Positions 1 to 37,929 of a stretch of DNA of 37,929 nt are shown in pieces (position 1 is the first letter of the stretch; each line of letters opens with the position of its first letter). Location of the stretch: NCBI GenBank assembly GCA_946407745.1, contig CAMJPQ010000033.1, positions 1 to 37,929 on the forward strand, in the 5' to 3' direction. The position numbers and the translations under genes were made by a program. The notes below the pieces were generated by a model. That model saw nothing but the letters and a program-made list of their open reading frames with translations, was not told where the DNA came from and ran no database searches. The DNA comes from an uncultured Clostridia bacterium (GTDB taxonomy: Bacteria > Bacillota > Clostridia > Christensenellales > Aristaeellaceae).

Positions 1-214
1 AACCGAACCCGCGGAGGAAACCGCCGAGCCCGAGGCTGAGACTGTCGAAGAACCCACTGAGGGAACCGAACCCTCCGCGGAAGACATCACCGAGCCCGAA
101 GCTGAGACTGTCGAAGAACCTGCGGAGGAAATCGAACCCGCGGAAGAAATCACCGAGCCCGAGGCTGAGACTGTCGAAGAACCCGCGGAGGAAACCGAGC
201 CCGCTGACGACGGT
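1..214 (+). repeat. Tandem repeat coding for E/P-rich spacer
   Basis: A near-identical unit beginning GAGCCCGARGCTGAGACTGT starts at 26, 92 and 155 (periods 66 and 63 bp), with a degenerate short copy from 197. Each unit encodes TEPEAETVEEPAEE-like residues. The array is cut by the window edge, so copy number is unknown. Confidence 0.85.
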
Positions 215-694
215 ATAGAAGAGATTGACGATTACGAGGCCCCGCTGGGTCTGACGCAGTTCATCCCCACCACGGTGGTGGGAGAGGCCACCCTCCGCGA
301 GGACGCGGACGGCCTGAGCGCCGTGCTGGCCACCCTGAATGACGGGGAAGAGATCACCGTAGTGGCGGAAGACGACGAATGGATCAAGGCAGTGTACGGG
401 GAAACCGTGGGCTACATCTGGCGGGACAGCGTGGCGGCCTGCCGCGCGCAGCAGCCTGCGCCGCAGCGTGTGAGGATATTCACCAGCCGCGAAACAGTGG
501 TGCGCAAGGGCGAGCAGATCACCCTGACCAGCCTGCTGGAGGGCTTTGAGGACACGACGGTGGCCTACCAGTGGGAATGCGACACCGGCGACGGCTTCCA
601 CCAGGTGGAAGGCGCGACAGAGGCCTCCTATACCTTCACAGCCAGCAGCGAGAGCCTGACATGGAGCTGGCGGCTGATCGTTTACTCTGAGTAA
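2..694 (+). CDS. 3' part of a secreted SH3/Ig-like protein with E/P-rich repeats (5' end outside window)
   Basis: The frame is open from the first base, so this is the C-terminal 230 residues of a longer protein. The first 70 or so residues are an acidic Glu/Pro-rich repeat, typical of extended cell-wall or extracellular spacers. It is followed by IDDYEAPLGL, then a bacterial SH3-like domain (about TTVVGEATLRED to GYIWRDSV) and an Ig-like module with the YQWE...Y/W pattern, ending LIVYSE. There is no C-terminal hydrophobic anchor, so attachment, if any, depends on the missing N-terminal part. It lies 72 nt upstream of the large surface protein on the same strand, which suggests it belongs to the same surface locus. 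The SH3 and Ig calls rest on pattern only; the exact function is unknown. Confidence 0.75.
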   Translation, partial: TEPAEETAEPEAETVEEPTEGTEPSAEDITEPEAETVEEPAEEIEPAEEITEPEAETVEEPAEETEPADDGIEEIDDYEAPLGLTQFIPTTVVGEATLREDADGLSAVLATLNDGEEITVVAEDDEWIKAVYGETVGYIWRDSVAACRAQQPAPQRVRIFTSRETVVRKGEQITLTSLLEGFEDTTVAYQWECDTGDGFHQVEGATEASYTFTASSESLTWSWRLIVYSE

Positions 695-727
695 CGGCGC
701 AGGCCCGGTGAGGCAGAGATATTTACC

Positions 728-747
728 CTGCGGGTGACCGCAGTTTT
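728..747 (+). terminator. Weak hairpin plus T-run upstream of the large surface protein
   Basis: CTGCGG (728-733) pairs with CCGCAG (738-743) around a GTGA loop and is followed by TTTT. The 6-bp stem is short, so it may only attenuate read-through from the upstream gene. The next ribosome binding site follows directly. Confidence 0.35.
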
Positions 748-766
748 CCCGGAAGGGGGAATACAG

Positions 767-3700
767 ATGACAAGGACGCGATGCCGCGGCATCGAGCGCG
801 CCATGGCGGTGCTGCTGTGCTTTACCATGGTGCTGGCACAGCTGCTGCCCCTGGCCGCGCTGGCTGAGGGAACGCATACCACCCGGAGCGAGGAAATGCC
901 CGCGAAGGCATTCTATACCGTGACCTTTGCCGCCCCCGGCGAGGACGGAGCGCTGAGCGAGGTTTCCGAGCTGTTCGTTGAGGCGGGGGCCGCCGTTGAG
1001 GCCTTCCCCGCCGCGCCGGAAAAGGAAGGCTGCGCGTTTATCGGGTGGACTGTTGACGAAGAAAAGGTTGAATTGCCCTATACCCCCACGGATGATGTGA
1101 CCCTGGTGGCTGCCTACGAGGCACTGGAGACAACTGTTTACCATATCGTTCGCTTTATCGCGGAGGGCGTGATTGTCGATGCGGAGCAGGTTGCTGACGG
1201 CGAGACGCTGCAGTCCCTTCCCTCGGCGCCGGCCAAAACCGGCAGCCGCTTCCTCGGCTGGTACGAGGGAGGCACCCCGCTGAGCCTGGGCACGGCTGTG
1301 ACCGGAGACATCGAGGCTTACGCTGTTTACACTGAGGTGAGCGGGAGCCTGGAGGCGCAGAAGGCCAAGGCTGATTTCACCTACACTGACAGCGGCGCCT
1401 ATGCCGATGTCACCATTTTCGGCACACACAAGAAAAACCAGAAGCCCAGCGCCGGCAGGAACGGCGCCGTCAGCGGCGCGAACGTGCTGGAAGCCTGGAC
1501 CGCGAACAACATCAAGAACAACACCCGCCTCACACTGGAGGCAGTGATCACGGCGGTGCCGGACAGCGGTACGCTTTCCGCCTGGACCGTCATTGACAAT
1601 GTGATTGTGGACAAGGTCGCCGAAAACCTGCAGCCCGGTGACCGGGTCGTGTTTGAGCTGGCCATGAAGGGCGCCAAGGGCATCGCCCTGGTGGCCGAGA
1701 ACACTTCCTCCGCGGAGGAAGAGGACGAACATATCGTAGACGGCGCGCTGTACTACAACAAGGATTTCTACCTCTCCGGCAAGATTCCCGGAAACGGCGT
1801 GATTGACGTGCGGCCGGTGATGGTGAATATCGACGGCGAGGAAGTGCTGGCCGCCTACGATATCAAAATCTATGCCAACGAGAAGCAGCGCCAGAAGGGG
1901 AAAACCTGGCAGCCTGCCGGCAAAAAGGTGCAGGTGCACTGGTTCTCCGATACCTTCACCGACGAGGTGAACATTTACCATATCGACGGCGCCGCGCCGG
2001 AGTATGTGGACACGGTGGAGGCCGCGGACGGCTGGGTGTCGTTTGAGGCCGAGTCCTTCTCCGCGTATGCCGTCACCCGCACCATCGAGAAGACGGTGGA
2101 AATCGGCGGGGCGACCTACAAAATCACCGTGACCTACGACAGGTTCGCCGGCATACCGGACGGCGCGGAAATCGAAGCGCACGAGGCCGCGGTGGACGAG
2201 GAATACCTCGCGCGCCTGAGTGAAACGGCGGAGACCCTGGGGGTGGAGCTTTCTTCCATTACTTACAGCAAGCTGCTGGACATCTCCATCGTGAAGGACG
2301 GAGAGAAGATTGAGCCCCTCACGCCGGTGGACGTGAAGGTGGAGCTGCTGGATGCCGAGAGCGTGACCGACCTGCGCGTGGTTCACTTCGGCGAAAAGAC
2401 CGAGGAGCTGGCCGCGCAGACCGAGGAGAGCACCGTCACCTTTGAGACGGACGGCTTCTCCCTGTTCTCCCTGACCGATTTCTCCCTGACGGACCGCATT
2501 TTCAACGCGATCTTCGGCGACCGCAAGCTGTACGAAAACGACGACATCATCCTCAGCGGCAAAATGCCCATGCTGGGCTCGGTCGAGGCCACCCCGGTGC
2601 AGGTCGAAATGGAAGGCCTGAACGTGCTGGTCGCCTACGACATCAAGATTTACGCCAACCCCCTCATGAGACTGCTGGGCATCACCTGGCAGCCCAAGGG
2701 AGACCATGTGCATGTGACGGTGAAGAGCCAGGCGCTGGAGGTTGACGCCGCGGATGTTTACCATATGGAAAACGTGCGCAGCGAGGCCGAGCTGGTCAGC
2801 GAGGAAATCACTGTTGAAGACCACAGTGTGTCCTTCGACGCGGCCGCGTTCTCCGTGTATGTGATCACCGAGACAAAGCTGAACAAAACCGTGACCACCG
2901 GCGATGGCCTCACCTATGACATTCAGGTGACCTACCGCCGTGACGCCGGCATCCCCATGGAGGGTACGGAGCTGCTGGTTACGGAAATCAAGGCCGGGGA
3001 AGCGGGCTACGACGAATACGTGGCCGCGTCCGCGGAAAGCATCGGCACCCTTGCGAAGGGCATCGCCTTTGCCAGGGCCTTTGACATCAAAATTGTCAGT
3101 GCGCAGGACCACTCGCTGGTGTATGAGCCCCGGGGCAATGTGAAGGTGTCCATCACCCTCATCGGCACGGAGCTGAACGAATACCCGAACGTGGGCGTTG
3201 TGCACTTCGTGGAGGACGAAGGCGCTTCAGAGCCTGTCACCTACGGCATCGAGCCCAGTGTGGACGGGGAAGAGGTCTCCTTCGTGACGGACAGCTTCTC
3301 CGTGTACGTTGTCGCGGGCTATACAATGGAAAAGCTCATTGAGGCCAGCGACGGAAACACCTATAAGGTTTCTCTGACCTTTACCGAGGACGCCCTGCTG
3401 CCCGACGACGCGCAGCTCTCCGTGGTGGAGATGACAGGGGACACCCTGGCGGACTACCTGGCCCGCCTGGCCTCCTCGATGGAAGCCAGCGGCTTTGAGT
3501 ACGGCCGCGTTTTCGACATCTCCATCGTGGACGGCGAGGGAAACGAGATTCAGCCGGGGGCGCCGGTGCAGGTTTCCGTCGCGCTGCTGGACACGGAGGG
3601 AAGCGACGATCCCTTCTCCGTGGCGCACTTTGCCATGGACGAGGAGGGGGAGGGAGAGGTTCTGGAGACCGTAGCGGCGGAAACGGAAGGCAACGTGGTG

Positions 3701-6700
3701 CATTTCACCGCGGAGCACTTCTCCGCCTACGCGATTGTGGCGGGGCCGGTGGCCGGAACCTTAGGGTGGAAGAAACTGAGCAGTATCGACGAACTGATTG
3801 AGGCAGGCAGCGACGGTGTATATATCGCCCACCCGGACGGCTATTATTACAGCAATACGCTGACCAGCGACAGCAGCAGAACGGGCATTACAAAAACCAA
3901 GCCCGCAGTGACCACTCCCGAGGGCACGACGTCGCAGGTGAAGGCGAAGTATTACTTCGAACAGGTTGAGGGAACCAGCAATCAGTTCTATGTGTACTGC
4001 TACGCCACGGACGGCACGACCAGGCAATATGTCTACAACGGCGGAAACAACAGCCTGTCCTTTACAACGGAGGAAAACAGGACCGCCTTCACGCTCACGA
4101 GCATCGGCAATTCAATCTTCAGGCTGAACAACGGCGCCTGGTATTGGAACATGCAAGGCAATGCCGCCGGAAAAAGGTTCTGCTCATATAACAACGCAAA
4201 TGACGGAAACAACAGTATTGTCTTCTGGGTCTATGAGAACACGGACAGCGACCCCTATGAACTGGGGGGCAAGTCGTTTGGCCTGATGAACTGGAACGGA
4301 GAGGTTTCCGGACGGGCCATGATGGCCTCGTCGGCCACGTCCGGCGCGCTCGACGCCAAATCCCTGATCGTTCTGAGCAAGAGCGACAATTCCGAACAGC
4401 TCTTCGTTCCCAACGACAGCGACATTTCGATGTGGGAATTCGAATGGCTGAACAACGACAACTATCGCCTGAAGACGGTGGTGGACGGAAGCGTCCGGTA
4501 CCTGAGCGTTTCCGCGCAGGGGCTCTCCCTGAAGGCTACGCCGGATGATACCTGCGCCATACAGGTTATTCCCGGCGCGGGCAACCACGCGGGCCAGATC
4601 TGCCTGAAGGCGGGCGGCACGACCCTCTGCTACAGCGGAGCGCTTGCAGACGGTTTCACCGTGGGCGGAACCGCGGGCAGCGAGTGGCTGAACCTTGTTG
4701 ACCTGTCAGAGCTGACCTCCGACTACTTTATGACCTATACGGCCAGCAAGGTCAGCGTTTCCGATCCCGCAGTCACGAACGGCTCCCACGTGATCGTTTA
4801 CACCCGCACCTGGAATGACGACACAAAGAAATATGAGTTCTACGCTGTGGACAGCGACGGCAGCCTTGTGCGCTGCTTTGAAAACGGCGATACCATCCAG
4901 TGGGTGGGCGGCCTGCTGAACACGATGCTCTGGGACTTTGTAGAGTATTACTGGGAGGGCACAAACGACCCCAACTACTATTATGAGCTGTTCAACGAGT
5001 ATTCCGAACAGTACATCGCGCCGCAGGTGACGGGCGGGCAGATTCTGTCCAGTGAACCCATCGGCATCAATATGAATGGGCGGCAGCAGGGATACTACTA
5101 TTCGAGAATCTTCGCCTGGGATGAGAGCTATTACGCCTACACAGGACTGAAAGCGGACCTGGCTGAGGGCAAGGTTGTAAGCTGCCCCCTGTCCGAGACC
5201 GGCGATTTCTACTTCGCGATTGTGCAGGACCTGCCGGTGGATGACGTGCTGTCCACGGTCGGCACAATTGACCACACTCGCTACGGCATCACCATGAAAA
5301 TCAAAGACTTTGCCACGCGCAAGGAAATGAGCGATTTTCTTGGAAGTGACGCCGGCGGCGCGGTTAGCACAACGGTTTCGGGGCTCCTGTCCACCGATCT
5401 GGATCAAAATGGCTATCCAACTGCGAGCGGCGGAAGCCTGGGAACCCTCTTCAGCGGGGCACAGGAGGTCAACCATCTGTTTATTGAGTCGACCTACAGC
5501 GCGAGCGGATACTACGAGTTTGACAGCACCCAGAACTTTGCCTCTCTGCATGGCAGTAACTTTGTGGTATATCAGCAGCTGGGCACAAACGACTCGAGCA
5601 ACAGGAATACGCTGAAGCACGGACAGTTCCTGCCCTTCAACGACATCGAGGCGGGCAGGTTCGCGGCGGTAAACCGCCAGAATCTGTACAGCGCCACAGC
5701 AGTGCTGCTGCCCGATTCGGATCCGAGAAAATACGAACAGATGTACCTGGTAACGGGCGACACGAATTACTATTACGGCGTGGAGCTGGAGGCCAGCTTC
5801 ACCCAGACAGCCAACGGCCTGGACCACTGGGGACACGACATCATTTATGAGTTTACCGGCGACGACGATTTCTGGCTCTATGTGGACGGCGAACTGATCA
5901 TTGACCTGGGCGGAATACACAGCGCGCTGCCCGGAACCGTCAACTTCAGCACGGGCGCTGTGAACGTCAACGGAAAGCACACCACCCTGCGCGCGCTCTT
6001 TGAGGCGAACTACAGAAAGCGCAACCCGGGCGCCACCAATGATGAAGTGAACGCGTATCTGGATGAACACTTCAAGGACGGCGGCACCATTTTCAAGGAC
6101 TACACCACGCACACCATGAGGATATTCTACATGGAGCGCGGCGCCGGCGCGGCCAACCTGCACATGCGCTTCAACTTGGCCTCGGTCAGCCCCGGCACGG
6201 TGGAGCTGAGCAAGGAACTGGACGGAATCGAAAAAGACGTTTCCGTGCTGGCGGAATTCCCGTATCAGATCTGGTACTCGCTTCCTGACGAACCGCTGGA
6301 GAATGCACAGCTGCTGGTGCCGGGAGAGCTTGCCTCCGTGAAGTACAAGGACACGGTCAACGATGTGACGTATCACGAGAGCCTGACCATCGCGGGCACC
6401 GCTGAAGGAACCGAAAAAACCTACGAGCATGTATACATGCTCAAGCCGGGCGAGACCGCCGTCGTCACCCTGCCGGACAGCGGCGCGACCTACTGGATTG
6501 TGGAGTGCGGCGTCAATCCGGACGTATACAGCCAGGTCACCGTGAACGGTACGGCCATTACAGGAACAGACGAGGACAACGACGGCCGCAAGGACTACGC
6601 CATCACGCCGACAACGTCCAAATCCCGCCCGACGGTCAAGTACGTCAACACCGTCAACCCCGATTCGCTGCGCACCCTGAACATTACCAAGCAGCTGTAC

Positions 6701-8833
6701 AGGGAGGACGGCGAAACGGAGCTGCATTACTCAGACGATGACACCACCTTCTCCCTGAGGCTGTACCTTGGCGATGAGTTCGGCTCAGCGCCGGACAGCG
6801 CAAACATGTATTCCTACCGCATCAAGGACAGGCAAGGCTACTACTGTACTTGGAACTCGGAAAACCAGCACCTTGTGTCCACCTCATGGACGAGTGTGGA
6901 GGGCCTGACGGCGGAGGAGAAGCAGAGCATCACCTTCTCAACCTCCATCTACGGCTCTGTTGCCAAGATCCCGGCGTTCTACACGGTGGAGGTGCCGAAC
7001 ATGCTCGCGGGCACGACCTTCCGCGTGCAGGAGCGGCCCACCGAGGTGCCGGACGGCTACTCCTTCCAGAAATACATATATAATGAAACAACTACCTCTA
7101 CAGACGCCATGACCGGCGTGCAGGATGTGATCAGGAGCGGCCAGGACCCGCAGGTGGATGTGTGCAACCTGCGCGGCTGGGGCCTGAGAATCAACAAGCT
7201 CTGGTCCGACGCCGACTTCATGGACAGCCGCGAACCGACCTATTTCGCCGTGTTTGTCGCCCGCCAGGTCGGCGACACGGACGAAGAGCAGCTGACACTT
7301 GTTTCTTCCAATGATGTGCAGGATGACCAGGGCAACCCGACGAAAATTGTGCGGCAGCTGAAGTACGGCGAAAAAACCCTGTACTGGTATTTCCCGCAGC
7401 TGCCGGTGACAGACACAAGGCTCGCGGACTATGTGATCCGCGAGGTGGTACTGACCAACCCCACGGTGGATGCGAACGGAAACGTGACCAGCTATGACGG
7501 ACTGACGGTCAAAAAGGAGGGTGACGAGCTTACACTGACCGGTAAGCAGAAGAGCGAAAGCACCGACGGACAGTTTACCTACATCGTGAAGTACGAGACC
7601 GGCAAGGTTGAAAACGACTCGCAGGTGCGCGTGGACACCGCCGGCAACAACCGCCCCGGCGTGAAGCTGATCAAGACCGACTGGGCGGGGACCCCCCTTG
7701 CAGACTCGACCTTTACCCTCACAGACAGCGCGGGCAACCTGCTCGGCACCTTCGTGTCCGGTGAGGACGGAGCCATCACCACCGCCTTCCTGAGCAACGA
7801 CGGCGCGAATTACACGCTGACAGAGACCGAGGCCAAGGATGGCTACCAGGGCCTGCCCTCCGCCATCACCCTGTCACAGAACGCGGGCACGGTCACGGTG
7901 TCCGGCGTGGATGAAGCCTGGTACGTGCTTGAGCAAAGGCCGGGTGAGGAAACGACACTGACCATCAAGAACAGGCTGTTCACCCTCCGGGCGATCAAGA
8001 TGGACGGGGACAGACAGGTTCCCATGAGTAATGTCACCTTCGCGCTGCACAGGCAGGTGACCGTTGGCGGCGTCACCTCGTTCGATACGACCCCCATGGC
8101 GGGCTATGAGAACCTGAAAACGGACGCAAACGGCCTGATTCCCAAAATCGATGAGAGCCTGCCTGTCGGCACATATCAGCTGAGGGAGAAAACCACCCTC
8201 ACCGGATTCCAGCTGCTGCCCAGCTATATTCACTTCACCATCAGCCCCACCGGCGTGATCACGCTGGGCGCGCATCCGCAGGAAGCGGTGCTGACGGAGG
8301 CGACGAACAGCGAGAACGACGCGGTGGACTACACGCTGACCGTTGAGAACCGCTCCAGGGCCCTGCTGACGGTCGTGAAGCAGGTCTCCGGCGGCTTCGG
8401 CGACCGGAACAAGCCGTTTGAGTTCACCGTTACGGTGCCCGGCGTCAGGAACGGTGAGAAGGTGAATGTGTATGTTGGCGACGTGATTGACCCCGAAAAG
8501 GCGCTGACAGTGCAGGACGGCAAGGTGAGCTTCACGCTGCGCCACAGCGAATCGATCACGCTCGGCGTGCCGATGAACCAGCAGATCACCGCCACAGAGG
8601 ACATCGGCATGTACACCACCTCCTGGAAGCTGAACAGCGCGGCGGAGGTGCGGGGAGACCACACCACCTTCACGCTGACCGGCGCGGCCACCCTCGCGGT
8701 GGAAAACAGGCTGGAGGCCGTGGCGCCCACGGACTACAGCAGCAATGTACTGCCTTACCTGATGCTGATGGCGGCGGGCGCGCTGATGCTGGTGCTGGCC
8801 GTGCGGCGCAGAGGAGGTGGCACAAATGGCTGA
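767..8833 (+). CDS. Giant multi-domain surface protein with C-terminal sorting signal (probable pilus tip/ancillary subunit)
   Basis: The start ATG at 767 has GGAAGGGGGA six bases upstream; a GTG at 734 is possible but lacks a good site. The product is 2688 residues. It has a signal peptide ending near ALA (33), then two InlB B-repeat-like units (about 49-190). Next come repeated modules: two copies of AYDIKIYAN...TWQP (near 365 and 625) and three of the TY..xVTY...FDISIV type (near 450, 715 and 864). A region of Trp/Tyr-rich beta repeats follows (about 1000-1500), then a fibro-slime/PA14-like domain with GDDDFWLYVDGELIIDLGG near 1697. SpaA-like modules lie near 2298 and 2406, and a pilin-like module with LLTVVKQVSGGF near 2533. 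The tail is VAPTD, a hydrophobic helix and RRR, which fits a sorting signal recognised by a class B pilus sortase. Its position before the pilin, SipA-like and sortase genes suggests a tip or ancillary subunit; adhesin activity is inferred. Confidence 0.85.
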   Translation: MTRTRCRGIERAMAVLLCFTMVLAQLLPLAALAEGTHTTRSEEMPAKAFYTVTFAAPGEDGALSEVSELFVEAGAAVEAFPAAPEKEGCAFIGWTVDEEKVELPYTPTDDVTLVAAYEALETTVYHIVRFIAEGVIVDAEQVADGETLQSLPSAPAKTGSRFLGWYEGGTPLSLGTAVTGDIEAYAVYTEVSGSLEAQKAKADFTYTDSGAYADVTIFGTHKKNQKPSAGRNGAVSGANVLEAWTANNIKNNTRLTLEAVITAVPDSGTLSAWTVIDNVIVDKVAENLQPGDRVVFELAMKGAKGIALVAENTSSAEEEDEHIVDGALYYNKDFYLSGKIPGNGVIDVRPVMVNIDGEEVLAAYDIKIYANEKQRQKGKTWQPAGKKVQVHWFSDTFTDEVNIYHIDGAAPEYVDTVEAADGWVSFEAESFSAYAVTRTIEKTVEIGGATYKITVTYDRFAGIPDGAEIEAHEAAVDEEYLARLSETAETLGVELSSITYSKLLDISIVKDGEKIEPLTPVDVKVELLDAESVTDLRVVHFGEKTEELAAQTEESTVTFETDGFSLFSLTDFSLTDRIFNAIFGDRKLYENDDIILSGKMPMLGSVEATPVQVEMEGLNVLVAYDIKIYANPLMRLLGITWQPKGDHVHVTVKSQALEVDAADVYHMENVRSEAELVSEEITVEDHSVSFDAAAFSVYVITETKLNKTVTTGDGLTYDIQVTYRRDAGIPMEGTELLVTEIKAGEAGYDEYVAASAESIGTLAKGIAFARAFDIKIVSAQDHSLVYEPRGNVKVSITLIGTELNEYPNVGVVHFVEDEGASEPVTYGIEPSVDGEEVSFVTDSFSVYVVAGYTMEKLIEASDGNTYKVSLTFTEDALLPDDAQLSVVEMTGDTLADYLARLASSMEASGFEYGRVFDISIVDGEGNEIQPGAPVQVSVALLDTEGSDDPFSVAHFAMDEEGEGEVLETVAAETEGNVVHFTAEHFSAYAIVAGPVAGTLGWKKLSSIDELIEAGSDGVYIAHPDGYYYSNTLTSDSSRTGITKTKPAVTTPEGTTSQVKAKYYFEQVEGTSNQFYVYCYATDGTTRQYVYNGGNNSLSFTTEENRTAFTLTSIGNSIFRLNNGAWYWNMQGNAAGKRFCSYNNANDGNNSIVFWVYENTDSDPYELGGKSFGLMNWNGEVSGRAMMASSATSGALDAKSLIVLSKSDNSEQLFVPNDSDISMWEFEWLNNDNYRLKTVVDGSVRYLSVSAQGLSLKATPDDTCAIQVIPGAGNHAGQICLKAGGTTLCYSGALADGFTVGGTAGSEWLNLVDLSELTSDYFMTYTASKVSVSDPAVTNGSHVIVYTRTWNDDTKKYEFYAVDSDGSLVRCFENGDTIQWVGGLLNTMLWDFVEYYWEGTNDPNYYYELFNEYSEQYIAPQVTGGQILSSEPIGINMNGRQQGYYYSRIFAWDESYYAYTGLKADLAEGKVVSCPLSETGDFYFAIVQDLPVDDVLSTVGTIDHTRYGITMKIKDFATRKEMSDFLGSDAGGAVSTTVSGLLSTDLDQNGYPTASGGSLGTLFSGAQEVNHLFIESTYSASGYYEFDSTQNFASLHGSNFVVYQQLGTNDSSNRNTLKHGQFLPFNDIEAGRFAAVNRQNLYSATAVLLPDSDPRKYEQMYLVTGDTNYYYGVELEASFTQTANGLDHWGHDIIYEFTGDDDFWLYVDGELIIDLGGIHSALPGTVNFSTGAVNVNGKHTTLRALFEANYRKRNPGATNDEVNAYLDEHFKDGGTIFKDYTTHTMRIFYMERGAGAANLHMRFNLASVSPGTVELSKELDGIEKDVSVLAEFPYQIWYSLPDEPLENAQLLVPGELASVKYKDTVNDVTYHESLTIAGTAEGTEKTYEHVYMLKPGETAVVTLPDSGATYWIVECGVNPDVYSQVTVNGTAITGTDEDNDGRKDYAITPTTSKSRPTVKYVNTVNPDSLRTLNITKQLYREDGETELHYSDDDTTFSLRLYLGDEFGSAPDSANMYSYRIKDRQGYYCTWNSENQHLVSTSWTSVEGLTAEEKQSITFSTSIYGSVAKIPAFYTVEVPNMLAGTTFRVQERPTEVPDGYSFQKYIYNETTTSTDAMTGVQDVIRSGQDPQVDVCNLRGWGLRINKLWSDADFMDSREPTYFAVFVARQVGDTDEEQLTLVSSNDVQDDQGNPTKIVRQLKYGEKTLYWYFPQLPVTDTRLADYVIREVVLTNPTVDANGNVTSYDGLTVKKEGDELTLTGKQKSESTDGQFTYIVKYETGKVENDSQVRVDTAGNNRPGVKLIKTDWAGTPLADSTFTLTDSAGNLLGTFVSGEDGAITTAFLSNDGANYTLTETEAKDGYQGLPSAITLSQNAGTVTVSGVDEAWYVLEQRPGEETTLTIKNRLFTLRAIKMDGDRQVPMSNVTFALHRQVTVGGVTSFDTTPMAGYENLKTDANGLIPKIDESLPVGTYQLREKTTLTGFQLLPSYIHFTISPTGVITLGAHPQEAVLTEATNSENDAVDYTLTVENRSRALLTVVKQVSGGFGDRNKPFEFTVTVPGVRNGEKVNVYVGDVIDPEKALTVQDGKVSFTLRHSESITLGVPMNQQITATEDIGMYTTSWKLNSAAEVRGDHTTFTLTGAATLAVENRLEAVAPTDYSSNVLPYLMLMAAGALMLVLAVRRRGGGTNG

Positions 8834-8915
8834 TATGATGTATAATGCCAGAGGGAAACCGCCACCATGTGCCGCCCGTGCCCGCGGCGAGCCGCCGCTG
8901 CACCGCCGCGAGTAA
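8826..8915 (+). CDS. Possible 29-residue ORF overlapping the end of the surface protein gene
   Basis: ATG at 8826 lies 8 bases after a strong GAGGAGG (8811-8817) and reads MADMMYNARGKPPP to a TAA at 8913-8915. The GAGGAGG also codes for the Arg/Gly end of the surface protein, so it may be chance. There is no recognisable domain. It could be a decayed gene start or a translational spacer. Confidence 0.2.
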   Translation: MADMMYNARGKPPPCAARARGEPPLHRRE

Positions 8916-9023
8916 CCGCCGCACCTACCCGCTGCTCACACGCGCCTGGCGCGTAAAGAGCGCAACCCAGGTATCAACCGCACGAAAAAAACTTGAAAAA
9001 AAGTTGAAAAGTTATGTATGTTA

Positions 9024-9052
9024 CCGACAACGTAACTTGCGTGTGGTAGAAT
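9024..9052 (+). promoter_or_regulatory. Pilin promoter with extended -10 and A/T-rich upstream tract
   Basis: The extended -10 is TGGTAGAAT (box TAGAAT 9047-9052). At 17 bp spacing the -35 is CCGACA (9024-9029), matching the last four bases of TTGACA. Upstream, 8983-9012 is an A-tract-rich stretch that could act as an UP element. An inverted repeat, GTTAC (9020-9024) with GTAAC (9032-9036), straddles the -35 and could be an operator. The predicted start leaves a leader of about 160 nt. The rest of the 8,834-9,217 gap shows only GC-rich sequence and small hairpins. Confidence 0.6.
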
Positions 9053-9217
9053 ACAGTTGTCAAAAGGAAATCACAGCAACCGACACCTCCCACCCCCGAC
9101 AAAGGGAAGCGACGGACTGTGGAAGCGACCGCCGCAAATACGCGGCAAGCGTCAAGGCCGGAAACGGCCAACAATATACGGACCCGCCCCAAGAGAGGGC
9201 GAGAAAAGGAGAAACAC

Positions 9218-10561
9218 ATGAAGAAGTTTGGAGCTATGCTGCTTGCGATCGCGATGATCCTGAGCGTCTGCTCGGCGTGGGCCGATGGCCTGACAGTAAC
9301 GCTGGGCCAAGATCAGTCCACCGACGGCAACGTCGTGAAAGAAGCCTTCGACGTGGCCATCACCGATGGCTTTACCCCCATCACCGCTGTGAACTTCAAG
9401 TCCACCCTGACCTCTCAGGGAGACTACAAATCCGTCGGCGCAAAGTTCATCTACACTGTCTCCGCTGGCACCGCGAGCTCTGTATCCAGCACGGACCCCG
9501 CCAAGACCTATCAGATCTACGCCGGCAACGTGAATGCCATCGACACGGCGACCTCCACCCTGACTGCCGTACATCCGATCAACGCATCCACCGGCACCGC
9601 GGTTCCCTCCGAAAAGATGATGACCATCAACTTCAAGGACATCAACACGACCAACTTCCCCCAGACCGGCATCTACCGCTACAAGGTCACGCAGACCGCG
9701 CTGACTGAGGCGCAGATTGCCGCGGACATCAAAGCCATTAAGGACGGCACCGGCACACAGGTCACCGATGCAGTTGACAAGTACCTCGACGTGTACGTTG
9801 TCACCAACGACACTGACGGCGACGGCGCTGTGGACACCGCGAAGATCTACGGCGTGGTTCTCTTCGAGAGCACGGGCGACCCCACCACGGTAGATACCTC
9901 CAAGATTGATGAGAACGGAAAGGTCTACGCCCAGTACACCACCTCCAACGCCCAGAAGACCGACACCTTCGACAACATCTACACCGCCTACAAAATCAAG
10001 CTGGAGAAGAAGGTTAAGGGTGCCGCTGCGAGCGCCACTGACAAGTTCCCCTTCAGCCTGATCGTTACCGACCCTGAAACCGATACCGACGAGTCCGTCA
10101 TCCTGGCCGGCGTACAGTATGGCTACGATGCATCAAGCGCTGGTTCAACCACGGCGATCGCCTATAACGCGACCACAGGCCAGATCAAAATCGGTGACGA
10201 AGTCACTTCCATCAAGCTGAAGAAGGACGAAACAATCGAAATCGTCGGCCTGCCCGCCTCCGCCCTGGTGAAGATCAAGGAAACCATCAGCGCGCTGCTG
10301 GGCTATGACATCACCTCAGAGATTACAAACTTTGACGGAACAACCGTCGCGATCACAACCCCTGTGACCACCGACGAGAATGGCACCTCCGGCGCTGTGG
10401 CCAAGAGCGAAGATGGCGTAATCACCTACACCAACACCCGCGAGCAGATTTCTCCCACCGGCGTCATCCTCCGCGTTGCGCCTTACGCCCTGATCCTGGT
10501 GGCCGGCCTCGCGCTGCTGCTGATCAGCCGCCACAGGAAGGCCGCTACCATCGAAGAGTAA
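9218..10561 (+). CDS. Spy0128/FctA-like major pilin with sorting signal
   Basis: The start ATG at 9218 follows AAAGGAG and begins the signal peptide MKKFGAMLLAIAMILSVCSAW; the frame is open from GTG 9119 but that would bury the signal peptide. The 447-residue product is rich in Thr, Asp and Lys. It has the pilin fold pattern YRYKVTQT...YLDVYVVTN in the first half and TFDNIYTAYKIKLEKKVKG...ITYTNTRE in the second. Family members with these motifs form Lys-Asn isopeptide bonds. The C-terminus is ISPTG (411-415), PY, a hydrophobic helix and RHRK, the class-B-sortase type of signal seen in streptococcal FctA (QVPTG). It has its own promoter and a long leader, and is followed by the SipA-like and sortase genes. 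Likely the polymerising backbone subunit. The family call is strong; the backbone role is inferred. Confidence 0.85.
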   Translation: MKKFGAMLLAIAMILSVCSAWADGLTVTLGQDQSTDGNVVKEAFDVAITDGFTPITAVNFKSTLTSQGDYKSVGAKFIYTVSAGTASSVSSTDPAKTYQIYAGNVNAIDTATSTLTAVHPINASTGTAVPSEKMMTINFKDINTTNFPQTGIYRYKVTQTALTEAQIAADIKAIKDGTGTQVTDAVDKYLDVYVVTNDTDGDGAVDTAKIYGVVLFESTGDPTTVDTSKIDENGKVYAQYTTSNAQKTDTFDNIYTAYKIKLEKKVKGAAASATDKFPFSLIVTDPETDTDESVILAGVQYGYDASSAGSTTAIAYNATTGQIKIGDEVTSIKLKKDETIEIVGLPASALVKIKETISALLGYDITSEITNFDGTTVAITTPVTTDENGTSGAVAKSEDGVITYTNTREQISPTGVILRVAPYALILVAGLALLLISRHRKAATIEE

Positions 10562-10581
10562 AACAGCACTGACAACCTGAA

Positions 10582-10625
10582 AGGGGTGGCCTCAGCTTCC
10601 GGGGTCACCCCTCCCCAGTGAGGGG
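10582..10625 (+). terminator. Strong double hairpin between pilin and SipA-like genes
   Basis: AGGGGTGGCCTC (10582-10593) pairs with GGGGTCACCCCT (10601-10612) over 12 pairs including two wobbles, around a 7-nt loop. CCCC (10613-10616) and GGGG (10622-10625) form a second stem. There is no T-run, so this is more likely an mRNA stabiliser or partial terminator that lifts pilin mRNA above the assembly genes. The rest of the 10,562-10,715 gap is GC-rich with no gene. Confidence 0.5.
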
Positions 10626-10715
10626 ACACAGTCCACACAAGCGCGTGGGCTGAGCAGAGGGCGCGGCAGGCCGCGCCTCCTCCTCAACGCATGCGGCGCA
10701 GTGAAAGGAAAAACG

Positions 10716-11444
10716 ATGAGCAAAAAGAACCGGGCGGGCACCACCCCCGCCGTGAGCACAGAGACCCCCGCGCCGGAGCAGACGCAGGCAGCGGAAACGC
10801 CGGAGCAAGTGAGGAAGGCCAAGACCCACAGGCGCCGGGTGCGCGCCGTGCGGGACGCAATCATCCGCCTGGTGATGCTGGCGCTGGTGGTGTACATCCT
10901 GTTCTTCCACCTGGTCGGGCTGATCGTGATGCCCAGCGGCGACATGTCCCCGCGCATCGATGCCGGCGACATGGTGCTGTTCTACAGGCTGGAGAGCACC
11001 GTGCGCGCGCAGGACATCATTGTGTTTGAAAAGCCCACCGCCAGCCTGGAGCAGTCCTATGACCTGGAGGAGGCGCTGGTGACAGAGCGCAAGGAAAAGA
11101 CCTGGTGGAGAAAGGCGCTGGACTGGCTGGGCTTCAAAGATCCCGCCGACCCGCCGATGAGCACCTTCATCTGCCGCGTGGTCGCCGCCCCCGGCGACAC
11201 GGTGAGCATCACAGAGGATGAGCGGCTGATGGTGAACGGCAACACCATGATCGAGAACAACATTTTCTACAGCACACCGCAGTACGCGGGCTTTGTGCAG
11301 TACCCCCTGGTGCTGGGCGAGGATGAGTACTTTGTGCTGGGCGACTACCGCAACGGCGCGGCGGACAGCAGGTTCTTCGGCGCTGTGAGGAAGGACGAGA
11401 TACTCGGCACCGTGATTACCATACTGAGAAGGAACAACCTGTAA
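10716..11444 (+). CDS. SipA-like pilus assembly protein: signal peptidase I fold lacking both catalytic residues
   Basis: ATG 10716 has AAAGGA at ideal spacing (GTG 10701 lies inside that site). The product is 242 residues. A charged cytoplasmic N-terminus precedes one membrane helix (about 48-71), then the S26 signal peptidase boxes: PSGDMSPRI..GD (box B), FICRVVAAPGD (box D) and VLGDYRNGAADSRFFG (box E). In active enzymes box B has Ser before Met and box D has Lys before Arg. Here these are Asp76 (codon 10941-10943) and Cys153 (11172-11174). Streptococcus pyogenes SipA, needed for pilus polymerisation, likewise has Asp at the Ser position and lacks the Lys. The gene sits between pilin and class B sortase, as in FCT pilus loci. 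I infer a non-proteolytic chaperone or scaffold at the membrane. Confidence 0.85.
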   Translation: MSKKNRAGTTPAVSTETPAPEQTQAAETPEQVRKAKTHRRRVRAVRDAIIRLVMLALVVYILFFHLVGLIVMPSGDMSPRIDAGDMVLFYRLESTVRAQDIIVFEKPTASLEQSYDLEEALVTERKEKTWWRKALDWLGFKDPADPPMSTFICRVVAAPGDTVSITEDERLMVNGNTMIENNIFYSTPQYAGFVQYPLVLGEDEYFVLGDYRNGAADSRFFGAVRKDEILGTVITILRRNNL

Positions 11445-11492
11445 GAGAGCAAGCGGATGATCCATTCTGAAGAGAGGAGGTCCTGATGGCGC

Positions 11493-14400
11493 ATGGCAGA
11501 CAGAGACGACTTCAACAACCCCACCCCGCATCAGGCTCCCAAAAAGTCAGTCGTTGACGCCGTGATCGACGGCGCGATCAAGGCAGGCAGCGGCGCGGTG
11601 TCGCTGCTGTCCGGCCTGCTTGCGGCCGCGCTGATCATCTACTCCGGCTATGTGCTGTACGACACGCTGAACATCGAGCGCTCCGCGTTCTCCTCCGCGT
11701 GGGACCTGCTTCAGTTCAAGCCGGAGCTGATCGAGGACTACAACACGCCCATGGCGTCCACCGCGCTGGCGGACATCAACAAGGATTACCGCGCCTGGCT
11801 GACGGTCTACGACACGAACATCGACTACCCCGTGATGCAGGGCCCGGATGACTTGTATTACGCCTTCCACGATGTGTACAAGCGCGACAGCCTGACCGGC
11901 GCGATCTACCTCGCAGCGGGCAACAGCCCGGATTTCTCCGACTCCTATAACCTCATCTACGGCCACCACATGGACAACGGCGCCATGTTCGGCGGGCTGG
12001 ACAGCTTCCTGGACGGCGGCTACTTCGACGCCCACCGCACCGGCACAGTCATCACGCCCATCGGCGCGTTTGACATTGAGATTTTCGCCGCCATATCCAC
12101 TGACGCGTATGAGAGCCGCATTTACTCCGTCGGCAACCGCATGGACGACGTGCTGGCCTTCCTGAGAAGCGGCGGCGCGGGCGGCGTGGGCCTTGGCACC
12201 ACGGTGCACCACTTTGACGCCGAGCTGGCCGCGACCGCGGAGAAGGTGATCGCCCTTTCCACCTGCGCAGCCGGCGACGGCACCTCCGGCCGACTGGTGG
12301 TGTTCGGCAAGCTGTCCGAGCACATTGTGTACACCAGCCTCACGGTGGCCAAGCAGTGGGACGACGGCGACAACCAGGACGGTAAGCGTCCCGCCCAGCT
12401 GACCGTGCGCCTGATGAGCGGGGGAGCCGAGGTTACCTCCGTGACCCTGAACGAGGGCAACGGGTGGACCGCGACCGTGGACAATATCCCCGCCTACAGG
12501 AACTGGACGCCCATCCTGTACACCTGGGAGGAGGACAGTGTTGACGGCTACACGCTGACCGGCAGTGTGACCGAGGAAACAACAACGACCCTCACGAACA
12601 GCCATGTGCCTGAAACCACCGCGCTGGCTGTGGCCAAGCAGTGGGACGACGACAACAACCGCGACGGCCTGCGCCCTGCCAGCCTGAGCGTGACGCTCAG
12701 GGCCGACGGCGAGAATGTCGCCTCCGTCACGCTGAACCGGGACAACGCCTGGACCGCGTCGGTGGAGAACCTGCCCGTGTACCGCGCGGGCACGCCCATC
12801 AGCTACACCTGGGAAGAGGCAGCGGTGAGCGGCTACGCGGCGCGGCAGGAGACAGACGGCGCGCTGACCGTGATCACCAACACGCACGAAATTGAGACCA
12901 CAACCCTCACCGTCACCAAGCAGTGGCAGGACGAGGACAATCAGGACGGCCTGCGCCCCGAGCGCGTCACGGCCATCCTCAGCGCGGATGGCACACCGAT
13001 CCGCTCGCTGGAGCTGAACGCGCAGAACGAATGGACCGCGACGGTGACCGGCCTGCCCGTGTACGAGGGCGGCGCTCGGATCGCCTACAGCTGGTCCGAA
13101 GCCCCGGTGGCGGGATACGCGCCGACCGTGGAAACCGACGGCACGGCGACGACGCTGATCAATACCCACGTGCCGGCCACGAAGTCGCTGACCGTTGTGA
13201 AGGTATGGGATGACGGCGACAATCAGGACAGCACCCGCCCGGTCGCGCTGCAGGTAACCCTCTCTGACGGCACCGTGGTGCGCCTTGCGGAGGAAAACGA
13301 CTGGACCGCCACCGTGGAGGACCTGCCCGTTTATGCCGGCGGCCGTGAAATTGAATACACCTGGACAGAGGAAGAGGTGGAAGGCTACGAGCTGGTCAGC
13401 ACGGTCAGCGACGGCAGCCGCACCGTCATCACCAACCGCCATGCCGCGGAAACCACCATCGCCACGGTTGTGAAGGTGTGGGACGACGACGGCAACCGCG
13501 ACGGCCTGCGCCCGGAGAGCGTCACCATGACACTCAGCGACGGGCAGACGCGGGTTCTGAGCGCGGAGAACCACTGGACCGCGACGGTGACCGGCCTGCC
13601 GATGTACTCCGGCGGCCAGCCCATCGTGTACACCTGGACAGAAGAACAGGTGGAGGGCTATACCGCCGCCAGCGCGGTGAGCGGCACCACGACCACCATT
13701 ACCAATACCCACGAGCCCGGGACAGTTGACCTGACCGTGACCAAGGTGTGGGACGACGCGGACAATCAGGACGGCCTCCGCCCGGACAGCGTGACAGTCA
13801 CGCTGTCAGACGGCACACAGCTGACGCTCAGCGAGGACAACGCCTGGACCGCGACGGTGACCGGCCTGCCTGTGTATGAAGGCGGCCAGATGATTGAGTA
13901 CACCTGGGCGGAAGAGCCTGTGCCCGGCTACACCCTCTCTGCGGAGACGGATGGCAGCGCCGCGGTGCTGACGAACACGCATGAGCCGGAAACCGCCGCG
14001 CTGAGCGTGGCCAAGGTCTGGGACGATGACGGCAACCGTGACGGCGTACGGCCGGAGGCGCTCGAGGTGACCCTGCTGGCCGACGGCGAGCCGGTGGGCA
14101 CGGTGACCCTGACCGAGGCGGGCGGCTGGGCCGATGAAATCAGCGGCCTGCCTGTGAACCGCGAAGGAAAGGCAATCACCTATGAATGGCGCGAAACCGC
14201 CGTGGACGGCTATGAGCTGACAGGCAGCACAACTGCCGGCGGGCATACGGTGCTGACCAACAGACACGCGCCGGATACCGCCACACTCACGCTGACGAAG
14301 GTCTGGGACGACGACGACAACCGTGACGGCCTGCGCCCCGCCACACTGCCTGTGACACTGAGCGCCGGAGGGGAAGTCATCTTTACCTCCACGCTGACAC

Positions 14401-15422
14401 CGGCGGATCAATGGACGGTGACAGTGCCCGGCCTGCCTGTGACAGAGGATGGCGCGCCCATCCAGTACACCTGGGCGGAAGCGGAAGTGCCCGGCTACAC
14501 GCTGACCGAAACGGTGAGCGGCACGGCAACCACCTTCACCAACACGCACGAAATTGCCGAGACCACCCGCACCGTCATCAAGGTGTGGAATGACAACAAC
14601 AACCAGGACGGCGCAAGGCCCTCCACCCTCACCGTGACCCTGAGCGCCGACGGCGAGCCGGTGCGCACTGTCACGCTGGGCGAGGACAACGACTGGCGCG
14701 CCACGGTCACCGGGCTGCCGCTGAACGCGGACGGCGAGGAGATCGAATACACCTGGACGGAAGCGGCCGTCACCGACTACAGACTGACCGGCGTCAGCAC
14801 GGTGGGTACCACCACCACACTGACCAATACGCACACGCCGGAGCTGATCACGGTTTCCATCCGGAAGCTGTGGGCAGACCTCGCGGACCAGTACAAGACC
14901 CGTCCCGCCTCGCTGACGGTCTACCTGATGCAGGGCGATACGGTGATCGGCACGGCCACGCTGTCGCCGGACAACAACTGGACCGGCAGGGTGAGCGGCC
15001 TGCAGCGCTACGCGGGCGGGCAGGAGCTGATCTACCGCTGGGTGGAACCCGCCGTTGCGGGCTATACGCAGACGGCCTCCGAGGTGGACGGGTATCACAC
15101 GACCATCACCAATACGCTGGACCGCCGGCCCGAAGAGCCCGGCGAGCACAGGCTGACCATTTACTACCGCTACCTGGATGGCCGCGAGGCGGCGCCTACC
15201 TATGAAGAAATCTACAGGGAGGGCGAGACGTACGACGTCGAGAGTCCCACACGGAGGGGCTACCGCGCAACGCTGCTGCGTGTTACCGGCACCATGCCCG
15301 GACATGACGTGGTGTACACCGTGATCTACGTGCCCACTGACGGTACGGTCATCATTGAAGAATTCGACACGCCTTTGGGCCTTGGCAGGGTGTATATCAA
15401 CGTCGGCGACTGCCTTGAGTAA
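11493..15422 (+). CDS. Class B sortase fused to ten CnaB domains and a MucBP-like tail
   Basis: The start ATG 11493 lies 12 nt after AGGAGG; an out-of-frame ATG at 11486 is better spaced but stops early. The product is 1309 residues. A signal anchor (about 30-55) precedes a class B sortase domain. This has NLIYGHHM with the catalytic His near 158, ALSTCAAG with Cys258, and GTSGRLVVFG with Arg267, so the enzyme looks intact. Residues 282 to about 1210 hold ten CnaB units, each with VxKxWDD (Lys), YTWxE (Glu) and TNTH-type Asn, the residues of self-made isopeptide bonds. The end resembles a MucBP domain (LTIYYRYLDG...YEEIYREGETYDV) and stops in TPLGLGRVYINVGDCLE with no second anchor. Pilus class B sortases are normally about 250-300 residues, so the extracellular stalk is unusual. 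It probably links pilin subunits; the stalk's role is unknown. Confidence 0.88.
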   Translation: MADRDDFNNPTPHQAPKKSVVDAVIDGAIKAGSGAVSLLSGLLAAALIIYSGYVLYDTLNIERSAFSSAWDLLQFKPELIEDYNTPMASTALADINKDYRAWLTVYDTNIDYPVMQGPDDLYYAFHDVYKRDSLTGAIYLAAGNSPDFSDSYNLIYGHHMDNGAMFGGLDSFLDGGYFDAHRTGTVITPIGAFDIEIFAAISTDAYESRIYSVGNRMDDVLAFLRSGGAGGVGLGTTVHHFDAELAATAEKVIALSTCAAGDGTSGRLVVFGKLSEHIVYTSLTVAKQWDDGDNQDGKRPAQLTVRLMSGGAEVTSVTLNEGNGWTATVDNIPAYRNWTPILYTWEEDSVDGYTLTGSVTEETTTTLTNSHVPETTALAVAKQWDDDNNRDGLRPASLSVTLRADGENVASVTLNRDNAWTASVENLPVYRAGTPISYTWEEAAVSGYAARQETDGALTVITNTHEIETTTLTVTKQWQDEDNQDGLRPERVTAILSADGTPIRSLELNAQNEWTATVTGLPVYEGGARIAYSWSEAPVAGYAPTVETDGTATTLINTHVPATKSLTVVKVWDDGDNQDSTRPVALQVTLSDGTVVRLAEENDWTATVEDLPVYAGGREIEYTWTEEEVEGYELVSTVSDGSRTVITNRHAAETTIATVVKVWDDDGNRDGLRPESVTMTLSDGQTRVLSAENHWTATVTGLPMYSGGQPIVYTWTEEQVEGYTAASAVSGTTTTITNTHEPGTVDLTVTKVWDDADNQDGLRPDSVTVTLSDGTQLTLSEDNAWTATVTGLPVYEGGQMIEYTWAEEPVPGYTLSAETDGSAAVLTNTHEPETAALSVAKVWDDDGNRDGVRPEALEVTLLADGEPVGTVTLTEAGGWADEISGLPVNREGKAITYEWRETAVDGYELTGSTTAGGHTVLTNRHAPDTATLTLTKVWDDDDNRDGLRPATLPVTLSAGGEVIFTSTLTPADQWTVTVPGLPVTEDGAPIQYTWAEAEVPGYTLTETVSGTATTFTNTHEIAETTRTVIKVWNDNNNQDGARPSTLTVTLSADGEPVRTVTLGEDNDWRATVTGLPLNADGEEIEYTWTEAAVTDYRLTGVSTVGTTTTLTNTHTPELITVSIRKLWADLADQYKTRPASLTVYLMQGDTVIGTATLSPDNNWTGRVSGLQRYAGGQELIYRWVEPAVAGYTQTASEVDGYHTTITNTLDRRPEEPGEHRLTIYYRYLDGREAAPTYEEIYREGETYDVESPTRRGYRATLLRVTGTMPGHDVVYTVIYVPTDGTVIIEEFDTPLGLGRVYINVGDCLE
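12336..15120 (+). repeat. Ten tandem CnaB-coding repeats
   Basis: There are ten units of about 270-285 bp. Each starts with codons for (L/T)xVxKxWDDxxNxDGxRP and ends with TNTHxxET. Units 4-6 lack a few residues relative to units 1-3 and 7-9; unit 10 is the most divergent (KLWADLADQYKTRP). Some internal stretches are nearly identical between units at DNA level (GACCGCGACGGTGACCGGCC recurs), so copy number could change by recombination. Confidence 0.85.
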
Positions 15423-15439
15423 TAACCGGCCCTGTACGC

Positions 15440-15475
15440 CGCCTTCCCCCACTTCCCGGCGGAAGGGGGAAGGCG
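15440..15475 (+). terminator. Hairpin after the sortase gene
   Basis: CGCCTTCCCCC (15440-15450) pairs perfectly with GGGGGAAGGCG (15465-15475). No T-run follows, so termination is uncertain. Similar CCTTCCCCC/GGGGAAGG motifs recur at 19,740-19,830, suggesting a dispersed palindrome. Confidence 0.45.
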
Positions 15476-15502
15476 CGCGGAAGAGAAAGAAGAGGGAACA
15501 GG

Positions 15503-17443
15503 ATGAAGAGACGCATTGCTTTGATCCTTGCCCTGCTGATGGCGCTCACAGCCGTCACAGCCACGGCCGGGGAGACAGCGCAGAGCGGGTACACCTCCCT
15601 GGTGGTTGCCAACCCCACGCCCATGCGGGGCGAGTTCCTGACGGAGATGTGGGGCAACGCCACCTCGGATATTGATGTGCGTGACCTCCTGCACGGCTAC
15701 AACCTGGTTTACTGGGATGTGGAGCGGGGATTGTTCACTGTCGACCCCTCTGTGGTCAGCGGTGTGGCCGCGATGGAGAATGAGGCGGGAGATCACACCT
15801 ACGTCCTCGTACTCTCCAACGATCTTCTTTGGTCGGACGGCAGCAGAATCACCGCGTGGGACTATGCCTTCTCCTTCCTGTTTTCCATCTCCCCGGTGCT
15901 GGAGCAGATCGGCGCCGCGCCGCTGAGAAGGGAACAGATTGCGGGCTATCGGCGCTTTATGGAGGAAGGCGGCACGCTCTCCGGCGTGCGCGTGCTGGCG
16001 GATGACACACTGTCTGTAACGCTGAATCACGAATATCTCCCGTTTTTCTACGAGATGGGCCTGCTGTACTGCAACCCGTATCCCATTTCGGTCATTGCGC
16101 CCGGTGTTGAGGTCAGGGATGACGGACAGGGCGTTTACCTGGCGAACATGGACCCGGCAGTCACTGAGCCGCTGTTCAACGCGGATGTGCTGCGGACCAC
16201 CATTCTGGACAAGGAAACCGGCTATCAGTCCCACCCGGCGGTCTCCTCCGGACCGTACACCATCACCTCCTGGGATGGAACCACGGCGGAATTTGAGCTG
16301 AACCCCTACTACAAGGGCAATCACCGGGGCGAAAAGCCGAGCATCAACCACCTGACCTACACCCTGGCCGTCAACGACACGATGATTTCTGAGCTGGCGG
16401 AGGGGAAGATCGACCTGCTGAACAAGGTCACGCGCACAGACACCATCAACGGCGGTATGGCGCTGATGCTGCAGGGCGGTTACGCTATGAGCAACTACCC
16501 GCGCATCGGGCTGAGCTTCATCAGCTTTGCCACAGAGCGGCCCACGGTGAGCAGCGAGGCGGTGCGCCAGGCCATAGCCTACTGCTTTGACCGGAACGCT
16601 GCGCTGCAGGACTACACAGGCCCGTTCGGCATCCGCGCGGACGGCTATTACGGCCTGGGCCAGTGGATGTACGGCATGGTATCCGGCACGCTGGTGCCGC
16701 CAATCGCCGCGCCGGAGGATGAAACCGATACAGAGGCGCAGCAAAAGTATGAAGCGCAGCTGGCGGCCTTTGAGGGGCTGTCGCTGGAGCGCCTGAATCC
16801 GTATGAGCTGAACACGGCACTGGCCGCCCGCCTGCTGGAGGGGGACGGCTGGAAGCTGAACGCCGACGGCCTGCGCGAAAAGGACGGCGTGGTGCTGGAC
16901 CTGCACATGATCTACCCGGAGGGCAACAACGCAAACGAGACCCTGCAGGTGAACCTTGTGGAAAACCTGGAAAAGGTCGGCATCCGCCTGACGATGGAAG
17001 CGGTGCCGATGAACGAGCTGCTCGGGCGCTGGTACCAGCAGCAAGGCCGGTCTTATGACATGGTTTACCACGCGTCCAACTTTGACATCATTTTTGACCC
17101 GAGCGTGCATTTCAGCCCTGACGGGGCGTGGGCGTACACCAATCTGGTGGACGAGGAGCTGTACAACGCCGCCGTGGCCATGCGCAAAACCGAACCGGGC
17201 GATGTGCTGACCTATATGCAGCACTGGCTGGAATTCCAGGAGCGCTTCAATACGATACTGCCCATGATACCCGTTTACACCAACATCTACTTTGACTTCT
17301 ACCGGGACGACCTGCACAACTACTACATTGACGAGAACGTGACATGGGGTCAGGCCATTGTGGCCAGCTATCTCGCGGAAGAAGCGGAAGCAGCGGAGGA
17401 AGAGGAAGCCGACGCTGAAGATGTGATGATCATCGATGATTAA
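15503..17443 (+). CDS. Family 5 extracellular solute-binding protein (peptide/nickel/oligosaccharide type), orphan
   Basis: ATG 15503 follows AGAGGGAACAGG. The 646-residue product has a signal peptide (MKRRIALILALLMALTAVTA) without a lipobox Cys. The body matches the OppA/DppA-like SBP_bac_5 fold: LLWSDGSRITAWDYAFSF near the N-terminus, SGPYTITSWDG...FELNPYYKGN in the middle, and VRQAIAYCFDRNA in the second lobe. It ends in an acidic tail (EEAEAAEEEEADAED). Such proteins normally deliver peptides or other solutes to an ABC permease, but no permease or ATPase gene is in the window. Without a lipobox or visible anchor, it is unclear how it stays at the cell surface. It follows the sortase gene by 80 nt with a hairpin between, so co-transcription is possible. 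Substrate unknown. Confidence 0.85.
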   Translation: MKRRIALILALLMALTAVTATAGETAQSGYTSLVVANPTPMRGEFLTEMWGNATSDIDVRDLLHGYNLVYWDVERGLFTVDPSVVSGVAAMENEAGDHTYVLVLSNDLLWSDGSRITAWDYAFSFLFSISPVLEQIGAAPLRREQIAGYRRFMEEGGTLSGVRVLADDTLSVTLNHEYLPFFYEMGLLYCNPYPISVIAPGVEVRDDGQGVYLANMDPAVTEPLFNADVLRTTILDKETGYQSHPAVSSGPYTITSWDGTTAEFELNPYYKGNHRGEKPSINHLTYTLAVNDTMISELAEGKIDLLNKVTRTDTINGGMALMLQGGYAMSNYPRIGLSFISFATERPTVSSEAVRQAIAYCFDRNAALQDYTGPFGIRADGYYGLGQWMYGMVSGTLVPPIAAPEDETDTEAQQKYEAQLAAFEGLSLERLNPYELNTALAARLLEGDGWKLNADGLREKDGVVLDLHMIYPEGNNANETLQVNLVENLEKVGIRLTMEAVPMNELLGRWYQQQGRSYDMVYHASNFDIIFDPSVHFSPDGAWAYTNLVDEELYNAAVAMRKTEPGDVLTYMQHWLEFQERFNTILPMIPVYTNIYFDFYRDDLHNYYIDENVTWGQAIVASYLAEEAEAAEEEEADAEDVMIIDD

Positions 17444-17484
17444 TGTATGCGCCCGGGAACTGTCGGGACTCCACCGGGGCGCCG

Positions 17485-17520
17485 CCACAGGGAGGAATTC
17501 TTCCCTGTGGTTGTTTTGTT
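17485..17520 (+). terminator. Intrinsic terminator after the solute-binding protein gene
   Basis: CCACAGGGA (17485-17493) pairs with TCCCTGTGG (17502-17510) and is followed by TTGTTTTGTT. Perfect 9-bp stem. Confidence 0.9.
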
Positions 17521-17532
17521 GTACAGAACTAT

Positions 17533-17560
17533 TTGCGTCCGGCCGGGAGTGTGCTATAAT
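17533..17560 (+). promoter_or_regulatory. Promoter of the DUF1232 gene
   Basis: TTGCGT (17533-17538), a 16-bp spacer and an extended -10, TGCTATAAT (TATAAT 17555-17560). It directly follows a terminator and leaves a leader of about 95 nt before the start codon. Confidence 0.8.
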
Positions 17561-17662
17561 CATCAGTATTAAATGAAGGAACAGCCTGCGGGCTGCCGCG
17601 GTACACAGAACTGTGAAGCACATGCCGGTGCGGCATGCAAATAAAAAAGGGAGGAATAACAC

Positions 17663-18049
17663 ATGGACATGAATCTTGTAAAGGACTGGCTGAGCACGGC
17701 AACCTCTGAGGCGCAGGATGTCATTCAGAACCCCTCCAGGGTGGATGATATACTGATGCAGCTGGAGGAAAAGCTGAAGGAAGTGCCCGCCATCGGCAAC
17801 ACGCTGGCAGATCTGCCGCTCATGATCGCCATGGTCAAGGCGTGGATCAAAAAGGAATACACCGAAGTATCCCCGAAGGTCATCGCCTGCCTGGTCGGCG
17901 CCTTCCTCTATCTGGTGAAGAAAAAGGACCTGATACCGGATTCCATCCCCGTGATCGGCATCGCGGACGACCTGGCTGTGCTGGGCCTTGCGCTGAAGCT
18001 GTCCGAGCCTGAGCTCAGGGCGTTTGCCAGTTGGAGGGACAACCATTAA
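17663..18049 (+). CDS. DUF1232 (YkvA-like) small protein
   Basis: ATG 17663 follows a strong AGGGAGGAA. The 128-residue product has a DUF1232 core in its C-terminal half: PKVIACLVGAFLYLVKKKDL, then IPDSIPVIGIADDLAVLG. That core is typical of YkvA-like proteins, which carry one or two hydrophobic segments and have no established biochemical role. The N-terminal half is a predicted amphipathic helical region (LMQLEEKLKEVPAIGNTL). It has its own promoter and terminator-bounded context, so it is probably monocistronic or read into the next gene. The family call is firm; the function is unknown. Confidence 0.85.
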   Translation: MDMNLVKDWLSTATSEAQDVIQNPSRVDDILMQLEEKLKEVPAIGNTLADLPLMIAMVKAWIKKEYTEVSPKVIACLVGAFLYLVKKKDLIPDSIPVIGIADDLAVLGLALKLSEPELRAFASWRDNH

Positions 18050-18079
18050 GGTATGAATTCGGCAGCTGCGCATGACCAC

Positions 18080-18184
18080 CATCTGCCGGTGTAAAATGCC
18101 AATTGTGTTGTGATTGCCAGTCGTCGGCGCCCTGCGCCGCCTGCCTCCTCTTGTCATTTTACCCTGCGCATCTGGCGGCAGATG
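18080..18184. other. Structured intergenic segment (long-range inverted repeat)
   Basis: CATCTGCCG (18080-18088) is complementary to CGGCAGATG (18176-18184), and TAAAATG (18092-18098) to CATTTTA (18155-18161), so the segment can fold into one large hairpin. Two smaller hairpins follow: ACACCGC/GCGGTGT (18203-18222) and CCTGC/GCAGG (18241-18255), the latter touching the next ribosome binding site. I see no gene in 18,050-18,264. Confidence 0.4.
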
Positions 18185-18264
18185 ATAACTGCGTAAGTAA
18201 TAACACCGCATTTGGGCGGTGTCACATGCAAGAAAAAACACCTGCATTGGGCAGGCGGGGAGAG

Positions 18265-18915
18265 ATGAACATGCAGTGGGCTGAATGGAAGGGCAGGGCG
18301 CTCCGGCTGCTCGGCAGCTATGAAGAGCGCGCGCCCCTCGCGCTCAACGCTTCACTTGCGCTCAACCTGCTGTATGCCCTCTTCAAGATGATTGCCGGCA
18401 TATGGGTCCACTCCTTCTGGATGATTGGCCTGGGAGGATACTACGGCATGCTGGCCGTCATGCGCTTCCTGCTGATGCGGCAGCTGCGCCGGGAGGCCCC
18501 GGCCGCAGCCCGGAGGGCTTATCGGCGCACTGCCTGGCTGCTGCTGGCGCTGACCCTTGTCATGGCCGGGATCATCGGGCAGACCTTTGTCACAGGCGGG
18601 ACATACGATTATCCCGGCATGCTGATCTATGCTTTTGCCGCCTATGCCTTCTGGAAGATTGTTTCAGCCGTTGCGGCGCTTATCCGGAAGAGAAACGACG
18701 AGAACCGCGTGCTGGCTGCGGCGAGATGTGTCACCTTTGCCCAGGCGCTGATGTCCATTCTGGCCCTGCAGGTGGCCCTGATCAACCGCTTCGGCGGCGA
18801 GGACGGCCCCGGCTTTGCCCGTCTCATGAACGGCGCGGTGGGTGCGGTCATCTGCCTGCTGGTGGTTCTGATGGCTGTGCTGATGCTGGTAAGGTCGGCC
18901 AAGGAGAAACGATGA
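18265..18915 (+). CDS. Multi-pass membrane protein of unknown function
   Basis: ATG 18265 directly follows GGCGGGGAGAG; ATG 18271, two codons on, has better spacing and is an equally good start. The frame is open from 18103, but that stretch is Cys-rich intergenic sequence. The 216-residue product has about five or six hydrophobic segments: LNLLYALFKMIAGIWVH, MIGLGGYYGMLAVMRFLLM, AWLLLALTLVMAGIIGQ, MLIYAFAAYAFWKIVSAVAAL, AQALMSILALQVALI and AVICLLVVLMAVLMLV. These are separated by short basic loops (RRAYRR, RKRND) that suggest cytoplasmic sides. There are no catalytic motifs and I do not recognise the family. A terminator follows at once. Confidence 0.75.
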   Translation: MNMQWAEWKGRALRLLGSYEERAPLALNASLALNLLYALFKMIAGIWVHSFWMIGLGGYYGMLAVMRFLLMRQLRREAPAAARRAYRRTAWLLLALTLVMAGIIGQTFVTGGTYDYPGMLIYAFAAYAFWKIVSAVAALIRKRNDENRVLAAARCVTFAQALMSILALQVALINRFGGEDGPGFARLMNGAVGAVICLLVVLMAVLMLVRSAKEKR

Positions 18916-18917
18916 AG

Positions 18918-18960
18918 GCGATACCCGGGCGGCTTCTGCCTGCCCGGGTATCGCTTTCAT
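18918..18960 (+). terminator. Perfect hairpin terminator, possibly shared by both strands
   Basis: GCGATACCCGGGC (18918-18930) pairs with GCCCGGGTATCGC (18942-18954), 13 of 13, followed by TTTCAT. It lies between the convergent membrane-protein gene and MATE remnant; the T-run is weak on both strands. Confidence 0.7.
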
Positions 18961-18976
18961 ATATGGCGGTGGCCGC

Positions 18977-19531
18977 TCAGGCCGCCGTCAGTTTTTTCTT
19001 CCGCCAGTAGAAATACCGCAGCAGGCAGCTGCTGCCGGCGAGGAACCAGGTCAGCCCCGCGGTCAGCCAGATGGACATCACGCCCGCGCTGGTGAAATGG
19101 ATCAGCAGCAGCGGCAGGCCGACACGGCCCGCGATTTCCACAATTCCATTGATCACCGCGAAGAACGCGTCCCCAACGCCGTTGAGCACACCGCGCGTCG
19201 CGTAAATCAGCCCCAGGAAAACGTAGAACCAGCTGGTGGTTTTCAGCGCCTCGCGCCCCAGCTCGATCACAGCTTCATCACTCACAAACAGGCCCACCAG
19301 CGCGCCGCCAAACAGCTGCATCATGCCCAGCATGAGCAGTGAAAGCACAGTGCTGGCCAGTATATTATCCCGAAGGCCGGCCCTTATGCGGTCGACTTTT
19401 TTTGCGCCCATGTTCTGCCCGCAGTAGGTGCTCAGCGCCATGCTCATTGAGCCGAAGGGCTGCTGCACCAGCTGCTCCAGCCGGTTGGTTGCTGTGTAGG
19501 CGGCGACTGCCGTTGCGCCGAAGGAATTGTG
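18977..19531 (-). pseudogene. 3' remnant of a MATE-family multidrug/Na+ antiporter gene
   Basis: Only the C-terminal 185 or so residues of a MATE transporter (usually about 450) remain. The homologous part starts at NSFGATAVAAYTATNRLEQL and runs through ALSTYCGQNMGAKKVDRIR, the segment that opens the second six-helix half of MATE proteins, to a Lys-rich end (YFYWRKKKLTAA). Upstream of about 19,531 the frame is still open to 19,642 but reads non-homologous, Cys/Arg-rich sequence without a ribosome binding site. The first half is therefore missing rather than frameshifted, and it is not elsewhere in the window. The breakpoint abuts a block of palindromic repeats, which suggests deletion or recombination there. 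It is unlikely to make a working transporter. Confidence 0.85.
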
Positions 19532-20003
19532 TTGTGCCGCGAGGCATGGACAGCGCACTTTTGCGCTTTTGGGGCGCCCATGGGTTGTTCTTTGGGTACG
19601 CACACAGGAATGTGAGGAGTGTGGGATGCGGAGCAGCCCCACTGGCGCTGCGCGCCGGTCTCCCCGGGAGGGGAAGGCTGAATGGTTGCAGACAAACTAG
19701 GCCCGCCTCTTTTGAGGCCACACAGACTGGCGGCCGACAAATTTCGCCTTCCCCCTTGGGGCCGTAGCGCCCGGAAAACAGCCCGGTGGGCTGTTTTCAG
19801 CGGAGGCCGGGCGGCAGCCCCGGAGAAGGTGGCAGCGCCGTGAGGCGCTGACGGATGAGGTCGTGCCGCCGGTTAGCAACCCCAATGCCGGCATGAGACC
19901 AAAGCCTCCCCAACTCGTTGGGGAGGGGGAGCGCTTGCGGTGGAGGGGTCACCCGGAGAACGGGCGGCAGTCCCGGAAAGACCTTCTTATGCTGGACGGC
20001 AAC
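19532..20003. repeat. Block of palindromic, probably dispersed intergenic repeats
   Basis: No gene is visible. The block holds several strong palindromes: GAAAACAGCCC/GGGCTGTTTTC (19774-19798, perfect, 3-nt loop), CAGCGCC/GGCGCTG (19833-19850) and CCTCCCCAAC/GTTGGGGAGG (19905-19926, perfect). The stretch GAAGGTGGCAGCGCCGTGAG followed by GCGCTGACGGATGAGGT (about 19,826-19,861) resembles, from memory, a repeat scattered in many gut Clostridia genomes. CCTTCCCCC/GGAGAAGG motifs flank the first palindrome. It separates the broken MATE gene from the glycosidase cluster. Confidence 0.6.
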
Positions 20004-20037
20004 AAAAAACCGCTCTGCCCCATTGGGGCAGAAGCGG
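20004..20037 (-). terminator. Intrinsic terminator of the GH2 gene
   Basis: Read on the minus strand, CCGCTTCTGCCCC and GGGGCAGAGCGG form a stem with one bulge around an AAT loop, followed by TTTTTTG. It lies about 45 nt after the GH2 stop. Confidence 0.88.
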
Positions 20038-20080
20038 CTGAATGGTGAGAATGCATGAGACAATGGTTATCCGGCGCATC

Positions 20081-22459
20081 TCACACGATGCACTGAATGT
20101 GCGCCTCGCAGGCGCCTGGCTTTCCTTCCACCCGGACGGTGGTATCGCCCTGGACCTCCACAATGGCCAGCGCTTCGCCGTAGTAGGTGTCGCACTTGGT
20201 ATCAAGGTAGCTGAGCTCGTAGAACGGGCAGGCGGAGCCCAGGCCGCGCAGCCGGCCGCCGGTGACGGACACGTTCAGAATGCCGCGCTCTGTGGGCTTC
20301 ACCTCGCCTTTTTGATCCGTATACTGCAGGCGGACGAAGGCCAGGTGGCCCTTCTTCACGGCGGTTTCCTCCGGTATGGCCCGCAGCACGGTTTCGCTGC
20401 CGGCGGTGGTCAGCGCGTTTTTCCCGATAACATGGCCGCTCTCGTCATAGCTGACGGCCTCGACGGTGCCGTTTTCATAGGGCACATGGAAGGTGAACAC
20501 GCAGTTTTTGCCCATTGGCTTTTTGCCTGCGGAGCGCCCGTTGACAAACAGCTCCACACTGGCCGCGCGGGCATACACCTCCACGTGGGCGCTTCGGCCC
20601 TCGCAGCCGCGCCAGCTCCAGGAGGGCATGGCGTTGGTCATTTTCCAGGCGGAGGGAGAATGCTTGCCCTCGTGGCACAGCGGCCGCACCGCGATGAAGG
20701 GGCCTTTCTCGATTTCAAAGGCAACCTTTGTATAAAGCGCCTCGCCCAAAGGCTTGCCGGTCAGGTCGATGCGCCCGGAACCGGCTGTGATCCAGCCCAG
20801 GCCGTTGTCAAAGCGCGGCGCGTAATCGGCATATTCCCAGCTGCCGACGGCGACCTCGCCCATGTAGTCGATGCCTGCCCATACAAAGTCGCCGATCAGG
20901 CGGGGCTCCTGCTTGGCCAGCTCCCAGAACCTGTAGGCATCGGAGCAGAAGGTTTCGCTGCCCAGTATCAGCCGGTCCGGATACTTTTTCAGGTCCTTTT
21001 TATAGCGCTTTTCGCCGTAGTTGTACCCTGCGATGTCCATGTTGGCAAAGGCCTTGCGGGTGGTCACGTCGCTGCCGTGCAGCGTCGCGCCGATCTTCAT
21101 GAAGTCAGCGCCCATGATGCCTGCCAGGTCGTTGAAGAACTTGCTGCCTGTGGAGCTTTCCTTCGTCTTTTTGCCCTCCGCCTTGGCCTTGGCGTTGCGG
21201 GCGGCTTCCTTCGCTGCCTTCTCGTCGGAATACTGGCCGAAGCCGATGGCGTTGAGGAAATTGAAGAAGATGTTGATGCCGCAGGTGACGGGGCGGGTGG
21301 CGTCCAGGCCGTGCAGGTATTCCGTCATGTCCTTCGTCAGCTGGATGCCCTTCGGCTGGGCGGTTTCCGCCACCTCGTTGCCGGTGGAGTACAGGATGAC
21401 GCAGGGGTGGTTGTAGTCCTTGTCCACCATGTCGCTCAGGTCCTGCCGCCACCACTGGTCAAAGTATTGCACATAGTCGTGCATGGTCTTATGGATGTAC
21501 CAGTGGTCGATGTACTCGTCCATGACCAGCATGCCCAGCCGGTCGCAGATTTCCAGCGCGGTCTTTGAGCAGGGGTTGTGGGCGGAGCGCAGGGCGTTGT
21601 AGCCGTTTTCCTTCAGTATGCGGATGCGCCTCTCCAGCGCGTCCGGATCGCAGACCGCGCCCAGCAGGCCGTTGTCGTGGTGGACACATGCGCCGCGCAG
21701 TATGGTCCGTTTTCCGTTCAGCAGCAGGCCATCCTTTCCCCAGGAAAGCGTGCGCAGGCCGAAGGTCTCCACAGCCTCATCCCGGCAGAACCTCACGCGG
21801 CATGTGTACAGCATGGGGGCTTCCGGGCTCCAGGGCCGGGCGTCGGGAAGCGTGAGCACGAAGGAGCGCTCAGCGCCGGCTGCCTGGGCCAGGCATTTTT
21901 CACCATCCAGAATCTCCACAGACACGCTGCCCTCGCCGCTGGCCTTCACGCTGACTTCAACCTTTGCGGGGCTGAGGGACAGGGTTTTGATTCTCACTCC
22001 GTTCAGCTCAATGTGGTCCTTTTCACTCGCCCACAGCCTGACGGGGCGGTAAATGCCAGCGCCGGAATACCAGCGGGAATTTGGCTGGTCGGCGTTGCGG
22101 GCAATGACCTCCACCGTGTTTTCCCCCGCGTGCAGAAACTCGTCGCACGGCACGTAAAAATTTGTGTAGCCATAGGGACGGAAAGCCGCTTTCTGTCCGT
22201 TGAGGCGCACCTCGGCGCAGCGGTATACCCCCTCGAATTCCAGCACATGGTGCAGCCTGGCTTCCTCCTCGGACAGGTGAAAGCGTTTGGCATACAGGTA
22301 GTCATAGCCCTCAAACCAGCTCACGTTCAGCCCGCCCAGAGCGTCGGCGCTGCGCCTTTCGCGCAGCATGGCGTCGTCCGGGATGCGCACGGGCCTTCCT
22401 TCACCCGCTTCCTCCAGGTGTCTGCAGGTCCACCCGTCGTGGAACAGCGTGTTCCGCAT
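20081..22459 (-). CDS. Glycoside hydrolase family 2 enzyme (beta-galactosidase/beta-glucuronidase type)
   Basis: The start ATG at 22459 follows GGGGAGGAAAAGG; the frame is open upstream to 22855 but crosses a terminator. The 792-residue product has no signal peptide, so it is probably cytoplasmic. The order is a sugar-binding jelly-roll domain (about 45-150, NVSWFEGYDYLYAKRF...RWYSGAGIYRPVRLW), an Ig-like domain, a TIM barrel and C-terminal beta domains. In the barrel, LLLNGKRTILRGACVHHDNG opens the domain, CVILYSTGNEV carries the acid/base Glu362 and RLILGSETF the nucleophile Glu502. The C-terminal part (VEVYARAASVELFVNGRSAG) fits the extra beta domain of many gut GH2 enzymes. It is the last gene of the minus-strand glycosidase cluster, separated from GH3 by a hairpin. 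Sugar specificity cannot be read from sequence. Confidence 0.9.
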   Translation of the reverse strand: MRNTLFHDGWTCRHLEEAGEGRPVRIPDDAMLRERRSADALGGLNVSWFEGYDYLYAKRFHLSEEEARLHHVLEFEGVYRCAEVRLNGQKAAFRPYGYTNFYVPCDEFLHAGENTVEVIARNADQPNSRWYSGAGIYRPVRLWASEKDHIELNGVRIKTLSLSPAKVEVSVKASGEGSVSVEILDGEKCLAQAAGAERSFVLTLPDARPWSPEAPMLYTCRVRFCRDEAVETFGLRTLSWGKDGLLLNGKRTILRGACVHHDNGLLGAVCDPDALERRIRILKENGYNALRSAHNPCSKTALEICDRLGMLVMDEYIDHWYIHKTMHDYVQYFDQWWRQDLSDMVDKDYNHPCVILYSTGNEVAETAQPKGIQLTKDMTEYLHGLDATRPVTCGINIFFNFLNAIGFGQYSDEKAAKEAARNAKAKAEGKKTKESSTGSKFFNDLAGIMGADFMKIGATLHGSDVTTRKAFANMDIAGYNYGEKRYKKDLKKYPDRLILGSETFCSDAYRFWELAKQEPRLIGDFVWAGIDYMGEVAVGSWEYADYAPRFDNGLGWITAGSGRIDLTGKPLGEALYTKVAFEIEKGPFIAVRPLCHEGKHSPSAWKMTNAMPSWSWRGCEGRSAHVEVYARAASVELFVNGRSAGKKPMGKNCVFTFHVPYENGTVEAVSYDESGHVIGKNALTTAGSETVLRAIPEETAVKKGHLAFVRLQYTDQKGEVKPTERGILNVSVTGGRLRGLGSACPFYELSYLDTKCDTYYGEALAIVEVQGDTTVRVEGKPGACEAHIQCIV

Positions 22460-22540
22460 GGCCTTTTCCTCCCCATCATGGTGTACTGTTTGTCTGATTC
22501 CAGCCTGCCGCGGCCTCAGGGGGACATCATTTTTGAAATA

Positions 22541-22579
22541 AGGATAAAGTGCGCCGGGGAAATGACTGCTCCCCGGCGC
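22541..22579 (-). terminator. Hairpin terminator between GH3 and GH2 genes
   Basis: GCGCCGGGGA and TCCCCGGCGC (plus-strand 22551-22560 and 22570-22579) form a perfect 10-bp stem. On the minus strand it is followed by ACTTTATCCTTATTT, a weak T-rich tail, so partial read-through into GH2 is likely. Confidence 0.65.
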
Positions 22580-22587
22580 GAAAGCAA

Positions 22588-25524
22588 TTACGCTTTTTTC
22601 ACAGCTTTTTTCCTGCTCAGGAACCACATCACGCCGCAGACGGCGGTGAGCACGGCGAACAGCGCGGTGGCGCAGTATTCGGTCATCTGCCACCAGGTGG
22701 TGATGGGCACCACGCGGGCGGTGGAGGAGATGCCGTTCATGGCGGAGGAATTCACCTGCACGTACAGGATGCGGTGGATGGCCTGGCGCAGCAGGTTGGC
22801 GATGTAGGGATCGTTCTGCTTGTCGCTGATGTCGGAGGCCCTGAAGCCGTCCCACAGGTCCGCACCGCCCTCCAGGCCCTGGGTCTGCACGGTGAAGTTG
22901 GAGTTGGAGGAATAGTCGGTGATCACGATGCCGTCAAAGCCCCATTCGCCGCGCAGCAGGTCGGTGAGCAGGCTGCGGCACGCGCCGCCCCACTCGGTGC
23001 CGATGCGGTTCATGATGGTCATGGCGCCCTTGGCGTGGCTCTCGGTCACGGCGGGGGCATAAGCGGCCAGGTACGCTTCGCGGATGGCCTGCTCGTTGGC
23101 CCACACCATCACACCGGCGCGGTGGGTTTCCTGGTCGTTCAGGGCGAAGTGCTTCATGAACACATACACGCCCTTGTCCTGGATGGCCTTGACCTCGGGG
23201 GCCATCATGGCGCCGGAGAGGAAGGCGTCCTCGGAGAAGTATTCATAGTTGCGGCCGCAGTAGGCATTGCGGTGGATGTTCGCCGCGGGGGCGTACACGC
23301 CGTTGGTGTGGGTCTTCAGGCCCTGGGTGCCGATGTTGCTGCCCAGCTCGGTCATGATGTCCCTGTTCCAGGTGGCGGCCATGATGACCTCGGCGGGGTA
23401 AGCGGTGCCGGATTTCTTGCCGCCGAAGAAGCTGTCCGTGATGCCCTGCGGGCCGTTGGTTTCCACGGTGGCGGGCTTGGAGATGGAGTTCGCGGCCTTG
23501 GTGTTATGGAAGGCGTTGATGACGATGTCCTCCTGCTCGGCAAAGCTCATCTGGTCCAGCAGCTTTTCCCAGGCAGGGTCGTCATAGGGGAGGCCCATCA
23601 TCATGGCCAGCGTCATGCCGTTGTTGGCGTTGTAGGTGGGCATCACATAGGGATTGCCGGCCTCATCCTCGGTCTTCGCCACATATTCGTTGGCAATGTC
23701 CTTCGCCATCTGCTCGGTCACGCGCACCACGGTGGTGGCGGTGGGATAGGTGCCTTCCCAGTCGCTGCGGCTGAGGTAGGTCACCTTGGTTTCGCTGGCG
23801 GCGTAGCGGTTCAGGTCCGCGCCGTCAAACAGGTTGCCGATGGCCTTGCCGGTGGCGGTGGACACAGAGTAGGTCTTGTTGTCCTGGCTGCCCTGGGTGT
23901 ACTTGAAGGTCAGCGCGGTGCTGCCCGCCTCGTCCATGCCGTTTTCCACGGTGTAGCCCTTGGCGGCCAGGATGTTGTTGACGGCGTTATGGGCGTCGGT
24001 GCCCACGGTGAGGTAATAGTCGCCCGCGTCCACGATGTAGGTGCCCGCGCCGTTGGCATCGTAGCTCTTCATCAGCTCCCTGGGCACATCGATGGTCACA
24101 ATTTCGCTCTGGCTGGGGTTCAGCTGCCTGGTCTTGGCAAAGCCCACCAGCTCCACGGCGGCCTTTTCGATGCCGTGCTGCTTATCGTAATCGGTGTAGG
24201 GCTTCTGCATGAAGACTTCCACCACATGCTTGCCGGGCACGGCGCCTGTGTTGGTCACAGCCACAGACACGGTGAAGCGGTCGCTGCTTTCGGTGACCTT
24301 GAAATCGCTGTAGGCAAAGTCGGTGTAGCTCTGGCCGTAGCCGAAGGTGCGGTACACCTGGGAGGCGTAGTCGTAGTCGCCGGGGTTGCCGGTGCCCATC
24401 ACCTTGTCCTCGTAGCGGGTTTCAAAGTACTTGTAGCCCACATAGATGCCTTCCTGGTAGACCACGTAGTTCACGTTGGTCTGCAGGTCGTCGTTGGTTT
24501 CGGTCAGGCCCATTTCCGCCGCGTTGGGGTAGGTGCAGTCGGCAAAGTTGACCAGGGAGGGGCTGTAGGCGTTGTCCGTCAGGTAGGTGTCCACCAGGCG
24601 GCCGGAGGGGTTGATGCTGCCGGTCAGAATGCCCGCCACGGCGTTGTTGCCGTAAGCGCCCACGCCGCCGATCCACAGCGCCGCGTCGATGCCGTAGGCG
24701 GGATCGTCCAGGAACGCGCAGTTGACGGCATTGGAGGGGTTGAGCAGCACCACGATTTTCTTGAAAGTGCCGCTGTCCTTCAGGGCCTTCAGCGCTGTCA
24801 GGGTATCCTTCTCATTGGTGGAAAGGGCCAGGTAGTCGCCGTTTGTGCCCTCGTCGGTGCAGCCGGTGATGGCCAGGTCCAGACCCTCGCCGCCGGAGCG
24901 GGCCAGCACGAAGATGGCCGCGTCGCCGTAGGCCGCGAAGGTGTCGGTCAGGCCCGCTTCTTTTTCAATCAGGTTCCACGGCACATCGTTGATGGAGTAG
25001 TCGCCCTTGGCGGCGCAGGAGCTCAGCGCGGGCACCTTGCGTTTGTAGGACGCGCCGTTGCCGGTGTTGTAGAAGGTCCACAGGGCGGTGTTGATTTCCG
25101 CGCCGGCGCTCTCCAGCGCCTTGCGCAGGTTGGGGGCGGTGGAGGTGTTCACAGAGCCGGAGCCCGTGCCACCGTAGATCATTTCCACACTGGAGTGGGA
25201 GAAGAGGCTGACCTTGGCGCCGTCGCCCAGGGGCAGGGCGGCGTTTTCATTCTTCAGCAGCACCGCGCCTTCGGCCTCGGTGCGCGCGCACAGGTCCTCT
25301 TCATAGTAGGAGAACCAGTCGTCGTAGCCCGCCCACTCATCGGGGAAGTAGTCGGTATCGCCGCCAACGCCGTCATCCACGATCTTGTAGGTGTCGGCCA
25401 GCAGGAAGGCGTTCACGGAGGTGAAGAAGTAATTGGTCACCACATCCGCCACGATGAGGAACACCAGGATGGCGGCAAAAACGATGGTCAGTGTTTTCCA
25501 CAGCTTTTTATGGTTCTTTTTCAT
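22588..25524 (-). CDS. Membrane-tethered, domain-swapped glycoside hydrolase family 3 enzyme
   Basis: ATG 25524 follows GAGGAGG and overlaps the upstream stop (ATGA). The product is 978 residues. Helices at about 11-34 and near the C-terminus (YCATALFAVLTAVCGVMWFL) would hold it to the membrane with the enzyme outside. The usual GH3 order is reversed: the C-domain comes first (GAVLLKNENAALPL...ARSGGEGLDLAI with probable acid/base Glu213). An Fn3-like part follows (FTVSVAVTNTGAVPGKHVVE), and the catalytic barrel comes last (KHFALNDQETHR; GFDGIVITDYSSN with nucleophile Asp870). This permuted order is known from rumen Clostridia such as Ruminococcus albus. It is probably a beta-glucosidase or beta-xylosidase-like exo-enzyme. 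Its promoter is the LytTR-type one upstream of the lipoprotein gene. Confidence 0.9.
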   Translation of the reverse strand: MKKNHKKLWKTLTIVFAAILVFLIVADVVTNYFFTSVNAFLLADTYKIVDDGVGGDTDYFPDEWAGYDDWFSYYEEDLCARTEAEGAVLLKNENAALPLGDGAKVSLFSHSSVEMIYGGTGSGSVNTSTAPNLRKALESAGAEINTALWTFYNTGNGASYKRKVPALSSCAAKGDYSINDVPWNLIEKEAGLTDTFAAYGDAAIFVLARSGGEGLDLAITGCTDEGTNGDYLALSTNEKDTLTALKALKDSGTFKKIVVLLNPSNAVNCAFLDDPAYGIDAALWIGGVGAYGNNAVAGILTGSINPSGRLVDTYLTDNAYSPSLVNFADCTYPNAAEMGLTETNDDLQTNVNYVVYQEGIYVGYKYFETRYEDKVMGTGNPGDYDYASQVYRTFGYGQSYTDFAYSDFKVTESSDRFTVSVAVTNTGAVPGKHVVEVFMQKPYTDYDKQHGIEKAAVELVGFAKTRQLNPSQSEIVTIDVPRELMKSYDANGAGTYIVDAGDYYLTVGTDAHNAVNNILAAKGYTVENGMDEAGSTALTFKYTQGSQDNKTYSVSTATGKAIGNLFDGADLNRYAASETKVTYLSRSDWEGTYPTATTVVRVTEQMAKDIANEYVAKTEDEAGNPYVMPTYNANNGMTLAMMMGLPYDDPAWEKLLDQMSFAEQEDIVINAFHNTKAANSISKPATVETNGPQGITDSFFGGKKSGTAYPAEVIMAATWNRDIMTELGSNIGTQGLKTHTNGVYAPAANIHRNAYCGRNYEYFSEDAFLSGAMMAPEVKAIQDKGVYVFMKHFALNDQETHRAGVMVWANEQAIREAYLAAYAPAVTESHAKGAMTIMNRIGTEWGGACRSLLTDLLRGEWGFDGIVITDYSSNSNFTVQTQGLEGGADLWDGFRASDISDKQNDPYIANLLRQAIHRILYVQVNSSAMNGISSTARVVPITTWWQMTEYCATALFAVLTAVCGVMWFLSRKKAVKKA

Positions 25525-27020
25525 TGCGCGGTGACCTCCTCAGTTGCAGCCTGGGCGCTGTCCTCACCATGGGTGTAGAACATGGGGGAGAGCGCATAGG
25601 TGTTTTCATCCACGGGGAAGGTGATCTGGCTGGTTTCGGGCTGGGTGTCGCTGATATCTGCGGTGATTTCGATGGCAGCGCCGCCCGCGGCCAGCTCAAT
25701 GTGCTCTTCGCCCACGCGCCACTGGCCCTGCTTGGTCACGTGGAACTGTCCCTCCTGGCCGAAGCTGGTCAGGTCGAAGTTCACGGTGAAGGTGTGGTTG
25801 TCGTAGAAGAACACAAACATGGTCTTGCTGTTCACGGAGGAGGCGGTGTAGATTTTCGCGGGCTCCTTCACAGCGGCTTTCAGCGCGGCGGGATCCACAG
25901 TGTAGGTGTTGTTGTAGCCGTCGGTGAAGGAGAAGGTGCCGTCGCCGTTGTCGGTGAGCACGTTTTCCTCGCCGCCGTTGTAGGTCAGCGTCAGCGCGCC
26001 GCTTTCGTCAAAGGCCCACAAGTATTTCTCATCCACGTTCACACCGTAGCTGGTGATGAACACGGCCATCACGCCGTTGTCGCAGAAGTTGGCCTTCATG
26101 GTGTCGCTGCCCTGGGCTTCGGCGGTGTAAATGGTCTCGCCGGGCAGGGTCACGATGTCGGGCGCCTTCTCTTCCGCGGGGGCTTCCTCCTTGGGCTCCT
26201 CCTCCGCTTCGCCGGTCAGGGACTTATCCCAATCCAGGTGCGCGGACACATAGCCCATGCCGGTCTCATCCACGGGAATGGGCGTGGCCTCGAAGGGCGG
26301 GGTGTAACCCGCCAGCGTCCAGTAGCCGGTGTTCATGCAGTACTTGGTGCGCTCGCCCGCATTGGTGTAATCGTAATAGAGCTCGAACTCGCCGTCGTTG
26401 TAGAACTCGGCGTAAATGGTGCCGGTGGCGTCGATGTAGTTGGAGCCGGCGTGGTACAGCACCCGCTGGACCTTGCCGTCGTCCGCCTTGATCGCGTTCT
26501 TCAGGTCTTCCTCATACACGGTGTATTTGCCGGCGCGCTGGGCGTAGCCGCCGTAAATGGAGGAGACATGCGTGAACTGATACACGCCGTTTTCGTATTC
26601 CAGTGTTTCCTTTTCGCCGTTGATGGTCAGCTCCAGGTCATAGGTGACCTCTACCTCGGCGGCGCTCCACTTGGCGCGCAGGCTCACGTTTTCCTTTACC
26701 TTGCGCGCGCCGGGCCAGGGAGAGCCGTCCTGCTGATACCAGCCATGCAGGTCGTTGCCCTCCAGGGCGGGGGTGTAGGAGGCAAAGTCGATGGCGGTGC
26801 CTTCTTTTACCTCCACGGTCTTCGCTTCGGTGCTGCCGTCGCTCCAGGCGCCGCCGGCGGGGTTCAGCGTCACGGTATAGGTGGCTTTGCTTTCATCGCT
26901 CTGCACTGCCTGATTTGTGGCAGCGCCGCTGTCCTTGCCCTGGCAGCCGGTCAGGCACAGCATCAGTACGGCCGCCAGCGCCAGGAGGGTCAGGACTAAC
27001 CAGGGTCTTCTCATTCGCAT
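25521..27020 (-). CDS. InlB-repeat lipoprotein, first gene of the GH3 operon
   Basis: The start ATG 27020 has GGAGGAG six bases upstream; ATG 27035 lies inside that site. The product is 499 residues. The leader MRMRRPWLVLTLLALAAVLM ends in the lipobox LTGC, so the protein is lipid-anchored outside. Residues about 50-125 are an InlB B-repeat-like domain (YTVTLNPAGGAWSDG...LHGWYQQDG...SLRAKW). An acidic Glu/Pro linker (EEEPKEEAPAEEKAP) separates two halves of similar beta-rich modules (YDGEFELYYDY- and DNHTFTVNFDLTS-like strands). No catalytic motif is seen. Its stop overlaps the GH3 start, so the two are translationally coupled. I infer a surface carbohydrate- or wall-binding partner for the GH3 enzyme. 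Confidence 0.75.
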   Translation of the reverse strand: MRMRRPWLVLTLLALAAVLMLCLTGCQGKDSGAATNQAVQSDESKATYTVTLNPAGGAWSDGSTEAKTVEVKEGTAIDFASYTPALEGNDLHGWYQQDGSPWPGARKVKENVSLRAKWSAAEVEVTYDLELTINGEKETLEYENGVYQFTHVSSIYGGYAQRAGKYTVYEEDLKNAIKADDGKVQRVLYHAGSNYIDATGTIYAEFYNDGEFELYYDYTNAGERTKYCMNTGYWTLAGYTPPFEATPIPVDETGMGYVSAHLDWDKSLTGEAEEEPKEEAPAEEKAPDIVTLPGETIYTAEAQGSDTMKANFCDNGVMAVFITSYGVNVDEKYLWAFDESGALTLTYNGGEENVLTDNGDGTFSFTDGYNNTYTVDPAALKAAVKEPAKIYTASSVNSKTMFVFFYDNHTFTVNFDLTSFGQEGQFHVTKQGQWRVGEEHIELAAGGAAIEITADISDTQPETSQITFPVDENTYALSPMFYTHGEDSAQAATEEVTAQ

Positions 27021-27050
27021 GAAAATCTCCTCCATTCAGAATTTGTTCTT

Positions 27051-27117
27051 ATTATGCGGAAAAACCGCTTCCGGTTCAAGCGGCATCGCGTAAACTGCCC
27101 CTGATTCGGCGCAAACT
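27051..27117 (-). promoter_or_regulatory. LytTR-type promoter 1 (lipoprotein-GH3 operon)
   Basis: On the minus strand AGTTTGCG (27117-27110) and AGTTTACG (27096-27089) are direct repeats 21 bp apart. TTGAAC (27079-27074) is the -35, starting 17 nt after the second repeat starts. After a 17-bp spacer, CATAAT (27056-27051) is the -10. This leaves a 5' leader of about 25 nt. The repeats resemble the 9-bp LytTR half-site with 12-bp spacing. Confidence 0.8.
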
Positions 27118-27161
27118 AAAATCCGCCCGGAAAAGATTTCTGAGCGGCAAAAGGATGTTTG

Positions 27162-28163
27162 TCATGGAAGCAGCTGGGTCAGGGCTTCTTCAAATTTCGC
27201 CAGCCACCAATCCCGATACCCCGCTTTGGTGGGGTGGATGCTGTCGGCCATATACAGCGCCCGTTCTTCCTCCGTGATTTGGTTGAATTCCGCGTCATTG
27301 TATAAATCAATCACAGTCACGCCCCATTTTTCTTGGAGCCGGTACAGACCCGCGATCATGGTTTCATAATCGGGGTTATCCAAGAAACTGTTGGTATAGA
27401 ACACCACAGGACAGCCCCAGATTTCCTTCGCCAAAGCGGTAATGTATTCCATAGCGCCAAAGGTGGTGGCGGTGTTGAAGGCGTCCTTGTCCCTTACCTC
27501 CTCAGCCGTGATTTCGCCGAAAACCTCCGGGTGGTGCATATCATTGGTGGAAAGCTGGCAGATGAAAGCATCCGGTGTGACGGGGCACATATTCTTTTCA
27601 ATGAAGGTGTTCAGCCGGGTCACATAGCTCTTCTTTCCGTCCGCGCCCTTGAGCACCGCCAGCGTGGTGCCGCTGACGGCTTCCTTGTAGCACACCGCCC
27701 CGTCCCGGGCCATCAGGAAGTCCACCATGGATTCCTTTTCGGAGGACGCGCCGTAGGTGACGGAAGAACCCAGAAACACATAGGCGCGGCCCTTCAAGGG
27801 GCTGTCAGGGATCAAATCGGTGGACGCGACGGAATAGGGCTCCGAATTGCCCAGCTTGGTGTAGAAAATCACTTGATTCACGCTCTTTTCTCCATAAGAG
27901 ATCGTTACCATGCAGGAGCCGTTGGGGGTGATTTCACTGCAAGCGTATTCATAATCTACATCATGAAGCACGCTTTCATCCTCCAGTATGGCGTCAACAA
28001 TCATTCCGGCAGGGTCGAACGCCTCTCCCTCCAGATACCGGGTTTTCATAGGAGGCTGAACGATAGTAAGCTTTTTTACGGCTTCCTCCGCCGTGCAAAC
28101 GCAGCAAAGGCACAGCAGCAATACGGCGGCGGCCAGCACGGTGATTCTTAGTTTCCTCGTCAT
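27162..28163 (-). CDS. Secreted SGNH/GDSL-type hydrolase with N-terminal Ig-like domain
   Basis: ATG 28163 follows AAAGGAAA. The 333-residue product starts with a hydrophobic leader (VLAAAVLLLCLCCVCTAEE). Residues about 30-105 look like a bacterial Ig-like domain (KTRYLEGEAFDPAGMIVDA...). The catalytic domain has YVFLGSSVTYGASS (block I, nucleophile Ser), QLSTNDMHH (block III region) and DSIHPTKAGY (block V, Asp and His). SGNH enzymes are esterases or lipases; in glycan loci they often remove acetyl or other acyl groups, which is my inference here. The DNA is visibly less GC-rich than its neighbours (three sampled 60-nt lines at 48-57% against 72% in an adjacent GH3 line), which hints at a separate origin. 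No clear promoter was found upstream. Confidence 0.85.
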   Translation of the reverse strand: MTRKLRITVLAAAVLLLCLCCVCTAEEAVKKLTIVQPPMKTRYLEGEAFDPAGMIVDAILEDESVLHDVDYEYACSEITPNGSCMVTISYGEKSVNQVIFYTKLGNSEPYSVASTDLIPDSPLKGRAYVFLGSSVTYGASSEKESMVDFLMARDGAVCYKEAVSGTTLAVLKGADGKKSYVTRLNTFIEKNMCPVTPDAFICQLSTNDMHHPEVFGEITAEEVRDKDAFNTATTFGAMEYITALAKEIWGCPVVFYTNSFLDNPDYETMIAGLYRLQEKWGVTVIDLYNDAEFNQITEEERALYMADSIHPTKAGYRDWWLAKFEEALTQLLP

Positions 28164-28242
28164 AGGTTCAATTTCCTTTGGTTTACTCAGCTTTGAACGC
28201 GGATGAAATATAAGCTGTATTTTTAGGCGGCGTTACGAAACG

Positions 28243-28283
28243 AAAAGGGGAACCCGCTCTTGGTGCGCAAGGAGCGGGCCCCC
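28243..28283 (-). terminator. Intrinsic terminator after the GH106-GH3 pair
   Basis: On the minus strand GGGGGCCCGCTC and GAGCGGGTTCCCC pair around CTTGCGCACCAA (with a small bulge), followed by TTTTCGTTT. It lies just after the GH3 stop. Confidence 0.85.
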
Positions 28284-28298
28284 AAGGTTGATTTGTGC

Positions 28299-31200
28299 TT
28301 AAATCTTAAACGCTTTCACCAGCAGCGGCCAGGCCCAGAAGATGAAGATTAGCACGATGGCCACGAAGAGCACGGCCAGCACGATCCACAGGATGCGCTT
28401 GCCCTTCTTCGTCATGCGCTTGCGGTTCTGGAACTCCTCTTCCGTCATGCGGCACTTGGAGTACACCTTGAACATGCCCAGCAGCAGCAGCAGGCCAACG
28501 ATCGCGTCAAAGGCGAACAGGGCGATCTTGTAGATGGGGAAGCCGGACTTGACGGGCGCGGCCTTGGCCTTTTCGCCGCCCTCGATGCCGTTCATGGCCA
28601 GGGAGTTGGCGGTGTTATACAGGATGGAGTGCACGGCGTCGCGGATCAGCGCGCGGCACCAGCCGGACTTCACGTCGGAAAGGGTCTGCTCGGCGGTGGC
28701 GTGCACCAGGTTGCCGCCCGCGGCCAGGTACATATCGCTGCCCTTGCCCTTCATGGTGGTGGTGTAGTCGGTGATGTAGCAGCCGTTGAAGCCGTATTCA
28801 CCGCGGCAGATGGCGGTCATCAGCGGATAGCTGCCGAAGGTGTACTGCCAGCCCACGCGGCACATGGTGAGCATGATGCCCTGGGCGTTGCCCTTTTCGA
28901 TGGCGTACTGGAAGGGCTTGAGGTAGATTTCACGGGCCGCCTGCTCGGTGCCCCACACAGCCACGGCGCCGTTGGCGGCGCGGTTGGTGTCAGCGTCGTT
29001 CATCACAAAGTGCTTGATATAGGCATGCATGCCCTTGCTTTCGGTGCCCTTTGTCACATTGGCGGCGCACAGGCCGGTCAGCACGGCGTCCTCGGAATAG
29101 TACTCATAGTTGCGCGCGCCGAAGGGGGTGCGGTGGATGTTGATGCCGGGGGCGTACCAGCCGGAGGTGTTGGTGGCGATGGCGTCGTTGCCGATGGTCA
29201 GGCCATATTCGTGCTGCAGCTCCTGGTTCCAGGTGGCGGCGAGCATGGTGGCGCAGGGATAGTGATACAGGGTTTCGCCGGTGAGGAAGTTGGCGATGCC
29301 GTGGGGCGCGTCAAATTCCAGCGTCTTGGGCTTGCCGATGGAATCCACGGCGGTGGAGCCCCAGCCGGACTTGTTGAACAGCGCGTGCTCTTCGGAGAGC
29401 TTGAGCTCATTCAGCAGGTCGTCCCACTTGGGGTCGTCATAATCCAGCCCCATCATCTGCACCAGGGCGATGCCGTTTTCCGCGCCGTAGGTGTAGGCTT
29501 CCTTGCCGGGGTACTTCGTCTCATCGCTGAAGTCATTGGGGTTCAGGGCGGCTTCCGCGCCGGTCAGCTGCAGCTTGGCGAGCACGTCGGCGCTCACGAA
29601 CCAGGCGGGGGTGTCGCCGGAAACGTTGCCCACCTTGGAGGCGGCGGGGGCCACGGTGTTGGCGTAGCGCAGGCCGCCGTTTTCCATCACGGACCAGTCG
29701 GAGCGGGACAGGTAGGGCGCGTCCTCGGCGCGGATGATGCCGTCCAGCTGGTTGGTGATTTCGTTGCCGGTGACGGCGGTGTTCAGCAGCTTCTGCTCAG
29801 CATAGCTGATTTTCTTTGTCATGGCGGCGTTGCCGTCGGCGGTCATGCCATTGGAGGCGCCGAAGCCCTTGGCGGCCAGCACGTTGTTCACGGCGGCGTG
29901 GGCGTTCTGCGCGGCGGTGAAGTAGTAGTCGCCCGCGTCCAGCACGAAGGTCCTGGCGTTCACATCGTCATAGCTGGCGATGTCCATCTGGGAGAAGGTG
30001 GCGGTCAGCGTTTCGGATTCGCCGGGCTTGAGCTCCTTCGTCTTGGCGTACTGGGCCAGCGCCACGGCGGGCTTTTCCACACCGCCAGCGGTGTAGGGGC
30101 TCTGCACATAGAATTCAGCGACGTCCTTGCCCGCCCTGTCACCGGTGTTCTTCACGGTGACGGACACGGTGTACACGCCGTCCTTTTCCTCAGCCTTGAA
30201 GTCGCTCCACTCAAAGGTGGTGTAGGACAGGCCGTAGCCGAAGGGATACTGCACAGTGGCGGCATAGTCGTAATTCCCGGCGTTGCCCTGGTTCATCACC
30301 TTGTCTTCATACCGGGTTTCGTAGTACTTGTAGCCCACATACACGCCCTCGGCATAGTTCACGTAGGAATAGCCGGTCAGGGTGCCGTCGGCGTTCACAT
30401 AGCGGAAGTCGCCGAAGTTCTGCATAGCGGGGGAAGACAGGTTGTCGTACACATAGGTGTCGGGCAGGCGGCCGGAGGGGTTCACATTGCCCAGCAGGAT
30501 ATTGGCAATGGGCTCATAGGGGCAGCGGGCGAACCACAGCGCGCCGTCGATGCCGTAGGCCTCTTCGTCCACGAAATCCAGCTGCATGGCGTTGGCGGAG
30601 GCCGCCAGCACGATCACCTTGTCAAAGGACGCGGCGACCTCGCTCAGCAGGTCCTTTTCGTCCTGGTTCAGCTCCAGGTAGTGCTCGTCGGCGCTGCCGC
30701 CGTACCGGCTCATGTCGTAGGGCAGGTCGTTGCCCTCGGCGCCGGTGCGCGAGAACACCACGATGGCCGCGTCGTTGTAGTCCTTGTAGCTGGCCTTCAC
30801 TTCGTCGGTGTATTCGCTCTGGGGCGCCTCGTCGATCACCCAGCCGCCGGTCTCGCTGCCGTTGCCGGCGGCCAGGCCCTTCACGCCGCTCTCATGGGTG
30901 GACTTGGCATAGAAGTCGGCCAGAACAGGGTTCACGGTGAAGCCCTTGCCCTCCAGCACTTCCTTCAGGCCGTTGGTTTTGTTGTCAATGCCGAACAGGC
31001 TCACCTTGCCCGCCACAAGGGGCAGCGCGCCGTCATTCTTCAGCAGCACCGCGCCCTCGCCGGTGATGCGGGCGGAGATGTCGGCAGAGTGGGCCAGGCG
31101 CTCCTCGGCGGACTTGAAGTCGCTGGGGAAGTAGATGCTGTCGCTCTCCTGGCCTTCGGCGCTCTTCTGGCCGCCGACCTCGCCGAAATACAGCGTCAGG

Positions 31201-31319
31201 GCGGAATCCCACTTCAGGGCCTCATAGTTGGCAATGCCCATCGCGCCAAGAACCAGCGCGAAGATCAGTGACCAGAGAATCAGGTAGGTGCTTTTTTTCA
31301 TGCCTTTTTTGGTGGACAT
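28299..31319 (-). CDS. Second membrane-tethered, domain-swapped glycoside hydrolase family 3 enzyme
   Basis: ATG 31319 follows GAGAGGAGA; ATG 31301 is a weaker choice. The 1006-residue product is a paralogue of the other GH3 enzyme with the same reversed order. An N-terminal helix (about 12-31) is followed by the C-domain (FSRTGAEGNDLP, acid/base Glu195), an Fn3-like part (YTVSVTVKNTGDRAGKDVAE) and the catalytic barrel (KHFVMNDADTNR; GFNGCYITDYTT, nucleophile Asp851). The C-terminus differs: two helices (KIALFAFDAIVGLLLLLGMF and ILWIVLAVLFVAIVLIFIF) separated by a basic loop. It starts 21 nt after the GH106 stop, so the two are co-transcribed. A role in trimming sugars from a glycan at the cell surface is likely; the sugar is unknown. 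Confidence 0.9.
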   Translation of the reverse strand: MSTKKGMKKSTYLILWSLIFALVLGAMGIANYEALKWDSALTLYFGEVGGQKSAEGQESDSIYFPSDFKSAEERLAHSADISARITGEGAVLLKNDGALPLVAGKVSLFGIDNKTNGLKEVLEGKGFTVNPVLADFYAKSTHESGVKGLAAGNGSETGGWVIDEAPQSEYTDEVKASYKDYNDAAIVVFSRTGAEGNDLPYDMSRYGGSADEHYLELNQDEKDLLSEVAASFDKVIVLAASANAMQLDFVDEEAYGIDGALWFARCPYEPIANILLGNVNPSGRLPDTYVYDNLSSPAMQNFGDFRYVNADGTLTGYSYVNYAEGVYVGYKYYETRYEDKVMNQGNAGNYDYAATVQYPFGYGLSYTTFEWSDFKAEEKDGVYTVSVTVKNTGDRAGKDVAEFYVQSPYTAGGVEKPAVALAQYAKTKELKPGESETLTATFSQMDIASYDDVNARTFVLDAGDYYFTAAQNAHAAVNNVLAAKGFGASNGMTADGNAAMTKKISYAEQKLLNTAVTGNEITNQLDGIIRAEDAPYLSRSDWSVMENGGLRYANTVAPAASKVGNVSGDTPAWFVSADVLAKLQLTGAEAALNPNDFSDETKYPGKEAYTYGAENGIALVQMMGLDYDDPKWDDLLNELKLSEEHALFNKSGWGSTAVDSIGKPKTLEFDAPHGIANFLTGETLYHYPCATMLAATWNQELQHEYGLTIGNDAIATNTSGWYAPGINIHRTPFGARNYEYYSEDAVLTGLCAANVTKGTESKGMHAYIKHFVMNDADTNRAANGAVAVWGTEQAAREIYLKPFQYAIEKGNAQGIMLTMCRVGWQYTFGSYPLMTAICRGEYGFNGCYITDYTTTMKGKGSDMYLAAGGNLVHATAEQTLSDVKSGWCRALIRDAVHSILYNTANSLAMNGIEGGEKAKAAPVKSGFPIYKIALFAFDAIVGLLLLLGMFKVYSKCRMTEEEFQNRKRMTKKGKRILWIVLAVLFVAIVLIFIFWAWPLLVKAFKI

Positions 31320-31340
31320 GTGCGGTTCTCCTCTCTCTTT

Positions 31341-34300
31341 TTACTCTATTGTCAGCTCGACATAGGGAACCAGCAGGGCCTGCTGCGGGCCGTAGCTGTG
31401 CTTTTCGGTGTGGTAGCCGTACCAGCCGCGGGGCACGCCGTCGCCCAGCGCGTTGCTCACATTGGAAGCATAGCGCAGCTCGATGGTGTTTTCGCCCTCC
31501 TGAAGCAGCGGCCCGATGTCCAGAACGGGCTTTGTCATGCTCACATCGTCAGCCTTTCGGCCGTTCACGTATACGGTCATGCTCTCCGTGAGAGAGCCGA
31601 AGTCGATACAGGCACCGTCCGCCTCGCCGCTCCAGGTGAAGGTGGCGGTATAAACGGCCTGGCCTACGGCCTCGGGGCCGACCTCGGGCAGCCTGTCCCA
31701 GCCGGTCAGGGTTTCCAGGGTCAGCGATACGGGCGTGATGAGTGTATCCACCGCCGTTTCGGTCACGGTTTTGCCGTTCAGGGTTTCCGTGCGGCTGGAG
31801 CGGGTGTCGGCAGCCGACCAGAGGCTGAAATCCGCCTGCCAGCCGGTGATGTCGGCTTTGCCGGGCAAGGTGGCTGACAGGGTGACCTCCCGTCCGTCGC
31901 TGAGCAGCGCGGTATGCTCGCCGGGGTCAGTGAAGCGGAAGGTCAGCTTTTCATCTGCCCGCACCCTGTCCGCGTCGCTGCGAACCGCGTGGAGCGCTTC
32001 GTCCTCCCCGCACTTTTGCAGGGCATACAGGGCAATGCTGTTGTAATTCAGGGAAACGGGGAAGACGGTTTTGCCATCCTCATGGCGGTACAGGCCCAGA
32101 GCATGGACTCTGCCGCTCCAGGGGTCGATCTCATAGGGAACGAACAGGCCGTCGGCGCTGATTTCCGTGGTGATCTCATCGCCGTGGCTGTCCTGCGTGT
32201 CGCCGCCGCTCCACGCGCTCATGTAGGAGCCGTCGCAGTAATTGTACACATACAGGTACCGGGCGCTTTCATCCTCCCGCGCCTGGGTGAGCAGCTGCCG
32301 GTTGGGCTCGGTAAAGCCAGCGTAGGGCGCGATGCCAAGCTCCTGCAGAGCGGGCAGCACGGCAGACGCGTCGGCGGCGCAGACCACGCCGGGCAGGGCC
32401 TTCAGCTTCTCCATGGTCTCGGCCAGGGCTTCGTCCCTGTCGTCGTGGAAGGGTGTGCGCTGTGCCGCGCCGTCCACCACGATGACGGGCAGACCCTGCT
32501 CCGCCAGGGAAAGCACTGCTTCCGCGTCCTCCGCGGCCAGGCTCTCCTGCCAGAGCACCAGGGCCTTGTAGCCCGCCTGCTCCAGCGTTTTGGTTTCGGG
32601 CCGGAAGGAAACGCCGTCCGCGGTCAGGAAAGCGGGGCTCAGGTAATCCCAGGTGTAACCGGCGTCCTGCAGCGCGGTGGAGGGGAACAGCACGGGTTCA
32701 TGGTTCAGCATCCAGTTGACGCCGCCCTGGTTGCCGTTGGTGGGCATGCCCTGGTCCCAGTTCTGGTAGAGCATGCCCACGTCGGTGCGGGACACGCCCT
32801 TCTGCAGCAGCTTCTGCACACGGCCCAGGTGGTCGTTGAAAACGGGATAGTCCCGGGCAGAGGGCTCGGACTGGCCGAAGGTATAGAAGCTGTTGAACAC
32901 CGCGCCGGGCACCCGGTAGCCGGGCCACTCCGTTTCCTCGCCGGGGCCGTACTTCGCACTCCACACGTGCCAGATGATGCGGCTGAAGCCCGCTGCGTAC
33001 AGGGTGTAGGCTTCCATCAGGTGATCCTGATAGGTGTAGCGGTGCCCGCCCACCGCGCCGGTCTCGGAGGACAGCACCTTGTTCTGCAGCTTGGCGCCGC
33101 CCGTCCAGAGGCGGTAAATGTCAATCTGGTTATTCTGGTTCAGGTTTTCCGCCTCGGGGTAATCTACGGCGGCAATGGGCTCAGAGATTTCCAGGTGCTG
33201 GCCGTAGCTGATCTGGGCGCGGGTTTCGATGCCCGCCTCGTGGAGCCAGGCCCGCAGCGGCGTCAGCATCCGCTCCATGTAGAGCTGGGTCTGCACGTCG
33301 AACAGGTCGTTCTGGATGCGGGTGCGTTCCTCCGCGCCGCTGTCAATATCGTAGGCGCCGAAGCCCGCGTGGTCATAGAACCACATTTCCGGCAGGTCGA
33401 TGAACAGATACAGGTAGGGGCGGATGTCGTAGCCCTTCCTGTTTATGAACTCCCGTTCCATGTCCTGCGCCCAGAAGGTGAAGCCGGTGCCGGGGTTGAT
33501 TTCCAGGCTGTCCATGAACACCTGCACGTCGCCGGCCTTGATTTTCTCATTCAGGGCTTCATCGTTCAGTATGTGCTCTTCCCAGTAGGCGCGCAGGGCA
33601 TTCACGCCTGCCTCGTCAAAATAGTTGATGCAGTAGGCGGGCTGTGCGGCGGGAGAGGAAAGCTGCTGCGCGCCCTGCTGCCAGTAGTAGAAAATGCGCC
33701 AGGCGCTGTCCGCATCGGGCGGGGTGAAGCTCAGGGTGCGCGTGCCGTCCGCTTCAGTGACGATCCGGTCAGTCAGGTCGATATATTCCGGGTCGAACAG
33801 CACCGGCACGGCCTTCTTTCCGCTGGTCTGCCGGTAAGCGTAGGCGCCGAGGAACCGGGCGTTTTCCTGCACCGGTATCACCTTCACGCCCTGCTTCTTT
33901 TCCATGGGTACCTTGCCGTCCTTGACCTTGCCGGCCTTGAGGTATTCGTCGATCTCGAATACCACCTGGCTGGCCGCCTGGCTCTGGGGGTCCAGGCCGG
34001 GGATGTTGGCTGTGGCCCAATTGGTGCCGGAGGTCAGGGACACGGTCATGCCCAGGTCCAGCGCCTTGTCCAGCACCAGCTTCAAATCGTGGTCCCACTG
34101 GTCGCTGCCGTAGCCATAGTCCGCGTCGGACACGGAGGTGTCCACCTGCTCGCACAGCTCCATGCCCCGGAAGCCCGCGTCATAGATGGCCTGCACTTCC
34201 TCCAGCAGGGTTTCATCGGTGTGGGCGCCCTCGGCCATCCACCAGCGCACCTCTGTGCCATAGGGCAGGCCGGGTTTGACAAACTCCGCCTCCAGCGCGG

Positions 34301-34397
34301 CGGCAAAGCCGTCCTGCGCCAGCGCGGAATGGGGAACGAGGCTGAATGCCAGCAGGCAGGAAAGCAGCAGGCAAATCAATTGCTTCGGTGATTTCAT
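31341..34397 (-). CDS. Secreted GH106-type alpha-L-rhamnosidase-like glycoside hydrolase
   Basis: ATG 34397 follows GGAGGGAG. The 1018-residue product has a signal peptide (MKSPKQLICLLLSCLLAFSL...ALAQ). The first domain opens with GLPYGTEVRWWMAEG and DAGFRGMELCEQVD, a pattern I associate with GH106 alpha-L-rhamnosidases. INYFDEAGVNALRAYWEEHI, VFMDSLEINPGTGFTFW and ETGAVGGHRYTYQDHLMEA follow. The C-terminal part (YTATFTWSGEADGACIDFG...VYVNGRKADDV...ENTIELRYA) is a GH2-like sugar-binding domain typical of this family. It is the first enzyme after the small secreted protein and is preceded by a terminator at its ribosome binding site. The GH106 call comes from recalled motifs; a related unassigned family is possible. 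There is no wall anchor. Confidence 0.8.
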   Translation of the reverse strand: MKSPKQLICLLLSCLLAFSLVPHSALAQDGFAAALEAEFVKPGLPYGTEVRWWMAEGAHTDETLLEEVQAIYDAGFRGMELCEQVDTSVSDADYGYGSDQWDHDLKLVLDKALDLGMTVSLTSGTNWATANIPGLDPQSQAASQVVFEIDEYLKAGKVKDGKVPMEKKQGVKVIPVQENARFLGAYAYRQTSGKKAVPVLFDPEYIDLTDRIVTEADGTRTLSFTPPDADSAWRIFYYWQQGAQQLSSPAAQPAYCINYFDEAGVNALRAYWEEHILNDEALNEKIKAGDVQVFMDSLEINPGTGFTFWAQDMEREFINRKGYDIRPYLYLFIDLPEMWFYDHAGFGAYDIDSGAEERTRIQNDLFDVQTQLYMERMLTPLRAWLHEAGIETRAQISYGQHLEISEPIAAVDYPEAENLNQNNQIDIYRLWTGGAKLQNKVLSSETGAVGGHRYTYQDHLMEAYTLYAAGFSRIIWHVWSAKYGPGEETEWPGYRVPGAVFNSFYTFGQSEPSARDYPVFNDHLGRVQKLLQKGVSRTDVGMLYQNWDQGMPTNGNQGGVNWMLNHEPVLFPSTALQDAGYTWDYLSPAFLTADGVSFRPETKTLEQAGYKALVLWQESLAAEDAEAVLSLAEQGLPVIVVDGAAQRTPFHDDRDEALAETMEKLKALPGVVCAADASAVLPALQELGIAPYAGFTEPNRQLLTQAREDESARYLYVYNYCDGSYMSAWSGGDTQDSHGDEITTEISADGLFVPYEIDPWSGRVHALGLYRHEDGKTVFPVSLNYNSIALYALQKCGEDEALHAVRSDADRVRADEKLTFRFTDPGEHTALLSDGREVTLSATLPGKADITGWQADFSLWSAADTRSSRTETLNGKTVTETAVDTLITPVSLTLETLTGWDRLPEVGPEAVGQAVYTATFTWSGEADGACIDFGSLTESMTVYVNGRKADDVSMTKPVLDIGPLLQEGENTIELRYASNVSNALGDGVPRGWYGYHTEKHSYGPQQALLVPYVELTIE

Positions 34398-34413
34398 CCG
34401 TATCTCCCTCCAG

Positions 34414-34451
34414 GAAAAAACGCGGAGAGGGCCATGCGTCCTCTCCGCGTT
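34414..34451 (-). terminator. Intrinsic terminator/attenuator before the GH106 gene
   Basis: On the minus strand AACGCGGAGAGG and CCTCTCCGCGTT (12 bp, perfect, 9-nt loop) are followed by TTTTTTCC. It ends only a few bases before the GH106 ribosome binding site, so transcription of GH106 and GH3 must read through it or start inside the upstream gene. Confidence 0.9.
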
Positions 34452-34478
34452 CCATGCCCTCTGATCGGTCGAATGGAA

Positions 34479-35096
34479 TCAGTCGTCGTCAGAGTTTACG
34501 ATCACGTAGTCGAAGCTGTCGCCGTTCAGGGTGACGGTGACGGTGCATTCCTCGGCGTCGAAGCCGGCCTCGGAGGTCACCAGGCTGTCCACCATGAACA
34601 TGCCGGGGAAGATGTCAAAGGGCACGTGGCCTTCTTCTTCCTTGCACTTCACGTTGTCGCCGGTGATTTCGTCGTCAGCGAAATTGGCCTCGCCCTCGCT
34701 GTTCAGGAAGTAGCCCATGCTGGCCAGGTTGCCCCAGTTCTCGGAGAACTTCGCGTTGGTGGGGAAAGCGAGCACCACGGTGTCGCCGTCCTGGGTGAAG
34801 GTGCCGGTGAAGGTGTAGGTGATGAGCATCACGGGCTCTTCCGCGGTGGCTTCCTTCACGGTGCCGTCTTCATTTTCCTGGTGCAGTTCCTTCACATACA
34901 CATAGGTGCCGTCGTCATTCAGGGTCAGGGTGTTCACTTCCACGCCGCCCAGCGCGGTCACAAAGCCGTTGTGGAAGGTGTTCTGGGTGATCTCTTCCAG
35001 GGAGAAACGCTTGGTGTACACGCTCTCGGCAGTCGCGGACGCCACCAGGGAAGCGCACAGGGCCAGGGCCAGGATCAGGGCAAGCAGCTTTTTCAT
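34479..35096 (-). CDS. Small secreted beta-rich protein, first gene of the LytTR-controlled operon
   Basis: ATG 35096 follows AAGGAGG; the frame is open to 35429 but crosses the promoter. The product is 205 residues. The signal peptide is MKKLLALILALALCASLVASATAE, without a lipobox. The mature part is acidic and strand-rich, with repeated T-x-T or D-G-x patterns (NTLTLNDDGTYVYVKEL, TYTFTGTFTQDGDTVVLAF) like lipocalin-type or copy-number-amplified surface proteins; I do not recognise a family. It ends VIVNSDDD. It has the strongest of the three LytTR-type promoters and a terminator right after it, so it should be expressed more than the downstream enzymes. A substrate-binding or signalling role is only a guess. 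Confidence 0.75.
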   Translation of the reverse strand: MKKLLALILALALCASLVASATAESVYTKRFSLEEITQNTFHNGFVTALGGVEVNTLTLNDDGTYVYVKELHQENEDGTVKEATAEEPVMLITYTFTGTFTQDGDTVVLAFPTNAKFSENWGNLASMGYFLNSEGEANFADDEITGDNVKCKEEEGHVPFDIFPGMFMVDSLVTSEAGFDAEECTVTVTLNGDSFDYVIVNSDDD

Positions 35097-35150
35097 GTTT
35101 GTTTCCTCCTTAAAGATGTTGGAACGGGGCTCTATCCGTCCGTCGCGCAC

Positions 35151-35217
35151 ATCATATTTCATTTTTATCAGGCTTTCAACGCATATCGCGTAACCTGCGA
35201 GAATTCCGGCGCAAACT
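35151..35217 (-). promoter_or_regulatory. LytTR-type promoter 2 (small secreted protein)
   Basis: On the minus strand AGTTTGCG (35217-35210) and AGGTTACG (35196-35189) are 21 bp apart. The -35 TTGAAA (35179-35174) starts 17 nt after the second repeat starts. After a 17-bp spacer, TATGAT (35156-35151) is the -10. The flanks GGCGGATTTT and GCCG are shared with promoter 1. It is divergent from the kinase promoter. Confidence 0.85.
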
Positions 35218-35227
35218 AAAATCCGCC

Positions 35228-35256
35228 TTGACGGAGGCATAGCGGCGTGACATAAT
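35228..35256 (+). promoter_or_regulatory. Histidine kinase promoter
   Basis: TTGACG (35228-35233), a 17-bp spacer and an extended -10, TGACATAAT (CATAAT 35251-35256). It sits about 10 bp from the LytTR site of the divergent gene, so one bound site could affect both. The leader to the start codon is about 165 nt and contains the stem GCAGCTT/AAGCTGC (35337-35354). Confidence 0.75.
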
Positions 35257-35380
35257 GAAGAAGATGAGCGAAAGGCGCCAGGGCTTCGGGCGTTCCGGAA
35301 ACATGAATACAGACGTGCATTCACCTTGTGCGCCCGGCAGCTTCCGAAAGCTGCTGCCCGATATGGGGCTTTTGCCGTGA
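35255..35380 (+). CDS. Possible 41-codon leader ORF before the kinase gene
   Basis: An ATG at 35255 (or in-frame 35264 or 35303) reads to TGA at 35378-35380. It has no good ribosome binding site, and the first ATG overlaps the -10 box. It has a single Cys in SPCAPGSF. It could be chance; a signalling-peptide role is not supported by any processing gene here. Confidence 0.15.
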   Translation: MKKMSERRQGFGRSGNMNTDVHSPCAPGSFRKLLPDMGLLP

Positions 35381-35427
35381 AAGCCGCACCTGCCCTCCAG
35401 CACCGCAATGAAAGGGACGAACGCCCC

Positions 35428-36810
35428 ATGGCTGAATGGTTTTACACGATCGCTGGGCCATACGCTTACCAGTTTACCATACTGGCGGCAAACGAGCTGC
35501 AGTTCATGGTGGCAGCCCTGTTTTTCTGCCTGGACCTGCACAGAAAGCCCCGCTTCTGGCTGCGGCTGGCGGCCGGCCTGCTGCTTGAGCTGGGGCTTTT
35601 GTGGCTGGGTGTTGTGGTACGCACGGAATGGAACGGGCTGGTACCGCGCGTTGTGGTGACGCTGCTGCAGTACTCATCCACCCTGCCGCTGCTGTTTTTA
35701 TGCATGGATGAATCGAGGGACGTGCTGCTCAAGGCCTGGTGCTCCTCCGTCGCGGTGAAGGAAATCGGCGGCACGGTGTATCCCCTGCTGCAATTCATTC
35801 TGGGTTATGACAGCCACGCCACCCTCCAGATCCTGCCTTTCCCGGACCTGCCGACGGACCTGACCTGGGTGATTTATTACACCGTTCATTTCCTGATTTA
35901 TTACCTGATATGGCGGGCCACCCGGCGGTATTTCAGGGAATCCTTCGATTCTGCCGCGCGAAAGAACGGCGTGGTGCTCTCCATCTTTTCCCTGCTGATA
36001 CTGGGCATACTGGGCGCGGTCACCAGCCATTACCGGGATGAGAGCCCGGTGCTGTACATCTGCACCCGTATATTCGCCATGGCGGTGGCGGCGTTTATCC
36101 TGATGACCTACGCGGGCATCGAGCTGCGCAGCCGCTCACGGGCGGATATGGCCATGATGGAGCATATACTGTCGGAGGAGCGCAAGCAGTTTGTTCAAAT
36201 CAAGGAAAATATCGACATCATCAACATGCGGTGCCATGACCTGAAGCACCAGCTGGACGATTTTTCGGGCAGGCTGACCGACCGGGAAATTGCCGAGCTG
36301 AGCGGGGCCATGGAGATCTATGACAGCAACATCCGCACAGGCTGCGACGCGCTGGATGTGGTGCTGTATGTCCACCAGCTCACCTGCCAGAAGGAAGGCA
36401 TCATCCTCACCTGCCTGGCGGACGGCACCGCGCTTTCCTTCATGCGCACCCGGCATGTTTACGCCCTGTTCAATAACGCGATCAGCAACGCGCTGGAGGC
36501 GGTGCGCAAGGTGCGGGATCCGGAGAAGCGGGTCATTGGCGTGACGGTAGAGCGGCAGGAGGGCCGGGCGGAAATCGAGATCACGAATTATTATGAGGGA
36601 ACGGTGCAGATGAACGGCGCCTTTCCCCAGACCAGCAAGGCGGACGCCTCCCACCACGGCTTTGGCACCATGAGCATGCGCTATATTGCCGAGCAGTATC
36701 AGGGCACACTGGCGGTGGAGGCGCGCAGGGGAATCTACACCCTGCATATCTCCCTGCCCGTTCCGAAGGACGGGCCGCGCAGGCAGGCTGAGTCTGCGCC
36801 GGAAAAATGA
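35428..36810 (+). CDS. AgrC-like GHKL sensor histidine kinase
   Basis: ATG 35428 (MAEWFYTIAGPYAY) follows AAAGGGACGA; the frame is open from 35326 but upstream codons lack a ribosome site. The 460-residue product has about seven membrane helices in the first 240 residues and no large outside domain. A coiled region follows (EERKQFVQIKENIDIINM), then the phospho-acceptor motif MRCHDLKHQL with probable His270, and a GHKL ATPase with N-box NNAISNALEA (349-358) and G-box HHGFGTM (Gly411, Gly413). This is the layout of peptide-sensing kinases of the AgrC/VirS type, but no AgrB/AgrD pair is in the window. The response regulator gene starts 83 nt downstream, with an additional promoter that begins inside this gene's last codons. 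Ligand unknown. Confidence 0.9.
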   Translation: MAEWFYTIAGPYAYQFTILAANELQFMVAALFFCLDLHRKPRFWLRLAAGLLLELGLLWLGVVVRTEWNGLVPRVVVTLLQYSSTLPLLFLCMDESRDVLLKAWCSSVAVKEIGGTVYPLLQFILGYDSHATLQILPFPDLPTDLTWVIYYTVHFLIYYLIWRATRRYFRESFDSAARKNGVVLSIFSLLILGILGAVTSHYRDESPVLYICTRIFAMAVAAFILMTYAGIELRSRSRADMAMMEHILSEERKQFVQIKENIDIINMRCHDLKHQLDDFSGRLTDREIAELSGAMEIYDSNIRTGCDALDVVLYVHQLTCQKEGIILTCLADGTALSFMRTRHVYALFNNAISNALEAVRKVRDPEKRVIGVTVERQEGRAEIEITNYYEGTVQMNGAFPQTSKADASHHGFGTMSMRYIAEQYQGTLAVEARRGIYTLHISLPVPKDGPRRQAESAPEK

Positions 36811-36857
36811 CAGTTTACGCGAAAACCCTTGGCAGCCTTCTACATATTTGATAGGGT
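36791..36857 (+). promoter_or_regulatory. LytTR-type promoter 3 (response regulator), overlapping the kinase 3' end
   Basis: AGTCTGCG (36791-36798) and AGTTTACG (36812-36819) are direct repeats 21 bp apart. TTGGCA (36829-36834) starts 17 nt after the second repeat starts; after a 17-bp spacer comes TAGGGT (36852-36857), a weak -10. The first half-site is inside the kinase coding sequence. The shared geometry with promoters 1 and 2 supports autoregulation. Confidence 0.75.
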
Positions 36858-36893
36858 GAGTGTATCATACTGTTGGAAAGAGGGTGGAAGTTT

Positions 36894-37619
36894 ATGCCTG
36901 TCCGCGTGGCTATTGTAGAAGACGAGCTGCAGGCCATCCAGACTCTGGAACAGTATCTGGCGCGTTTTTCCAGGGAAAATGGCACCCAGTTCTCCGTACG
37001 GACCTTTGACAACCCCATTCTGCTGCTGGAGAACTATACGGCTGATTACGATCTGATCTATATGGATATCCAGATGCCGGCCATGAACGGCATGGAAGCC
37101 GCCCGCCGCCTGCGCACACTGGATGAAAAGGTGTTGCTGGTGTTCGTTACCAGCCTGACCCAGTACGCCATCGCGGGATACAGCGTATCCGCCCTGGATT
37201 ATATCGTGAAGCCTGTGAATTATTACGACTTCGCCCTGAAGCTGACCCGGGCGCTGAAACGGGTGGACAGCGTGAAAACGAATGTGGTCAGCATCTCCAC
37301 ACAAACAGGGGTGACCCGGGTGGACCTGGATGACATTACCTATGTGGAGGTGCGCAATCACCAGCTGACCTACCATACCGTGGAGGGGGAATACAGCCAG
37401 TACGGCTCCATGGCCGCCCTGGCCAAGGAGCTTTCCGGAAAGGGCTTTGCCCAGTGCAACAACTGCTATCTGGTGAATTTGCAGCATGTGCGGGGCGTGA
37501 GCGGCTATACCGCCGCCCTGTCCGACGGCAGCGAGCTGAAAATCAGCCAGCCCCGGAAGAAGGGCTTTATGGAGGTTTTCCAGGCCTATCTGGCCGGGAG
37601 GGAAAAAGAGGGACAATAA
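36894..37619 (+). CDS. LytTR-family response regulator (REC-LytTR)
   Basis: ATG 36894 follows AAAGAGGGTGG; the TTG at 36873 is a weaker alternative. The 241-residue product has a receiver domain with acidic pair Glu9-Asp10, phospho-acceptor Asp58 in IYMDIQMPAMNG, Thr86 and Lys106 in ALDYIVKPV. From about 137 it has a LytTR DNA-binding domain (DDITYVEVRNHQLTYHT...FAQCNNCYLVNLQHVRGV...LKISQPRKKGFMEVF). LytTR regulators bind pairs of roughly 9-bp direct repeats separated by 12 bp, upstream of -35. That matches the three repeat-pair promoters in this window, including the one in front of this gene, so it is the likely activator of both itself and the glycosidase operons. It ends with an intrinsic terminator. 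Confidence 0.93.
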   Translation: MPVRVAIVEDELQAIQTLEQYLARFSRENGTQFSVRTFDNPILLLENYTADYDLIYMDIQMPAMNGMEAARRLRTLDEKVLLVFVTSLTQYAIAGYSVSALDYIVKPVNYYDFALKLTRALKRVDSVKTNVVSISTQTGVTRVDLDDITYVEVRNHQLTYHTVEGEYSQYGSMAALAKELSGKGFAQCNNCYLVNLQHVRGVSGYTAALSDGSELKISQPRKKGFMEVFQAYLAGREKEGQ

Positions 37620-37626
37620 AAAAACA

Positions 37627-37653
37627 GCACCGCGCAATCGGCGGTGCCTTTTT
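37627..37653 (+). terminator. Intrinsic terminator of the kinase-regulator operon
   Basis: GCACCGC (37627-37633) pairs with GCGGTGC (37641-37647), followed by CTTTTT. It starts 8 bases after the stop codon. Confidence 0.9.
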
Positions 37654-37776
37654 GCGCTGCGCGCGGCTTTTCCCCTGCGGGGGGCTTGCGCTGCGCGCGG
37701 CTTTTTCCCCTACGGGGCTATAGCGCTGCGCGCGGCTTTCTCCCTGCGGGGGCTTGCGCTGCGCGCGGCTTTTTTA
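37654..37776 (+). repeat. Tandem hairpin repeat after the terminator
   Basis: Three and a half copies of a 33-35 bp unit begin GCGCTGCGCGCGGCTTT and contain CCCC-TGC-GGGG-like stems. They start at 37654, 37688, 37723 and 37756; the last ends in TTTTTT. Spacing and bases drift (TGCGGGG, TACGGGG, TGCGGGGG). Confidence 0.85.
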
Positions 37777-37929
37777 CAGTGCCCGTTTCGCGGCGCTGAT
37801 ACCCGCCTGCGGCGGGCGCTCGTATGTAAATGGGTTCTATGTTTAGCGGACTTTTCGTCCGGGCGAAAAGTGGAGGGAAAAGCCCGCCGGGGGGACTCGA
37901 AAGTGTGATCGGTCCCCCCGGACCAATGT
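37777..37929. other. Palindrome-rich non-coding end of window
   Basis: No gene is seen. Hairpins are CCCGCC/GGCGGG (37802-37816), ACTTTTCG/CGAAAAGT (37850-37871) and CCGGGGGGAC/GTCCCCCCGG (37887-37921). The last two look like parts of one composite palindromic element running to the window edge. Confidence 0.6.

Follow-up and report, generated by a model that had tools for sequence, protein, structure and literature searches.

Paired direct repeats at three promoters suggest a dedicated kinase/LytTR regulon of glycosidase operons in an uncultured gut Clostridia lineage

The window (the whole stretch of 37,929 nucleotides analysed here) carries two groups of glycosidase genes, a sensor kinase with a LytTR response regulator, and three promoters that are each preceded by a similar pair of direct repeats. 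This raises the question of whether the kinase/regulator pair controls the glycosidases, and through which sites. Judged from sequence, we put at roughly 85% the probability that the pair controls, as an activator, the operon of a small secreted protein (SSP), GH106, GH3 and GDSL genes, a lipoprotein-GH3 operon and the gene of the regulator itself. The operators and promoters are as follows.

27086..27117, minus strand: operator A, direct repeats AGTTTGCGCCG / AGTTTACGCGA with a 21-bp period, 5' of lipoprotein-GH3b
27051..27079, minus strand: promoter A, -35 TTGAAC (27074-27079), 17-bp spacer, -10 CATAAT (27051-27056)
35186..35217, minus strand: operator B, AGTTTGCGCCG / AGGTTACGCGA, 5' of SSP-GH106-GH3a-GDSL
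35151..35179, minus strand: promoter B, -35 TTGAAA (35174-35179), 17-bp spacer, -10 TATGAT (35151-35156)
36791..36822, plus strand: operator C, AGTCTGCGCCG / AGTTTACGCGA, 5' of the response regulator gene
36829..36857, plus strand: promoter C, -35 TTGGCA (36829-36834), 17-bp spacer, weak -10 TAGGGT (36852-36857)

The three operator-promoters (27051-27117 minus, 35151-35217 minus, 36791-36857 plus) share the word AGTYTGCGCCG-N10-AGKTTACGCGA (letters rechecked). At all three the repeats start 21 bp apart and the -35 starts 17 nt after the start of the second repeat. An earlier note on this DNA had described these spacings, the 17-bp promoter spacer and the retention of GCGCCG and ACGCGA in all three sites, and each was found as described. 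Its link of one site to the lipoprotein-GH3 genes also held, but it had missed that promoter B, as the head of an operon, would drive GH106, the second GH3 and the GDSL gene in addition to SSP. The first part of operator C overlaps the 3' end of the kinase ORF (stop codon 36808-36810), and the -10 of promoter C matches 3 of 6 consensus bases. The kinase gene is without an operator, the best match upstream having 10 mismatches. The genes concerned are listed below.

35428..36810, plus strand: sensor histidine kinase, hydrophobic N-terminal half, GHKL ATPase domain, CHDLKHQ motif
36894..37619, plus strand: response regulator, 241 aa, receiver and LytTR DNA-binding domain
34479..35096, minus strand: SSP, 205 aa, N-terminal hydrophobic signal-like segment, no family found
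31341..34397, minus strand: GH106-like enzyme (alpha-L-rhamnosidase family), PF17132 (E=4.5e-14), signal-like N-terminus
28299..31319, minus strand: GH3a, permuted order GH3_C, Fn3-like, GH3_N, hydrophobic segments at both ends
27162..28163, minus strand: GDSL-type esterase/acylhydrolase, PF13472, signal-like N-terminus
25521..27020, minus strand: LPP, lipoprotein-like, LTGC near the N-terminus, first gene of operon A
22588..25524, minus strand: GH3b, permuted, hydrophobic segments at both ends, as GH3a
20081..22459, minus strand: GH2 enzyme, PF02836 and PF02837, possible distal gene of operon A

Both domains of the response regulator scored over their Pfam cut-offs (PF00072, 58.8 bits; PF04397, 62.7 bits). 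As the earlier note had counted, the window has one LytTR regulator. The genome holds eight LytTR matches; because seven of them lie elsewhere, the window regulator is taken as the cognate one on the strength of proximity and co-conservation. The system does not fit a LytTR Regulatory System, in which a membrane inhibitor takes the place of the kinase, since the regulator has a receiver domain and lies next to a kinase. The GHKL domain of the kinase was matched by PF14501 (68.5 bits), and hydropathy and motif reading agree with a GHKL kinase next to a LytTR regulator. We take the kinase to be of the same GHKL type as AgrC and VirS.

These features of the kinase, together with the lack of a sugar-binding domain by Pfam or NCBIfam, would also suit Agr/VirSR-type sensing of a peptide or of cell density, with the glycosidases as output and SSP or another peptide as the signal. 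VirS has been proposed as the receptor of an Agr-like peptide (PMC7492741), and LytTR systems are reported to autoactivate their regulator (PMC6193735). SSP, however, aligns along its length with seven relatives at 70-87% identity, whereas a pheromone would be expected to be short and variable, and we consider peptide sensing unlikely. Our guess at the signal for the kinase/LytTR pair is that it is most likely a ligand tied to what these enzymes cleave or release, sensed via the kinase's membrane part.

Paired direct repeats about 21 bp apart and just 5' of a -35 were present at the three window sites and in 21 of 22 upstream regions of relatives. With the window counted, the repeat pair (0-7 mismatches) was found 5' of SSP in 10/10 loci, of LPP in 6/6 and of the response regulator in 8/9, whereas in the same loci the regions upstream of the kinase, GH106, GH3a, GH3b and GDSL genes showed 8-11 mismatches, i.e., no site. 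A site 5' of the kinase gene, considered as a candidate, was ruled out across 10 loci on these values. Relatives from three genus codes keep the sites in front of the same three operons, together with the 21-bp period, the position of the TTG and the target genes. Regarding the 22 promoters of relatives, 19 carry TTG exactly at +17; four of the sites have 7 mismatches, so that their calling leans more on position and promoter than on the word. One response regulator ortholog (L071 of G048) has no recognisable operator (9 mismatches), and two further response regulator promoters of relatives (L066, L072) have no TTG at +17. Because of the latter two and the weak -10 of promoter C, autoregulation is less sure. 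The response regulator itself is 74-92% identical in 8 other genomes.

The number of LytTR matches in the genome leaves room for a different assignment, namely that another LytTR regulator binds the operators and counts the adjacent pair among its targets. In one relative (G168) the regulator beside the LPP-GH3b operon is indeed a diverged one (58% identity), and the sites there have 5 and 6 mismatches. Nevertheless, the sites are found together with orthologs of the window regulator, and a paralogous locus of the same genome (contig C115) carries a related but different repeat word of the TTACGATGT type, neither word being present at the other locus at ≤3 mismatches. Such cross-regulation is therefore quite improbable. 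A role of the regulator as a repressor of the three promoters is likewise improbable: binding beside the -35 could hinder polymerase, which is all that was found here in its favour, but the operators end 5' of the -35 at the spacing of LytTR activation (PMC6193735, PMC2838878).

A genome scan, which the earlier note had proposed as a check, was run on the 3.77-Mb assembly (194 contigs, 96% complete), allowing up to 3 mismatches, and gave exactly three matches, all with 0 mismatches and all at the window locus; the reversed control pattern gave none. Since likely sites of relatives reach 7 mismatches, weaker targets elsewhere in the genome are possible. For a looser 16-base pattern at ≤3 mismatches, a shuffled window is expected to give 0.70 matches, and at least three occurred in 3 of 100 shuffles; the real sites fit it with 0 mismatches, but it was derived from those very sites. 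An independent matrix was built from 21 sites of relatives, with no window site included and not all of them independent of one another because a close relative (G134) is among them. It scored the three window sites at 61.8, 58.1 and 56.1, whereas the runner-up position in the window reached -4.5 and the best position in three shuffled windows -5.1. Across 300 genomes the pattern was matched at ≤3 mismatches in 18 and the reversed control in 28 (counted from the table), so that matches with 3 mismatches mean little by themselves. Regarding the 24 places listed in this multi-genome scan, nine had 0-2 mismatches, all in module-bearing genomes, and the remaining fifteen had 3; one of these 3-mismatch matches (G138 C40, L069) was discounted as a promoter for want of TTG at +17. 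That the repeats arose by chance, as the earlier note had also judged improbable, or belong to a duplicated promoter cassette without regulatory meaning is hardly credible: the genome pattern was drawn from these three sites, but the relatives-only matrix, the conservation across three genus codes and the lack of further genomic copies at ≤3 mismatches all oppose it.

A dedicated regulon is well supported by the restriction of such sites to this locus, their conservation in relatives, the LytTR geometry and the adjacent LytTR domain. To that extent the comparison upholds the regulon that the earlier note had proposed; its binding, direction and signal, and its role in surface glycan breakdown, remain inferences. 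The kinase and the regulator would form a dedicated two-component system, the kinase gene being expressed independently. The phosphorylated regulator would bind the two direct repeats, which lie two helical turns apart and end 8 bp 5' of the -35, and would there aid RNA polymerase at the promoters of SSP-GH106-GH3a-GDSL, LPP-GH3b and its own gene, the last giving positive feedback.

What would be switched on is most likely the trimming, outside the cell, of a glycan or glycoside that contains rhamnose, as the products look secreted or membrane-anchored. The GH106-like enzyme scored 52.3 bits with PF17132 (cut-off 29), the best stretch spanning just profile positions 213-335 of 743, and its match to NCBIfam NF049897 is under the cut-off. 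In the GH3 proteins PF00933, PF01915 and PF14310 were all found over their cut-offs in permuted order, which places the proteins in family GH3; the KHF and TDY motifs, presumably catalytic, are present, and the first parts of the solved chains 5wug and 5k6l align to the first half of GH3b. The GH2 gene lies on the same strand as operon A after a 128-bp gap, and its NCBIfam GalB match is under the cut-off. SSP has a predicted structure of low confidence (mean pLDDT 49). LPP yielded no family over cut-off, and a search with its predicted structure (57.9) returned only TM-scores near 0.1, taken as meaningless. Of the components of a Gram-positive polysaccharide utilization locus, degrading enzymes and a regulator are present, but no transporter was recognised among the window genes tested, so that a nutritional role is not proven.

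The arrangement may extend beyond these relatives. Of the sampled loci whose regulator scores at least 140 bits to the window regulator, 20 of 23 have GH3 genes nearby; for other LytTR regulators this is 2 of 57. In non-orthologous loci, a de novo search for repeats (10/11 identical bases) found distances of 20 and 21 bp 5' of GH3 in 3/77 and 8/77 and 5' of response regulators in 5/90 and 6/90, with at most 2 each for other distances from 14 to 33; 5' of kinase genes there was no excess (20 bp, 1/94; 21 bp, 2/94). At 9/11 bases and with a promoter filter, 2 and 4 of 172 were left, with 1 at 25 bp, so that the excess at 20 and 21 bp is no more than suggestive. We tentatively raise the possibility that the window is one case of a widespread family of kinase/LytTR pairs, each with its own membrane-anchored permuted GH3, small secreted proteins and repeat word but with a shared 21-bp period and -35 distance. 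Such pairs would be to Gram-positive bacteria what the dedicated glycan regulators are to Bacteroides, and the signal itself may be shaped by GH3 and the secreted protein. If so, targets could be assigned to many unassigned rumen and gut systems.

By sequence, the geometry of the window sites is canonical for LytTR, in line with the earlier attribution of the repeats. HdrR/BrsR of Streptococcus mutans use 9-bp direct repeats with a 12-bp gap and 8 bp to the -35, the same three values as here; across S. mutans systems the distance to the -35 is 4-11 bp, and positive autoregulation is described (PMC6193735). HdrR/BrsR have membrane inhibitor partners and bacteriocin and competence targets, whereas in the present system the regulator has a receiver domain and is paired with a histidine kinase, and its putative targets are glycosidase operons. 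VirS/VirR of Clostridium perfringens, likened here by arrangement alone, controls toxin and other genes on chromosome and plasmid, whereas the sites found here are local and head glycosidase operons (PMC2838878). In a Gram-positive polysaccharide locus of Roseburia intestinalis XB6B4, gpPUL Ros-7, a LytTR response regulator is likewise paired with a histidine kinase, but this is an arabinoxylan locus with GH25, GH43, GH51 and transporters, and as far as the report describes it neither GH3 or GH106 nor operators are noted (PMC5320581). Butyrivibrio proteoclasticus PULs 7, 21 and 33 hold LytTR genes near GH3 genes and share with the window a LytTR response regulator near a GH3 that is secreted and carries a membrane helix at its C-terminus (PMC2914790). 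That 2010 account, in its remarks on these loci, notes gene proximity only, with no mention of operators, promoters or conservation between species, and would become testable if the wider pattern is true. What is new here, on the sequence comparison, are the predicted operators and promoters and their conservation across species, which define an operator word, a promoter position and target operons for the putative control of glycan trimming in an uncultured gut Clostridia lineage.

Three direct-repeat operators lie in the window, which belongs to an assembly of 3.77 Mb in 194 contigs. The operators and the other features concerned are as follows.

Operator A, 27117-27086, minus strand: AGTTTGCGCCG-N10-AGTTTACGCGA, before operon A
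Operator B, 35217-35186, minus strand: AGTTTGCGCCG-N10-AGGTTACGCGA, before operon B
Operator C, 36791-36822, plus strand: AGTCTGCGCCG-N10-AGTTTACGCGA, before the response regulator gene
Operon A, minus strand: lipoprotein-like protein (LPP) and GH3b, perhaps also GH2
Operon B, minus strand: small secreted protein (SSP; 205 aa, signal-like N-terminus), GH106-like enzyme, GH3a and GDSL esterase
Sensor kinase (HK) and LytTR response regulator (RR) genes, plus strand
734-15422: three large surface-protein genes, namely surface protein 1 (2699 aa, SpaA/List_Bact repeats), surface protein 2 (a DUF7601 protein) and surface protein 3 (ten Cna_B stretches and a sortase domain)
1-204, at the contig edge: 63-bp tandem repeat, 3.2 copies
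37652-37774, directly downstream of the regulator gene: GC-rich tandem repeat with 3.6 copies of a 35-bp unit

The shared promoter geometry claimed in the earlier note was found in full: the repeat starts are 21 bp apart at all three operators, the -35 hexamers (TTGAAC in A, TTGAAA in B and TTGGCA in C) begin 17 nt past the start of the second repeat, and the -10 hexamers (CATAAT, TATGAT and TAGGGT, respectively) each follow a 17-bp spacer. The genome scan for the repeat pair that the note had proposed returned only operators A, B and C when up to 3 mismatches were allowed; at the same threshold, the reversed pattern used as a control had 0 matches in the whole genome. Weaker targets elsewhere in the genome are possible, because likely sites in relatives reach 7 mismatches. 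In the window and in the relative loci L063, L067, L070 and L072, the kinase gene runs into operator C or ends right next to it; the RR promoter is therefore built into the kinase 3' end.

A family search found none for SSP. GH3a and GH3b both show the domain order GH3_C, Fn3-like, GH3_N, with hydrophobic segments at each end and the KHF and TDY motifs. This order is not new, since the first half of GH3b aligns with the first parts of the solved chains 5wug and 5k6l.

Regulator orthologs (74-92% identity) were found in at least eight other genomes (genus codes g1, g31 and g48) when 308 genomes of the family were searched with up to nine candidates scored per genome; genome G263 holds a regulator fragment (84% identity). 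SSP, GH106 and GH3a occur together in seven fetched relative loci, in this order in five (L063, L067, L068, L075, L076) and as SSP-GH3a-GH106 in two (L070, L072). The pair LPP-GH3b is found at another place or a little further on in L065, L066, L070 and L073; in L077 it stands beside a diverged regulator.

For each gene, the 250 bp before its start were searched for the best pattern match, genes under the script's identity limits being uncounted. Sites with 0-7 mismatches precede SSP in 10/10 loci (114-123 bp before the start), LPP in 6/6 (97-135 bp) and RR in 8/9 (98-117 bp), the window included in each case; the sole RR exception is L071, with 9 mismatches. Upstream of HK, GH106, GH3a, GH3b and GDSL in the same loci, the best matches within 250 bp had 8-11 mismatches. 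Of the 22 relative promoters, 19 have TTG exactly at +17, and 16 have a -10 that agrees with the consensus at 4/6 or more positions and follows a spacer of exactly 17 bp. A matrix spanning repeats and promoter was built from 21 of these sites (L071 dropped), which are not fully independent, the close relative G134 being among them. It scored the window sites at 61.8, 58.1 and 56.1, the next best place in the window at -4.5, and three shuffled windows at -11.4, -5.1 and -8.5. In genome G154, a further site (4 mismatches) stands before a small secreted protein of 178 aa and an additional membrane GH3. One site-led operon, at L289 297-3896 with its site at L067 19600-19631, starts with a small secreted protein other than SSP, and a membrane GH3 comes next.

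In a scan of genome contigs, 80 of 269 confirmed relatives, including Listeria, Bifidobacterium and Coriobacteriales-type records, were kept; GH3 lies in the fetched flank at 60/80, and at 39/44 among loci of at least 15 kb. The control set comprised 80 of 134 LytTR matches from 50 genomes (by E-value order, open frames of at least 225 aa), without the window and two orthologs; some loci overlap (L241/L243, L218/L230), and five belong to the genome of the window. Among the control regulators, those with scores of 140 bits or more against the window regulator had a GH3 nearby in 20/23 cases, the others in 2/57 (Fisher p = 1e-13); this cut was placed once the gap from 130 to 148 bits was known. 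The three exceptions lie on contigs of 6.5-11.9 kb. OmpR-type loci had GH3 in 2/40 (the first 38 among the matches listed and two further). GH3 was called by iterated BLAST, and the KHx motif is absent from 26/114 called proteins, 14 of them of at least 700 aa. In a quick tree of 155 regulators, which carried long-branch warnings, the GH3 label needs 16 changes versus 51.4 when shuffled.

A paralogous kinase/regulator pair (regulator 37% identical) lies on contig C115 of the window's own genome. Three places with TTACGATGT-N12-TTACGATGT-like repeats occur on C115 (2-3 mismatches) and three on contig C27 of genome G009 (0-2 mismatches), before regulator-kinase genes, small secreted proteins and esterase-like genes (PF00756 above cut-off in one, just below in two). 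GH3 follows such repeats in G009 and was not found on the short contig C115. The two repeat words are related, because both contain TTACG; by reading of the sequences, TTG stands 14 nt past the second TTACG-type core in 6/6 places, the distance seen in the window. With up to 3 mismatches allowed, each word was absent from the locus of the other. A point against is that the search gave 1 further match in genome G000 and 4 in G009, and the reversed control 1 and 3. The diverged kinase/LytTR locus with three repeat-marked promoters spans L222 4106-9820 and L221 736-4882.

The three-site observation is real and well conserved, and its probable mechanism is canonical; the new elements are the defined operators and their targets. 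In the available parts of the mainly open-access literature, no description of operators or a regulon of LytTR-glycosidase systems was found. The one explicit precursor found there for the LytTR-GH3 link is a remark on proximity in B. proteoclasticus, whose three LytTR regulators each lie near a GH3 that is secreted and carries a membrane helix at its C-terminus (PMC2914790, accessible text). Among the accessible passages of other papers, Roseburia Ros-7 contains RR[LytTR] and HK, ECF sigma factors and hybrid two-component systems predominate in the PULs of Bacteroides (both PMC5320581), and a cellulase-linked LytTR gene of Cellulosilyticum is up on filter paper and xylan (PMC5733062).

For HdrR and BrsR, the available text of PMC6193735 gives repeats of nine bases, separated by 12 bp and lying 8 bp before the -35; for VirR, that of PMC2838878 gives paired direct repeats just upstream of the -35, with helical phasing that matters. 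From the HdrR/BrsR-type geometry and the VirR arrangement, the three promoters are therefore read as directly activated by the adjacent LytTR regulator, which would bind all three, with positive feedback predicted on the regulator gene and none on the kinase gene. The window operators show the repeat, gap and -35 arrangement tabulated for HdrR and BrsR (PMC6193735, in the part available), and share with VirR the paired direct repeats just upstream of the -35 (PMC2838878, likewise).
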